A stretch of 64,000 nt of DNA, taken from the NCBI GenBank assembly GCA_943736015.1, contig OX031058.1, forward strand, positions 77,001 to 141,000, in the 5' to 3' direction. How positions within the stretch are numbered: the first letter of the stretch is position 1; the number at the start of each line of letters is the position of its first letter. The notes under the pieces were generated by a model. The model saw nothing but the letters and a program-made list of their open reading frames with translations. It was not told where the DNA came from and did no database searches. Source of the DNA: Tridacna crocea. Lineage: Eukaryota; Mollusca; Bivalvia; Cardiida; Cardiidae. Below are positions 1 to 64,000 of the stretch, piece by piece. Both the position numbers and the translations under genes were made by a program.

Positions 1-1100
1 CAAGTGGGTCGAGATAAGGGATATTGACTTTTGGTTTCACTAGTAGAATTGGGTTTGGGTGTATTGGATTGACTGGGCATGCCAGATGAATTACCAGACG
101 TAGATTTATTTTGGGGATGTGAGGAAGTAGGTTTGGGTTTAGAAATAAAAGAAACTTTATGTGTAAGGTAGTAATTATCAGCCAGACGAGCTGCTTCTTC
201 TAAAGTTTCAACTTGTTTTTCGTCTAAGAATGTCTTAACATCAAATTGAATACAACGTTTGAATTCTTCAACTAACATAAGTTGTCTTAGTTTATCATAA
301 TTTTGGTCTATTTTCTTAGAACAGCACCATCTATCAAATAACTGTTCTTTGTTTCTAGCAAATTCAACATGAGTCTGGTTGGAATCTTTTTTACAATTTC
401 TAAATTTTTATCTATATGCTTCTGGGACCAGCTCATAACCTTTGAGAATAAGTTCTTTAACAGTCTCATAATGATGACATTGTTCAACGCCTAGTTGTGT
501 ATAAATTTCACGAGCTTTGCCTATCAAAACACTTTGCAGAAGCAAAGTCCAGTGCTCTTTTGGCCAATTTAAGTTTTCTGCAACTTTTTCAAAGTGTAGG
601 AAGTATTTATCAACTTCTTTTTCTTGAAATGGTGGAACAAGCCTAATATGTTTTGTAACATCGAAATTGTATTCAACCTTTTCCTTGGGCTGATTTGCTC
701 TTTCTTGCATTTCATTTTCCCTCATTCTTAATTTAAATTCTCTCTCCTTCTCTCTCTCTTCTCTTTCCCTTTCTCTTTCCTTCTCTCTCTCTTCTCTTTC
801 TTCTCTCTGTCTTTCCCTTTCTCTTTCTATTTCTAACTGTCTGATCTGAAGTTTTAATTCAAGTTCTTTCGAACTTGAAACTGACTGAATGTCAACTATC
901 AGGGAAAGAGCATTTTCATTAAAAATCTCCTCATCAACAAAATATTGTACCAAAATGTTCTTAATTTCATGTTTACGCATTGAAGATTTTATTTCAGACA
1001 ATTTATAGTGCTTAGCAAGATTAAGCAAATCATTCTTTTTACCCAAATTCAGTAACTCCACAGATGGTTCAGCCGTAAATTTATCTAAGTCAAAAGACAT
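1..1100 (-). pseudogene. gag, N-terminal part, with nonsense codon
   Basis: The start is the ATG at 1098-1100, giving MSFDLDKFTAEPS, the same start as the complete copy. Residues about 75-145 form an Arg/Glu-rich stretch expected to be a charged coiled coil or single helix. It is followed by a capsid-like part (HIRLVPPFQEKEVDKYF and onward). A TAA at 408-410 replaces the CAA (Gln) present in the other copy and ends the 230-residue frame. Downstream of the stop the same gag sequence continues to base 1, just short of the zinc knuckle. The Arg/Glu stretch is shorter than in the 41543-44275 copy, so this region changes length between copies. Gag would package element RNA into particles; this copy cannot make a full protein. 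Confidence 0.85.
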
Positions 1101-1228
1101 GTTTGTTTGTTGCTGGATTCAAGTACAAAATTGTATTATAATTACTGATTAGTAGACGAATGCGTTAGTCTATTTTCCAATCGATGGATAGTCCAAAATG
1201 GAAAACAAATACGTTAGTCTATTTTCCA

Positions 1229-1246
1229 ATCCCGGACGAGCCCCCA
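1229..1246 (-). other. Primer binding site, tRNA-Pro
   Basis: On the minus strand this reads TGGGGGCTCGTCCGGGAT, the complement of the 3' end of tRNA-Pro including CCA. It lies 5 nt inside the LTR. The same 18-mer is the well-known proline primer site of murine leukaemia virus. Confidence 0.92.
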
Positions 1247-1251
1247 ATTTC

Positions 1252-1811
1252 TGTTACGAGTCAGGCGTAACTAGAAAGAAGAAGCCAGCAACAAACGATA
1301 ACAATTAACAGAATTTATTAACAAAAATATCAAATAAACAGTGACAATATTACAATAGTACAAAACAATACCTTAGACGTTAAATTCAGAAGACAAATTA
1401 TTCCAGTCTTAATTCCAATCTGATCCTGATCCAAACTGAATGTAATCCAAACACACGAAGTAATCCTCACTTTAGTCTAGTCTGATCCGAATCCAAACTG
1501 AATGTAATCCAAGCACTAATTATGACACAAACACAAAATAATCCCCACTGTAGTCTGGCAATCATGTATTAACTAGTGAACACTGAGATGTAAAAAGCTT
1601 TTCCTTTTATAATAACAGGGAAACTTCCAGAAAATTAATGTTAAAATCAGTTGCATAATTTCTAGTAATCAGATTGTATAAAGGCCTGGAAACTTCCAGC
1701 ACAATATTCCACAAGAGAGAATCCAGTTCTAAAAATAGCAACAGGGGAAAACCATTCAAAAATAGATACACACATGAACAAAGCTAGGAATAACTGGGTA
1801 TGTACATAACA
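1252..1811 (-). repeat. 5' LTR of copy 1
   Basis: This 560-bp LTR starts TGTTATGTACATACC and ends CTCGTAACA on the minus strand (TG...CA). It contains a TATA-like TATAAAAGG and an AATAAA further on. It aligns along its whole length with the LTR at 44519-45077. Confidence 0.9.
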
Positions 1812-2119
1812 ACTGTTATGGTTCGTGTGAAGTCTACATGCGCCTTATAGGAGGTCATCAATGAAATCCCAGATTTTGAATCACGAAGTTGGGGGAGCGT
1901 CTTATAAGCGAAGGCGTCTTATAGTCGAGCATATACGGTAACAGTGAAACTGCACCCGGGATTTAGATAACGAACAAACCTTAACCGTGTCTCAATTCCT
2001 GCAGGGCCATATAGAAAAGAAATACTCATTTTTTTATCCATATGTTCCCTGTCATAGCAAATAACAACTAAAATGATTTCAAAGTTGGGTAAGCCAGAAT
2101 GTCTGAGAAAAGCTCAACA
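1812..2119. other. Non-coding stretch
   Basis: No gene seen. Around 1897-1940 there is a doubled GCGTCTTATA motif ending in ATACGGTA, the style of a terminal region of an old DNA transposon. The phrase CAGGGCCATATAGA at about 2003 recurs near 3466. Confidence 0.4.
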
Positions 2120-2640
2120 ATATGTGGTTTTTACAACCCTGATATAGAAGCCTATTGAAATCATTGTCGGAAAAGGAGAAAATGCTAGTAACCAGCATTT
2201 TGTCCTTTCCCACAATGTTTTCTACTCTCCAGGAAACAAATTTCAATTTTCGAGTTACATTTTGTCGTCTGCATGTGCCTTCAATTTGAACCTGTCTAGC
2301 AGAGGCTCAGTAGCTCAGTCTGTAGATTGCAGGACTTGACAACATGAGGCCCAGGGTTCCATGCTTGAGTAGGAAGCCTGGTTTAGCCAATTTCTTCCCA
2401 AGGATTGATGATAGTCACTGCGACAGCCGACAGGATTCATTCCTCTATGGTTATGTGGGAAAGCAGCCAGCGGATTGGAAAGAAAATTATGTGAAGTTCT
2501 GGTAAAAGAGACTTCAGGAATGCATTGATACATGTAGGTGCACTGGCTGTGATATAACTGAAATAATGTTGAAAACAGTGTTTTAACACCATACAATCAA
2601 CTGGACCTGTCTAAAATTATTTGGCAAAGAGATTTATGAG
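2120..2640 (+). mobile_element. TTAA-type MITE (family A), decayed, split by a SINE
   Basis: Recognisable parts are the TTTTTACAACCCTGA segment, the central hairpin (GGAAAAGGAGAAAATGCT then AACCAGCATTTT) and the 3' segment CCTGTCTAAAATT. The left TTAACCC end is missing. A SINE at 2301-2602 splits it. Confidence 0.7.
2301..2602 (+). mobile_element. tRNA-derived SINE
   Basis: A tRNA-like head (GCTCAGTAGCTCAGTCTGTAG as A box, then GGTTCCATGC as a decayed B box) is followed by a body shared with 22172-22492 and a tail ATAATGTTGAAAAC...ACACCATACAATCAA. ACCTGTCTA occurs on both sides (2290-2298 and 2605-2613), fitting a short target duplication within the MITE. It resembles the mollusc V-SINE or RUDI style, but I cannot confirm the family. 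Confidence 0.75.
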
Positions 2641-4466
2641 GCCTTTTTGAAATGGGGAAAAGACTGTAAAAAGAGAAAAAGCTGGCTGCAAGCTTTTCTT
2701 TGCTGCATATTTAGAAATTTTTGTGACATGGAAAATCAATAATTCACAGTTGTTTTGACTCGCTGATACTTATACAGTATTTCCCACAATTTTTTCAATC
2801 CTTCCTAACACAAAATTCAATTTTGATGTCTGCAGTTTCTTTCAGGTAGGAAAAGTCTTAAATTTTGTCCTCTGGTAAAGAGTTAAGAAATAATTTTAAT
2901 GCAATTATTATTTAGTATATACTGAAAGGGTCGTATTATGTAATGGTCCTGGTTGTCCATTCATTTTCAATGTCTTGTGTGCGCAACTCCTCCTAGTTTC
3001 CATTGAAATAAGTTCAAACTTACCACAATATACCACTGTGATGTGTAGTTGTGCATGTGACTCTAAAAATTTGGATCTCTTTAGTCATGGTCAGTTTTAT
3101 CCCATTTCACAAAAAAGCCCCTTCTGGTGTATATGCGCCCCTCTGTGAAGCTCTTGTTAAGTTTTTAGTCTTTATTTGTTAGACCTAAATTCTATTTTTC
3201 AGTACCTTTTGTAAGTTCTGCCCAGATGAAATGGTACACAGACACCAAGTTAAGCTGAAAGAGCCAAGATTCAATGGTTAGATAAGAAATAAACTACTAC
3301 AGAGGTGACCTCAGACAGCAATTTTTGACATGAAGTAAGATAGCATCTGACTTTAATCTAATTCATGTTAAAAACTGTTTAACTCCAAATTCGCTAAAAC
3401 CCACATAAGTTGTTTTGCAGACCATATGAATTATGATCAAATAGCTTGAACTCTCTCAAATCCTACAGGGCCATATAGATGAACAACAAGCACATTTTTT
3501 GCCACATTTGCAAATATTAATTCCAGTACATACCTTTTCCAAATGGTGTAGACAGAAAGGCTAGATTATTTAGATATCTATGTTAAAATCCAAGAAATCA
3601 TTAGAACAGTTACAGAAAATAGCCCTTTCCTTATGATATGGGTCTAAAGTTATTGGTTTGTTTTGTAAAGAGTTAATTATGGATGTTTTACTGTATTTTT
3701 AACCCTTACTACATAATCGTTAGTTGCAAAGATCCAGGATATAAAACGCTTTAATAAATCAGTGAGTGAAAAAGGTTGAAAACACTGGGGGAAATAGAGA
3801 ACATGCTGTCTTTCCATATCCAACAATGTTTTCTTTTATTCAGTTTTTGACTCGCATGTACAGGGTTGCATCTAAAAATTAGGATTGCTAAAATCCCGCT
3901 GCAAAATCAGAATTCATTCAAAAAAGAAATTTGTTTCCTCACCAAGTCCCGGACTAAAACGAACAAGCGTGCAAAAATTGCATGATTACAGACTATAATG
4001 GAAGGGGAAAAAACAACAAAAAGCAATGTCCTAGAATGAAATGTGACAAAATATGAGTGGGTCAACTCAAAAATCATTTGATACTTACTATAACTTGTAG
4101 ACTGTTGGGTTATTTTGATCACATTGGATATTCATACAAACAAAAAAGACAAAAATACAATAATCCTTTCAACTGGAAATTTGTTGTTTGGTTAAGAGGA
4201 GTTTTTATGCAATGAACATTTGTTTAAAGGGCAAATCAACAAGTTTCTGATATGATTAATTTTCAAATCTACATCTATCAAATGGCAACCTGGTAATGTA
4301 ATTTGAAAAAAAAATTAGTAAAAGTGCTTTTTATCAAATCATATTTTTGCTTTTTAGTTTTTCTTGCATCGCTTACCTCACTTATTGTAGCGCACCTTGA
4401 TCTGTGACGTCATAGGAGGGTTTGTTTCAATATGGACCTTGTTTAAGATAGTGAAATGAGGGATAT
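2641..4466. other. Non-coding, old repeat fragments
   Basis: No gene seen. 2780-2887 is the 3' part of a family A MITE (ends CTCTGGTAAAGAGTTAA). 3765-3860 is another hairpin remnant. 3198-3350 shares a repeat with 8143-8290 (both contain TTTTTGACATGAAGTAAGAT or a close form). The short open frames here have no coding character. Confidence 0.5.
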
Positions 4467-4696
4467 TTAACCATTTACTCCATAGATACTCATTTCTACA
4501 CATTGCTTGTAGGAGCCTTTGGAAAACATTGTGACAGAAGGTGAAATTGCTCGTCATGAGCAATTTTGCCTTTTGTCACAATGTTTTCTATGCTGTCAAA
4601 AGGTGTCATATACATAAAATAAATGGCTTCACCTTACGGTTATTTAGGGTCAAGTAGATATATACCATAGAAATGCCTTATGGGGTAAAGGCTTAA
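4467..4696 (+). mobile_element. TTAA-type MITE, subfamily A2
   Basis: Starts TTAACCATTTACTCCATAG and ends GGGGTAAAGGCTTAA. The core is a hairpin around GAAATTGCTCGTCATGAGCAATTTTGCC. It is the same subfamily as 56207-56416 and as the host site of the retrotransposon at 38757. Confidence 0.8.
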
Positions 4697-5361
4697 GACG
4701 AAGAAATACACGATTCTAGGCCGGTAAGGCCGTGCATGTACCACCAAATTTTTATTGAAACTTAATAGTTTCTGATGATGAGGATAAAAGTAAAATTTCG
4801 CCCACTAATGGCGAAAATAACGATGTTATGCCGGACTTTTGAACAGCGTGTTGTGTATCACGCCTACATGTATTAGGCTACAGGGCGAACGTCGCTTACG
4901 GAAATATTCTACTCATGATGAAATTAAGTGTACGGCATAAGCTTTGTTTCACGTGAAGTATTTTCAGTAGATTAACGGGCGGAATTAATAATAATAAAAA
5001 AAAAGACGGTTTCAAGACAGTTCCACAACTAGACAGTTCTCCGACACTTTAGTTTCATGTCAAATAACCTTTTTCTTGACTTTTACGACTGATAATCGTG
5101 AGATGTTAGTTCTAACTATTTGTTGATGGATCCTTATTTGTACCGTGTAAAGAATTCTGTAAACATTGACAGGTACAAAATTTGTTCTCTCATGGGTGAA
5201 GGGTTACACAATAAATCGCGATTTTCATGAGAATAAGAATAGTTTGAAAAGCGTAAAATTTAATAAAAGAAAATATTCCGAGATCATTAAGACAATTTTC
5301 AAAATTATTTTATATTCTGGGTAACTATCAATTGATCCTTTATCCACAATATTTTCTATTT
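4697..5361. other. Non-coding stretch
   Basis: I see no gene, RNA or clear repeat here. Confidence 0.5.
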
Positions 5362-5610
5362 TTAACTCTTTACCATACAACAAAGTATTAAACAGGTCCA
5401 AACTGAAATCGCTTGCAGACAACAAAATAAAGTTATATATTTCAAAAATTGAATTATTTTTTCCAGCAGAGTAAAACACTGTGTTAAAAGGAGAATATGC
5501 TGGTTACTAGGTAACTTTCTATTAGGTAGCTGGTTACTTTCTTACAATGTTTTTAAAAGTCTTCCGTCTTCGGGGTCGTAAAAATCAGGGATTGATTGGT
5601 AAAGGGTTAA
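5362..5610 (-). mobile_element. TTAA-type MITE (family A)
   Basis: TTAACTCTTTACCATACAA at the left and GATTGGTAAAGGGTTAA at the right; TTAA at both ends. The hairpin arms are diverged. Confidence 0.75.
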
Positions 5611-5723
5611 ATATAAATCCCAAACATTGGGCACGAGTTCTGGTTAAGTTCACAGGGAGCAGTATCTGAAGATATTAGTACGAGTTGTATGGACTTGTTT
5701 CTCAAGAGATGTAAAATACATGT

Positions 5724-5953
5724 TTAACCCTTTCCCAAACAATCCCTGGTTTTTACGGGAAAGGAATAGAAGCCTTTTGGAAACAATGTGGGAAAAGGAG
5801 AAAATGCTGGTAAACCAGCATTTTCTCCTTTTCCCACAATGTTTTCTACCCTATCATATAGAAAAATCATCTTTTAAGCAACTGTTAATTTGTCATCGGC
5901 TAAATGCTTTGAATTTGGTCTGGTCCAAAATTTGCCGTCTGGGAAAGGGTTAA
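5724..5953 (+). mobile_element. TTAA-type MITE (family A), well preserved
   Basis: TTAACCCTTTCCCAAACAAT to GTCTGGGAAAGGGTTAA, 230 bp with TTAA at both ends. The central palindrome pairs AACAATGTGGGAAAAGGAG with CTCCTTTTCCCACAATGTT. TTAA flanks and CCCTTT termini are the piggyBac-superfamily signature. There is no coding capacity. Confidence 0.85.
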
Positions 5954-5956
5954 ATT

Positions 5957-7015
5957 GTTACCAAACATCAAATTTATTGACTCAACCGAATTGAAAGCAA
6001 TTAGAGTCAACAAATCAAATTTAACTTGCATGTTTGGACTTGTTTCTGATGGGGTAAAAAACTTTGTAGAAAAAAGGAGAAAATGCTGGTCAGCAGCATT
6101 TCTCTTTTACCTACAATGTTTTCGAAAGTTTTTTCTATCTTCACAAGGGTCATAAAAACAAAAGATTTTTTCTCAGTAGCCTGTCTAGAAGACATAATAT
6201 GGAGAGGAACAGAGAAATATCCAGAAATCAGAAGTGTAAAGATACAATTCAAAATTTGTTCAAAATGATTGTAAGTTGTCAAATCATTTTTAAGAGTGAA
6301 ATGTCGAAGAGAAGAAGTGTATGGGATAAAAGCTGTAACATGGGTTTACTGTCACAAACAAACATTACAGTGTAAAGGGGTGAGATATGCAAATTTTATG
6401 TAACCATTTCCTGTATTGTTTCAACTGGCCGGTGATGGATTAACATTTATGACCATGACTAGGGGTAGCCAGATACTGACTTCACCCTTTACCATACAAA
6501 CCTAGTTTCCAATACCCAAAGAAAGAGTGTTTGAAAAACAGTGTGGGAAGAAAAAGATGTTTACTGTTTAAAGGGCAAATCCTAAAATATTTTGACCATA
6601 CTGTTTTTTGCTCCAATCAGCTGCAAATGTTTTTGGTTCACAATTCTTTTGTTGTCTACAAATGCTTTTAATTTGAACCAGTCTAAAATTTTTGTATTTG
6701 ATGAATGGTCAGTTGACCATCTGTTTTTTACAACCCTGAGATAGAAGCCTTTTGAAAACATTGTGGAAAAGGAAGAAAAAGCTGAAACACTTGAAAGTTA
6801 ACATCATTTGAACAATCCAGACTTTGGTACTTGCAAAATCTATGTTACGAATTTGAATGAACACGTAATGAATTTGAATGAACACGTTATGTTGTTGCCT
6901 TTGAAAACATTGTGAGGAAAAGAGAAAATGTTAAGATTTTCTCCTTTTCCCATAATGTTTTCCATCCTTTCCAAATCAAATTTCATTTCAATTTTTTGAT
7001 TACCATTTTTTTGTC
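5957..7015. repeat. Cluster of decayed family A MITEs
   Basis: Hairpin remnants lie at about 6050-6130, 6480-6720 and 6725-7015. The 6480-6720 copy is interrupted at about 6565-6631 by a segment that recurs inverted at 7984-8049. The repeated GAATTTGAATGAACACGT at about 6850 and 6872 is a short local duplication. Confidence 0.6.
6567..6631. repeat. 65-bp repeat, inverted partner at 7984-8049
   Basis: CAAATCCTAAAATATTTTGA and CTCCAATCAGCTGCAAATG here match the reverse complement of 7984-8049 almost exactly. Its identity is unknown. Confidence 0.8.
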
Positions 7016-7024
7016 ATGTGCAAA

Positions 7025-7252
7025 TTAACCCTTTACCAAACAATCCCTGGTTTTTACAACCCTGAGATGGAAGCCTTTTTAAAACATTGTGGGAAAAGGA
7101 GAAAATGCTGGAAACCAACATATTTTTCTTATCCTACAGTGTTTTCTATCCTGGTGGAAACAAATTTCAATTTTTCAGTTAGGTTTACTTTGTTCCCTGC
7201 AAGTGCTTTTAATTTGGACCAGTCTAAAATTTTGTCTCTTGGTAAAGGGTTA
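7025..7252 (+). mobile_element. TTAA-type MITE (family A)
   Basis: TTAACCCTTTACCAAACAAT at the left, CTTGGTAAAGGGTTAG at the right; central hairpin present. A hairpin remnant of another copy follows at 7255-7335. Confidence 0.85.
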
Positions 7253-7430
7253 GATGTTGAAAACATTTGGGGGAAAAAAGGGAGAAAACGGCACCAATTT
7301 CTCCTTTTTCCGGAATGTAGATCTAGAAAAGGATAAAATATTATGAAAAACAATTAAAGGAATTATTGACCTTATGTTTGTTTTTCTTTTTGGAGATTGC
7401 CATTGCGGAATGTCTGTCTTATGGCCTATC

Positions 7431-7721
7431 TTATTTCGACTCTTGAGTTTCGAACAATGTCGGCACAGCATCAGGTTTTAACCGCAGCGTAATATTCCTA
7501 TAACCAACTTCTTTTACGAGTTTTGGACTTATTAAGAACTGACTGTCCTCGAAGTGTTTCGGACACAATTTGGAATGAACTGATGGCACAAAATCCGCCG
7601 TTACTGTCCGGCCCAGGTTTAAACGTTGAATCCATAGTTTCCTCCTTTTTAATTCCTTCAGAAATTTGAACATACTAATTCTATGTGTTGCCGATTAGAC
7701 GTTGAAGCCATAGGCTGCATA
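7431..7721 (-). pseudogene. Decayed THAP zinc-finger domain
   Basis: The minus-strand translation carries THAP hallmarks in order: a Lys/Arg-rich KELKRRKLWIQRLNLGR, then CPKHF giving the C-x2-H zinc ligands, then the closing LKPDAVPTLF (AVPTIF-type) motif. Reading upstream in the same frame gives Y-A-A-Y-G-F where THAP domains have C-x4-C, so both first zinc cysteines appear mutated (TGT to TAT, TGC to TTC). A TAA lies at 7695-7697. THAP domains bind DNA in host regulators and in transposases such as P element or ISL2EU types. I infer a dead copy, probably from a transposon or a duplicated gene; no flanking transposase was recognised. The frame ends at 7431-7433 with no obvious further exon. 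Confidence 0.7.
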
Positions 7722-8306
7722 ATTTACCTTTTTTTTGGCCGAATTCTTTGTTAATACTCAGATATCTGCGTATAATCATCAGCGTTCCTACTAATTTCTA
7801 CTGACTGTAAACGCAGGCTTACGCTCCTATGATGTCACACAGGTAGGGAAGATAAGCGAATCAGGGGAAGTAAGCCATGCACCATTTTTGGGGCCGTATA
7901 TCAGCGTGACAATTCGAGCGTGATTTATGGCATGTTACAAGGTGGTATTTATGAAAACTGATAAACATATGTTTACTAACATCATTTGCAGCTGATTGGA
8001 GCAAAAAAACAGTATGGTCAAAATATCTTAGGATTTGCCCTTAAACAGTTCGATGTGAATTAAACAGTATTATAACACCTATTATGACACCTTAGATTTT
8101 CTTTGGCTTTTACTGGGCCTTTAATTAAAATAGTTTACCTAACTTCTATATTTCAGTACCTTTTGAACTGCCTGCCTGATATGGTACACAGAGGCCATGT
8201 TCAATAAGCCAGGATGAATGGTACCAGGGTGATGACTTGAGACAGTAGCTTTTGACATGAAGTAAGATAGCATCTGTCTTTTAAATCAAAATTATCGCTA
8301 CATTTT
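7722..8306. other. Non-coding stretch with two repeat segments
   Basis: 7984-8049 is the inverted partner of 6567-6631. 8143-8290 matches 3198-3350. Nothing else seen. Confidence 0.5.
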
Positions 8307-8503
8307 GTACCAAACAATCTAAGTTTTAACAACCTCGATAGAGTAGGCTTTTGAAAAGATTTTGAGAAAAGGAGAAAATGGTAGCAATATTTAGTACCCT
8401 CTCAAAGACAGAAAATTATTGGATTATGTAACATTAGATTTATTGTCTGCAGACTCTGTCAGTTTAGTTCAGTCCAAGATTTCGTACTTTGGTAAAGAGA
8501 TCA
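8307..8503 (+). mobile_element. TTAA-type MITE (family A), decayed
   Basis: Contains TACCAAACAATC, a GAGAAAAGGAGAAAATG half hairpin and TTTGGTAAAGAG near the end. The TTAA ends are lost. Confidence 0.6.
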
Positions 8504-8508
8504 ATTTT

Positions 8509-8915
8509 TAGCTCACCTTAGCACAAAGTGCTAAAGGTGAGCTATTGTGATCACCCTATGTCCGTCGTCTGTCGTCTGTCATCCGTCAACAATTTCTTTA
8601 AACATCTTCTTCTCCTAAACCACTGGGCCAATCTTCATGAAACTTGGCAGGAATGTTTCTTGGGTGAAGCTCTACCAAAATTGTTCAAAGAATTTAATTC
8701 CACCCATAACTCTGGTTGCCATGGCAGCAAAAATAAAAAAGAAACAAAGTCTTTGAAAATCTTCTTCTCTGAAACTAGAAGGCGTAGAGCTTTGATATTT
8801 TGGTATGTAGCATCTCCTAATGGACCTCTACCAAGTTTTACTTCTTTGTTCCTATGCTCAAACTTGTTTTTCCACAGGATGGGGCCAGTTTTGACCCAAG
8901 GGGTAGACCCTAGGC
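8509..8915 (+). mobile_element. Rolling-circle-like element (family 2), 5' fragment
   Basis: Starts TAGCTCACCTTAGCAC, a stem closed by GTGCTAAAGGTGAGCT, then GTCCGTCGTCTGTC and the family 2 tandem unit (CCAATCTTCATGAAACTTGG, TTTGATATTTTGGTATG). It stops abruptly after about two-thirds of a unit; no 3' end is present. It is the same family as 23399-24905 and the minus-strand array ending at 64000. Confidence 0.75.
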
Positions 8916-9934
8916 ATTATCTGTGAGTTTTTGCGGGTTGGATCATATGAGCATAGATTCTAAATAATCTGGCTTTTTTTTTATTTTAATAGTTTTTGGA
9001 AAAATAGTGTTTTGTAACTTTAACAAAATCGTAAAATCTGCCCTTTAAAATGTCGAGAAAGACGACAAAATTCTGAATCACAAACCATACCGTGTGATTA
9101 AAGCGCTGTTGAATTGGCCATAGATAGAAGTGTAAATTACTGAAGTTATAGTGCTGAGCTAATGAGAGATAAAAACAAAGCATTAGGACTTTTCTCATTA
9201 CCAATGTCTTCGACACGAAAACAGATCAGAATATTTACACAAACCGTGAAAATCTCATTTACGTATAAAAAGGTAAATTTCTACGACATTAAAAGGTAGC
9301 AGTGATATTCACAAAGAATCAGAAATATGATTCTGATATTCACACAAAACCGAAGTACGACATCAGCATAACAAGACATATAAAATTTATTTGATCAAAC
9401 GGGTCCTGATCTGTGGTGATGCGACTGGGAAAAACCTGATGCTATAAATAGAATGACATGAAAACTGATAAAAATTAGACGTCGTCTGATCACAAATGCT
9501 GTTACTATACTTGTCTTTTCAGTTTCAACAATGAATTCAAAGAGCTGTTGTCATAATTAGCCTCTCATCATTAATTAAGGTCAACACCTTCCCAAATCAT
9601 ATTGTGGTATGAATACCCCACAGTAATTGTCATAGTTTGTAAAACTTACGCCACACCATAGACAGGCTGGCGAGATGAAATCCTTTGCTTGGAAAGGCAT
9701 GAAAATAATTGTTGGAGAGGTGCGAAAATATTGTATTCGAATAAACAATCAATTTAAAGAAGGAAAATAATTATAGGGACCAGCATCCGTGTTTGAATTA
9801 TCGACTTATCGAGACTCGAAATTACCAAGTTACTTTTGGTGCAATAATGTAGAGTTTTTACCGGAACTCTCGGAATACCTTGAAATATGCCGGGTTCTCG
9901 AATATCCGAGACTCGAAAAAACAAGGTTTTACTA
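8916..9934. other. Non-coding stretch
   Basis: No gene seen. 9780-9930 has repeated CGAGACTCGAAA phrases typical of the ends of old DNA transposons. Confidence 0.45.
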
Positions 9935-12341
9935 TTAACTCTTTACCAAACAACAAAATATTAGATTATGCCAAATTGAAAGCACCAGCAGACAACAAAG
10001 TAAATGTGGCTAAAAAAGTAAAACATGTTATGAGAGGGGTAAAAAACATTGTGAGAAAAGAAGGAAATGCTGGTTATCAGCATTTTTAGCTCACCTGAGC
10101 ACGAAGTGCTCATGGTGAGCTATTGTGATCGTGCTGTGTCCGGCGTCCGTCGTGCGTCGTACGTCGTCAACTTTTTACCTTGTGTACGCTCTACAGGCCA
10201 CAGTTTTGGTCGGATACTCATGAAAGTTGGTCAGGATGTTTGTCTCGATGAAATCTCGGACGAGTTCGAAAATGGGTCATGTGGGGTCAAAAACTAGGTC
10301 ACTAGGTCAAATCTTAGAAAAACCTTGTGTACGCGCTAGAGGCCGCATTTTGAGTCCGATACTCATGAAAGTTGGTCAGGATGTTTGTCTCGATGATATC
10401 TCGGACGAGTTCGAAAATGGGTCATGTGGGGTCAAAAACTAGGTCACCAGGTCAAATCTTAGAAAAACCTTGTGTACGCTCTAGAGGCCGCATTTTGAGT
10501 GGGATACTCATGAAAGTTGGTGAGGATGTGTATCTCGATGATATCTCGGACGAGTTCGAAAGTGGGTCACGTGGGGTCAAAAACTAGGTCACCAGGTCAA
10601 ATGTTAGAAAAACCTTTTGTACGCTCTAGAGGCTACATTTTCAGTCGGATACTCATGAAAGTTGGTGAGGATGTTTGTCTGGATGATATTTTCGGACGAG
10701 TTCGAAAGTGGGTCACGTGGGGTCAAAAACTAGGTCACCAGGTCAAATCTTAGAAAAACCTTTTGTACGCTCTAGAGGCCACATTTTCAGTCGGATACTC
10801 ATGAAAGTTGGTGAGGATGTTTGTCTGGATGATATTTTCGGACGAGTTCGAAAGTGGGTCACGTGGGGTCAAAAACTAGGTCACCAGGTCAAATCTTAGA
10901 AAAACCTTTTGTACGCTCTAGAGGCCACATTTTCAGTGGGATACTCATGAAAGTTGGTGAGGATGTTTGTCTGGATGATATTTTCGGACGAGTTCGAAAG
11001 TGGGTCACGTGGGGTCAAAAACTAGGTCACCAGGTCAAATCTTAGAAAAACCTTTTGTACGCTCTAGAGGCCACATTTTCAGTGGGATACTCATGAAAGT
11101 TGGTCAGGATGTTTGTCTGGATGATATCTCGGACGAGTTTGAATATGGGTCACGTGGGGTCAAAAACTAGGTCACCAGGTCAAATCTTAGAAAAACCTTT
11201 TGTACGCTCTAGAGGCCACATGTTCAGTCGGATACTCATGAAAGTTGGTCAGGATGTTTGTCTGGATGATAACTCGGACGAGTTTGAAAATGGGTCACGT
11301 GGGGTCAAAAACTAGGTCACTAGGTCAAATCTTAGAAAAACCTTTTGTATGCTCTAGAGGCCACATTTTCAGTCGGATACTCATGAAAGTTGGTCAGGAT
11401 GTTTGCCTGGATGATATCTCGGACAAGAACGAAAATGGGTCATGTGGGGTCAAAAACTAGGTCACTAGGTCAAATGTTAGAAAAACCTTTTGTAGGCTCT
11501 AGAGGCCACATTTTCAGTCCGAAACTCTTGTAAGTTGGTCAGAATGTTTGTCTTGATGATATGTAAGACAGGTTTGAAAATGGGTCATTGGGGGTTAAAA
11601 ACTAGGTCACCAGGTCAAATCTTAGAAAAACCTTGTATATGCTCTGGATGCCACATTTTCAGTCCAACACTCTTGAAAATTAGTCAGAATGTTTGCCTTT
11701 ATAATATCTTGGATGAGTTTGAAAATGGGTCATGTAGGGTCAAAAACTGGGTCAATAGGTCAAATGTTATAAACACTTTTTGTATGCTCTGGAGGACACA
11801 TTTTCAGTCTGATACTCCTAAAACTTGTTCATAATAGTTGTCCTGGTGATACCTTGAATGAGTTTGAAAATGGGTCATGTGGAGTCAAAAACTAGGTCAA
11901 TGGGTCAAATATTAGAAAAACCTTGTGTACACTCCAGAGGCTACATTTTCTGCCTGATACTCTTCAGACTTGGTCAGAATGTTTGTTTTGGTGATGTCTC
12001 AAAAGAGTTTGATAATGGGTATTTGTCGGGTCCAAAACTAGGTCACTTGATGAAATCTTAGACAAACCTTTTGTACACTGTAGAGGCCACATTTTCAGTC
12101 CAATACTCATGAAACTTGGCCAGAATGTTTGTCTTATTGATATCTCAAAAATGTTTGATGATGGGTAATGTCTGATAAAAAACTAGGTCACTGGGAAACT
12201 AGATGGTGCATGTTTGGTCAATAAACTCAGGTGAGCGAATTCAGGGCCATCATGGCCCTCTTGTCTCCTATTCCCAAAATGTTTTCAAAAGGTGTCTTTC
12301 TCCAAGTCATTTAAACTCGGGATTGTATGGTAAAGGGTTAA
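9935..12341 (-). mobile_element. Family A MITE interrupted by a rolling-circle-like element
   Basis: The left half 9935-10086 (TTAACTCTTTACCAAACAAC up to GGTTATCAGCATTTT) and right half 12265-12341 (CTCCTATTCCCAAAATG to GGTAAAGGGTTAA) join into one normal MITE, TTAA at both ends. The inserted element is 10087-12264 and no base of the MITE is duplicated. Confidence 0.9.
10087..12264 (+). mobile_element. Helentron/HINE-like element, family 1, copy 1
   Basis: The 5' end TAGCTCACCTGAGCAC folds with GTGCTCATGGTGAGCT. It is followed by GTCCGTCGTGCGTCG-type sequence and 14 tandem units of about 145 bp (for example GGATACTCATGAAAGTTGG near 10211, 10356, 10502 and onward). The 3' end holds CTCAGGTGAGCG, complementary to the 5' stem, then the hairpin GGGCCATCATGGCCC and the terminus CTCTTGT. 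Subterminal inverted repeats, a 3' hairpin and insertion without duplication are the features of helentron-associated elements; mollusc elements of the pearl/CvA type have the same plan. The open frames in this array are side effects of the repeat period. Confidence 0.8.
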
Positions 12342-12371
12342 TCAAATTCATATTTACAATGGTTGACTTTT

Positions 12372-14394
12372 TAGCTCACCTGAGCACGAAGTGCTCATGG
12401 TGAGCTATTGTGATTATGCTGTGTCCGTCGTGCGTCGTCCGTCGTCAACTTTTTACCTTGTGTACGCTCTATAGGCCACAGTTTTTGTCGGATACTCATG
12501 AAAGTTGGTCAGGATGTATGTCTAGATGAAATCTCGCACGAGTTCGAAATTGGGTCATGTGGGGTCAAAAACTAGGTCACTAGGTCAAATCTTAGATAAA
12601 CCTTGTGTACGCTCTAGAGGCCACATTTTGAGTCGGATACTCATGAAAGTTGGTCAGGATGTTTGTCTCGATGATATCTCGGACAGGTTGGAAAATGGGT
12701 CACGTGGGGTCAAAAACTAGGTCACTAGGTCAAATCTTAGAAAAACCTTGTGTACGCTCTAGAGGCCACATTTTCAGTCAGATACTCGTGAAAGTTGGTC
12801 AAAATGTTTGTCTGGATGATATCTCGGATGAGTTCGAAAATGGGTCAAGTGGGGGTCAAAAACTAGGTCACCAGATCAAATCTTAGAAAAACCTTTTGTA
12901 CGCTCTAGAGGCCACATTTTCAGTCGGATACTCATGAAAGTTGGTCGGGATGTTTGTCTCGATGATATCTCAGACGAGTTTGAAAATGGGTCACGTGGGG
13001 TAAAAAGCTAGGTCACCAAGTCAAATCTTAGAAAAACCTTGTGTACGCTCTAGAGGCCACATTTTCAGTCGGATACTCATGAAAATTGGTCAGGATGTTT
13101 TTCTGGATGATATCTCAGACGAGTTCGAAAATGGGTCATGTGGGGTGAAAAACTAGGTCACCAGGTCAAATCTTAGAAAAACCTTGTGTACGCTCTAGAG
13201 GCCACATTTTCAGTCAGATACTCATGAAAGTTGGTCAGGATGTTTGTCTGGATGATATCTCGGACAAGATCGAAAATGGGTCATGTGGGGTCAAAAACTA
13301 GGTCACTAGGTCAAATGTTAGAAAAACCTTTTGTAGGCTCTAGAGGCCACATTTTCAGTCCGAAACTCTTGTAAGTTGGTCAGAATGTTTGTCTTGATGA
13401 TATCTCAGACAGGTTTGAAAATGGGTCATTTGGGGTTAAAAACTAGGTCACCAGGTCAAATCTTAGAAAAACCTTTTGTACGCTCTAGAGGTCACATTTT
13501 CAGTTGGATACTCATGAAACTTGGTCAGGATGTTTGTCTGGATGATATCTCAGACAAGATCGAAAATGGGTCATGTGGGGTCAAAAACTAGGTCACTAGG
13601 TCAAATGTTAGAAAAACCTTTTGTAGGCTCTAGAGGCCACATTTTCAGTCCGAAACTCTTGTAAGTTGGTCAGAATGTTTGTCTTGATGATATCTCTGAC
13701 AGGTTTGAAAATGGGTCATTTGGGGTTAAAAACTAGGTCACCAAGTCAAATCTTAGAAAAACCTTGTAGATGCTGTGGATGCCACATTTTCAGTCCAACA
13801 CTCTTGAAAATTAGTGAGAATGTTTGCCTTTATAATATCTTGGATAAGTTTGAAAATGGGTCATGTTGGGTCAAAAATTGGGTCAATAGGTCAAATGTTT
13901 TAAACACCTTTTGTATGCTCTGGAGGACACATTTTCAGTCTGATACTCCTAAAACTTGTTCATAATATTTGTCCTGGTGATACCTTGAATGAGTTTGAAA
14001 ATGGGTCATGTGGAGTCAAAAACTAGGTCAATGGGTCAAATATTAGAAAAACCTTGTGTACACTCTAGAGGCTACATTTCTGCCTGATACTCTTCAGACT
14101 TGGTCAGAATGTTTGTTTTGATGATGTCTCAAAAGAGTTTGATAGTGGGTAATTGTCGGGTCCAAAACTAGGTCACTTGATGAAATCTTAGAAAAACCTT
14201 TTGTACACTGTATAGGCCACATTTTCAGTCCAATACTCATAAAACTTGGCCAGAATGTTTGTCTTATTGATATCTCTAAAATGTTTGATTATGGGTAATG
14301 TCTGATAAAAAACTAGGTCACTGGGAAACTAGATGGTGCATGTTTGGTCAATAAACTCAGGTAAGCGATTTCAGGGCCATCATGGCCCTCTTGT
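12372..14394 (+). mobile_element. Helentron/HINE-like element, family 1, copy 2
   Basis: Same 5' stem and 3' hairpin-CTCTTGT end as copy 1, with 13 units of about 145 bp. The last five units (13666-14394) are nearly identical to 11535-12264 of copy 1, including unit-specific variants, while the 5' units differ in number. The two copies are separated by only 107 bp. Confidence 0.8.
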
Positions 14395-14955
14395 TATCAA
14401 ATGACAAGCTTCTAGACCTGACAAAATTTGGAAATATTTGCAGTTGACAATTGACCCCTGGCCAGGTCGTTCTCCTGGACCCACCCGGGTCCCTAGCAGC
14501 CCCTAGCATTAAGTTCACGATTTTCAGGATTTTCAACTTTCAACCATAGAAAAGAAGGAAATGCGGCTACCAGTGTTTACTCCTTTTCTCTGTCTTTTTT
14601 AAAAGCCTATATCCATCAAGGTGTAAAGTGTTGGGATTGTGTGGTAAAGAGTTGATAAGTGAGTGACATGGTATAACAGACGGAAATGCTGAAATTGGTT
14701 GCTATATTAAATGCTATACCAAGCTTGATCTAGATTCAAAGCAGATATTTGATGAATCTTTGGGTATAAAAACAGTATTATGGACTTCAGTCCATTTAAT
14801 GTGTGCATTTTTCAAGTGAGACAAAATATTCAAAATTATTTGTAGAAGATTGTGCTTGTTCTTTTAGGCCCAAGGCATTTGTTACCATAGCAAACATGGC
14901 TCTTTTCTAAAAAGTTGTTGATGAACCGATTTTTGCTTACAGAAATAGCCAATAA
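14395..14955. other. Non-coding, MITE remnant
   Basis: 14540-14655 is a decayed family A MITE (ends TGTGTGGTAAAGAGTTGA). Nothing else recognised. Confidence 0.5.
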
Positions 14956-15967
14956 TTATGCCCCATTTCGAAAAAGTTGGGGTATATTGCTTTGCACTTG
15001 TCCGTCCGTCCGTCGGTCTGTAGACCACCTTTTGTCTGGAGCATAACTCAAAAAGTATTTCAGGTATCATCTTGAAACTACATAGGTGGATAGATCTCAT
15101 TAAAGAAAAGTGCAGTGCACAAGAACCATAACTCTGCCCATCATATTTTTGTAGTTATTGCCCTTTGTTGATTTTCATACTTGATTTTTGTCCGGAGCAT
15201 AACTCTAAAAGTATTTCAGGTGTCATCTTGAAACCTCATAGGTGGTTAGATCTCATTGAGGAGAACTCTGCCCATCATATTTTTGGAGTTATTGCCCTTT
15301 GTTGATTTTCATACTTGATTTTTGTCCGAAGCATAACTCAAAAAGTATTTCAGTTATCACCTTGAAACATCATGGGTGGATTGATCTTATAAAGGAAAAG
15401 TGCAGTGCACAAGAACCATAACTCTGCCCATCATATTTTTGGAGTTATTGCCCTTTGTTGATTTTCATACTTGATTTTTGTCCGGAGCATAACTCAAAAA
15501 GTATTTCAAGTATCATCTTGAAACTTTATATGTTGATAGATCTTATTCAGGAGAAGTGCAGTGCACAAGAACCATAACTCTGCCCATTATATTTTTGGAG
15601 TTATTGCGCTTTGTTGATTTTCATACTTAATTTTTGTCCGGAGCATAACTCAAAAAGTATTTCAGGTATCATCTTGAAACTTTATATGTTGATAGATCTT
15701 ATTCAGGAGAAGTGCATTGCACAAGAACCATAACTCTGCCCATAATATTTTTGCAGCTATTACCCTTTGTTAATTTTCGTATAAAAGTTGATAGTTCACA
15801 CAAATGGGAAGTGCAGTGCCCAAGAATTGTTAATTTATCATTTAAAATTTTTGAGTAATTACCCTTTGTTCATTTTTACACTTTGAACGTAACAGTTTAT
15901 AATCACATGTTGTATTTAGAATTGGATGCCATTAGGGGGGCATACATGTTTTACAAACATCTCTTGT
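14956..15967 (+). mobile_element. Helentron/HINE-like element, family 3
   Basis: Begins TATGCCCCATTTCG...GTTGGGG (stem), then GTCCGTCCGTCCGTCGG, and about five units of 150 bp containing TTTTGTCCGGAGCATAACTC and GAACCATAACTCTGCCCAT. Near the 3' end GGGGGGCATA complements the 5' end; a small hairpin ATGTTTTACAAACAT and CTCTTGT follow. Confidence 0.75.
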
Positions 15968-16016
15968 TACAATATGATCCCTTTATATAACTTAAAGTTA
16001 TATTTTATATTTACAG

Positions 16017-16313
16017 CCTAGACAAACAAAACAAGGTAGATGGTTGGCTATCATACAGAGACAGAACTGTAAGAGAGAAGATGAGATACCTCATGACATC
16101 CCCTTTAACCCTATACCCCCACCTCCCTACCCCCACCCCCCACCACCCGAATACCCATATCTTTCTATTATGTTACAGGCAATACTAGATCGACAGAATT
16201 ATGGACTACATACAGAGACAGAACATATGCTGAGGAGAAGAGACTTCCCTGCCTCCCCCCTTTTACAACTTAGCCACAACTTCCATTTGTCCTGTTGTAA
16301 ATACCAAGGATGA
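16017..16313 (+). other. Possible host exon(s), unrecognised
   Basis: TTTATATTTACAG just before 16017 is a good splice acceptor, and a second one (TCTATTATGTTACAG) precedes about 16180. Both are followed by similar sequence (ATACAGAGACAGAAC in each), as if an exon and its acceptor were duplicated. The long frame reads RQTKQGRWLAIIQRQNC, then a proline-rich run (PPPPYPHPPPP), and ends at TGA 16311-16313. I do not recognise the protein. Between the acceptors lies a C-rich tract that could equally be a polypyrimidine stretch, in which case the proline run is not translated. Confidence that this is coding is low to moderate. Confidence 0.3.
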
Positions 16314-16427
16314 GCTGTGCTCTGACAAAAGGAGGTTAGATGTATCTCCTTGATGTTTTGTACTAAGCAAGTCATCACATAATTATGGATCCATTTAATC
16401 TATTTTGTCTTATTACTGACTGAACCA
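16314..16427. other. Short non-coding spacer
   Basis: No feature seen before the CTAG target site. Confidence 0.4.
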
Positions 16428-16431
16428 CTAG

Positions 16432-16637
16432 TGTTACGACAGACCACTCCTTCCTGCATGGTATACTCCCAATTTAAATACAATACCTGGCTACTGCGTC
16501 AGGGAGATATCTCTTTGGCTCAGTGGTTAGGGTATTGGCTTTGCGTCCGGGAGTTCGGAGTTCGAATCCCGCTCCGATCCTTATTTCTGCCATGCATTTA
16601 TTCATTTGTTTCTTTGTTACGGACTTCGTTCGTAAGA
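16432..16637 (+). repeat. 206-bp LTR-like unit, copy A (complete)
   Basis: Starts TGTTACGACAGACC and ends TTCGTTCGTAAGA, directly followed by a TGG that opens a tRNA complement, the position of a primer binding site. It contains an A-box-like TGGCTCAGTGG (from about 16518) and a B-box-like GAGTTCGAATCCC about 45 bp on, an internal Pol III promoter arrangement. The tRNA-like part does not fold cleanly (T-stem mismatches), so it is not a tRNA gene. If RNA starts at the TTAGGG at 16527 (see copies B and C), U3 is 95 bp and R-U5 is 111 bp. There is no coding capacity. Confidence 0.75.
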
Positions 16638-16689
16638 TGGTTCCGATGCCGGGAATCGAACCCGGGCCGCCTGGGTGAAAACCAGGAAT
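16638..16689 (-). other. tRNA-Glu 3' part with CCA, antisense
   Basis: The reverse complement reads from the anticodon stem (TTCCTGG), through a loop holding TTC, to CCCGGGTTCGATTCCCGG and an acceptor end finishing GGAACCA. CCA is added after transcription, so this derives from a mature tRNA. It abuts the U5 end of copy A exactly where a primer complement belongs, but extends 52 nt rather than the usual 18. Confidence 0.8.
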
Positions 16690-16732
16690 GGTAAACAGGA
16701 GGTCGGGGGTTCGATCCCCCCTGGAGCCTCCA
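16690..16732 (+). other. tRNA-Thr 3' piece with CCA
   Basis: Reads GGTAAACAGGAGGTC, then GGGGGTTCGATCCCCCC (T arm), then TGGAGCC-T-CCA. It begins in the anticodon loop, the usual cut site that makes tRNA halves, and ends with CCA. The isoacceptor call (Thr) is from general resemblance. The next bases (CA, then 16735) start an inverted LTR-like unit at its U5 end. Confidence 0.7.
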
Positions 16733-16734
16733 CA

Positions 16735-16845
16735 TCTTACGAACGAAGTCCGTAACAAAGAAACAAATGAATAAATGCATGGCAGAAATAAGGATCGGAG
16801 CGGGATTCGAACTCCGAACTCCCGGACGCAAAGCCAATACCCTAA
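16735..16845 (-). repeat. LTR-like unit, copy B: R-U5 only (111 bp)
   Basis: From TCTTACGAACG (U5 end) to ATACCCTAA, where complete copies continue CCACTGAGCC. It follows the tRNA-Thr 3' piece in primer-to-product orientation, so tRNA plus copy B has the layout of tRNA-primed minus-strand strong-stop DNA. Confidence 0.75.
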
Positions 16846-16956
16846 TCTTACGAACGAAGTCCGTAACAAAGAAACAAATGAATAAATGCATGGCAGAAAT
16901 AAGGATCGGAGCGGGATTCGAACTCCGAACTCCCAGACGCAAAGCCAATACCCTAA
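16846..16956 (-). repeat. LTR-like unit, copy C: R-U5 only (111 bp)
   Basis: A second 111-bp copy with the same two ends as copy B, joined directly to it. It then joins Gmr1-like integrase sequence at CTTTAAGG. Confidence 0.75.
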
Positions 16957-17152
16957 CTTTAAGGAATATCAAAACAAAGTCAATAGTCAAAGCTCTTATA
17001 AAATTTTTCACATTTGTTGGTCTTCCAAAATCAGTTCAGTCTGATCAAGGGTCAAATTTTATGTCTGGTATATTCCAACAGGTTATGCATGAATTAGGGA
17101 TCAAGCAATACAGGTCATCCGCTTATCACCCTGAAAGTCAAGGTGCTTTAGA
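16957..17152 (+). pseudogene. Gmr1-like integrase fragment
   Basis: Translates to the central integrase region, with SVQSDQGSNF (second catalytic Asp) and SSAYHPESQGALE (catalytic Glu). It is cut right after this and joined, with a few shared bases, to a primer-site segment. Confidence 0.85.
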
Positions 17153-17205
17153 AATTGGGGGCTCGTCCGGGATTGGAAACTAGACTAACGCATTGAAAGA
17201 AAATA
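17152..17205 (+). other. Primer-site and leader fragment of a Gmr1-like element
   Basis: GAAATTGGGGGCTCGTCCGG followed by GATTGGAAACTAGACTAACG, as in the full copies, but without the LTR that should precede it. Confidence 0.85.
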
Positions 17206-17388
17206 AGAAAATTCATGTTAAAATCAGTTGCATAACTTCTAGTAAACAGATTGTATAAAGGCCTGGAAACTTCCAGCACAATATTCCACAAGAGAGAATC
17301 CAGTTCTAAAAATAGCAACAGGGGAAAACCATTCAAAAATAGATACACACATGAACAAAGCTAATAATAACTGGGCATGTACATAACA
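17206..17388 (-). repeat. Partial LTR of a Gmr1-like element
   Basis: Matches the U3-side part of the LTRs, ending ATGTACATAACA at 17388, in minus orientation. Confidence 0.85.
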
Positions 17389-17720
17389 CTTCCCCCCTTG
17401 AAAAGAAAAAGAAAGGTTTATGAAATAAATCTTTCTTTTTTGCAATATTATTTATATACACGTATATGACACTTTAACTGAAGTATTACAGAGGAAATAA
17501 CAAACACAAATATTAATTATTTAAGACTAATGAAAATAATCAAGGTAATGAAAGTACAATTTAAAAGAAAAAACAGTTTAAACTTGATTTAGGGAAAAAT
17601 GACTATTGGAATTTCAAACTCTTGAAAGAGCATCTGGTATAATGTTATCTTTCCCTTTTATGTGTCTTATGTCAAGATTAAACTCTTGAAGCAATGAACT
17701 CCACCTCAGTAATCTTTGAT
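17389..17720 (-). pseudogene. Polypurine tract, 3' UTR and RNase H end, Gmr1-like
   Basis: CTTCCCCCCTTGAAAAG is the complement of the polypurine tract. The segment then runs through the 3' UTR into the C-terminal RNase H sequence (LDIRHIKGKDNIIPDALSR). It breaks at about 17720 and switches to integrase sequence. Confidence 0.85.
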
Positions 17721-17778
17721 CATCAGCTGGGACATCAAATGGTCGCCATTTTCTCATAAGAATCCCATTCTTTATATC
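17721..17778 (-). pseudogene. Short integrase N-terminal fragment
   Basis: 58 bp encoding NGILMRKWRPFDVPAD on the minus strand. It also joins a plus-strand LTR end (CGTAACAG) at about 17779. Confidence 0.8.
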
Positions 17779-18114
17779 GTAACAGAAATTGGGGGCTCGT
17801 CCGGGATTGGAAAATAGACTAACGTATTTGTTTTCCATTTTGGGATTAACCATCGATTGGAAACTAGACTAACGCATTCGTTTACTAATCAGTAATTATA
17901 ATACAATTTTGTACTTGAATCCAGCAACAAACAAACATGTCTTTTGACTTAGATAAATTTACGGCTGAACCATCTGTGGAGTTATTGAATTTGGGTAAAA
18001 AGACTGATTTGCTTAATCTTGCTAAGCACTATAAATTGTCTGAAATAAAATCTTCAATGCGTAAACATGAAATTAAGAACATTTTGGTACAATATTTTGT
18101 TGATGAGGAAAGGG
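17779..18114 (+). pseudogene. LTR end, tRNA-Pro site, leader and gag start
   Basis: CGTAACA (last 7 bp of an LTR), then the tRNA-Pro site TGGGGGCTCGTCCGGGAT (about 17791-17808), the leader with its doubled ATTGGAAA motif, and gag from ATG 17937 (MSFDLDKFTAEPS) to VDEE, where it is cut and replaced by LTR-like sequence. Confidence 0.88.
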
Positions 18115-18211
18115 TTAGGGTATTGGCTTTGCGTCCGGGAGTTCGGAGTTCGAATCCCGCTCCGATCCTTATTTCTGCCATGCATTTATTCATTTGTTTC
18201 TTTGTTACGGA
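18115..18211 (+). repeat. LTR-like unit, copy E: starts at TTAGGG
   Basis: The sense copy of R-U5, beginning at the same TTAGGG at which B and C end (plus GG shared with gag) and stopping 14 bp short of the U5 end. Seven unassigned bases (TTCCTGG) precede the resumption of Gmr1-like sequence. Confidence 0.75.
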
Positions 18212-18218
18212 TTCCTGG

Positions 18219-20019
18219 GATTAAAAAGTCTCTTGATCCCAGTTTGTCTGATACTCAGACAGACTCGTCAATGTCTTGTCATTCACCACCACGGTCTATT
18301 GACCAAGGTCATGACACGCTGTCAAAGTCACAGCTTATCCAGGAACAGCAGACTGATCCTGAGATTTCAAAGTTAATTTTTAGGGCTTTACCTGAAGATG
18401 AAATTTCACAGGTCCCAATGTGTTACTATATAAAGAATGGGATTCTTATGAGAAAATGGCGACCATTTGATGTCCCAGCTGATGAGGAATGGGCTGTTTA
18501 CCACCAAATTGTGGTTCCAAAGTCATATCGTCATGAAATACTAAGTATAGCCCATGAAAGTCCTATGTCAGGTCATCTAGGTATAAACAAGACCTATCAC
18601 AAAATTATTACTCATTTTTATTGGCCTGGTCTCAAATCAGATGTCTCTAAATATTGTAAAACTTGCCATACATGTCAAATGGTAGGTAAACCCAACCAAA
18701 CCATTCCCAAAGCTCAATTACAACCTATTCCTGCTTTTGATGAACCTTTCAGTAGGATACTTATAGATTGTGTTGGTCCTTTACCTCGAACCAAGTCAGG
18801 AAATGAGTATCTCTTAACAATTATGTGTACTTCTACACGTTTTCCTGAAGCTATTCCTTTAAGGAACATCAAAACAAAGTCCATAGTCAAAGCTCTTTTA
18901 AAATTTTTCACATTTGTTGGTCTTCCAAAATCAGTTCAGTCTGATCAAGGGTCAAATTTTATGTCTGGTATATTCCAACAGGTTATGCATGAATTAGGAA
19001 TCAAGCAATATAGGTCATCCGCCTATCACCCTGAAAGTCAAGGTGCTTTAGAAAGATTTCACCAGACATTAAAAAATATGATAAGATCATATTGCTTTGA
19101 CACTGAAAAAGATTGGGATGAGGGCATCCATTTGTTACTATTTGCAGCCAGAGAATCTGTACAAGAATATTTTGGTTTCAGCCCTTTTGAATTAGTTTTT
19201 GGCCATTCTGTTCGCGGACCTTTAAAACTTTTGAAAGAGAAATTTCTCTCAAATGATGAAACATCTTTGAATTTACTACAGTATGTTTCTGAATTCAGAA
19301 ATAGACTGTCTAGGGCATGTGAGGTTGCTAGGTCTAATCTTAAAACGTCTCAGGGCAAAATGAAAGCAAGATATGACAACCATGTTATAGATAGAAAATT
19401 TAAACCAGGTGACAAAGTCCTTGCTCTTTTGCCAATACCTGGCAGACCTTTACAGGCAAGATATTTTGGACCCTACACTATTGACAAGAAAACAAGTGAT
19501 TTAAACTATATAATTAATACTCCAGGAAGGCGTAAAAACAAACAAATGTGTCATGTAAATATGTTAAAGGAATACTTTGACAGAGATAGCTCTATTTCAA
19601 AACCAATTACAGTTGTAAACACTGTCCCACAAGAATCAAGTGTATTTGAAATTGAAGTAAATTCTGACTTTAATGATAAATCTGATCCTGGTCCATCTAA
19701 ACTTGAGAATTCTGATATTTTGAGAAACCTCGACAACAAACTTTCTCACTTGGAACCATCGCAGCAGGAAGAGCTGAAACAGTTGATACATGAATATGAA
19801 CATTTATTTCCTGATATCCCCACAAGAACAGATAAAATCTATCATGATGTCATTGTGGAAGATTCTAAACCAATAAAGCAACATCCATATAGGATGAATC
19901 CTTTGAAACAGAAATACCTCCAAGATGAAGTAAAATACTTACTGGAAAATGACTTTATTGAACCTAGCCAGAGTAATTACAGTTCACCATGTATATTAGT
20001 ACTTAAATCAAATGGAACC
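18219..20019 (+). pseudogene. Gmr1-like pol fragment: integrase then RT start
   Basis: An open frame runs from before 18219 to 20043 (658 residues if begun at ATG 18067, though the part before 18219 is gag in another frame plus LTR-like sequence). It covers the linker (DPSLSDTQTDSSMS), the integrase zinc site (HLGINKTYH...CKTCHTC), catalytic Asp in LIDCVGPL, Asp in VQSDQGSNF, Glu in PESQGALE (D-x35-E), a GPY/F-type module (FGPYTIDKK) and then the RT N-terminus (HPYRMNPLKQKYL, SSPCILV). It ends at about 20019 inside RT, cut by LTR-like copy F. It lacks the frameshift present in the 41543 copy. Integrase directly before RT confirms that this order is ancestral to the family and not a local rearrangement. 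Confidence 0.92.
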
Positions 20020-20022
20020 ACA

Positions 20023-20227
20023 TCTTACGAACGAAGTCCGTAACAAAGAAACAAATGAATAAATGCATGGCAGAAATAAGGATCGGAGCGGGATTCGAAC
20101 TCCGAACTCCCGGACGCAAAGCCAATACCCTAACCACTGAGCCAAAGAGATATCTCCCTGACGCAGTAGCCAGGTATTGTATTTAAATTGGGAGTATACC
20201 ATGCAGGAAGGAGTGGTCTGTCGTAAC
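20023..20227 (-). repeat. 206-bp LTR-like unit, copy F (complete)
   Basis: From TCTTACGAACG to CTGTCGTAACA, inverted relative to copy A, including the A and B box-like sequences. CA precedes its U5 end, as in copy B. Confidence 0.8.
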
Positions 20228-20283
20228 ATGGCTACTGCGTCAGGGAGATATCTCTTTGGCTCAGTGGTTAGGGTATTGGCTTT
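20228..20283 (+). repeat. LTR-like unit, copy G (internal part)
   Basis: TGGCTACTGCGTCAGGGAG to TATTGGCTTT in sense orientation. It joins the tRNA-Pro piece through shared GCG. Confidence 0.75.
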
Positions 20284-20321
20284 GCGAGAGGTCCCGGGTT
20301 CAAATCCCGGACGAGCCCCCA
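20284..20321 (+). other. tRNA-Pro 3' piece with CCA
   Basis: GCGAGAGGTCCCGGGTTCAA, then ATCCCGGACGAGCC-C-CCA. It starts at the 3' side of the anticodon stem and ends with CCA. It extends past the 18-nt primer region into bases absent from the Gmr1-like primer site, so it comes from the tRNA itself. It abuts the U5 end of copy H. Confidence 0.88.
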
Positions 20322-20527
20322 TCTTACGAACGAAGTCCGTAACAAAGAAACAAATGAATAAATGCATGGCAGAAATAAGGATCGGAGCGGGATTCGAACT
20401 CCGAACTCCCGGACGCAAAGCCAATACCCTAACCACTGAGCCAAAGAGATATCTCCCTGACGCAGTAGCCAGGTATTGTATTTAAATTGGGAGTATACCA
20501 TGCAGGAAGGAGTGGTCTGTCGTAACA
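20322..20527 (-). repeat. 206-bp LTR-like unit, copy H (complete)
   Basis: From TCTTACGAACG to GTCGTAACA, forming the right end of the mosaic and followed by CTAG. Confidence 0.8.
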
Positions 20528-20531
20528 CTAG

Positions 20532-20715
20532 GTAGACTGTTCCTTTGACATACAGTAAATTGACCAATGGCAAAAAGTTTTGACCCAGGTGATTCGGTGC
20601 AGACTGCACAGGCTGATCTGGGTTAACACCATAGGCAGATATATTTAAAGCCCTTTTCACAGAGCTTGGCTCATATCTTTTGGCCATTTGGTACACGTTG
20701 AGTTATTACTGTTTG
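20532..20715. repeat. Repeat of the AAGCCC type (family C)
   Basis: Contains TTTTGACCCAGGTGATTCGG and TTAAAGCCCTTTTCACAGAG, phrases shared with 38210-38570 and 45119-45340. Nature unknown. Confidence 0.5.
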
Positions 20716-20756
20716 ACAGATCTCAGTTAATGATTGAGTCTCAACTGATTTGGTGC

Positions 20757-21022
20757 CCGCCCGGGTGGCTCAGTGGTGAGCGTGTCGGACTCCTGACCTG
20801 GTGGTTGTGAGTTCGATACCCGGTTGAGGCGAACTTTCTTTCCGGCGTACTTTCGCCTCTCACCACTGCTGTAGCATGTGAGAAAAGTAGACGGTGGCTT
20901 TGGAAAGAAAGTAGTGTTAGTACCGGTGTGAGAAAGCCAGGAAACACATGTGCATCACCGACCGCCATGATATGACCTTAGCTGTTAAAGTGGCGTTAAA
21001 CCACAACACAACCAACCAACAA
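20757..21022 (+). mobile_element. tRNA-derived SINE, second family
   Basis: The head GGTGGCTCAGTGGTGAGCG (A box) and GAGTTCGATACC (B box) form a tRNA-like 5' end. The body carries a TTTCTTTCCGG segment, and the tail GTTAAAGTGGCGTTAAACC is followed by an (AACC)n-like end. Unrelated to the 2301 and 22172 SINEs. Confidence 0.8.
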
Positions 21023-21103
21023 CTCAACTGATTTGGTAGATCTTGATTACAATAGATTTTAGACCTAGCCTACAAACTTTTGAAAACAGCAAAATATCAG
21101 TTC

Positions 21104-21333
21104 TTAACTCTTTACCACACAATCTGGACTTATAACAACCCTGAGAAAGAAAGACTTTGAAAACATTGTGGCAAAAGAAGAAAATGCTGGTAACCAGCAT
21201 TTCTTCTCTTCCCACAATGTTTTCTACCCTTTCCAAATCAAATTTTAATTTTTGATTTTCACATTTATTTTGTTGTCTGCAAATTCTTTCAATTTGGACT
21301 TGTCCTAAATTTTGTCATTGGTTAAATTGTTAA
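21104..21333 (+). mobile_element. TTAA-type MITE (family A)
   Basis: TTAACTCTTTACCACACAAT to GGTTAAATTGTTAA, with the hairpin ATGCTGGTAACCAGCAT at its centre. Confidence 0.8.
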
Positions 21334-22171
21334 CTAAGGTGTACAGTAAGGCTCCTTTTTCCTGAATCTTGGGTGATTTAAAGTGAAATACCTTTCAATT
21401 AAAAGCAGCCATCAGTCTCTTAAAGACCATAAATTATAGTATTGGTTCAAAAAAGTTATCTGTATACAGCCCTGTCCCATTATATACAGTACTTGTTGAG
21501 GTGTTTATGTGTAGCACTGGGACTATATTCACCAACCATTCTCAACTCCTAACCACACAATCATGAGTTCTAACAACTTTTAGAAAAAGGCTTTTAAAAG
21601 ATAGTGGGAAAAAGAGCAAGTGCTGTTAACCAGCATTTTCTCCTTTTCTCACAATGTTTTCTTCTCTTTTTCTTCACAATGTTTTCCTAATTGAGGAAGA
21701 AATTTCAGTTTCAAGTTTATAAAGCTTGAATAAGACCAAGACTGCATTACAGAATAGTTGGTGAATATTGTCCTTAGTTCAACATATAGGTATTAGCTGT
21801 TATCCAACATAATCTATAGCTATCAAATATGAAAAATTGTTTGATTTTCTAGTAAATCAAAATTTACCTGATAATATTTTTTTCTGTCTGTTCAAAAACT
21901 GAATATGAAATATGTCTTGTGAAGGAAAGAAAACATTTTGGAAGGCAACAAAGAGACCCAACCTTTGACTGTCAAACCTTGAGACAAACATTTACAAATG
22001 AGCTGTTCCTGTCATAATGTTTTGTTGAAAGTAACATAAAATACTATTTAAAGCATAAATTTGTAAATGTAGTATTCAGTGTTTTCTACAATTTGGCTTC
22101 ACCCTACACAAAACTATGATATCACAGAAATGTCTAAATAGAAAGCCTTTGCAGATGATATTTGTCTTTGA
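21334..22171. other. Non-coding, one MITE remnant
   Basis: 21545-21720 is a decayed family A copy with a duplicated CACAATGTTTTC. No gene seen. Confidence 0.5.
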
Positions 22172-22492
22172 AAGGCCGAGCTGTGGAAGCTCAGTCGGTT
22201 GCAGGCAGGACTTGATAACACCAGGTCCAGGGTTCGATCCCTGGCTGCGGCCCCTTGCTTGGCCAATTTGTTTCCCAGGATTGATTACAGTAACTGTGAC
22301 AGGACTCATTCCTCTCCCACGGCTGACCATTGTTTAGACGATGATCGTATGGGAAAGCAGCCGATGGCTTGGAAAAAAAATTGTGCAAAGTACTGGTTAA
22401 AGAAACTTCAGGAATGTATGGATAGGTGCAATGGCCATCACAACATAACTGAAATAATGTTGAAAAGATGAAAACACCATACAATTAATCAA
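22172..22492 (+). mobile_element. tRNA-derived SINE (best copy)
   Basis: GGAAGCTCAGTCGGTTGCAGG (A box) and GGTTCGATCCCTGGC (B box) make a clear tRNA-like head. The body contains GGGAAAGCAGCCGATGGC, and the tail ends CACCATACAATTAATCAATC. Same family as 2301-2602. Confidence 0.85.
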
Positions 22493-23398
22493 TCAATTGT
22501 CTTAGAAAGGATAGGAAACATTGTAGGATAAGAAGAAAATGCTGGTTACCAGCATATTCTCCTTTTCAGATAAAGTTTTCAAAGGCTATTTTCCTCTGGG
22601 AATGTTTGGAAAAATTCAAATTCAAAATTCTGGAAATAAGGGCACTGGCTATGTATAGCATTTTGTATGTATGAGCAAACATACATTTAAGATTTTTAAA
22701 TTTTCAAAGAAAGCATCCACCATATGTATTTTTGCAATGGTTTATGTTGTAGTTAAGAACTGGAATCAAAGAAGACTGCTTTTTCTTTCTGCTTTTCATT
22801 GAATCATAACAGTTTGTAAACAATAACCAGTAGAGTTGACAGCTCTTCAGAATCTGTTTTGGAAAGTGACATGATCACTTATAATATGTGCATCTCCTCC
22901 CCTTTCTAATTATTAAGTTTCATAAACAGATTTTAAACTTTCTGTTTTAACCTACATCCAGTTTTCTTGGTAATTACAAAGGGATACTGACATTTTGAAC
23001 ATGTTGCGCTCATTTAAACCAACATATTTCTTGACTCTGGGATTTTCATCCAATTCATTCCAAATGTTATGAAAACTTGATAATAGATCGAAAAGTGTTG
23101 CGGGTTTTTTTTTTTTTTGCCACAAGTTGGATATCTATCTTAAAACTTGGAGAATTTCTTTCCCAGGATTGATGATAGATCTAGGTCTAGGCATTGCTAC
23201 AGAATTCATTCCTCTCTCTGCATTGATCACTGTTTCAACAATGGATATGTAGGAAAGCAGATTGGATGAAAAAGGAAAGCCACATAGTGTGTGTATATGT
23301 ATAGTCTGATTTTAGCAATCTAAGCACTCGGATTTAAAGAAACTCCAGGTAATATGTAGATAGACGGGAGTACTAACAAAGAAATGAAAGATTTTGTT
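22493..23398. other. MITE remnant and SINE fragment, otherwise non-coding
   Basis: 22503-22590 is a hairpin remnant of family A. 23155-23375 is a diverged fragment of the SINE at 22172 (CCCAGGATTGATGATAG, GTAGGAAAGCAG). A T14 run lies near 23107. Confidence 0.6.
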
Positions 23399-24905
23399 TT
23401 AACTCACCTTAGCACAAAGTGCTAAAGGTGAGCTATTGTGGTCGCCCTATGTCCGGAGTCTGTTGTCTGTCGTCCGTCAACAATTCCTTTAAACATTTTC
23501 TCCTAAACCACTGGGCCAATCTGCATGAAACTTGGCAGAAATGTTCCTTGGGTGAAGCTCTACCAAAATTGTTCAAAAAATTTAATTCCATCTATAACTC
23601 TGGTTGCAATGGCAACAAAAAGAAAAAAAAAACCAAATCTTTGAAAATCTTTTTCTCTAAAACTAGTAGGCGTAGTGCTTTGATATGTGGTATGTGGCAT
23701 CTCCTAGTGGACCTCTACCAAGTTTGTTCAAATTATGCCCCTAGGGCCAAAACTGGCCCCACCCTGGGGGATAACAAGTTTGAGCATAGGAACAAAGAAG
23801 GAAAACATTAAGAAACCTCTACACTGAAATTTGAAGGTGTAGAGCTTTGATATTTGGTATGTGGCATCTCCTAGTGGACCTCTACCAAATTTGTTCAAAT
23901 TATTCCCCTGGGGTCAAAACTGGCCCCACACGGGGGTCACAAGTTTGAGCATAGGAACAAAGAAGAAAAACTTTAAAATTCTTTTCCTCAGAAACTAGAA
24001 AGCGTAGAGCTTTGATAATTGGTCTCTCCTAGTGGACCTCTACCTAGTTTCTTCAAATGATGCCCCTGGGGTCAAAACTGGCCCCCCCCAAGAGTCACTA
24101 GTTTGAGCATAGGAACAAAGAAGGAAAATTTTAAAATTCTTCTCCTCTGAAACTAGATGGCGGAGAGCAAATTCTTCTTCTCTAAAACTAAAAGGCATAG
24201 AGCTATGATATTTTGTATGTAGCAGTTCCCAGTGGACCTCTACCAAGTTTGTTCATATTATGCCCTTGGGGTCGAAACTGGCCCTGCCCCGGGGGTCACT
24301 GGTTCAAGCATAGCAACAAAGAAGGAAAACTTTAGAAATCTTCTCCTCTGAAACTTGAAGGTGCAGAGCTTTGATATTTGGTATGCAGAATCTTCTAGTG
24401 GGCCTCTACCAAGTTTGGTCATATGATGTCCCTGGTGTCGAAACTGGTCCTGCGCCGGAGGTCACAGGTTGGAACATAGGAACAAAGAAGGAAAATTTTT
24501 AACTTTCTTTTTCTCTGAAACGGGAAGGTGTAGAGCTTTGATATTTGGTATGTAGCATCTTTGAGTGGACCTCTACCAAGTTTGTTCCAAGGATGCTGTT
24601 TTGGTCAAAACTGGCCCAGCCCCGGGACCACAAATTCGAACATAGGACAAAGAAGGAAGATTTAAAATTCTTCTTTGAAACTGGATGGTGTGGAGCTTTG
24701 ATATTTGATTGCCCAATGTCCGGCGTCTGTTGTCCATCGTCTGTCAATAATTTCTTTAAACATCTCCTAACCCACTGGTCCAATCTTGATGAAACTTGGC
24801 AGGGATGTTCCTTGGGTGAAGCTTTACCAAAGTTGTTCAAAGAATTGAATTTCACTCATAAGCCATAGTCTACAGTGAGAGTTCCATGGCCAATGACCCT
24901 CTTGT
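23399..24905 (+). mobile_element. Helentron/HINE-like element, family 2
   Basis: The 5' end AACTCACCTTAGCACAAAG folds with GTGCTAAAGGTGAGCT, then GTCCGGAGTCTGTTG. About eight units of roughly 150 bp follow (TTTGATATTTGGTATG, GGACCTCTACCAAG, AAACTGGCC, GGAACAAAGAAGGAAAA). The last part repeats the 5' unit type (GGTCCAATCTTGATGAAACT), and the end is CCATGGCCAATGACC-CTCTTGT. Confidence 0.75.
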
Positions 24906-25292
24906 TTTGTTTTGTTTTTTTCCTTTTGTGTGTAGAGTGGGATTGAGTATTTCTGAACTATAGGCAATTACCGAACAAGATTTTGGAAATAATCCCAATC
25001 CTCCTGGAGACAATAATAATACCATATGACATCATAAGCTGTTTGACATATTTCTTTTCCTTACTAACTTTTCAAAGTTTTGAATGATACGATAATCATC
25101 TGAAGAGAAATCGGTAGTTACCTACATTTGACAGCTCGAAGGTCGAGGAATTACCACTTGATTTTTCGAAGAGTGCTAAGAGTGTAAACTGCTCCTATGC
25201 CTCCCTTGACTCAATAATTGAGATTATTTATAGTTGTGACATGCATAAACACATTACAGTGTGTAAAATATTCTTATCAGTGTTAAAAGCAC
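24906..25292. other. Non-coding stretch
   Basis: No gene or clear repeat seen. Confidence 0.45.
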
Positions 25293-25519
25293 TTAACCCT
25301 TTACCACACAATGCCAACTCTTAATAACCCTGAGAAAGAAGCCTCTTGAAAACATTGTGGGAAAAGGAGAAAATGCTGAAAACCAGCATTTTCTCCTTTG
25401 CCCACTATGTTTTCTTCCCTTTCAAAGAAAAATAATTTCATATGAACCACACTGAAACCGTCATCAGCAAATGCTTTCAATTCAGACAGGTCTAAAATCT
25501 TGACGTGGTAAAGGGTTAA
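25293..25519 (+). mobile_element. TTAA-type MITE (family A)
   Basis: TTAACCCTTTACCACACAAT to GTGGTAAAGGGTTAA, 227 bp, with hairpin. Confidence 0.88.
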
Positions 25520-28308
25520 GAGGCTTGTTTGGAAAAGCCATCACCTATATTTACATGCGAGGGTATTTACGTACTGAAACAGATTGAATAAGAATTAGCC
25601 TTGTTTTTATCCTAGTAAGCAACCACAAGAATAAAATGTATGTGATTTGGAGCTTGATATATCTTAGTTTAACTTTTCAAATGTTTATAAATTGGAGAAA
25701 AATTGAATCAAACTTGACCAATTTCAGTTTGCTTATATTGAGCTTACTGATTGTTGGTTTGCATTATGTGTCGTGTTCTGAAAATGAAGAGTTAAAATTT
25801 TCCTGTAAACTAGACCTTATCAACTGATTTTGTAGTCCTATATACTTATAGTTCTAGCCAACATACATTTCAGCAACGAGTGCATTGGAATCTTGCAGTT
25901 TTCAATTCTTTTCAAAAGAAAATCCGAAACGTTTGGAAATACCCAACATCTGTGTTAGGCAATGTCGAGTAGTTTGGGAATGGCCTCTATATGGTACAAA
26001 CTTTTACATGGTTTTACCAGGTAATCGCCACAGTTTATAGATCAATAATGTTCAGAAAAGAAAGAGGACATTTAAATCTACAAAATGGTCTGTCCAAAGT
26101 ACCTATATCTGTGTTTATTACAGAACAAGAAGTTATTGCGTAATTGTCTGGGTATATCCAGTCCCGGTCTATAGACTAATAATTGCTGCTACAAGTGCAC
26201 CTACCATACATTCCTGAAGTTCCTTTTATCAGTACTCTGCTCAGTACTAGTATTCTTCCAAACCTAATGAGCAATTCCTTATAAAAGTCAAAGTCTCTCT
26301 TATATAGATCTAGATCTACATGCTGTGAGAAAATGTTACCGTAAAATGGTTTTTACAAGTATGTGAAGCAATAGTCATTCCAAGATATTTTCCTGGACAT
26401 AAATTAACGAAATTGTCAGGAACTGTGTTTATTTTGTTTAGGAAATCATGGATGGTTTGCTACATTTCACATGTATAAATCTACAAAAGAAAAATACTTT
26501 CTACCTTTTACAACGCGCAAACTTAGTTTTTAAAATTCGAACTCAAAACCCTTTGATTTTAAGATCTAGAATCTAATTGGTAGTTCGAATTAATAGATAT
26601 TTGTTCCACAAACATTTACATCGCTCGTATTGAGGCTTTGGCTTTTTCATATCAGTTCTTCACTTTCAGATTTTAGCTTGGATGATTATGATCTTGGATG
26701 TAATTGAATTAATAATTTTAACAAAGGTCTCTATAATTGAGTTGCTTGTATTTAAGAATAGGAGATCCGTCTGTGAAAACATTTATAGTATACCAAGTTT
26801 TTTTGGCATAAAATATGTACCGTTACTTATAAGCCAACTACATACAAATAAGTAATAAAGTGAAAATTGTTTTTCGAGCCAAATACAGTATCAAACACAT
26901 AAATGAATACAGATGAATTCCAGCAAAACTGTTGCCAATGACGGATCAAGGCATACCAGAAAGGTTGTCGGTCTATTCAGGGACATTACTTATCTCCAGG
27001 AGATACCTTATGCAAAATTGTGATACTGGTTTTAAACCATTTGTTCATATTTGGACAATTTTATTCTTATCACTGTATATCTATTTATAATATGAAAAAG
27101 GAAAAGCCTTGATGCAAGCAACATAAATAATTTGTGGAACAAATAGAGCTATATAATAATTTGAATGAAGACCTAGATTCTAGATCTTGAAAGCAAAGGA
27201 TTTTTGCGTGTGAATTCAGGCTTTGCTAAAACTAATTTTGAGTATTGTCAAAAGTAGAAAGCATGCTTCTTTTGTAGATTGTATACATATAAATTGAGTG
27301 AATAGTTCCAGATTCTCATAAATTAAGCCAGTTTCTCAGCAATTTTGTTTATAAATTTATCAAAAGGAATAACTTGGGAGTGATTATTGTTTCACATACT
27401 TTCAAAGAACAATTTATGGGGACATTTCCTCATTGTATGTTGGTCTAGAATCTATAAGAGAGAGAGAGAGAAAACAAAGGGAAGAAATTCATGGTCGCAT
27501 TTTCACATAGCATGTTAAAAGGCTCCGAGAATAAGAAAAATCTCTTTTTTATAGATCTATATACAGAATGTAGATGTAGATCTAATTTCATGGAATGCTG
27601 CTGTCTTTTTGCAATGATTGCCAGGGAGTCATGTCTGACCACTGCATTTTGAAGGTTTTAGTTAGAGTTTAAGGTTGGCTGAATTGTTTCCACCGCCACT
27701 TGGGCACTATGCTGCAGTTACATCTGATCATTCTCAGACCTGATTCACATCTTGATTCATTCATCTTTGGAAAATTAGCCTATGATTTTTCCCCCTACTA
27801 TGATTTTAACACTTTTACACTGACATTATTTCGCTTGTAGATCAGTCAGTGGCGGCAAGAGCACCTATCCATGTTTTATCTGGAGTTTCTACAAAATAAG
27901 AGTGCATAGATCACCAAAATCAGATTATTTGTTGAGCTCTGTCCTTTTTCATTATATCTGCTTTCCTACACGTACATTGTTGAAACAGTGGTCAGTGTAG
28001 AGAGAGAAATAAATTCTGTCTCAAAGACTAAACGTATCATTAATCCCTTGATAGAAATTTGCTGAGTTATTGGGAAGATATCTAACTTATTGTAAATAAA
28101 CCCAAACTTACAGATCAATCAATAACCTTCTATAACATTTGAATAAATATTATAAATACATGCATGTTGCTGTAAAAGAGGGGTTTAATATAATATATAG
28201 ATCAAGATTCATATGGTTTCAGATCCATTTTATAAGATAAGTACCGCCTGAATCACGTAGCATGATCCTAATATGAAAAAAATTTATCGACAGATCTAGC
28301 ATAGAGTT
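25520..28308. other. AT-rich non-coding, SINE remnants
   Basis: No exon recognised. 26195-26280 and about 27860-28080 are minus-strand SINE fragments (CATTCCTGAAGTTCC; CTGCTTTCCTACA with ACAGTGGTCAGTG). A short (GA)n lies at 27459. Confidence 0.5.
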
Positions 28309-28486
28309 TTAACCCTTTCCCAAACAATCCCTGGTTTTTACAGTCTGGAACCATTTTCTCCTTTTCCCACAATGTTTTCTACCCTATCATAGACAGAAAT
28401 CATCTTTTCAGCAAGAGTTGAATTGTCGTCTGCAAATGCTTTCAATTTGGTCTAGTCCAAAAGTTCGTCGTTTGGGAAAGGGTTAA
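28309..28486 (+). mobile_element. TTAA-type MITE (family A) lacking one hairpin arm
   Basis: TTAACCCTTTCCCAAACAAT to TTTGGGAAAGGGTTAA, only 178 bp. The left arm of the central palindrome is missing, leaving ACCATTTTCTCCTTTTCCC. Confidence 0.85.
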
Positions 28487-29159
28487 TCCAGGTCAGCTTA
28501 CGCAGAGTACCCAGACAGACCAGGATTGATAGTTTGCAGATGCATTAAGCCCCCTTTTCACAGATCATAAATGCAAATTTCTCTATAAATGGTAATTTTG
28601 AAACAGTCAAGAGACTAGTTAAGTCATGACACATTATTTTCTGGGAAAAAACGGCTCATGCATGACGTAAATAAGTATGATTAGTGATGTCATCATTTGC
28701 CAGCATAGATCATTTCATTATAGTTATACAAAATAGATGTTTAATACTCTGAAAGTAAACGGAAAATTAGATAATCTGTACTCATTAAACTGACAATTTT
28801 TATGAATAATCCAATCGGGAAGGTAATTTTTGTCATTTTTGACCAATCTTATAAATGTTTGAAAAATTGTGATATGTAGGATGCTGTGCGACCAAACAGA
28901 AGACACTGAATCTTTAGTCATCTGCTGCTAGATTTAGACTAAAACCAAGAACAAAGTCGTATATTTTACTTTTAAAAATCTAGAACTGTGTTACTGCAAA
29001 GCACTATACAGGCTCATCATATACTTATGATTCACATCCTTTCATTTCTCTGTTTTTGGCAAACGAAATGACCCCGGTGGTTGATGGGCCATAAGACACC
29101 ATGTATTCATTCATAATGTGAGTACTGGTTGTTGTAATATTTTTGTATTTGAAACTATA
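28487..29159. other. Non-coding stretch
   Basis: The phrase GCAGATGCATTAAGCCCCC at 28538 belongs to the family C repeat. No gene seen. Confidence 0.45.
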
Positions 29160-29455
29160 CCATACAATTGCCCAAATTGATCTTGCTCTGTCAGTTGTCC
29201 ATCATCAACTTTTACCTTATGTATGGTCTAGAGGCCATATTTTCAGTCCCATACTGGGATGTGGGTGTCACAAACTAGGTCTCTAGGTCAAATCTTAGAA
29301 AAACCTCGTGTATGCTCTAAGGTCACATTTTCAGTCTAAATCTCCTGAAAGTTTGGCAGAATCTTCCTCTTGGTGATACCTTTGATGAGTTTGAAAATGG
29401 GTCATGTCGGGTCAAAAGCTAGGTTTCTTGGTCAAATCTCAGAAAAACCTTGTAA
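29160..29455 (+). mobile_element. Family 1 HINE-like fragment, decayed
   Basis: Two diverged 145-bp units (GGTCAAATCTTAGAAAAACC, GAGTTTGAAAATGGGTCATG) matching the 10087-14394 arrays. Both ends are lost. Confidence 0.7.
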
Positions 29456-29519
29456 TTATGTTTATGCTTCCCTTTGATTCCAGTGATAGATAATACATAT
29501 GTATGAAGTGCCTGAATTA

Positions 29520-31726
29520 TTATCCCCCGCCGAAAGGCGGCGGGGGATATGGAAATAGTCTCTGTCCGTCCTTCCGTCCTTCTGTCCCACATTTTTGTCC
29601 GGAGCATATCTCCAAAAGTATTTGAGATATCATCTTCAAACTTCACAAGTGGATAGATCTCATTAAGGAGGCGTGCAGTGCACAAGAACCATAACTCTAT
29701 CTTCAGTATTTTTGGAGTTATTGCCCTTTGAACACTTTTTTTCTGGAATTTTTGTCCGGAGCATATCTCCAAAAGTATAAAAGCTAGGAACTTGAAACTT
29801 CACACACATATAGAACTCATTGAGGAGAAGTGCAGTGCACAAGAACCATAACTCTATCTTCAGTATTTTTGGAGTTATTGCCCTTTGTTATTTTTACTTT
29901 GGATTTTTGTACGGAGCATATCTCCAAAAGTATAAAAGCTAGGAACTTGAAACTTCACACATATATATAATACACATTGAGGAGAAGTGCAGTGCACAAG
30001 AACCATAACTCTGTCTTCAGTATTTTTGGAGTTATTGCCCTTTGTAAATTTTAACTTTGGATTTTTGTCCGGAGCATATCTCCAAAGGTATAAAAGCTAG
30101 GAACTTGAAACTTCACACACATATAGAACTAATTGAGGAGAAATGCAGTGCACAACAACCATAACTCTGTCTTCAGTATTTTTGGAGTTATTGCCCTTTG
30201 TAAATTTTAACTTTGGATTTTTGTCCGGAGCATATCTCCAAAAGTATAAAAGCTAGGAACTTGAAACTTCACACACATATAGAACTCATTGAGGAGGAGT
30301 GCAGTGCACAAGAACCATAACTCTATCTTCAGTATTTTTGGAGTTATTGCCCTTTGTAAATTTTTACTTAGGATTTTTGTCCGGAGCATATCTCCAAAAG
30401 TATTTGAGATATCATCTTCAAACTTCACAAGTGTATAGATCTCATTAAGGAGGCGTGCAGTGCACAAGAACCATAACTCTATCTTCAGTATTTTTGGAGT
30501 TATTGCCCTTTGTACACTTTTTTTCTGGAATTTTTGTCCGGAGCATATTTCCAAAAGTATAAAAGCTAGGAACTTGAAACTTCACACACATATAGAACTC
30601 ATTGAGGAGAAGTGCAGTGCACAAGAACCATAACTCTATCTGAAGTATTTTTGGAGTTATTGCCCTTTGTAAATTTTAACTTTGGATTTTTGTCCGAAGC
30701 ATATCTCCAATAGTTTAAAAGCTAGGAACTTGAAACTTCACACATATATAATACACATTGAGAAGTGCAGTGCACAAGAACCATAACTCTGTCTTCAGTA
30801 TTTTTGGAGTAATTGCCCTTTGTAAATTTTAACTTTGGATTTTTGTCCGGAGCATATCTCCAAAGGTATAAAAGCTAGGAACTTGAAACTTCACACACAT
30901 ATAGAACTAATTGAGGAGAAGTGCAGTGCACAACAACCATAACTCTGTTTTCAGTATTTTTGGAGTTATTGCCCTTTGTAAATTTTAACTTTGGATTTTT
31001 GTCCGGAGCATATCTCCAAAAGTATTAAAGCTAGGAACTTGAAACTTCACACACATATAGAACTCATTGAGGAGAAGTGCAGTGCACAAGAACCATAACT
31101 CTATCTTCAGTATTTTTGGAGTTATTGCCCTTTGTAAATTTTTACCTAGGATTTTTGTCTGGAGCATATCTCCAAAAGTATAAAAGCTAGGAACTTGAAA
31201 CTTCACACACATATAGGACTCATTAAGGAGAAATGCAGTGCATAACAACCATAACTCTATCTTCAGTATTTTTGGAGTTATTGCCCTTTGTAAATTTTTT
31301 CTTAGGATTTTTGTCCGGAGCATATCTCCAAAAGTATAAAAGCTAGGAACTTGAAACTTCACACATATATAGAACTCAATGAGGAGAAGTGCAGTGCAAA
31401 AGAACCATAACTCTATCTTCAGTAATTTTGGAGTTATTGCCCTTTGTAACTTTTTACTTAGGATTTTTGTCTGGAGCATATCTCCAAAAGTATAAAAGCT
31501 AGGAATTCGAAACTTCACACACATATAGAACTAATTTAGGAGAAGTGCAGTGCACAAGAACTATAACTCTATCTTCAGTATTTTTGGAGTTATTGCCCTT
31601 TGTAAATTTTTACTTTGAATTTTTGTTTCGCACATTTCCATTTAGATTCACAGGCTTTTTTTGACTGATTACCCTTTGATGAATTTATCCTGTTCTGGAA
31701 CAAGTGCTAGTTTATTTTTCATACTT
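29520..31726 (+). mobile_element. Helentron/HINE-like element, family 4, long array
   Basis: The 5' end TATCCCCCGCCGAAAGGCGG pairs with itself (GGCGGCGGGGGATA), then CTGTCCGTCCTTCCGTCC. About 14 units of roughly 155 bp follow, each with TTTTGTCCGGAGCATATCTC, TAGGAACTTGAAACTTCACA and GAACCATAACTCTATCTTCA. No 3' hairpin end is seen before the next 5' end at 31727. The long minus-strand open frames here repeat with the units and are not genes. Confidence 0.75.
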
Positions 31727-32562
31727 ATTATCCCCCTGGTGGTGGGGGGGATATGGTAATAGTCTCCGTCAGTCCCTCCTTCTGTCCCCGATTTTTAGCC
31801 GGAAGATAACTTAACCAGTATTTCAGATACCAACTTCAAACTTCGTAAGTGGATAGATCTCGTTAAGGAGGAGTGCAGTGTACATGAATGACAACTCTGT
31901 CCTTCAAATTTTTGGAGTTATTGCCCTTCGTTATTTTTCAGGCTTAAATTTTTTTTCTCTAGCACATAACTTGAAAATTGTTTCACATATCAACTTGAAA
32001 ATTTGTATGTGTCTAGATTTCAATAAGGAGAAGTGCAGTGCAGAAGAATAATAACTCTAATTAACTTTCATAATTTTTGAGTTATTACTCCTTATTATTT
32101 TTCAGGCTTAACTTTTGTCCAGAACATAATTGAAAAACTATTTCAGATATGAACATGTAACTTAATCGGTGGATGGATCTTACTGTGAAGAGTGCAGTGT
32201 ACAAGAACGATAACTCTGGCAATATGATTTTTGAATTATTGCCCTTTGTTATTTTTCAGGCTCAATTTTTGTCCAGGACATAACTCAAAATTTATTTCAG
32301 TTACTGACATGTTTCTTCATACGTGGATAGATTTTATTGTGGGGGACTGCATTGTACAAGAATGATAACTCTGCTTCTTATGATTTTTGAGTTATTATGT
32401 AATGAAATCCTGTGCCATGGAACAAGGGAGCTTAATGTATAATTTTATCATGAACCAATAACAAAAAGGCCACATGTACATGCAAAACACAATACCTCTT
32501 ATACGTTTGTATCAAAAAAAGTCTTTTTCGGCGGGGGATATCATTTCAACGAAATTGCTTGT
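31727..32562 (+). mobile_element. Helentron/HINE-like element, family 4, second copy
   Basis: The 5' stem TATCCCCCTGGTGGTGGGGG is diverged; four to five old units follow. The 3' end keeps CGGCGGGGGATA (complement of the family 5' end), a small hairpin ATTTCAACGAAAT and the terminus TGCTTGT. Confidence 0.7.
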
Positions 32563-33265
32563 ATAACTTGAATTTTTTTAAAGATTTTTCTTTCCCATTT
32601 TGTATTACACTATGTATATGTTATACAGTTTAGTCTGACAAGAAAGTGCTTGTATTTAAACCCGATACTTGATGTTTTAACACATGATCCTGATTTTTAA
32701 CAGTCCCAAAGAAGAAGTTAATACAAAACGTTGAGAGAAAAGAAGAAAATGCTGCAAGCAAGTATTTTCTTCTTTTTCCAATATTTTTTTTTTTTTTTTT
32801 TTATCCCTTCTAAAACAAATTTCATTGTTTGAGCCAGATTGAAATTGTTGTCTAACAAAGCTATCAGATTAGACAAATCTAAGATTTTGTTGTGTTGATA
32901 TGGGTTAACTCTGTACCTTATGGTGATAGGTTTTTGCTTCTTACATCACAACTGTTAATAATATTGTGGTAAAAGCAAAATTAAATTGTGAAGAGTTTCT
33001 GCAACTTTATAAACATGTTTGTCAAGTCTTTGACAAATAACAGACCTCTAGACTGGTCAAGCTTGAAAGTATTTACAAACTATGTGTTAAATTTTGTCAA
33101 AATGAAGATATTCATCAGTGACAGTGTAGAAAACATTATGGGATAAGGAGAAAAATGATGATTTCACCTTTGCTCACAAGATTTTCAAAAGGATATTTCC
33201 TCAGGTTAATTAAACCTTGGGAAAGGTCAAATATTGTATTCATATTTTTAGTTTTCTACTGTAAT
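32563..33265. repeat. Two decayed family A MITEs
   Basis: About 32680-32908 (with a T18 run at 32788) and 33045-33235 keep hairpin and TIR traces. No gene seen. Confidence 0.55.
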
Positions 33266-34086
33266 CAGGGTTCGAATTTCATTTTTTTATCCACTTGCAA
33301 ATTTTAGCAAGTAGCTTTTATTTCCACTTGCAAAATCAAAATTGGACTCGCATTTTCTTTTGAAGCTCAGCTTGCCTATCAATTGTAAAGAACGAATGGC
33401 CTGTACAAACTGTTCAATTCTGTTCTATTACTTAGCCTGTCAACTGAGACAACAAACAAACAAAAAAGGAACGTTAATTGGTATAAAAACCCTCATTTAG
33501 CAATCAATTTAGTTCCAGTTGAATTTCTATTCTAAAACCAAATTAAATTTCTATAAAACTTACAATGGTGGAGGATTTTGTAATTGAAATACGGACGTAT
33601 CACATCGGAATATCTGCATGTCCGGTAACTGGTTTATCGAGTCCACCACGTCCGACTCGCTTTCCGTTGCTATTTGTGCATAATAATTAACTTTTCATGA
33701 AAGATTGACAAATATTTTTGCTTTATAATCAGAGATTAAATTCGCCTACTATTTTTCCGTATAAAAAACGCAAAACCTCGGTATCGGCTGCGAGTGCAGA
33801 CGAACGCACTTGCTTCATGAAATTCGGATAACGAACAACAACTCGGAGGCTTCAATGGCGACATGTAAAATTTTTTCACAGCCGTCGAAGGGTATTCTCA
33901 GTGCGACATAACTGATGTTTATCCAGAATGAAAAGAATTGCCCTTTTTTATGAAATTTAATACATTCAGTAATTATTCTTTAATAATTTGCACTCGCATT
34001 TTTTAGCAAGTGCTTGAAATTTCAACTTGCATTTTCCAATTTTGGCTTGCATCTTGCGAGTAAATATGTGGGAATTTTGAACCCTG
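33266..34086. mobile_element. Non-autonomous TIR transposon with TGTAAT duplication
   Basis: Starts CAGGGTTCGAATTT and ends AAATTTTGAACCCTG-like (GGAATTTTGAACCCTG), flanked by TGTAAT at 33260-33265 and 34087-34092. Subterminal inverted matches extend inward (CTTGCAAATTTTAGCAAGT on the left; GCATTTTTTAGCAAGTGC on the right). CAGGG termini suggest a hAT-like element, but a 6-bp duplication does not fit the usual 8 bp. No transposase. Confidence 0.65.
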
Positions 34087-34202
34087 TGTAATCTGTTTGT
34101 AGAGGTAAGCCATGGATATAAACTTTATATTTCTAGTGAAAAGTTCAGATACTTCTATATTGACATATTTTATAGTATAACTTGATGATTTTATTTAACC
34201 CT

Positions 34203-34414
34203 TTAACTCTTTACCAAAAAACAACATTTTCGACTCCTTCAAATTGAAAACATTTACAGATGACAAAAATGAAGCTCAAAAGATGATTTTTGGCTCTGAT
34301 TGGGTAAAAAACATTGTGGGAAAAAGAGACTAGCATTTTCTCCTTTTCCCACAATGTTTTTAAAAGCTTTCTCTTCAGGATTGTTAAAAGTCAGGATTGT
34401 GTGATAAAGATTCA
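34203..34414 (-). mobile_element. TTAA-type MITE (family A)
   Basis: TTAACTCTTTACCAAAAAAC to GTGTGATAAAGATTCAA; the right end is mutated. Hairpin arms present. A second decayed copy follows at about 34428-34611. Confidence 0.75.
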
Positions 34415-34611
34415 AGGCTGAATTTATAAATATTGTTTGGAAAAGCAGAAAATGTTACCATTCTAGGAAAAGGAGGAAATGGTTGTAACCAGCATTCTGT
34501 CCTTTTCCAAGAATGTTTTTTGAAAAAATGAATCGAATTGCATCACAATTTGTTGTTCGCTAATCCTTCAACTGAGAAGTTTAAGACTGTGTTGTTTGGT
34601 AAAGAGATAAG

Positions 34612-36424
34612 ACTGTATTTCTTGAATGTAAAACAAAAACCCTTTACCTCATGGAAAACTGAGCTATTCAGCGTTATAGAAAAAGGGCTTTTGTGCCAGT
34701 AGATCTTTTTGTGTGTAGTTCCATTAAAATGGCTTTTTCAGGGTCAAAATTTTGCAGGTTTGAAAATTATTGTGATTACAGTCAGTATTAGGTAGCAGAC
34801 AATGCAGACCTGAGATCAGACTGAATGTTTGCTGCTTTCTTATCTAGATCTGCACCATCTGCTGAAGCTCTAGAATTTAAAAGATTTAAAATAGTAAACA
34901 GCAGTAAAATTAAAACTAGCTAAGCAGGATTGAGAGCTGATAATTGGGCCAGAAATGTTAGGTGTACAATTATGTCACACACACACCCCCCTCCCCCAGG
35001 TTTCCCCTTGCGTCTGTCTGTCTGTCCTTCACAAATCATGTCTGCTCAATGACTTGTAAACTTTTAAAGATAGTTTGATAAAACTTTACATATTTGAATA
35101 GCACAATGACAGGAAGTGTCATGCACAAGAACCATAACTCTAGCTTGTCTAATTTTTTTCCAGTTATTTCCCTTTGATTATTTTCCTCATTAGGCATAAT
35201 TTTGTGTCTGCCCTGTATCTCGAAATAAGAGTTAAAGGACCATACTTTTTTTTAGTTAGACATTTTCTAGGTCAGATAGTAATCCTTTTGACATCAAAAA
35301 GGGGGGGAAGACATCTGGGGTTTTTTTTTTTTGGTAGAAAAATAAGTTCTAGTTTATAATTTTTTCCCCTCTTGTTGCTGAGAGACATGTATTTGAGGTA
35401 AAGGGAATTAGTGTTTTATCTTTCAACTACGGGAATATCCATGCAATATCACCCATGATATATTTTTTTTGATATACCACGGTTATTTTTAGAACAATGA
35501 TATACCACGGATATTTATAGCACATGCCGGGACTACTTTCGACCTAAAACATGACCTCTTGAGTCTTGTTGACATTTTGTCATTACACAAATCCAAGCAA
35601 GACAACAGTTGCTAGAAAAAAAAAATATATAGAACAAAAACAGTACTTTTGTTGTCTTTATTTAAATTAAAAAAATACAGAATATGTCACACTGCAGGCA
35701 TGGTGTAGTTCTGTAGGCAGGTAAAATGCTGACTGTCTTCCAAAATCTTTAAATGTTTACTAAAACTTCTTCCATAACTCCATGCCTTATTTCAGTTAAA
35801 ATTTTGAGTTGTCTTTCACTGAAATTAGAAAAAAGAAATTATAAATTGAATGCCTAATTATGGGAGAGAAAATCAGCAGAGTAACCCTTTACATCATAAT
35901 TATGTCTTTTTCAGAGTAAGCAGACTTTTACAGTAGAAAGCATTGTAGTAATGGAAAATTGTCTTGTTATGAGCACATTTTCTTGATTTTCTGAATGAAG
36001 ATTTACAGAATAGCACAGTGACTATGAGAATGGCAAATCTACTCGAGGGGAGAGTTTCCTTGAAATTCTATATGTTGGCATATTTGATTTTCTTTCTCAT
36101 ACATACTTCAAAACAATTTATCCCTTTAGCACACAATTCCTAATTTTCCACCATAGGGAAGAAAGGTTTTTAAACAGTACAAGGAGGAGGATGAAAAAAT
36201 TTTGTTACGCACATTTTATCAATTTCCCATATTGTTTTCAATATATCAGAGAAAAAATACGTAATGTAATTCTTTACAAAAATTATATAACAGTCCAATT
36301 TGAAATCATTTGCAGATGACAAGTCAAATTCAACGCGCATCTTGAAATTAGTTTTGAAACGTCTAGAAAATATCGTGGAAACGGGATAAAATATGGTCAA
36401 ACATTTTGGCAAACACAAGCAGCG
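34612..36424. other. Non-coding, degenerate HINE-like and MITE remnants
   Basis: About 34975-35380 looks like an old HINE-like element (CTGTCTGTCTGTCC, GAACCATAACTCTAG, end CCCCTCTTGT). 35470-35530 holds a doubled GATATACCACGG. About 36115-36400 holds MITE-like remnants. Confidence 0.45.
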
Positions 36425-36730
36425 GTGACACGTACCTTTCACCGGCTGTCAGGTCTTGAAAATCACTGTCCCCCACCCAGTAATAGCATGTCTCAAATCT
36501 CCACAGTCCAATCTCAGCTTTCCAATCAATTTGCATTTGCAAATGAAGCTAGAGTCCATGAAAATCCAGTGTGTGAAGGCCAAGTAACTCCACCCGCCAT
36601 ACCCGAACAGCTGCATATTCCAAACTCGAATATCTCCACTAGGAATAGCAGTGTGACAACTCCAATGTTCTACGGAACCGTCTTAAACGTCGGCACATTA
36701 AATGTGTATCCATATCATAATCTTATCTGA
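36425..36730 (+). CDS. Possible terminal exon, hypothetical protein
   Basis: Frame open for 101 residues ending at TGA 36728-36730. Composition is ordinary for a disordered protein (Ser, Asn, Pro and Gln rich) and it closes with FYGTVLNVGTLNVYPYHNLI. A splice-acceptor-like CACCGGCTGTCAG ends at 36452, so an exon could begin there rather than at the ATG-like start. No domain recognised and no polyadenylation signal nearby. Low confidence; it could be a chance frame. Confidence 0.25.
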   Translation: MTRTFHRLSGLENHCPPPSNSMSQISTVQSQLSNQFAFANEARVHENPVCEGQVTPPAIPEQLHIPNSNISTRNSSVTTPMFYGTVLNVGTLNVYPYHNLI

Positions 36731-37157
36731 TCGATAGAATTGTCAAAAACTCTATGTACTTTTCTCCTGCGTTTAAAATTCAATGGTTTGTACTACACGA
36801 CCGTTTGAGAGTACACAAACAGTTTGCCGGTTACCCGTGACATATTTTTAAGCGACGGCTTATCCAACGTATTTCTGGTCAAATGCACACTTGATTTCTG
36901 TTACAATATTGACAAAAATTCAATTTCTGTCGGTTTGTTTTTTTGAAAACGTTTGACTGTGTACAAAAACGAAGAAACATCTTGATCTTCTTTCTTTGTG
37001 CAGGCTTGTACGTCTGTGAGTAAATTGTTTGTGTATTGATTAAAAGCGCGTGCTGTATCATTAGCTAATTTGCATATAGCGATAAATTCGTGTTTTTTCT
37101 TGTTGAATAATAAACAGGAATAACAAAAACCGACCAATCAGACGTTGAAAGATAAAT
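36731..37157. other. Non-coding stretch
   Basis: Minus-strand frames (36879-37137) have no recognisable motif. ACCAATCA followed by GATAAATA just before the palindrome looks promoter-like but is not supported by a gene. Confidence 0.4.
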
Positions 37158-37303
37158 AGAATACGTACCTAGTGTTGTAGAATATCAAAAATATCTAACG
37201 AGGTTGGGAGAATTGATAATTGTCTCGCCAAGGCTCGACAATTATCAATTCTCCCAACCTCGTTAGATATTTTTGATATTCTACAACACTAGGTACGTAT
37301 TCT
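37158..37303. repeat. Perfect 67-bp inverted repeat with 12-nt loop
   Basis: Arms 37158-37224 and 37237-37303 are complementary at all 67 positions; the loop is TCGCCAAGGCTC. The outer end reads AGAATACGTACCTAGTGTTG. A fold-back MITE of recent origin is the simplest reading; a small-RNA hairpin is possible. Confidence 0.92.
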
Positions 37304-37630
37304 CTATATATCTGTTCTGTGTATGGCATGCAACACATGAAAAGGGGCATTTAGACATTTGTCTATTTTTGTGCTACAGTAGACTTGTGCAAAACAGAAA
37401 ATTATATTAGAATGGATAAGTTTTGTTTCCAGTTAGCCTGTGCGAGCTGCTTGGCGACAACACTTTACACAGATGACCAACTGTTCCTTTTCACCTGTAG
37501 CAAACCATATATATCATTTGTTGATTGTACATTTAACATTATTTCAGTTATTTTCCTTGCTTATTTTATGTCATCAGTTTTGTATGAAACATGAATTATT
37601 CAGAGAAAGTCCCTACAGAAAATTGCTAAA
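37304..37630. other. Non-coding stretch
   Basis: No gene or repeat recognised. Confidence 0.4.
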
Positions 37631-37849
37631 TTAACCCTTAGGCTGCCAAGTGCGACTTACTGACCTTTTTGGGACAGTGTAGATCAAGATCAGACTGCAC
37701 AGAACATGCACATGCAGTCTGATCTTTTGGTCTACACTGTCTAAAAAGGAAACATTTTTCCCCAAAGCATAACTTTGAAGCAGCAATATTTGGGTTTTCA
37801 TTGCAGAATTGAAAATTTTATTTTAGTTATTTAGCAGAATAAGGGTTAA
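37631..37849. mobile_element. TTAA-type MITE, family B
   Basis: TTAACCCTTAGGCTGCCAAG to GCAGAATAAGGGTTAA. The core pairs CAGTGTAGATCAAGATCAGA with TCTGATCTTTTGGTCTACAC. The core is distinct from family A, but the ends have the same TTAACCCTT style. Confidence 0.85.
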
Positions 37850-37963
37850 GTTCTGATATGGCAGAATTCGTACATACACAGAAATACCAGCTACAATTTT
37901 GTAAGTAATTTTTACTTTTCTCACAGAAATTAAATGCTAAATTGTAGCTGATAGTGTTACATG

Positions 37964-38199
37964 TTAACCCTTTCCCAAACAATCCCAGATTTTTATGGGT
38001 CTGGAATAGTAGCCTTTTTTTTTTGAAAATATTGTGGGAAAAGGAGACAATACTGGTAACCCAGCATTTGCTCCTTTTCCCACAATGTTTTCTACCCTAT
38101 CATAGACAGAAATCATCTTTTCACCAAGAGTTGAATTCTTGTCTGCAAATGCTTTGAATTTGGTCTAGTCCAAAAGTTTATTGTTTGGTAAAGGGTTAA
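37964..38199 (+). mobile_element. TTAA-type MITE (family A)
   Basis: TTAACCCTTTCCCAAACAAT to TTGGTAAAGGGTTAA, 236 bp; very close to the 5724 copy. Confidence 0.88.
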
Positions 38200-38669
38200 A
38201 AAGGCAAGGGACAATGTTGGTCATTTGAAATAAAATGTATGTAACAGTTGGCTTTGACTGTATGAGCTCTGCATTGTTAAAAGGGGGCTTAATGCATCTG
38301 CCAAAAAAAGTATCCACAAATGTCAGCGTGTGCTGTCCACACAGGATGACTTTGGTCAAAAGTTTTTATACTTTTGGTCAATTCTCTGCATGTCAAAAGA
38401 CTATTCTACCTCCAGATCCAGTCAACTTCTGGATAAAATAAATGTATCTGTAATTATATGATAATTAATTTGGTGTAATGCTTTGTTAGAGATGTATAAA
38501 GCCCCCTTTTCAAAGAGCATGGCTCAATTATGTACAAGTCATGCTCTGAAAAAAGGGGCTTAACGCTTTACCTGATATGCCAATTTTAGGCTCTTCCATT
38601 TCAGCAGCAAGTAAAGATACATGTATGATGTCAAAAATATGGACAAATGAGGATACAAATATCTGATTG
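38200..38669. repeat. Family C repeat
   Basis: Includes GGGGGCTTAATGCATCTGCC and an inverted pair, AAAGCCCCCTTTTCAAAGAG with CATGCTCTGAAAAAAGGGGC (38499-38563). Shared with 20532-20715 and 45119-45340. Confidence 0.5.
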
Positions 38670-38756
38670 AATGGAAAACTTGGTGGGTAAAGGAGAAATT
38701 GCTCGTTACGAGCAATTTCTCCTTTTCCTACAATGTTTTCAAAAGCTGCGAATTGT
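38670..38756 (-). mobile_element. MITE A2 copy, part on left side of retrotransposon
   Basis: Carries the A2 hairpin (GAGAAATTGCTCGTTACGAG then CAATTTCTCC). It continues at 45082-45118 (GAGTATCTATGGAGTAAAGG to TTAA). The retrotransposon at 38757-45077 split it. Confidence 0.75.
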
Positions 38757-39296
38757 TGTTACGAGTCAGGCGTAACTAGAAAGTAGAAGCCAGCAACAAA
38801 CGATAACAATTAACAGAATTTATTAACAAAAATATCAAATAAACATGTATTAACTAGTGAACCCCGAGATGTAAAAAGCTTTTCCTTTTATAATAACAGG
38901 GAAAGTTCCAGAAAATTCATGTTAAAATCAGTTGCATAACTTCTAGCAATCAGATTATAATTAGATTATAATTCCGTTAAATACATAGAAAACAAGTTTT
39001 TTTTACTCCAAAACACCATGTGTATCTTCCATCATAAATACTGTATCGTGTATGATGTTGTCGTCATATTGTGTTATGGATATTGTTTTGTATGTATGAA
39101 AGAAAAAAAAAAAAAAACCTGTCAAAATGACAAAAAAAAAAAACTTCTAGTAATCAGATTGTAAAAAGGCCCGGAAACTTCCAGCACAATATTCCACAAG
39201 AGAGAATCCAGTTCTAAAAATAGTAACAGGGGAAAACCATTCAAAAATAGATACACACATGAACAAAGCTAGGAATAACTGGGTATGTACATAACA
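38757..39296 (-). repeat. 3' LTR, with 223-bp deletion and poly(A) insertion
   Basis: TG...CA ends intact (TGTTATGTAC to CTCGTAACA on the minus strand). Compared with the 559-bp 5' LTR it lacks the part matching 44607-44829 (223 bp) and gains 204 bp (insert plus one copy of its target duplication), giving 540 bp exactly. Confidence 0.9.
38957..39141 (+). mobile_element. Retroposed poly(A)-tailed insert in the 3' LTR
   Basis: 185 bp ending in an A run, with a second A15 run inside (about 39103-39117). Flanked by a 19-bp duplication, AACTTCTAGCAATCAGATT (38938-38956) and AACTTCTAGTAATCAGATT (39142-39160). A long target duplication plus poly(A) is the mark of LINE-driven retroposition. The source (CACCATGTGTATCTTCCATC, TGTATCGTGTATGATGTTG) looks like the 3' end of a LINE or mRNA. 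Confidence 0.85.
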
Positions 39297-39307
39297 CTTC
39301 CCCCCTT
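39297..39307 (-). other. Polypurine tract
   Basis: AAGGGGGGAAG on the minus strand, directly before the 3' LTR, the expected primer for plus-strand DNA. The 3' UTR 39308-39519 has no gene. Confidence 0.85.
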
Positions 39308-39519
39308 GAAAAGAAAAAGAAAGGTTTATGAAATAAATCTTTCTTTTTTGCAATATTATTTACATACATGTATATGACACTTTAACTGAAGTATACATAG
39401 GAAATAACAAACTCAAATATTAATTATTTCAGACTAATGAAAATAGTCAAGGTAATGAAAGTACAATTTAAAAGAAAAAACAGTTTAAACTTGATTTAGG
39501 GAAAATGACTATCGGAATT

Positions 39520-40338
39520 TCAAACTCTTGAAAGAGCATCTGGTATAATGTTATCTTTCCCTTTTGTGTGTCTTATGTCAAGATTAAACTCTTGAAGCAA
39601 TAAACTCCACCTCAGTAATCTTTGATTCTTATTCTTAAGTTTGTGTAGAAAACTTAAAGGGTTATGATCACTGAATACAACAATTGGTGAAGTTGAAGAA
39701 GTTAAATTAACTTCGAACTGTTGGATTGCCAGAATTAAAGCAAGACACTCTTTTTCTATGGTAGAGTAATTTTTCTGATGTTTGTTAAATTTCTTAGAAA
39801 AGTAACAAACTGGATGATCAATACCATTATTATCTTCTTGTAAAAGAACAGCACCAATACCAACATCACTTGCATCAACAGCTAATTTGAAACATTTGTC
39901 AAAATCAGGTGCCAAGAGAACTGGTGCACTCTTTAGTATGGCTTTTAGACGATCAAATGCATCTTGACATTTGTCATTCCATTTGAACTTTGTGCTTTTC
40001 TTTAGTAAATTTGTTAAAGGTTCAGCAATACCTGAGAAATTTTTACAGAATTTCCTATAGTAGCCAGCCATACCAAGAAATCGCATCAGCTGTCTTTTAC
40101 ATTTAGGCACAGGAAACTCAGAGATAGCATTGACCTTAGCTTCTAAAGGTTTAACTTGACCCTGTCCCACAAGATGTCCTAGAAATGTTACAGTAGCATG
40201 ACAAAATTCAGTTTTTGCAAGATTCACAGTCAGTTTCGCTTTACTGAGTCTGTCGAAGAACTTCCTGATTCTTTGAAGGTGGTCACTCCAACTGTCTGAG
40301 TAGATGATGACGTCGTCAATATATGCATCACAGCCGTC
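39520..40338 (-). CDS. Gmr1-like pol, RT C-terminal part and RNase H (after stop codon)
   Basis: In the same frame as 40339-41511 but separated from it by the TAA at 40339-40341. It starts with the RT catalytic motif YIDD (40312-40323), then LGHLVG (RT motif E region), the connection region and a Gypsy-type RNase H: LAVDASDVGIGAVLL (Asp), YSTIEKECLAL (Glu), VVFSDHNPL (Asp) and a closing DALSRV. The first internal ATG gives 235 residues, but the true start is the upstream polyprotein. RNase H degrades the RNA strand of the hybrid. The stop leaves this part untranslated unless read through. Confidence 0.93.
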   Translation of the reverse strand, partial: DGCDAYIDDVIIYSDSWSDHLQRIRKFFDRLSKAKLTVNLAKTEFCHATVTFLGHLVGQGQVKPLEAKVNAISEFPVPKCKRQLMRFLGMAGYYRKFCKNFSGIAEPLTNLLKKSTKFKWNDKCQDAFDRLKAILKSAPVLLAPDFDKCFKLAVDASDVGIGAVLLQEDNNGIDHPVCYFSKKFNKHQKNYSTIEKECLALILAIQQFEVNLTSSTSPIVVFSDHNPLSFLHKLKNKNQRLLRWSLLLQEFNLDIRHTKGKDNIIPDALSRV

Positions 40339-41548
40339 TTATCCACATATAACGTTGTTTATAAGCCGCTGAAACGTTGCAGGAGAATTTTTCATCCCAA
40401 ACGGCATAACTTTGTATTGGTACAGACCGTTTGGAGTAGCAAAGGCTGATACTTCTTTTGCTCTATCAGTCAGTGGAACTTGCCAGAATCCTTTTAGCAG
40501 GTCAAATTTGGTGACATATTTAGAATTTCCAACTTTGTCAATACAGTCATCAATTCTTGGTATTGGAAAAGAGTCTGTTTTTGTCACAGAGTTCACCTTA
40601 CGATAGTCAGTACACATTCTATAAGTTCCATTCGATTTGGGTACTAATATACATGGTGAACTGTAATTACTCTGGCTAGGTTCAATAAAGTCATTTTCCA
40701 GTAAGTATTTTACTTCATCTTGGAGGTATTTCTGTTTCAAAGGATTCATTCTATATGGATGTTGCTTTATTGGTTTAGAATCTTCCACAATGACATCATG
40801 ATAGATTTTATCAGTTCTTGTGGGGATATCAGGAAATAAATGTTCATATTCATGTATCAACTGTTTCAGCTCTTCCTGTTGTGATGGTTCCAAGTGCGAA
40901 AGTTTGTTGTTAAGGTTTCTCAAAATATCCGAATTCTCAAGTTTAGATGGACCAGGATCAGATTTATCATTAAAGTCAGAATTTACTTCAATTTCAAATA
41001 CACTTGATTCTTGTGGGACAGTGTTTACAACTGTAATTGGTTTTGAAATAGAGCTATCTCTGTCAAAGTATTCCTTTAACATATTTACATGACACATTTG
41101 TTTGTTTTTACGCCTTCCTGGAGTATTAATTATATAGTTTAAATCACTTGTTTTCTTGTCAATAGTGTAGGGTCCAAAATATCTTGCCTGTAGAGGTCTG
41201 CCAGGTATTGGCAAAAGAGCAAGGACTTTGTCACCTGGTTTAAATTTTCTATCAATAACATGGTTGTCATATCTTGCTTTCATTTTGCCCTGTGACGTTT
41301 TAAGATTAGACCTAGCAACCTCACATGCCCTAGACAGTCTATTTCTGAAGTCAGAAACATACTGCAGTAAATTCAAAGGTGTTTCATCATTTGAGAGAAA
41401 TTTCTCCTTCAAAAGTTTTAAAGGTCCACGAACAGAATGGCCAAAAACTAATTCAAAAGGACTGAAACCAAGAGATTCTTGTACAGATTCTCTGGCTGCA
41501 AATAGTAACAAATGGATGCCCTCATCCCAATCTTTTTCAGTGTCAAAA
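40339..41548 (-). CDS. Gmr1-like pol, integrase C-terminus and RT (after frameshift)
   Basis: The frame resumes near 41548 after a one-base insertion. The part from ATG 41511 is 390 residues. It holds the integrase C-terminal GPY/F-type module (ARYFGPYTIDKKTSDLNYI), a linker, then RT: HPYRMNPLKQKYL, YRMCTDYRKVN, KFDLLKGFWQVPL (first catalytic Asp), MPFGMKNSPATFQRL. It stops at TAA 40339-40341, where reading on gives D-G-C-D-A then YIDD, so one base change truncates RT just before its catalytic pair. The mosaic copy at 18219-20019 has the same integrase-linker-RT order. Confidence 0.95.
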
Positions 41549-44275
41549 GCAATATGACCTTATCATATTTTTTAATGTCTGGTGAAATCTTTCTAAAGCA
41601 CCTTGACTTTCAGGGTGATAGGCGGATGACCTATATTGCTTGATTCCTAATTCATGCATAACCTGTTGGAATATACCAGACATAAAATTTGACCCTTGAT
41701 CAGACTGAACTGATTTTGGAAGACCAACAAATGTGAAAAATTTTATAAGAGCTTTGACTATTGACTTTGTTTTGATGTTCCTTAAAGGAATAGCTTCAGG
41801 AAAACGTGTAGAAGTACACATAATTGTTAAGAGATACTCATTTCCTGACTTGGTTCGAGGTAAAGGACCAACACAATCTATAAGTATCCTACTGAAAGGT
41901 TCATCAAAAGCAGGAATAGGTTGTAATTGAGCTTTGGGAATGGTTTGGTTGGGTTTACCTACCATTTGACATGTATGGCAAGTTTTACAATATTTAGAGA
42001 CATCTGATTTGAGACCAGGCCAATAAAAATGATTAATAATTTTGTGATAGGTCTTGTTGATACCTAGATGACCTGACATAGGACTTTCATGGGCTATACT
42101 TAGTATTTCATGGCGATATGACTTTGGAACCACAATTTGGTGGTAAACAGCCCATTCATCATCAGCTGGGACATCAAATGGTCGCCATTTTCTCATAAGA
42201 ATCCCATTCTTTATATAGTAACACATTGGGACCTGTGAAATTTCATCTTCAGGTAAAGCCCTAAAAATTAATTTTGAAATCTCAGGATCAGCTTGCTGTT
42301 CCTGGATAAGCTGTGACTTTGACAGCGTGTCGTGACCTTGGTCAATAGACCGTGGCGGTGAATGACAAGACATTGACGAGTCTGTCTGAGTATCAGACAA
42401 ACTGGGATCAAGAGACTTTTTAATCTCATTATTGAAATATGGACAGATAAAAGTATCCGTCAAGTCAATGTCAGAGTTTGAGTTTTTCAAAATGGCCTTT
42501 TTAGCCATAGCTCGGGTAACTGCACAAGAAGGATACAAGTCAGGAATTTCCTGCTCGTTAGGGTCATCTGTTTGACCTATATTTGGTGTGTCAGTTACAA
42601 GTGGATTAACCACAACCTTATCTCCAGCTAAGTCATTGCCTAGCAGTAAATGGACACCTTTAAAGGGTAAGGAAGGTTTAATACCAATAACCACAAGCCC
42701 AGTAACCAAATCTGATGACAAATTAACGTAATGGAGAGGGATATTAACAGTTCCACACTCTACACCCTGAATAAGGACACTAGTACCGGAAGAAGTCTTC
42801 TCAGAAAAAGGCAGTATATCTGCTAAAATAAGAGATTGAGAAGCTCCTGTGTCTCTTAAAATTTTAATAGGGGTAGGTGGGCAATTATCACCTGAAAGTG
42901 ATACAAAACCATTCAACATAAATGGTTCAGAAATCTCCATCGCAGAATCAGACTTGGGTTTTGTGACTATGTCAATTGTATTAGATTTAATAGAAGACTG
43001 TGGCCTTGGTCTAAGAGTGGTGAGCCCTGTTGGTTTGGCTTCATCACTTTCTAACTTCCTTTTTAATTTCAAACATTCAGAAACAAGGTGACCAGGTTTC
43101 TTACAATAGTTACAAGTGGGTCGAGATAAGGGGTATTGACTTTTGGTTTCACTAGTAGAATTGGGTTTGGGTGTATTGGATTGACTGGGCATGCCAGATG
43201 AATTACCAGACGTAGATTTATTTTGGGGATGTGAGGAAGTAGGTTTGGGTTTAGCAATAAAAGAAACTTTATGTGTAAGGTAGTAATTATCAGCCAGACG
43301 AGCTGCTTCTTCTAAAGTTTCAACTTGTTTTTCGTCTAAGAATGTCTTAACATCAAATTGAATACAACGTTTGAATTCTTCAACTAACATAAGTTGTCTT
43401 AGTTTATCATAATTTTGGTCTATTTTCTTAGAACAGCACCATCTTTCAAATAACTGTTCTTTGTTTCTAGCAAATTCAACATGAGTCTGGTTAGAATCTT
43501 TTTTACAATTTCTAAATTTTTGTCTATATGCTTCTGGGACCAGCTCATAACCTTTGAGAATAAGTTCTTTAACAGTCTCATAATGATGACATTGTTCAAC
43601 ACCTAGTTGTGTATAAATTTCACGAGCTTTGCCTATCAAAACACTTTGCAGAAGCAAAGTCCAGTGCTCTTTTGGCCAATTTAAGTTTTCTGCAACTTTT
43701 TCAAAGTGTAGGAAGTATTTATCAACTTCTTTTTCTTGAAATGGAGGAACAAGCCTAATATGTTTTGTAACATCGAAATTGCATTCAATCTTTTGCTTGG
43801 GCTGATTTGCTCTTTCTTGCATTTCTATTTCCCTCATTCTTAATTGAAATTCTCTCTCCTTCTCTCTCTCTTCCCTTTCCCTTTCTTCTCTTTCCCTTTC
43901 TCTTTCTTCTCTCTCCCTTTCTCTTTCCCTTTCTCTTTCCTTCTCTCTCTCTACTCTTTCTTCTCTCTGTCTTTCCCTTTCTCTTTCCTTCTCTCTTTCC
44001 TGAATTTCTAATTGTCTGATCTGAAGTTTCAATTCAAGTTCTTTTGAACTTGAAACTGACTGAACGTCAATTATCAGGGAAAGAGCATTTTCATTAAAAA
44101 TTTCCTCATCAACAAAATATTGTACCAAAATGTTCTTAATTTCATGTTTACGCATTGAAGATTTTATTTCAGACAATTTATAGTGTTTAGCAAGATTAAG
44201 CAAATCGGTCTTTTTACCTAAATTCAATAACTCCACAGACGGTTCAGCCGTAAATTTATCTAATTCAAAAGACAT
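41543..44275 (-). CDS. Gmr1-like gag, protease and integrase (910 residues)
   Basis: Starts at ATG 44273-44275 (MSFELDKFTAEPS). About residues 85-165 are an Arg/Glu-rich repeat longer than in copy 1. The capsid-like part follows. A CCHC knuckle (CNYCKKPGHLVSEC) is at 388-401, and an aspartic protease active site (LRDTGASQS) has Asp at 475. Integrase has a zinc site (GHLGINKTYH...CKTCHTC), Asp800 (LIDCVGPL), Asp859 (VQSDQGSNF) and Glu895 (D-x35-E). The frame ends at residue 910 because one extra T near 41549 (GCTTTTGAC against GCTTTGAC in the mosaic copy) shifts it. Without that base and the later stop, gag through RNase H would be one frame of about 1584 residues with no frameshift signal between gag and pol. 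Confidence 0.95.
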   Translation of the reverse strand: MSFELDKFTAEPSVELLNLGKKTDLLNLAKHYKLSEIKSSMRKHEIKNILVQYFVDEEIFNENALSLIIDVQSVSSSKELELKLQIRQLEIQEREKERERERQREERVEREKEREREREREREEREREREEREREEREKEREFQLRMREIEMQERANQPKQKIECNFDVTKHIRLVPPFQEKEVDKYFLHFEKVAENLNWPKEHWTLLLQSVLIGKAREIYTQLGVEQCHHYETVKELILKGYELVPEAYRQKFRNCKKDSNQTHVEFARNKEQLFERWCCSKKIDQNYDKLRQLMLVEEFKRCIQFDVKTFLDEKQVETLEEAARLADNYYLTHKVSFIAKPKPTSSHPQNKSTSGNSSGMPSQSNTPKPNSTSETKSQYPLSRPTCNYCKKPGHLVSECLKLKRKLESDEAKPTGLTTLRPRPQSSIKSNTIDIVTKPKSDSAMEISEPFMLNGFVSLSGDNCPPTPIKILRDTGASQSLILADILPFSEKTSSGTSVLIQGVECGTVNIPLHYVNLSSDLVTGLVVIGIKPSLPFKGVHLLLGNDLAGDKVVVNPLVTDTPNIGQTDDPNEQEIPDLYPSCAVTRAMAKKAILKNSNSDIDLTDTFICPYFNNEIKKSLDPSLSDTQTDSSMSCHSPPRSIDQGHDTLSKSQLIQEQQADPEISKLIFRALPEDEISQVPMCYYIKNGILMRKWRPFDVPADDEWAVYHQIVVPKSYRHEILSIAHESPMSGHLGINKTYHKIINHFYWPGLKSDVSKYCKTCHTCQMVGKPNQTIPKAQLQPIPAFDEPFSRILIDCVGPLPRTKSGNEYLLTIMCTSTRFPEAIPLRNIKTKSIVKALIKFFTFVGLPKSVQSDQGSNFMSGIFQQVMHELGIKQYRSSAYHPESQGALERFHQTLKNMIRSYCF

Positions 44276-44495
44276 GTTTGTATGTTGCTGGATTCAAGTA
44301 CAAAACTGTATTATAATTACAGATTAGTAAAATGTAGGAATAAAAAATTCAATAAACCTAGACTGTCTGTAATAAATTTTGACTAACAGGATGTATTAGA
44401 TTTATTCAAATTGTGAAAAGCAAACGTCTATGTCTTATTTTTTCCAATCGATGGTTAAACCCAAAAGGAAAACGAATGCGTTAGTCTATTTTCCA

Positions 44496-44513
44496 ATCCC
44501 GGACGAGCCCCCA
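44496..44513 (-). other. Primer binding site, tRNA-Pro
   Basis: TGGGGGCTCGTCCGGGAT on the minus strand, identical to copy 1 and 5 nt from the LTR end. The leader 44276-44495 carries a second ATCGATTGG-type motif as in the other copies. Confidence 0.93.
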
Positions 44514-44518
44514 ATTTC

Positions 44519-45077
44519 TATTACGAGTCAGGCGTAACTAGAAAGTAGAAGCCAGCAACAAACGATAACAATTAACAGAATTTATTAACAAAAATATCAA
44601 ATAAACAGTGACAATATTACAATAGTACAAAACAATACCTTAGACGTTAAATTCAAAAGACAAATTATTCCAGTCTTAATTCCAATCTGATCCTGATCCA
44701 AACTGAATGTAATCCAAGCACATGAAATAATCCTCAATTTAGTCTAGTCTGATCCTAATCCAACTGAATGTAATCCAAGCACTAATTATGACACAAACAC
44801 AAGATAATCCCCACTGAAGTCTGGCAATCATGTATTAACTAGTGAACCCTGAGATGTAAAAAGCTTTTCCTTTTATAATAACAGGGAAAGTTCCAGAAAA
44901 TTCATGTTAAAATCAGTTGCATAACTTCTAGTAATAAGATTGTAAAAAGGCCCGGAAACTTCCAGCACAATATTCCACAAGAGAGAATCCAGTTCTAAAA
45001 ATAGTAACAGGGGAAAACCATTCAAAAATAGATACACACATGAACAAAGCTAGGAATAACTGGGTATGTACATAACA
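44519..45077 (-). repeat. 5' LTR
   Basis: 559 bp. TATAAAAGG (minus strand, about 44869-44877) and AATAAA (44581-44586) are plausible promoter and polyadenylation signals. The inner end reads CTCGTAATA instead of CTCGTAACA, a point change in the terminal CA. Confidence 0.92.
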
Positions 45078-45081
45078 TTGT

Positions 45082-45118
45082 TGATACCTCACAATGAGTA
45101 TCTATGGAGTAAAGGGTT
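45082..45118 (-). mobile_element. MITE A2, part on right side of retrotransposon
   Basis: CAATGAGTATCTATGGAGTA then AAGGGTTAA, the other half of the MITE at 38670-38756. Confidence 0.75.
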
Positions 45119-46827
45119 AATGCATCTGCAAAAAGTATCGACCCTGGTGAGCCTGTACAGTTCATGCAGGCTAACCTGGGCTGAAACTTCCTGCTACTTG
45201 TCAATTTTCTGTTTGTACAAGGATCGTTCTACTTCATTATTAAGCCAGTTGTCAAAACAAAACTGGTCATTAGGGATCTATGGTTGTATGATGCATCATG
45301 GGAATGCATTAAGCCCCCTTTCCAGAGCATGGTTCATATGAGTTTACATGTTGCTTTAATTCTATATCTGTGTATTTATTTATATTTGTTTATTGTTTAA
45401 TGTTTCTAGATTTATTGTCATGTATTGTGATATGTACATGTATGTATTTTCATGTGGTTGACCAAGTTTGCTGATCTTTAGGGTCCCTTTTCACCAATCA
45501 TAATTGTCTATCTTCTGTTGGGTTTGAGAGTAAATACAAACAAAAAGGTAACAGTTTGGCCAAGAAACAAAAGACTACAGTAGAATACCAGCTAAAGGTC
45601 AGAAGACTTTAGTGACTAGCCTCCATTCAGACCAGTATTTTTTTTCTACCTTAAATAGATACTTTCCTTTAAGACAATCTGGTTTCTTTATACATTTAAT
45701 GTATGCTTTCTTTATTCTCAAAATTCTTACTCAAAACTTTTGTTATGGTTTGGAAAACCCAGAACAATGTAACAAGTAACACTTGACCTCTGTGACTTTT
45801 TACGGCCAAATGATAGAAATATGAATTTTCTACTACAAAAGAAAATATTATTTATGTTCAAGTCTATTTTTGTCAGTACATCCTTAAATATTGGACAGAG
45901 TAGATCAAAGATCATGCCTTAAGTTCTTTGTTGGATGATCTTAGATCTGCACTGTTTACAAAAATGTTGGCTTAAAGTCTGATTTCTGTAAATAGAAAAT
46001 ATTGGTTTGACTATGTTGTTGCTGGTTACTCTGGGCAGGTCACTGGGTAGTCCCCTGTCTAGTACTGGTTAAACCTGGGAAAGACAGGAAACAGCTGGCT
46101 GGTCACTGTAATATTGTTTAACAATAAAGTACAAGACTAGTTTAAATACAAAATTAATCAAGAATGACAAAAATGAGAGGTGAAAAGCGGCCCTGATTTT
46201 AGAAGTTGGAGATAATGGAACATGTCATATGCACTTGGAAATGATTCTTATAAATATTACAAAACTGAAAACATAGTGACAAATAGCAAAATTGCTCTGT
46301 ATGAGAACACTGTACATAAGCAAAATTTTGAAACAACCAATTACTGTACAAGAATGATGTTTCATGCTCCTACAGTTGACAACCTTCAACATGAAGTAAG
46401 CAGTTGCTCATTTACACACAATGTTGTCTTCATTGTCACAGAAAGACATTTTCTTGTCATACAACTCTGTGTGTTACTTGCACTATTCTGTTATTCTAAA
46501 TTTAAGGTGTACAGTAATAGTACATGTATTGACAGAATAATCTTTAGGAAAAAGAGAAAATGTAAGTTACTAGCATTTGTTGTTTTATCTATGACATTTT
46601 ATAAAGCTTTCTAAAGTTTTTTAAAGTGCGGCATTGTTTGAAAAAGTATCAAAATCTATTGAATTAAGAGAAGTCAGATTTTTGCTTATTTGAAAGCAAG
46701 TAAGATAGTAACTGAGACATGTTCTATTGCTCCAACTTCTAGATGTATTGATATTCCACATTCAGTCCCAATTATGAACTTCTTAAAGGTTTTGGCTGCT
46801 AACCCTTTACTTGATGACAGTTTTTTT
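45119..46827. other. Family C repeat, then non-coding
   Basis: 45119-45340 matches the family C repeat (TAATGCATCTGC, GCATTAAGCCCCC). 45895-45960 has a diverged family B-type inverted pair (AGATCAAAGATCAT with GATGATCTTAGATCTGC). No gene; a 130-residue frame at 46222-46614 lacks any motif. Confidence 0.45.
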
Positions 46828-47022
46828 TTAACCCTTAGAGCAGTAAAATAACCGTCTGAACTTGCTTATTTTGTGAAAAAGGTCAAAATAATTCATTAAT
46901 TGTTTTGGCAAGAGTGTAATTTGAAGAACGGAACTTGATAGATCTAAGATCAGACTGCGTGTTTTGTGCAGTCTGATCTTGACATACACTACATAAGTTA
47001 TACTCAGAGCTCCAAGGGTTAA
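46828..47022. mobile_element. TTAA-type MITE, family B
   Basis: TTAACCCTTAGAGCAGTAAA to AGCTCCAAGGGTTAA. The core pairs AAGATCAGACTGC with GCAGTCTGATCTT. Confidence 0.8.
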
Positions 47023-47186
47023 AGCATTTGCAGATGACCAATTTGGCTGATATGACAGCATGTGTTTATAAACTGGTAGAAGATGTGGGAAAAGAAGAAA
47101 ATAATGAGAACCAGTATTTTCTCCATTTCTCTCATTGTTTTACCGTAGCTATCTTCCCCTGTATGGTGAACTACTGACTTGTTTGG
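47023..47186 (-). mobile_element. Family A MITE, decayed
   Basis: GCATTTGCAGATGACCAATT and a worn hairpin (GGGAAAAGAAGAAAAT, ATTTTCTCCATTTCTC). It shares TTAA junctions with both neighbours. Confidence 0.65.
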
Positions 47187-47415
47187 TTAACCCATTACCA
47201 CACAATCCCTACTTTTGACGACCCAGAGAAAGAAGCCTTTAGAAAACAATGAAGGAAAAGGAGAAAATGCTGGTAACCAGCATTTTCTCCTTTTCCCACA
47301 ATGTTTTCTGGCATATCAAAAACAAAAATTATCATTTGAGCTATGTTTATTGTGTCATCTGCAAATGCTTTTAAATTGGACTGGTCTTAAATTTCCTTGT
47401 GTGGTAAAGAGTTAA
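47187..47415 (+). mobile_element. TTAA-type MITE (family A)
   Basis: TTAACCCATTACCACACAAT to GTGTGGTAAAGAGTTAA, strong hairpin. Confidence 0.88.
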
Positions 47416-48133
47416 GGGTTAGATGAAATTGCAACTTCAGTAATAGGATATGGCCCATATAAAATTATTGTGTTTCATGTGTTTTTTGACAAGAAGAAAA
47501 CCAAAAGTTTACAGTGTAGACCAGAATCAGACTTCATGTTATGAACAATCTGATCTGATCTATACTGTCCAATAAAGCACATCTTAACATGCAAAGACTG
47601 AAATGTTTGCAAACTTACGGAAACCTTGTGTTTTGTGCAGATTAAGATTAGAATGCAAAAAATGTGTATTCTGATCACCATTTTCCAATATTTTGTGCTG
47701 TATTTAGGCCAAAGTGACCCTGACATTGCTATGATTTGGGCTCCTTCCTATGAACTTAACGTTGTTGGTTTCATTTATACAGCAGTCAAAATGTTAACAC
47801 ATGACCCTGTAACAATATGGCGGTGACTATAAAAACATTCTGATAAAATATAGATAGCTTACATGTGTAATGGTTTTCATACCAGGAATACATGTGAAAA
47901 TATAGTGGCAGAAGAAGAAACTGTTTATTATCAGCAATTTCTCCTTTTACCACATTGTATATCAAAATTGGTCTGCAGTAATTTGTGCCATTTGTTAGCA
48001 GATGTCAATGTGTTACAATGTTGTAAGAAGTTCAATAATTGGAAATATAGCCAAGTTAACTTCTTTCTGATCTTTATGTCCAAGTTGACAAGATTGTTAC
48101 AATGCACTGTATGAAAAAAATTGTGATTCATGC
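47416..48133. other. Non-coding, family B-type core remnant
   Basis: 47505-47590 has GTTTACAGTGTAGACCAG and TGATCTGATCTATACTGTC. No gene seen. Confidence 0.45.
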
Positions 48134-48348
48134 TTAACCATGTACCACACATTCTTAGTTTAATAAATCCTGACAGATAATGCTTCTGAAAACATCGTGG
48201 GAAAAGGAGAAAATGATAACCAACATTTTCTCCTTTTCCCACAATGTTTTGTATTTTTTCCAAGAGAAATCCCATCATGTAAACAACATATTGTCATCTG
48301 CAAATGCTTTCAATTTTAACAAGTCTACAGTTTTATCATGTGGTTGAG
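48134..48348 (+). mobile_element. TTAA-type MITE (family A)
   Basis: TTAACCATGTACCACACATT; hairpin with shortened loop (GAGAAAATGATAACCAACAT); the right end is degenerate. Confidence 0.75.
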
Positions 48349-48582
48349 CAATGAAGTCTTAGCAACTTATACTTTTTCCACAGTGTTTTATTGACTAAAT
48401 TACCATGTGAAAAGATTGTATTGCTCGTGTCTTTGCATGAGAGATATCTTCTTTATACACAGTATTTGGTGGTCTTGTCAACTTGGATGTAAAGTAAGAA
48501 AGAACTATGTTACCTTCTGTAGACTTATTCTTTCTTGCAGCGGACAACAGTTGAAAACATTGCAGTGAAAGGAGAGATTGTT

Positions 48583-48787
48583 CTGAACTCTTTACCAAAC
48601 AACGAAATTGAGACTTTTCCAAGTTGAATGCATTTGCAGACGACAAATTAAATGTGACTCTAAGACAGCTGTGTATCATAGAGTAGAAAACATTGTGAAA
48701 AACGGAGAAAATGCTTGTTGGCATTTCTTCTTTTTCCACAATGCTTTTAAAGTCTTTAAAACATTGGGCTGTCTGGTGAAGAGTTAG
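48583..48787 (-). mobile_element. Family A MITE
   Basis: TGAACTCTTTACCAAACAAC to CTGGTGAAGAGTTAG. Another half copy (GAGCATTTCTCCTTTTGC) follows to about 48870. Confidence 0.7.
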
Positions 48788-49046
48788 GAGCATTTCTCCT
48801 TTTGCTACAATGTTTTTTTATTTGTATTCATTCAAAGTTTTGATGAATTTGTTGTCTTCTGCAAGTTTGTCTTAGGAGGTTAACAAGTTAGCTTCGTTAT
48901 TTTTTAATGTGGATATCGATCAGCAAACTTTGTCAACTGGGAGGGGAGGGGAGAGTCGGGTAAACGGGAATTAAATAATAAAACGCTACAGGAGATTACT
49001 CTGAGTTCTTGATTTTATTCAAACAACATTTTTTAAATATAAAATA

Positions 49047-49275
49047 CAAAGAAACCAGAAGAGCCCCATGACCACTTGCCAGTGCAAAGGGAGGTAACTC
49101 AGTCCAGACAAGACTTGGTGAATTATTCCCCTTGAATGATTCTTTAACCAAGTTTGTGTATGAGCAGCTGATTCCCACTGGAATTGTAACGATGTGTTCT
49201 TACTGCACAATACAACATGTATTTCAAGTGAACTCTTGTAAAGTTTCAAGTCCTTTAGTGATAATGATGGAACAC
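49047..49275 (-). repeat. Repeat with inverted partner at 53890-54110
   Basis: GACCACTTGCCAGTGCAAAG, GGAGGTAACTCAGTCCAGAC and GTGTTCTTACTGCACAATAC match the reverse complement of 53890-54110. The apparent proteins differ by stops and shifts, so it is a repeat, not a gene. Confidence 0.75.
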
Positions 49276-49829
49276 CAATGTTTCTAGAGAGAATGTATGT
49301 CTATGGGTTTGAAAGTTATGAAACCCTCTAACCAAGAAACAACCACACACAGTGTTCTGAATTCAGATTCAAAATGCAATTATTTTCCCTAAAAACCATC
49401 ATTTACTTGTGCTACCATGCAAATACAAGTCTATTCGCAGTCAAGGATATCTTGAACAGTGCTTTACGACCTTTTATTTCAATGCCATGCGCACCGTAAG
49501 TTTTACAACAATTACTTTTGTTAACTTTTACCCCGATAAAATTTTTTGTTGGCCAAGTCTAAAGAGATTAGAAAAATAAAAGCTGCCAAAACATGAAAAC
49601 AAATGGAGAAAATAATTTTATAAATTTCTCCATTTGTCACAATGTTTCCCCAAACCATCACTTGCTGAAGTCAAGTCTCGTCTCTCACAATGTTTTTTAA
49701 AGTCGTCTTTCACAATGAAGACTAAAGGGATTTGTGTTTAGGTAAGGGTAAACATCAGTACAATAATGAAAGTAAAGAACAAAATACCCATGAGTTCACA
49801 CTGTCCTATATACATGTTTATATAACCTG
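49276..49829. other. Non-coding stretch
   Basis: Hairpin remnants of a MITE near 49605-49640. No gene seen. Confidence 0.45.
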
Positions 49830-51510
49830 TAGCAAACCTTATTCCTACATGTATTGTATTTAGAGAATTAAGTTTGAGATTTTTAACTTGAGAAAAATAT
49901 TGGCAGTAACTTTTGGAAATGCACTTGGATATGAGCCTTATTGGTTCATAAACCTGAAGTTTGACTGCTTAAGGCTACAAACGGCTTCAAACTATATGAG
50001 CAATTTTGCCTACAGGTATTTTATTTCGAATTTTGACATAATATTGCAATAATTGTTGAAATTGAACATAAGCATGATTCTTGCTATTTAATAAACCAGC
50101 AGTCTAAATATCGGCGCAATCTGTAAAAGATGTCACATTATAAAAAGTTATAAGCAAATAAACCTTTTGTCTACATGCATATTGTATTTGGTTAAGTGTT
50201 TATGTGATATTGCAATAATTGTTGAAACTACACTAAAATATAATTCCTGGTATTTCAAAAACCAGTAGTCTTTCTAACAGTCCAATCTATAAATTGCACA
50301 AAAATACAGGGCAAACAAACCTTTTGCCTACAAGTATTTTATCTATGAAATTTGGTTTTCTGTTTGATATTGCATTAATTGTTGAAACTGCATTTAAATC
50401 TTTACAATACAAAAAACAGGCAGACATGTCCACGTTGAAAGCTTTTGCGGACAAGGACAATTTATACTTGGCTCAAATTATGGAATTAGTATTTGAATAT
50501 GGTATGAAATATTGTGGGAAAAGGAGAAAATGCTAGGTTCTAGCATTTTCTCCTTTTCTAGCATTTTCTCCTTTTACCACAATGATTTCAAGAGGCTTCC
50601 ATCTCAGGGTTGTTAAAAGTCAGAATTGTGTGGTAAAGGGTCGAGCATAATTTCTAAGGTTTCATAAACCTGTAGACTAATCAAAAGTCCAACCTATAAA
50701 AGGCATTAAGTTATATATCTAATTAACCCTTTACCAAACAATCCCTGATTTTTACAACCCTGAGATAGAAGCCTTTTGAAAACATTGTGAGAAAATGCTG
50801 GTAACCAACATTTTCTCCTTTTCCCACAATGTTTTCTACCTTGCTGGAAACAAATTTCAAATTATGAGTAACATTTATTTTGTCCCAGTCTAAAATTTTG
50901 TTGTTTAGTAAAGGGTTTGGCAAAGGTTTAACATTTTACTTTAGTGCATTTTATCTACAGAGTTGGTATTGCAATACTTGTGGAAACTATCATTGAGTAT
51001 GATTCTTGAGGTTATATACCAGTAGTCTAAACAACAGTCAATTCTTTTCAAGGTACAAAATAAACTGGTAATTTAACCCTTTGCATACATGTATGTTAGT
51101 TAATGAATAAGTCCTATTTGATATTACATACTAGTAATGGTTTAAACTATATTTAAGTTTGTTTACTTGTGATTCATAAACCACTTATCAGAACAACAGA
51201 TCAATTTATAAAATATACAAGCAATTTAACCTTTTACCTACATGTATTTTATTTATAAAGGTAATTTTTTTCTTGATTTTGCAATAATTGCACTAAAGTA
51301 CAATTCCTGATGTATTGTATACCAATAGTCCAAACAACAGTCATATCTATAAAAGGCATGTGAACTGCCAATTTAATCTTTCACCTTGATGTACTTTACT
51401 CCCTGGGTTGTTATTTGATATAGCAGAAATTGTTGAAATGTACTTAATATGTATGTTTGCTAAACATCAGTCTAATCTTTAGAAGGAAGAAATGATATCC
51501 TTTTACCTCA
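49830..51510 (+). repeat. Degenerate tandem array, about 150-170 bp units
   Basis: CCTACATGTATT-type phrases recur near 49836, 50009, 50165, 50325, 51075, 51228 and 51378. TTGATATTGCAATAATTGTTG, ACCAGTAGTCTAAACAACAG and CAATCTATAAAAGGCA recur in the same order between them. Two family A MITEs (about 50425-50643 and 50723-50918) sit inside it. Confidence 0.75.
50723..50918 (+). mobile_element. TTAA-type MITE inside the tandem array
   Basis: TTAACCCTTTACCAAACAAT to GTTTAGTAAAGGGTTT; hairpin present. It is younger than the array it interrupts. Confidence 0.85.
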
Positions 51511-51683
51511 ACATTCTTTTTTTTTTTCTTTTTAAAGTCTACGTTCTATTTAATGAAAAAAAAAAAAAAATGTTGTGAGTACCTCTAAGTATATTTTTAT
51601 ATCTTTAAACTATTATTTATCCTTTTGCTGCAATGATTTGGTATAGGACTTAAGAAGGAATGCAATGCAGACACAATGTAAAT

Positions 51684-51885
51684 TTAACCCTTTCCCAAAC
51701 GACAAATTTTGGACTTGTCCAAACTGACAGCATCGGCAGACAACAAATTCAGAATCGGTACAAATTAGCTCCAGGTCTCTGATACCATAAAAAACATTGT
51801 GGGAAAAGGAGAAAATGCTGATTATTTTCCAAAAGGCTTCTCCATCAGGGTTTTGAAAACAAGGGATTGTTTAGTAAAGGGTTAA
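51684..51885 (-). mobile_element. TTAA-type MITE lacking one hairpin arm
   Basis: TTAACCCTTTCCCAAACGAC to TTTAGTAAAGGGTTAA. One arm (CATTGTGGGAAAAGGAG) remains; its partner is gone. Confidence 0.8.
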
Positions 51886-52279
51886 ATCAAATCATTTTTC
51901 TCCCGAACTTGCACACAAAAGTTTTGTACCAAACAGTTTTGATATTCAGTTGTCCCAAAAAATACTTCAAAGTTTAAATTCAAAATTTTTCATCATGTAA
52001 AACTAATTTTTTCCTCAGAGGACTTGTGAAAACATCCTTGTAAAATACTATATATAACCAACATGAATCCAGGTTAAATAAATACAGATTTAACTTGCCT
52101 GAAGATAGTTGCTGAAGAAGAAATAGCTTATTACAATATTTCCTTTTCCTACAATGTTTTTGAAAGTAGTCTAGAACAAGATGTAAGAAATTATCTGCAG
52201 GAGATAAGGGGCTAAACCCTGAACTCAAATATGAGGTTGGATTTTTTTTTTTTGCCAGAAAATATACAGAGGCAGGCAT
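51886..52279. other. Non-coding stretch
   Basis: A hairpin remnant lies at 52100-52165. No gene seen. Confidence 0.4.
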
Positions 52280-53060
52280 AGAATTTAAGATCAAACTGCA
52301 GTCTGATCTGATCTACTTGGAAAAATAATACAAATTTGAGCTCAACACTGTATGCCTTTGTTCAAATGGAGAAAGCCAGAGACAACTATGTACACTAAGA
52401 GTTAAAATGGGAGAGACAGAGTTTCCATAGAAAAGGAAAATTGTACAGAAGATCAGAAACAGTGTGACAAAAGCAAAGATGGGCACATAGCCATCATTAT
52501 TGCCCAATATACACACATCCATATTGTTCTTTAGAAAATCAAATGCATGTCAATTCTGCTATAAAATGCTCCAGTCTATATAAATAACAATACAAAAACA
52601 TTATGACAAAAGTAAAGGTGGACGTATAACCACCACATTTGTAAAACAGACAATCTATACTGGTGTGACAATTCAGTCCATGTCCATCCAGGAATAAACG
52701 CCCAAATCTTTCAGTGGTACACAAGAAACATTGTGACAAAGGCAAAGACAGGCACATAACCACTATTTCTGCACAATCTACACTGTATTTATAGCACATT
52801 ACTTTCTCTAAACCGAGATGATAACCACTCCAGCCCACCAACAGTATACAAACACAATCATACGAAACATTGTGACAAAAGCCTCTCAATAAATCTATCA
52901 GAAACAGTGTTTACTCGCTATAACCACCAAACATGCCCAATGTCTACACTGTAATGACATACCTCACATAGCTAAGAGAGAAAATAAATATGAAAAACTG
53001 TGACAAAAGCCAACTAACACAAGACCACCTTTGGCCAACAAATTTTACCATGAGACTTTT
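52280..53060. repeat. Degenerate tandem array, about 135-145 bp units
   Basis: GTGTGACAAAAGCAAAG or close forms, followed by GGGCACATAGCCA or CAGGCACATAACCA, recur near 52470, 52605, 52735, 52870 and 53000, usually followed by CAATCTACACTG. Confidence 0.65.
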
Positions 53061-53889
53061 TGTTGAAACTTGCATCAGATAAAAATAATAAAAGTCAGGC
53101 CAAGTTGGTGTCTGAAAGTTTTCTCTGCCTCCAAAGATCAACAAATTCGACTAAAACTTTCTGTACTCAGTATTTTTAAAATTATAACCTCCACAAAGAT
53201 TAAGTTTAGTCCAAATTGTCACAAAAAGCACTACAGCAACAGTTCTGCTGCATTGCATTCCTTCACATTGCTTAGTTTTCTTTTTTAAAGGTTAGAGCAG
53301 ACACTTTTTCATTTTTCAGTTATTCATTGATGCAATATTACATTGGTACTGTTTTTTTTTTTTAACATATTCTGTACTGCAGAATTCTGATCACTGAAAC
53401 AATGTAAGTTTTATCTTATTCATTTATCAAATTTAAAGTTATTCTGTAACATTTATTTACAGGAAAATTACAGGAGTATTTAGAATTTATCCTATTGCAC
53501 AAAAAGTCTTCCTAACCTTATTTAAGGTTTGCATCAGGTTTTAAACTTGTTACATAGGCCAGCGTATGTTTGAGTTAACAGAAGTAATTATTGTAAAAGA
53601 TACTTGTATAAATAGCATTAAAATGTGGTCATAAGCACTGTTTGCAAAACACGTACATTGATCTACAATCAAACATGGATAAAGCACAAGCAAACGTTGA
53701 TTCCTAAAGCAAATAATTACATCTTGAACCCAAATTCAGAACACTGGATGCAGATGTCTCAAGGCCAGATTGAACCAAAGTCATTTCCAGTCAACACCAC
53801 AGAGATACATAAACTCCACAGTACTACAACAAGTACAGAGGTTTTCCTCGTGAACTTCCCCGTTTTATACTGCTGGTCCACATTGGCTC
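53061..53889. other. Non-coding stretch
   Basis: No gene recognised. A frame at 53625-54068 runs into the 53890 repeat and has no motif. Confidence 0.4.
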
Positions 53890-54110
53890 ATACATCATTA
53901 TCACCAAAAGACTCTACTTCCTCACAAGAGCTCACTATAAAATACACATTGTTATTGTGCAGTAAGAACACATCATTACAATCCCAGTGGGAATCAGCTA
54001 CCCATACACAAACTTGGTTAAAGAGTCATTCAAGGGGAAAAATTCACCAAAAGTCTTGTCTGGACTGAGTTACCTCCCTTGACACTGGCAAGTGGTCATG
54101 GGGCCCTTTT
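53890..54110 (+). repeat. Repeat, inverted partner of 49047-49275
   Basis: Contains GTGCAGTAAGAACACATCAT, CCCAGTGGGAATCAGCT and ACTGAGTTACCTCCCTTGAC. Confidence 0.75.
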
Positions 54111-54339
54111 GGTTACCAGAATTTTGACACCAACAATACCCAAATACTACACATAGTTATTAGAGATGGCAACTGGTAACCAGCACATAAATTTCCATAT
54201 TTTTTTTTTCCATAAAAGTAAACTAAAAAGTGTCCAAACTATAAATTTGATTTACAGAATACTTTTCATTTGAGTATTTCAATCCAAAGGACACACAGAT
54301 TTGAGATAATCTTCACTGGCAGTTAAATACTTGACAAAT

Positions 54340-54926
54340 TAAGTCTTTACCATACAACAAAATTTTGGATCCTTCCAAAGTTGGAGGATCTGCAGATGAT
54401 CGAAGTGGCTCAAATGAAGGAATCACTTTTTGACAAAATGCTGGTATTCACATTTCCTCCTTTTTACACAAAGTTTTCCAGATTTTTCTACATGTATCTC
54501 AGAGTCATTACAACATGGAACTGTTTGATAAAGAAGAACTCTACAAAGAAGTTTTCTACTAATTGATCTTAAACATTAATACTTTCGTTCATCAAACTGC
54601 TATAGAGGTAATTTGTAGCTCTTCTTGATCTATCACTGAAGTTCTGGTTAACACATTGCCATCTCTGTAACATATAGAACATATTTATATAAAAGTTTAT
54701 GTCTTTACCAAACAACAAATATTTGGACTGGACCAAATTCAAAGCATCTGCAGACAACAAATTAAATCTTATTAATATCACAGTTTCTGACCTAAAAAGG
54801 GTTGAAAATATTGTGGGAAAAGGGGAAAATGCTGGTCACCAGCATTTTCTCTTTTTCCCACAATGTTTTCCACAGGCTTTTTTTCTCAGGGTCGTTAAAA
54901 GTTGGGCTCATGTGGTAAAGAGTTAA
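54340..54926 (-). repeat. Two family A MITEs
   Basis: 54340-54540 is worn. 54699-54926 is well kept: GTCTTTACCAAACAACAAAT to GTGGTAAAGAGTTAA, hairpin ATGCTGGTCACCAGCAT. Confidence 0.8.
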
Positions 54927-56206
54927 CCTGTTACCTTCTGTAGACAATTTGTTGCCTTGTGCAAAAGGCTACTAAAGAAGACATTATGACAAAAGAAGAA
55001 ATTTCTTGTAGCCAATAGTTATCTCTGTCATAATGTTTTCTCTCAAACAATATTTTTTGACAATAATCCTTACTTTATAAGGATCTTTCTGTAATTGTCA
55101 ATTGAAAATTGATTTCTTCAGAAGATAACAAGTATAAGGCTTTCCCTCCCTGAAGCTTCTGGTCAACATGACATACTTTTTTTTTGTTAGATTATTGAGA
55201 GTTTATAGTGATTTAATAATTTCTTTAAATGCCTATCTAAAAAGTTTCTGTTCATACCTCTATTACTTTTTTGTAAAGGAAGGTAATAACAATCTCCCTT
55301 TGAATGAGGATATAGTGATTTTAGAAAAGAAAATGATCATTCTATGAAGGCAGAAACCTCTACAAGTGGCTCAGTTAGGATGCTGCAATATGCATATTTT
55401 CCAGAGTAAAATTACAGTAGAAATAGATGTTCTGTTTCAGGGTAGGAATACCTTTAAACATATCTTTAATAACCATTTATGTACAGCTGTTATAGTGAAC
55501 CTCTTTTCCATACACAGAGCAAGGAATTCAACCCTTTACCACATAGCAAAATTTTAGATTTGTCCAGACAGAGGGAATTACCATAAGACAATTTAAATGA
55601 TTTGTAACTGACCATATTTCCTCTTACATGAATAGAAAACAGTGTGGAAAAAGAATAAAATGTTTCCAGCATTTTCTCCTTTTCTCAAAATCTTTTCTAA
55701 AACCTTCTCTCTGCGGTTCAATAAAAGATGTGATTGTGTAGAGAAAGGTTTACCTTTTTTTCTGCAAAATACCATTATTTTTGGTGAACAGACAAGATCT
55801 AGATCAGATTAATATCACATGCTGTCTGATCTTAGATCTACACTATCCGACATTGAGACCAGACCAGCTTTTCACTGCAATGTATCAATCTCTCCTCACT
55901 CTATCAATACAAATAAAAATGTCATTCATTGATCCTCATCAACTATATTCAAAAAATGTTGATAATGCATAAGATGCTTCTGTAGCTTTTTTCAAAATAT
56001 TTTCATTGTTTGAATATATGGCTATTACCAAACTTTGGAAGCTGTACATACATGGTTTGACATCACTCAACCTCAGAACAGAAATCTATAAAACTCAGAC
56101 AAAGGTCAAATACACATCACATGACAAGCTTTCCACTCTTTGCCAAACAACAAATTTTAGACTTGTCAAAATTTAAAGCATTTGTAGACAGCAGAATAAA
56201 CATGAC
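54927..56206. repeat. MITE remnants in non-coding sequence
   Basis: 54940-55050, 55528-55752 (CAACCCTTTACCACATAG to GAGAAAGGTTTA) and 56138-56206 are family A pieces. 55790-55860 has a family B-type core (GATCTAGATCAGATTA with CTGATCTTAGATCTACAC). No gene seen. Confidence 0.6.
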
Positions 56207-56416
56207 TTAACCCTTTACTCCATAGATACTCATTTCTACACATTGCTTGTACGAGCCCTTGAAAAGCATTGTGGCAAAAGCTGAAATCACTTTTTAACAC
56301 AATGTTTTCTATGCTATAAAAAGATGTCATATACACATAAGAAACTGCTTCATCCTTGCTGTTATTTAGGGTCAATTAGAGATAACATAGAAGTGCCCTA
56401 TAGGGTAAAGGGTTAA
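56207..56416 (+). mobile_element. TTAA-type MITE, subfamily A2
   Basis: TTAACCCTTTACTCCATAG to CCCTATAGGGTAAAGGGTTAA-type end, TTAA both sides. The hairpin is worn. Confidence 0.85.
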
Positions 56417-57144
56417 AAATTGAAACTTGATTTTAGAAGAGAAAACCTTGTGGGGAAAGGAGAAAATGCTAGTCACCATCATATTCTCCTTTTCCCAAAA
56501 TTATTTCAAAAGGCTTCTATCACAGAGTCATGAAAACCAGCGATTGTTTGGTAAAGACTTAACTCTTTACAGCAAGATGAAATTTCAGACTTGTCCAAAG
56601 CAGAAGTGTTTGTAGAGAGCAATATTAATGTCAATTTTCACATCAAACTTTTAAAGGCGAGATATCATTATTGGGAAAAAAGACAAAACTGATGGTTACC
56701 AGCATTTTGTCTTATTCCCACAATGTTTTCATCACCTTATGTGTTATTCAAACTCAGGGTTGTTTGATAAAGAGAGAGCCTATCACTGTACAGGTTATTT
56801 CTAAACCAACAAAAAACTTTTAAGATTCGAAAGAAGTTGAAAAATCATGCTTTTCAACAGTATCATTATCACTGTGGGAAAAAGAGAATTTGCTTCTGAC
56901 AAACAAATTGCTTCTTTTCCCACAGTAATCTCAGACCTTGTCAAGTGAAAGAGTAGAACAAGTTGTATTGTACAGTATGAGCTTAGACCCATTTCAGTGA
57001 TGAATGACCTTATCAAAAAACCAGACAATAGACCAATAAATCATTCAAATTCTAGTCATATGATTTTGAAAACAGTGATGCAAATGGAGATATTGTTCAG
57101 AATTCACAATTTCTCAACTTGCCACATTTTTTCCCTGCCTTCTA
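56417..57144. repeat. MITE cluster
   Basis: Family A copies at about 56440-56562 and 56559-56775 share a TTAA junction. 56860-56935 is an isolated hairpin (CTGTGGGAAAAAGAG with CTTCTTTTCCCACAG). Confidence 0.65.
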
Positions 57145-57371
57145 TTAACCAATTCCCAAATGACAAATTTCAGACTCTTCTTCACAGAAAGAGTATGCAA
57201 ATGAAAATTTTCAAAAATCAAATTTACATTTGATAAAATTCTCTAATACATGAGAAAACACTGAGAAAAGGAGAAATTACTCATTATGAAAAATATTTCC
57301 TTTTCCCAGTGTTTTCAAAAGACTTTTACTGCAGACACGTAAAAACATGGGATTGTTTGGGAAAAGGTTGA
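57145..57371 (-). mobile_element. TTAA-type MITE (family A)
   Basis: TTAACCAATTCCCAAATGAC to TTTGGGAAAAGGTTGA; short hairpin. Confidence 0.7.
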
Positions 57372-57624
57372 AAGTCTATACAGGATATTTGACTTTTGTA
57401 ATGTATCTATAATTCTAACATGACACATGAATTCTGCTCTATAAACACAGTGCAATGAAAGCATGGTAAAATCTGCAACAATCCATGCAGGGTGACATCA
57501 TTCTCTATCGATTGACATCATTCAATGAGTGGGTTATTCAATGGAATATAATCTTCATCCACAGATTTACTCCAAGTTTGAACTTGTTTTCCTTTCATTA
57601 AAAATTGGCCATGTTAGAATCAAA

Positions 57625-57767
57625 ATAATCTTCTTTCTATCATGGTTTATCGTTCAATAAACCATGTGATTTATGAGGCACAATAAATAAACCACATTTT
57701 ATTGTGCCTCATAACTCACAACTGTGGTTTACTGAACGATAATCCATGATAGTAAGAAGATTATTTC
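57625..57767. repeat. Imperfect palindrome, about 140 bp
   Basis: AATAATCTTCTTTCTATCAT...GGCACAATAAA on the left pairs with TTTATTGTGCC...ATGATAGTAAGAAGATTATT on the right, with internal mismatches. Probably an older fold-back element. The flanks 57372-57624 and 57768-58180 hold nothing recognised. Confidence 0.7.
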
Positions 57768-58182
57768 TTAAATAACCTATTACATCATTAGCACAATTTT
57801 ACACCTATTATAATATTACACCATTAGCAGTTTTACATCCATTATAATGTATTCAACAAATATTGTGTCAAATGGAGAACTTCCTTTAATATAAGGTTGA
57901 GTAATTTTTCCATTTATCACAATGTTTACTTGGCTGTCTGTAAAGATTAAACTTATGAAACAATTCAAATCTGGATATTTCTAAGGAGATTTTGTAATGA
58001 AAATGTTGCTAGATTACTCCATTTACCATGGTATTTTGGTTCTTATTTCAGATATATTCATCTGTATTTGCTGCTTTGGTCTAGAGTTTGAAGACTAACA
58101 AAATGCTAATGATGTAGTAGTTCACTTAATACCAGACAACAAAATTTTAGCTTTGTTTATTATGAAAGCATTCATAATAAAC

Positions 58183-58413
58183 TTTCACCCCTTACCAAAC
58201 AATCCCTGGTTTTTACAACCCTGAGATAGAAGGCTGTTCAAAACATCGTGGGAAAAGCAGAAAATGCTGGTAACCAGCATTTTCTCCTTTTCCCACAATG
58301 ATTTTTTACCCTGCTGGAAACAAATTTTAATTTTTAACTTGCGTCTATTTTCCCATCTGCTGGCGCTTTCAATTCGGACCAGTCTAATAATTTGTCCTTG
58401 GTAAAAGAGTTAA
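58183..58413 (+). mobile_element. TTAA-type MITE (family A)
   Basis: CACCCCTTACCAAACAATCC to TTGGTAAAAGAGTTAA; near-perfect hairpin ATGCTGGTAACCAGCAT. Confidence 0.82.
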
Positions 58414-58962
58414 TACGGCTCCAAGAACTGAAACATGACACAAATGAGGAACATTTGTTTCAAGAGGAAATGGTATAAAGCATTGTGAGAAGAGGAGAAA
58501 ATGTTTATAACTACCAAAGTGTTCCAAATTTTCTCCTTTAATCACAAGCCTTCTTACTGAGGGTTGTAAAATAACAGAATTGTCTGGTAAAAAGTTAATA
58601 CAAATGATACAAACAGATCATTGAGATAAAAGTAACCCATTACTTAATTTAGCAAATATTTTGGACTTCTCTAGTCGATATACAGAGAACAGGAAAAATT
58701 GACATGAACAGAATTTACACTTATCATGCAACAAAGCAGGAAAGCATGACATTAACCTATTCCCAAATAATCAAGTTTCAACAACCAAGAAGAAATAGCA
58801 ATTTGAAAACATTTTGGTAAAAGGAGCATTTTCTCTTCTTAATAGAATGTTTTTACCCATCCCAAAAAAGAATTTCAATTTTTGAATAATATTTATTTTG
58901 TTGTCTGCAAATACTTTTAATTTGGATTAGTTTTAAATTTTGTGGTTTGGTAAAGAGTTAAT
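58414..58962. repeat. Two decayed family A MITEs
   Basis: 58460-58597 and 58754-58962 (TTAACCTATTCCCAAATAAT to TTTGGTAAAGAGTTAA). Confidence 0.65.
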
Positions 58963-59475
58963 GGAAACATTTGAAGAAGATTAATACTTTAAGTTCTGTC
59001 TGATTTCAGATCTGAATAACAGTGTGTCCTAAAATATCAAGTGAAATAGTTTTTTAAAAATTATCCTTACTAATGGGTTACTTACATCTAATCAAGCACA
59101 AAAAAATCAGTGATATACACATAGGCTGTTATAAGGGAATGGAAACCCATGAAAAATGATGTCAAAACACCAACAAATATGAATAGCAGAGCCACAAGTA
59201 CCTCAAATCAGGGACAAATTTGTTCAAAGCTTATTGAAACATTTCACTTTTTTCACTTTTGGCAATATTTTTGTAGATTAAAAAATGTTATTTTTTTAAC
59301 ATCGAAACATTTACAGATATTCCCAAAATCCTTATCTGTCTTTAGCAAAAGCATCTGCTGTTTCTGATGTTTTTAAAAATTCTTTACACAAAATTTTGGC
59401 ATTAGATTTAAATTTTTGCAAACTTCATAATATTTGTGCAAAACCAGTCTTCCATCCCCTTATTTACAAAACACT
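58963..59475. other. Non-coding stretch
   Basis: No gene or clear repeat recognised. Confidence 0.4.
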
Positions 59476-60270
59476 TAACCCATTATCAAATCAGCACATG
59501 TTCTAACAACCCTGAGGATGAAGTCTTTTGAAAACATTGTGAGAGTAAGAGAAAATGCTGGTAACAAGCAAACTCTCCCACAATTTTTTCAAAACCTTCA
59601 GAAGACAAAAACTGCAAGTCAAGCTATATTTACACTGTCTTCTGCAAAGTCTTCCAACATCGAGCCTAAATTTCATAATCTGGTAAAGGATAAACACAAT
59701 ACTTCCTACTCAGGACTTTTTGAAACAATGTAACAAAAGGATAAATTGATTGCAATAAACAGTTTCTCCTTCTGCCTAAGTATTTTTAATCACAAATTAA
59801 GCCATACTTTATAATGTCTATCTTTATCATCCACCGATGTTGAAACACTTTGCAACACCATCCAAAGTTTTTAAGACCCGAAAGAAAACACGCTTTACCA
59901 TTTACCACACAATGACGACTTTTAACGCCCTGAGGAAGAGGCCTTTTGAAAATATTGTGGGAAAAGGAGAAAATGCTGGTAACCAGCATTTTCTCCTTTT
60001 TCCTCAATCTTTTCTACCCTATCAAAGCAAAATTGCACCATTTGTGCCACTTTGAAATTATCGTCTGCAAATGCTTTCAATTTGTATAGGTCTAAAATTT
60101 TGCTATGTAGTAAAGGGTTAAAAACATTGTTGGACAAGGAAAAATGCTGATTAACAACATTTCCTCCTTTTCAAACAATATTTTTCACTCTACAGATAGA
60201 AATTCCATCATTTTAAAAACATTTAAAAACTACCGTCAACAAATGTTTTGAATTCAGAAAACTCTGGATT
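59476..60270 (+). repeat. Family A MITE cluster
   Basis: 59476-59692 (TTAACCCATTATCAAATCAG to ATCTGGTAAAGGATAA) and 59893-60120 (TTTACCACACAATGACGAC to GTAGTAAAGGGTTAA, strong hairpin), then a half copy to 60270. Confidence 0.75.
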
Positions 60271-60621
60271 TCTGACATCCTCCACAAAGTTTCAGGAGAT
60301 ATGAGTGAAGGGATTCGCAACTTTACATAGAAAAGATGGTCATCACTCTCTTAAAGTTGGAAATAAATTTTTGGTTAAGAATATCTGATCAATATATCAG
60401 CGTGCCTGAAACTTGGTAAGAATTTTGATGGTTTTTCTCATCAAAAAGTAGAAAAAGTTTCTGGGTCATTAAAAGTTTGGATTGTGTGATTTATAGGTAA
60501 AGAACAGTCCTAGCCTCATTCTCCAAATTTTCTAAGTTAAAAGTAACACTTGTGATTGGCTAATCCTTTTGGTTTAGCCAATTAGAAAGTGTGTTACTTT
60601 CTAAATCTCAAACAAGACTAA
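60271..60621. other. Non-coding with a short inverted repeat
   Basis: 60535-60603: AGTAACACTTGTGATTGGCT pairs imperfectly with AGCCAATTAGAAAGTGTGTT. Nothing else seen. Confidence 0.5.
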
Positions 60622-60850
60622 TTAACCCATTACCACACAATCCCTACTTTTGACGCCCTTGAGAAAGAAACCTTTTGAAAACACTGTAGGAAAAGGAGAA
60701 AATGCTGGTAACCAGCATTTTCTCCTTTTCCCACAGTGTTTTCAACTCTTCCCAGAACAAATTTCAATTTTTCAGTCACCTTTATTTTGTCGTCTGCAAA
60801 TGGTTTCAATTTGAACCAGTCTAAAATTTTGCTGTGTGGTAATGAGTTAA
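60622..60850 (+). mobile_element. TTAA-type MITE (family A), well preserved
   Basis: TTAACCCATTACCACACAAT to GTGTGGTAATGAGTTAA, 229 bp; near-perfect hairpin centred on GCTGGTAACCAGC. Confidence 0.9.
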
Positions 60851-61353
60851 AACCAGCCTTGAAATGTTAGAGCAAATGTACTTGTGAAAAAAAAAAAGTT
60901 CAAAGGTCTTAAGACTTGAAATTACAGTTTCCCAAAATGTTTTCATCTAGTGTCCTAATGTCATAAATACTCTATCTGGTCCACACTGGCAGGAAACTCT
61001 GTGCACTTTCTCTCTGTTTCTCTCTGTCTGTTCTTTTCTGTCTATCTATTGTGTCATCTTCCTGAAATGGAATGATATTCAATCCTAAAAAATATAAAAG
61101 TTGTTCAGACATACAACTGTTTGTAGAGGGTTAAACAACATTTCCAACATTAGTTATATAATGGCTGGGAATGCATCTATCCATGCCTTCCTGGAGTTTC
61201 TTTTTTCAATACTTCATACAATTTTCTTCCTAAGCCATCAACTGCTTTCCCAAATAACATGGTTAAAACAGTGATCAACAGAATTGATCCTACCACAATG
61301 ATTAGTAATCAATCCTAGAAAAGGACTAGCTCAAGCTGATAATTCGACAGTAA
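60851..61353. other. Non-coding with SINE fragment
   Basis: About 61160-61330 is a minus-strand fragment of the 22172-type SINE (TCCATGCCTTCCTGGAGTTTC, CAACTGCTTTCCCA). Confidence 0.6.
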
Positions 61354-61456
61354 ACAAGAGGACCATGATGGTCCTATATCGCTCATCTGAAGACCAAGCT
61401 GTAAATCAAACTTGTGACCCCTGGGCAGGGCCAGTTTTGACCCCAAGGGCATCCTA
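61354..61456 (-). mobile_element. HINE-like 3' end, truncated
   Basis: ACAAGAGGACCATGATGGTC is the complement of a family 3' hairpin and CTCTTGT end, followed by part of one family 2 unit. Confidence 0.65.
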
Positions 61457-62580
61457 AGACAAGTGTGCCAAGATGGCCCTGGTTCGCTCACCTGAATTTT
61501 TGAGAGGACCATAGCCAATTTTTTCACAATCTAAACAACCATTTCAGAGAAGAATTTCTTCATGTCTGTATAGCGTAAATAACCCACAGCCATCAGAGCC
61601 ATGTTTCTTTATGGATCAAAATATTTCGAGCAATTTTTTAAAAGGGTCAACTAAGATACATTTCTGTGAAATTATTTCAGAACCTGATCAGCCGTTTCAG
61701 AGAGGAATTTTAAAAAAATTCCTTCATGGCCATATAGTGCAAGTAGTCCCCATTCAACAGAGTCATGTTTTTTGACGAATCAAAGGGTCACCCATGGAAC
61801 ATCTCTGTAAAATAATTTCAAAATCTGACCAGCGGTTTTAGAGAAGAAGAGTTTTTAAGAATTTCTTCATTTCCCTATAGTGCAAGTAGCCCCAATTCAC
61901 CTGAGCCACAGTTTTTGACGAATCAAAATTTTGCAAACAAGTTTTGAAAAGTGTCATTCAAAGAATCTCTCTGTGAAATTATTTCAATTTCTGACAGCGG
62001 TTTCAGAGAAGAAGAATTTTAAAGAATTTCTGTAAAGTGCAAGTAGCCCCCATTCACCAGAGCCATGATTCTTGACGGATCAAAATTTCGCGAACAATTT
62101 TTAAAAAGGGTCATCCAAGGAACATCTCTGTGAAATTATTTCAAAATCTGACAAGCCATTTCAGAGAAGAAGAATTTTTAAGAATTCCTTTATTTCTGTA
62201 TAGTGCAAGAAGCCCCCATTCACCAGAGCCATGTTTCTAGACGTATCAAAAAATCACAAACAAGTTTTGAAAAGGGTCACCCAAGGAACATCTCTGTGAA
62301 ATTATTTTAAAATCTGACCAGCGGTTTCAGAGGAGAAGATTTTTAAAGAATTTCCTAGAAAATTCCATTTGGTTGCCATGTCAACCAGAGTTTTTGACGG
62401 AATCAAATTCTGTGAACAATTTTTAAAGAAGACCTCCCAACGAACATTCCAGCCAAGTTTGGTCCAAATTGGCCCAGTGGTTTAGGAGGAGTTGATGTTT
62501 AAAGAATTGTTGACGACGCACGATGGACAGCCAGTGACCCTAAAAGCTGCCCTTGAGCACGTTGTGCTCAGATGACCTAA
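61457..62580 (-). mobile_element. Helentron/HINE-like element, minus strand
   Basis: The 3' end is at 61457 (GCCAAGATGGCCC hairpin, then TCGCTCACCTGA). About six units of roughly 155 bp follow (CATCTCTGTGAAATTATTTC, CCATTCACCAGAGCCATG). The 5' end lies near 62545-62580 with a worn GAGCACGTTGTGCTC stem and GACGACGCACGATGGAC. Confidence 0.65.
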
Positions 62581-64000
62581 AAAACTTGGTCCACTACGAG
62601 ATGCTACTTACAAAATATCAAAGCTCTACACCCTCTAGCTTCAGAGAAGTAGAATTTTAAAGTTTTCCGTCTTTGTTCCTATGTTTCGAACTTGTGACCC
62701 CTGGGGCAGGGCAAGTTTTGACCCCAGGGGCATAGTATGAAGAAACTTTGTAGAAGTCCACTAAGAGATGCTACATACTAAATACCAAAGCTCTACGCCT
62801 TCTAGTTTCAGAGAATAAGAAATTTAAAGTTTTCCTTCTTTGTTCCTATGTTTCAAACTTGTGAACCCCGGGCGGGGCCAGTTTTGACCCAAGGGACATC
62901 ATATGAACAATCTTGGTAGAGGTCTACTAGGAGATGCTACATACCAAATATCAAAGCTCTGCACCACCTAGTTTCAGAGAAGAATTTAAAAGTTTTCCTT
63001 CTTTGTTCCTATGTTTCAAACTTATGACCCCTGGGGCAGGGCCAGTTTTGATCCAAGGGACATCATATGAACAATCTTGATAAAGGTCAACTAGCAGATG
63101 CTACATACCAAATATCAAAGCTCTAAGCCTTCTAGTTTCAGAGTAGCAGAATTTTAAAGTTTTCCTTCTTTGTTCCTTTAATACAAACTTGTGACCCCTG
63201 GGGCGGGGCCAGTTTTGACCCCAGGAGCATCATATGCATAATCTTGGTAGAGGTACACTATGAGATGCTACATACCAAATATCAAAGCTCTGCGCCTTTC
63301 AGTTTCAGAGAAGAAGATTTTTGAAGTTTTCCTTCTTTGTTCCTATGTTTCAAACTAGTGACCCCTGGGGCGGGGCCAGTTTTGACTCCAGGGCATCATA
63401 TGAAGAATCTTGGTATAGGTCCAATTTGACATGCTACATACCAAATATCAAAGCTCTGCGCCTTCTAGTTTCAGAGAAGAAAATTTTAAAGTTTTCCTTC
63501 TTTGTTCCTAAGTTTCAAACTTGTGACCCCCTGGGCAGGGCCAGTTTTAACCCCAGGGGCATCATATGAACAATCTTGGTAGAGGTCCACTACGAGATGC
63601 TACATACCAAATATCAAAGCTCTGCACCACCTAGTTTCAGAGAAGAAGAATTTTAAAGTTTTCCTTCTTTGTTCCTATGTTTCAAACTTGTGATCCCCAG
63701 GGCAGGGCCAGTTTTGACCCCAGGGGCATCATATGAACAAGCTTGGTAGAGGTTCAATAGGAGATGCTACATAACAAATATCAAAGCTCTACACTTTCTA
63801 GTTTCAGAGAAGAAGATTTTCGAAGATTTTGCTATTTTTTTCCTTTTGGTTGCCATGGCAACCAGAATTATGGCTGAATATTCAATCTCTTGAACAACTT
63901 TGGTAAAGCTTCACCCAAGGAACATCCCTACCAAGTTTCATCAAGATTGGCCCATTGGTTGAGGTGGAGAAGATGTTTAAAGAAATTGTGGATGACAGAC
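62581..64000 (-). mobile_element. Family 2 HINE-like array, runs off window
   Basis: About nine units of 150 bp (GAGATGCTACATACCAAATA, CTTCTTTGTTCCTATGTTTC, GGGCCAGTTTTGACCCCAGG). At the right edge it reaches the family 5' unit (CCAAGTTTCATCAAGATTGG), so the 5' stem should lie just beyond 64000. Confidence 0.75.

Follow-up and report, generated by a model that had tools for sequence, protein, structure and literature searches.

A mosaic insertion of Helenus, Gypsy and tRNA sequences in the genome of Tridacna crocea

Composition of the insertion

The window, a stretch of 64,000 nucleotides of the T. crocea genome (assembly GCA_943736015.1, contig OX031058.1, positions 77,001 to 141,000), contains at positions 16432-20527 a single insertion of about 16 pieces, and one pair of 4-bp target-site duplications (TSDs), CTAG, surrounds the whole mosaic. 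An earlier note on this DNA had given the same boundaries; the correction is that they delimit one insertion flanked by CTAG. The mosaic is composed of the element Helenus, of a Gypsy element in which integrase precedes reverse transcriptase and which is present in two or more versions, and of CCA-tailed 3' parts of three tRNAs (Glu, Thr and Pro); its interior is mostly Gypsy sequence. The 206-bp long terminal repeat (LTR) of Helenus occurs in three identical complete copies, named A, F and H as in the earlier note, and in four partial copies. The pieces are as follows.

16428-16431: left 4-bp TSD, CTAG
16432-16637, plus: complete Helenus LTR, copy A, U3 end outermost
16638-16689, minus: tRNA-Glu(UUC) nt 24-73 + CCA, joined to the U5 end of copy A
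16690-16732, plus: tRNA-Thr(AGU) nt 34-73 + CCA; base 34 is G, in the gene A
16733-16734: bases CA between the tRNA-Thr CCA and the LTR end
16735-16845, minus: Helenus LTR 96-206, minus-strong-stop-like
16846-16957, minus: second Helenus LTR 95/96-206, one mismatch
16958-17154, plus: Gypsy integrase piece, 3% different from the repeat at 18858-19054
17150-17194, plus: Gypsy primer site (tRNA-Pro) and leader, with a short overlap with the preceding integrase piece
17195-17205: 11-nt filler
17206-17720, minus: Gypsy LTR start, polypurine tract and RNase H end, antisense
17716-17784, minus: Gypsy integrase start, antisense
17785-18111, plus: Gypsy primer site, leader and gag start
about 18113-18211, plus: Helenus LTR piece starting at 94-96
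18216-20018, plus: Gypsy integrase and reverse transcriptase start, open frame
20023-20228, minus: complete Helenus LTR, copy F, preceded by CACA
20229-20286, plus: Helenus LTR 57-114
20283-20321, plus: tRNA-Pro(AGG) nt 38-73 + CCA, first 4 bases common to the LTR piece
20322-20527, minus: complete Helenus LTR, copy H, U3 end outermost
20528-20531: right TSD, CTAG

All three full LTRs of the window carry A at LTR position 40, which is found in 2 of the 58 other LTRs (59 were counted, one of them from the window). The three therefore derive from one source. The strong-stop concatemer pattern had one match, at the window locus only. The best microRNA matches (20127-20274) count as weak or no evidence, since they correspond to a hairpin formed by inverted LTR pieces.

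The Helenus element

The repeat unit belongs to Helenus, a TRIM with a tRNA-like LTR that has already been published from bivalves. The unit, previously described as LTR-like, is a true LTR flanking a 116-bp spacer. Full elements with two direct LTR copies, which the earlier note had proposed to collect, were found; they are 528 bp long (206+116+206 bp) and carry a tRNA-Pro primer site. Among the Helenus insertions examined, which were best-scoring, young copies, at least two LTRs surround a short non-coding spacer in 26 of 27, the TSD is 4 bp long in all 27 distinct insertions, and the tRNA-Pro primer site is recognisable in all 26 with two or more LTRs; the spacer measures 116 bp in 26 of 29 cases. 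The primer site TGGGGGCTCGTCCGGGAT, complementary to the 3' end and CCA of the genome's own tRNA-Pro, and the polypurine tract AAGAGGGGGTG show minor changes in a few copies. The LTR terminates in GA, with zero bases between it and the primer site. Helenus also forms tandem LTR arrays, with four LTRs at locus L011 and three at L057.

Both promoter-like boxes reported earlier inside the unit were read directly in the sequence, and a hairpin overlaps the first of them.

16488-16529, plus: 42-nt hairpin, LTR 57-98, overlapping the A box, -22.7 kcal/mol as RNA
16516-16526, plus: A-box-like TGGCTCAGTGG
16560-16569, plus: B-box-like GTTCGAATCC

Both edges of the hairpin fall on mosaic junctions. With regard to transcription by Pol III the signs are mixed. 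TTTT is absent from one 322-bp unit (0.016 in dinucleotide shuffles, 0.062 in simple shuffles), but the A box closes where the three strong-stop-like ends fall (LTR 94-96), so that these ends are not upstream of the box. Matches to the Rfam tRNA model in the window are below the gathering score, and the weak ones cover the captured tRNA pieces. Therefore, the tRNA-like region of the LTR itself is degenerate. Neither ARAGORN, run with bacterial settings, nor Rfam, at its gathering scores, gave a match in the window, and the LTR end with its primer site had no matches in a bacterial and archaeal contig collection or in a viral collection.

The LTR pairs, primer sites and 4-bp TSDs rule out an ordinary SINE, which has no LTR, primer site or fixed short TSD. 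A TIR transposon is ruled out because the inverted ends are LTR ends, and identity with Cassandra was rejected, as the Rfam scans gave no 5S match. The main sections and tables of Kojima 2024 (PMC10886601) describe Helenus (TRIMp3) with 51 families from bivalves and with the features found here: a tRNA-like LTR with boxes A and B, short non-autonomous structure, a tRNA primer site, a polypurine tract and, in animals, a 4-bp TSD. The suggestion that an LTR with a tRNA-like promoter in an animal would be new is thus overtaken by that publication. Cassandra, a plant TRIM, has a Pol III type promoter in the LTR, as Helenus may have, and also forms tandem LTR arrays, but its LTR contains a 5S-like sequence, as described in PMC7215508, whereas that of Helenus is tRNA-like.

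Captured tRNAs and the candidate helper

Comparison with the genome's own tRNA genes bore out the identification of the three tRNA pieces at the primer position. The antisense tRNA-Glu(UUC) piece matches over 52 nt exactly, including CCA, the tRNA-Thr(AGU) piece over 42 nt including CCA, beyond which lies one differing base at 16690, and the tRNA-Pro(AGG) piece over 39 nt including CCA, its first four bases, TGCG, being present also in the preceding LTR piece. The spans given earlier for Glu and Thr stand; that of Pro begins at 20283 instead of 20284. CCA lies directly at the U5 end for Glu and Pro and two bases (CA) off it for Thr. Since no intact tRNA gene shown is followed by CCA, the pieces derive from mature tRNA. 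For the tRNA-Glu part by itself the match to genes has an E value of 1.5e-17, and the window is the only one among 19 genome matches to span Glu and Thr together. A chance origin is excluded, and random filler was likewise rejected: CCA sits at the U5 end or two bases away, and the Pro case is repeated at a second locus, L079.

L079 is a second mosaic in which Helenus, the same Gypsy and tRNA-Pro are again joined. It contains tRNA-Pro, a complete Helenus and the part of the Gypsy LTR that lies between the LTR end and a point 30 nt below TATAAAAG. At the expected start of Gypsy RNA the sequence passes over to the primer site of Helenus, which is what a strand jump would produce. The right end is a U3 terminus and the flanks are CTGT. 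The tRNA-Pro of L079 starts clearly at nt 38 and has one mismatch near the 3' end. Both recent tRNA-Pro captures thus extend back to nt 38, adjoining the expected m1G37, although the start in the window is fixed only to nt 38-42 by the bases common to the LTR piece. The tRNA-Thr piece reaches back almost to C32, and at position 34, A in the gene, it shows G, the base expected if inosine was copied; the tRNA-Glu piece begins at A24. Three further loci count as weak or no evidence: L082 and L085 are ordinary Gypsy copies whose leader is one base off the pattern, and L083 is a folded-back Helenus with Pro sequence of primer-site length only.

Two further copies of the Gypsy element are present in the window.

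1-1811, minus: third Gypsy copy, 5' part, cut by the window edge
38757-45077, minus: Gypsy copy with SCAN-type gag, integrase, reverse transcriptase and RNase H, two LTRs, TSD ACAA

Pfam domains in successive minus-strand open reading frames (44275-39520) are ordered rve, RVT_1, RNase H, which places integrase upstream of reverse transcriptase. Gmr1-type Gypsy elements have this arrangement as well, a likeness of domain order. The Gypsy shares with Helenus the tRNA-Pro primer site, followed by TGG in both, the 4-bp TSD, and similar termini (TGTTATG..TCGTAACA and TGTTACG..TCGTAAGA). Against the Gypsy as helper count the five bases (GAAAT) between its LTR and primer site, its LTR end CA, unlike that of Helenus, and the otherwise dissimilar LTRs. 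Two of the mosaic's Gypsy pieces cover one region with a difference of 3%, which rules out a local duplication. This Gypsy is most likely the helper that moves Helenus in trans, judging from sequence features; the comparison covered this one Gypsy family with a tRNA-Pro site. In PMC10886601, a Gypsy helper for animal Helenus is inferred via similar primer sites, whereas the two mosaics show a physical junction between Helenus and a single Gypsy family. The main sections and tables of that paper do not describe tRNA captures.

Origin of the mosaic

We propose, with a probability of about 0.78, that the window locus is one aberrant reverse-transcription product, and that the TRIM to which its repeated LTR belongs, Helenus, is most likely moved by that Gypsy. 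Helenus RNA, Gypsy RNAs and host tRNAs would have been packed in one particle. Minus strands may have been primed at the Helenus U5 border by tRNA-Pro and, mistakenly, also by tRNA-Glu and tRNA-Thr. The plus strand would then have copied the LTR and the still-attached tRNA beyond m1A58, stopping before m1G37 in Pro and, after inosine 34 was read as G, before m3C32 in Thr. With such over-long ends the normal second strand transfer would be impossible and integrase could no longer use the U5 end properly; the DNA may therefore have been rescued by repeated template switching or joining. Gypsy integrase probably inserted the product via its two inverted U3 ends.

The modifications m1A58, m1G37, m3C32 and inosine 34 in this animal are assumed from other organisms. 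Several observations count against the proposed mechanism. We know of no blocking modification at A24 of tRNA-Glu, and the G at position 34 of Thr is a single base at a junction that could be filler. Glu and Thr junctions occur at the window locus only. Three short stretches fall outside the scheme: CA beside the tRNA-Thr piece, CACA before copy F, and the 11 nt at 17195-17205. In an older capture, L084, copying went past nt 37 and almost reached the 5' end of the tRNA, and the left side of the L079 TSD is set by just 5 nt of U3 terminus.

Work on HIV and human tRNAs (PMC13191261, PMC11506809, PMC5939049) describes stops at m1A58 and farther on, at m3C32 on tRNA-Thr and at m1G37. In the HIV-1 account (PMC13191261), the plus strand copies the primer tRNA past m1A58 and stops at later modifications, as proposed here; products that extend to 37 or to the 5' end of the tRNA are said there to be unable to serve, whereas here such products appear fixed in the genome. 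The complex LTR insertions reported from Triticeae (Sabot and Schulman 2007, PMC1950507) likewise have one TSD pair and near-identical outer LTRs and were explained by abnormal template switching. They contain three LTRs in one direction, and tRNA goes unmentioned in the description of them given there, whereas the insertion of the window has inverted outer LTRs, many pieces, three tRNAs and two element families.

Failed cDNA fragments, namely tRNA-tailed strong-stop DNAs and Gypsy pieces, could instead have been joined by host end joining before integration. Several junctions with 0-2 nt of common sequence and short fillers point this way, and a head-to-head, inverted arrangement (U-Glu / Thr-U) is what ligation of two ends with tRNA tails would give. 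However, other junctions have 4-6 nt in common (TAGAAA, GTAACA, TGCG), and the passage in L079 from Gypsy RNA start to Helenus primer site resembles a strand jump, which makes joining without template switching rather unlikely. Separate insertions at one spot followed by chromosomal rearrangement are very improbable: nested elements are common, and 16 pieces in both orientations look rearranged, but a single TSD pair encloses the block, the inner LTR junctions are other pieces and not duplicated target, the full LTRs share the rare A40, and rearranged tRNA genes cannot yield CCA-tailed tRNA.

The idea of the earlier note that the Helenus family uses several tRNAs as primers draws on the three tRNAs at the U5 border of this locus, and according to PMC10886601 bivalve Helenus families use Lys, His, Ile, Pro, Glu or Ser. 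Within the family of the window, however, the primer is Pro in every one of the 26 insertions examined. In the whole genome, TGG and a non-G base come after 13 exact LTR ends (CTTCGTTCGTAAGA); the window locus accounts for one, and the other 12, judged by eye, are four mutated Pro sites and eight stretches of ordinary flanking DNA. The listing of bases after exact U5 ends thus yielded no other tRNA outside the window locus, and variable priming as a family trait is scarcely credible. An assembly or amplification artefact, suggested by the inverted chimeras that typically arise in amplified or fold-back reads, is equally far-fetched given the exact 4-bp TSD, the CCA tails and a second locus with the same logic.

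Returning to aberrant reverse transcription, we tentatively suggest that the two mosaics are snapshots of the contents of particles of one Gypsy family. They might name the Helenus helper and record priming of Helenus RNA by the non-cognate tRNAs Glu and Thr in addition to Pro, stops at m1G37 and m3C32 past m1A58, inosine 34 fixed as G, and entry by two U3 ends only, because over-read primer tails block the U5 end.

Helenus as a kind of element is already known, and it is the window locus itself that is unusual. Chimeric insertions offer a direct, searchable helper test, in which Helenus genomes are scanned for LTR ends joined to a helper or to CCA-tailed tRNA. Such insertions would reveal, from DNA alone, the sites at which reverse transcriptase stalls on tRNA in a hard-to-study animal.

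The Helenus family in the Tridacna crocea genome

The anatomy of the 206-bp unit, with its LTR pairs, tRNA-Pro primer site, 4-bp target-site duplications and 116-bp spacer ending in AAGAGGGGGTG, is that of a Helenus element. A search of the window's own genome (1.05 Gb, 31 contigs) returned at least 42 matches to the unit; scoring covered 40 of the 1,090 first-look candidates, and the counts are lower bounds, biased towards young copies. Among 27 distinct insertions examined outside the window, 26 contain at least two LTRs and one is a solo LTR, and all 27 are flanked by a 4-bp target duplication. The spacer is 116 bp long in 26 of 29 cases, and all but one of the spacers shown end in AAGAGGGGGTG before the next LTR. 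A recognizable tRNA-Pro primer site lies directly 3' of the LTR in 26 of 26 copies, a few of which have a substitution or small deletion there; the bases after U5 therefore speak against the use of several primers by one family, as proposed in the earlier note. At spacer position 19, which is directly past the 18-nt primer site and opposite A58, two different variants (G and C) instead of T occur among the 26 copies, too few to judge. Tandem arrays of four LTRs at one locus (contig C5, 37.666 Mb) and three at another (L057) resemble those reported for Cassandra and zebrafish LTR-11_DR.

For the earlier note such a unit in an animal would have been new, but the kind of element is already described. 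Excerpts of Kojima 2024 (PMC10886601) describe Helenus elements as TRIMs with a tRNA-like sequence inside the LTR, list 51 families from pteriomorph bivalves, give a 4-bp target duplication for animal Helenus, and name Lys, His, Ile, Pro, Glu or Ser primer sites in bivalves. Our literature search on Helenus retrotransposons found no paper beyond this one. The unit thus belongs to a known kind of element, as one family of it, and the finding is its chimeric insertions.

The composite insertion in the window

Window features:
16432-20527, CTAG-flanked insertion of Helenus, Gypsy and tRNA pieces
38757-45077 and 1-1811, other copies of the Gypsy-type element
38910-39140, 3' LTR of the first Gypsy copy, which differs from the 5' LTR in having a T-rich insert and a deletion
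20757-20840 and 22178-22255, two more tRNA-like (SINE-like) sequences close downstream of the insertion
38026-38736 and 46391-48278, common MITE-like hairpin repeat (GGAAAAGGAGAAAATGCTGG..), also near many of the genome loci examined
10177-14276, 29591-31626 and 62588-63820, long tandem arrays (unit length about 145-167 bp)

The insertion contains seven copies of the 206-bp unit described in the earlier note; three are complete and identical, and four are partial. The outermost two stand in inverted orientation, U3 ends (TGTTACGA) facing outward, and everything between them derives from three sources: the 206-bp unit, the Gypsy-type element and the 3' parts of tRNAs. CTAG occurs on both outer flanks, forming a single target duplication around the block. 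Two pieces cover the same Gypsy region and diverge by 3%, so at least two Gypsy versions contributed to the mosaic. All three complete LTRs carry A at LTR position 40, which only 2 of 58 other LTRs share. Genome searches found no second occurrence of the strong-stop concatemer of the mosaic, and no Glu+Thr tRNA composite outside this locus. The single duplication pair, the different Gypsy versions, the common A40 and the two unique arrangements argue that the block arose as one product within one particle rather than by stepwise insertion. The junction bases 18209-18218 (GGATTCCTGG) are the same as tRNA-Glu at about nt 22-31, a match short enough to be due to chance. Complex LTR insertions formed through template switching are known from grasses, according to excerpts of PMC1950507. 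Literature searches, mostly outside subscription journals, for LTR insertions that are chimeric or carry tRNA showed no TRIM with captured tRNAs among the listed titles and abstract openings.

The Gypsy partner and a second mosaic

The Gypsy copy at 38757-45077 encodes, in order, a SCAN-type gag, integrase, reverse transcriptase and RNase H; integrase before reverse transcriptase is the order of the Gmr1 clade (PMC6238403, PMC8220671, both in excerpt). Its LTR starts with TGTTATG and ends with TCGTAACA, and its target duplication is ACAA. A protein search showed the family to be widely represented in public data: of 7979 candidates scored, 2398 proteins matched at E ≤ 0.001. The element has the same tRNA-Pro primer site as Helenus, then TGG, and a similar polypurine tract. 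In Helenus the primer site adjoins the LTR directly, but in this element five bases (GAAAT) separate the two, and its LTR ends in CA rather than the GA of Helenus; apart from the likenesses, the two LTRs are dissimilar.

A genome search with a 28-mer of tRNA-Pro, allowing at most one mismatch, identified seven places: four intact genes, a gene copy broken at its 5' end, the window locus, and locus L079 on contig C6, which reads as follows:
left end: CTGT, 5 nt of the Helenus U3 terminus, AA
tRNA-Pro from nt 38 (one mismatch) with CCA
Gypsy LTR, running backwards from its end and stopping exactly 30 nt below TATAAAAG
C residues
complete Helenus
right end: Helenus U3 terminus, then CTGT

Because L079 repeats the combination, Helenus, the same Gypsy and tRNA-Pro have been joined two independent times. 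In each case, insertion seems to have proceeded through a pair of inverted U3 ends. Pol II is expected to start 30 nt after the TATA box; the L079 Gypsy piece ends at this expected start, which serves as an internal control for reading these pieces as strong-stop DNA.

CCA-tailed Pro pieces were found in six places with a 26-mer and two mismatches allowed: both mosaics, L083, L084 and two ordinary copies of the Gypsy. The last two miss the pattern by a single base in their leader and were rejected as tRNA captures. L083 (C4:2619777) is a fold-back Helenus turning near LTR position 73, inside the loop of the LTR hairpin, which suggests that the hairpin turns the polymerase round. L084 (C12:4415121) has an almost full-length tRNA-Pro with CCA before a sequence that by eye resembles a diverged Helenus U5, for which BLAST against the Helenus LTR gave no match at 1e-4. 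It would be an older, longer read-through, adjoining a putative Helenus U5.

Captured tRNA ends and the LTR hairpin

Aligned to the genome's own tRNA genes, the Glu(UUC) piece is identical over 52 nt including CCA, starting at A24, and the Thr(AGU) piece over 42 nt including CCA, starting at G35. The Pro(AGG) piece is identical over 39 nt including CCA, back to U38, and its first four bases also belong to the adjoining LTR piece. None of the intact tRNA genes shown has CCA after the gene. The junction with the LTR end is gapless for Pro and Glu and has two extra bases for Thr. On the LTR-forward strand, the tRNA complement comes after a full LTR in the Glu and Pro cases, which corresponds to plus-strand strong-stop DNA with too much primer copied. 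Thr stands before a shortened LTR (96-206), which corresponds to minus-strand strong-stop DNA. Elsewhere in the genome, two loci carry tRNA-Glu-like scraps rather than intact genes (C2:2574277 and C6:29171442); in the latter, CCA follows the scrap and the downstream sequence resembles that of the former, and both are perhaps a tRNA-Glu SINE.

According to excerpts of a 2026 review (PMC13191261), plus-strand synthesis normally copies 18 nt and halts before m1A58, primers lacking the modification are copied further, position 37 is a further stop site, and useful products are limited to those with ends at 58, 55 or 54. Further excerpts state that tRNA G37 is typically m1G (PMC5939049), and that human tRNA-Thr carries m3C32 when G35 and U36 are present, a base that stops or misleads reverse transcriptase (PMC11506809). 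The start of the Pro piece lies one base away from G37, and that of the Thr piece lies one or two bases away from C32; by analogy, these ends may fit stops at modified bases known elsewhere. The base before Thr G35 is G in the window and A34 in 7 of 7 distinct Thr genes shown, and this G would fit the reading of inosine. No comparable modification accounts for the Glu end at A24. Two of the three extended Pro captures stop at 37, and L084 was copied beyond it, so the stop is not absolute.

In the window mosaic, one junction falls at LTR 57 and three fall at LTR 94-96. These positions bound a 42-nt hairpin, whose energy is -22.7 kcal/mol for RNA and -4.3 when DNA parameters are used. A tRNA-type Pol III start is expected upstream of the A box, which occupies LTR 85-95; the junctions therefore represent the 5' ends of RNA or else stops at the hairpin. 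TTTT is absent from the sense strand of the one 322-bp unit tested (0.016 or 0.062, depending on the type of shuffle), which may be weakly compatible with Pol III transcription.

The chimeric insertions tie Helenus to one Gypsy family, the only one compared and a candidate helper, and they appear to record the read-through of tRNA.
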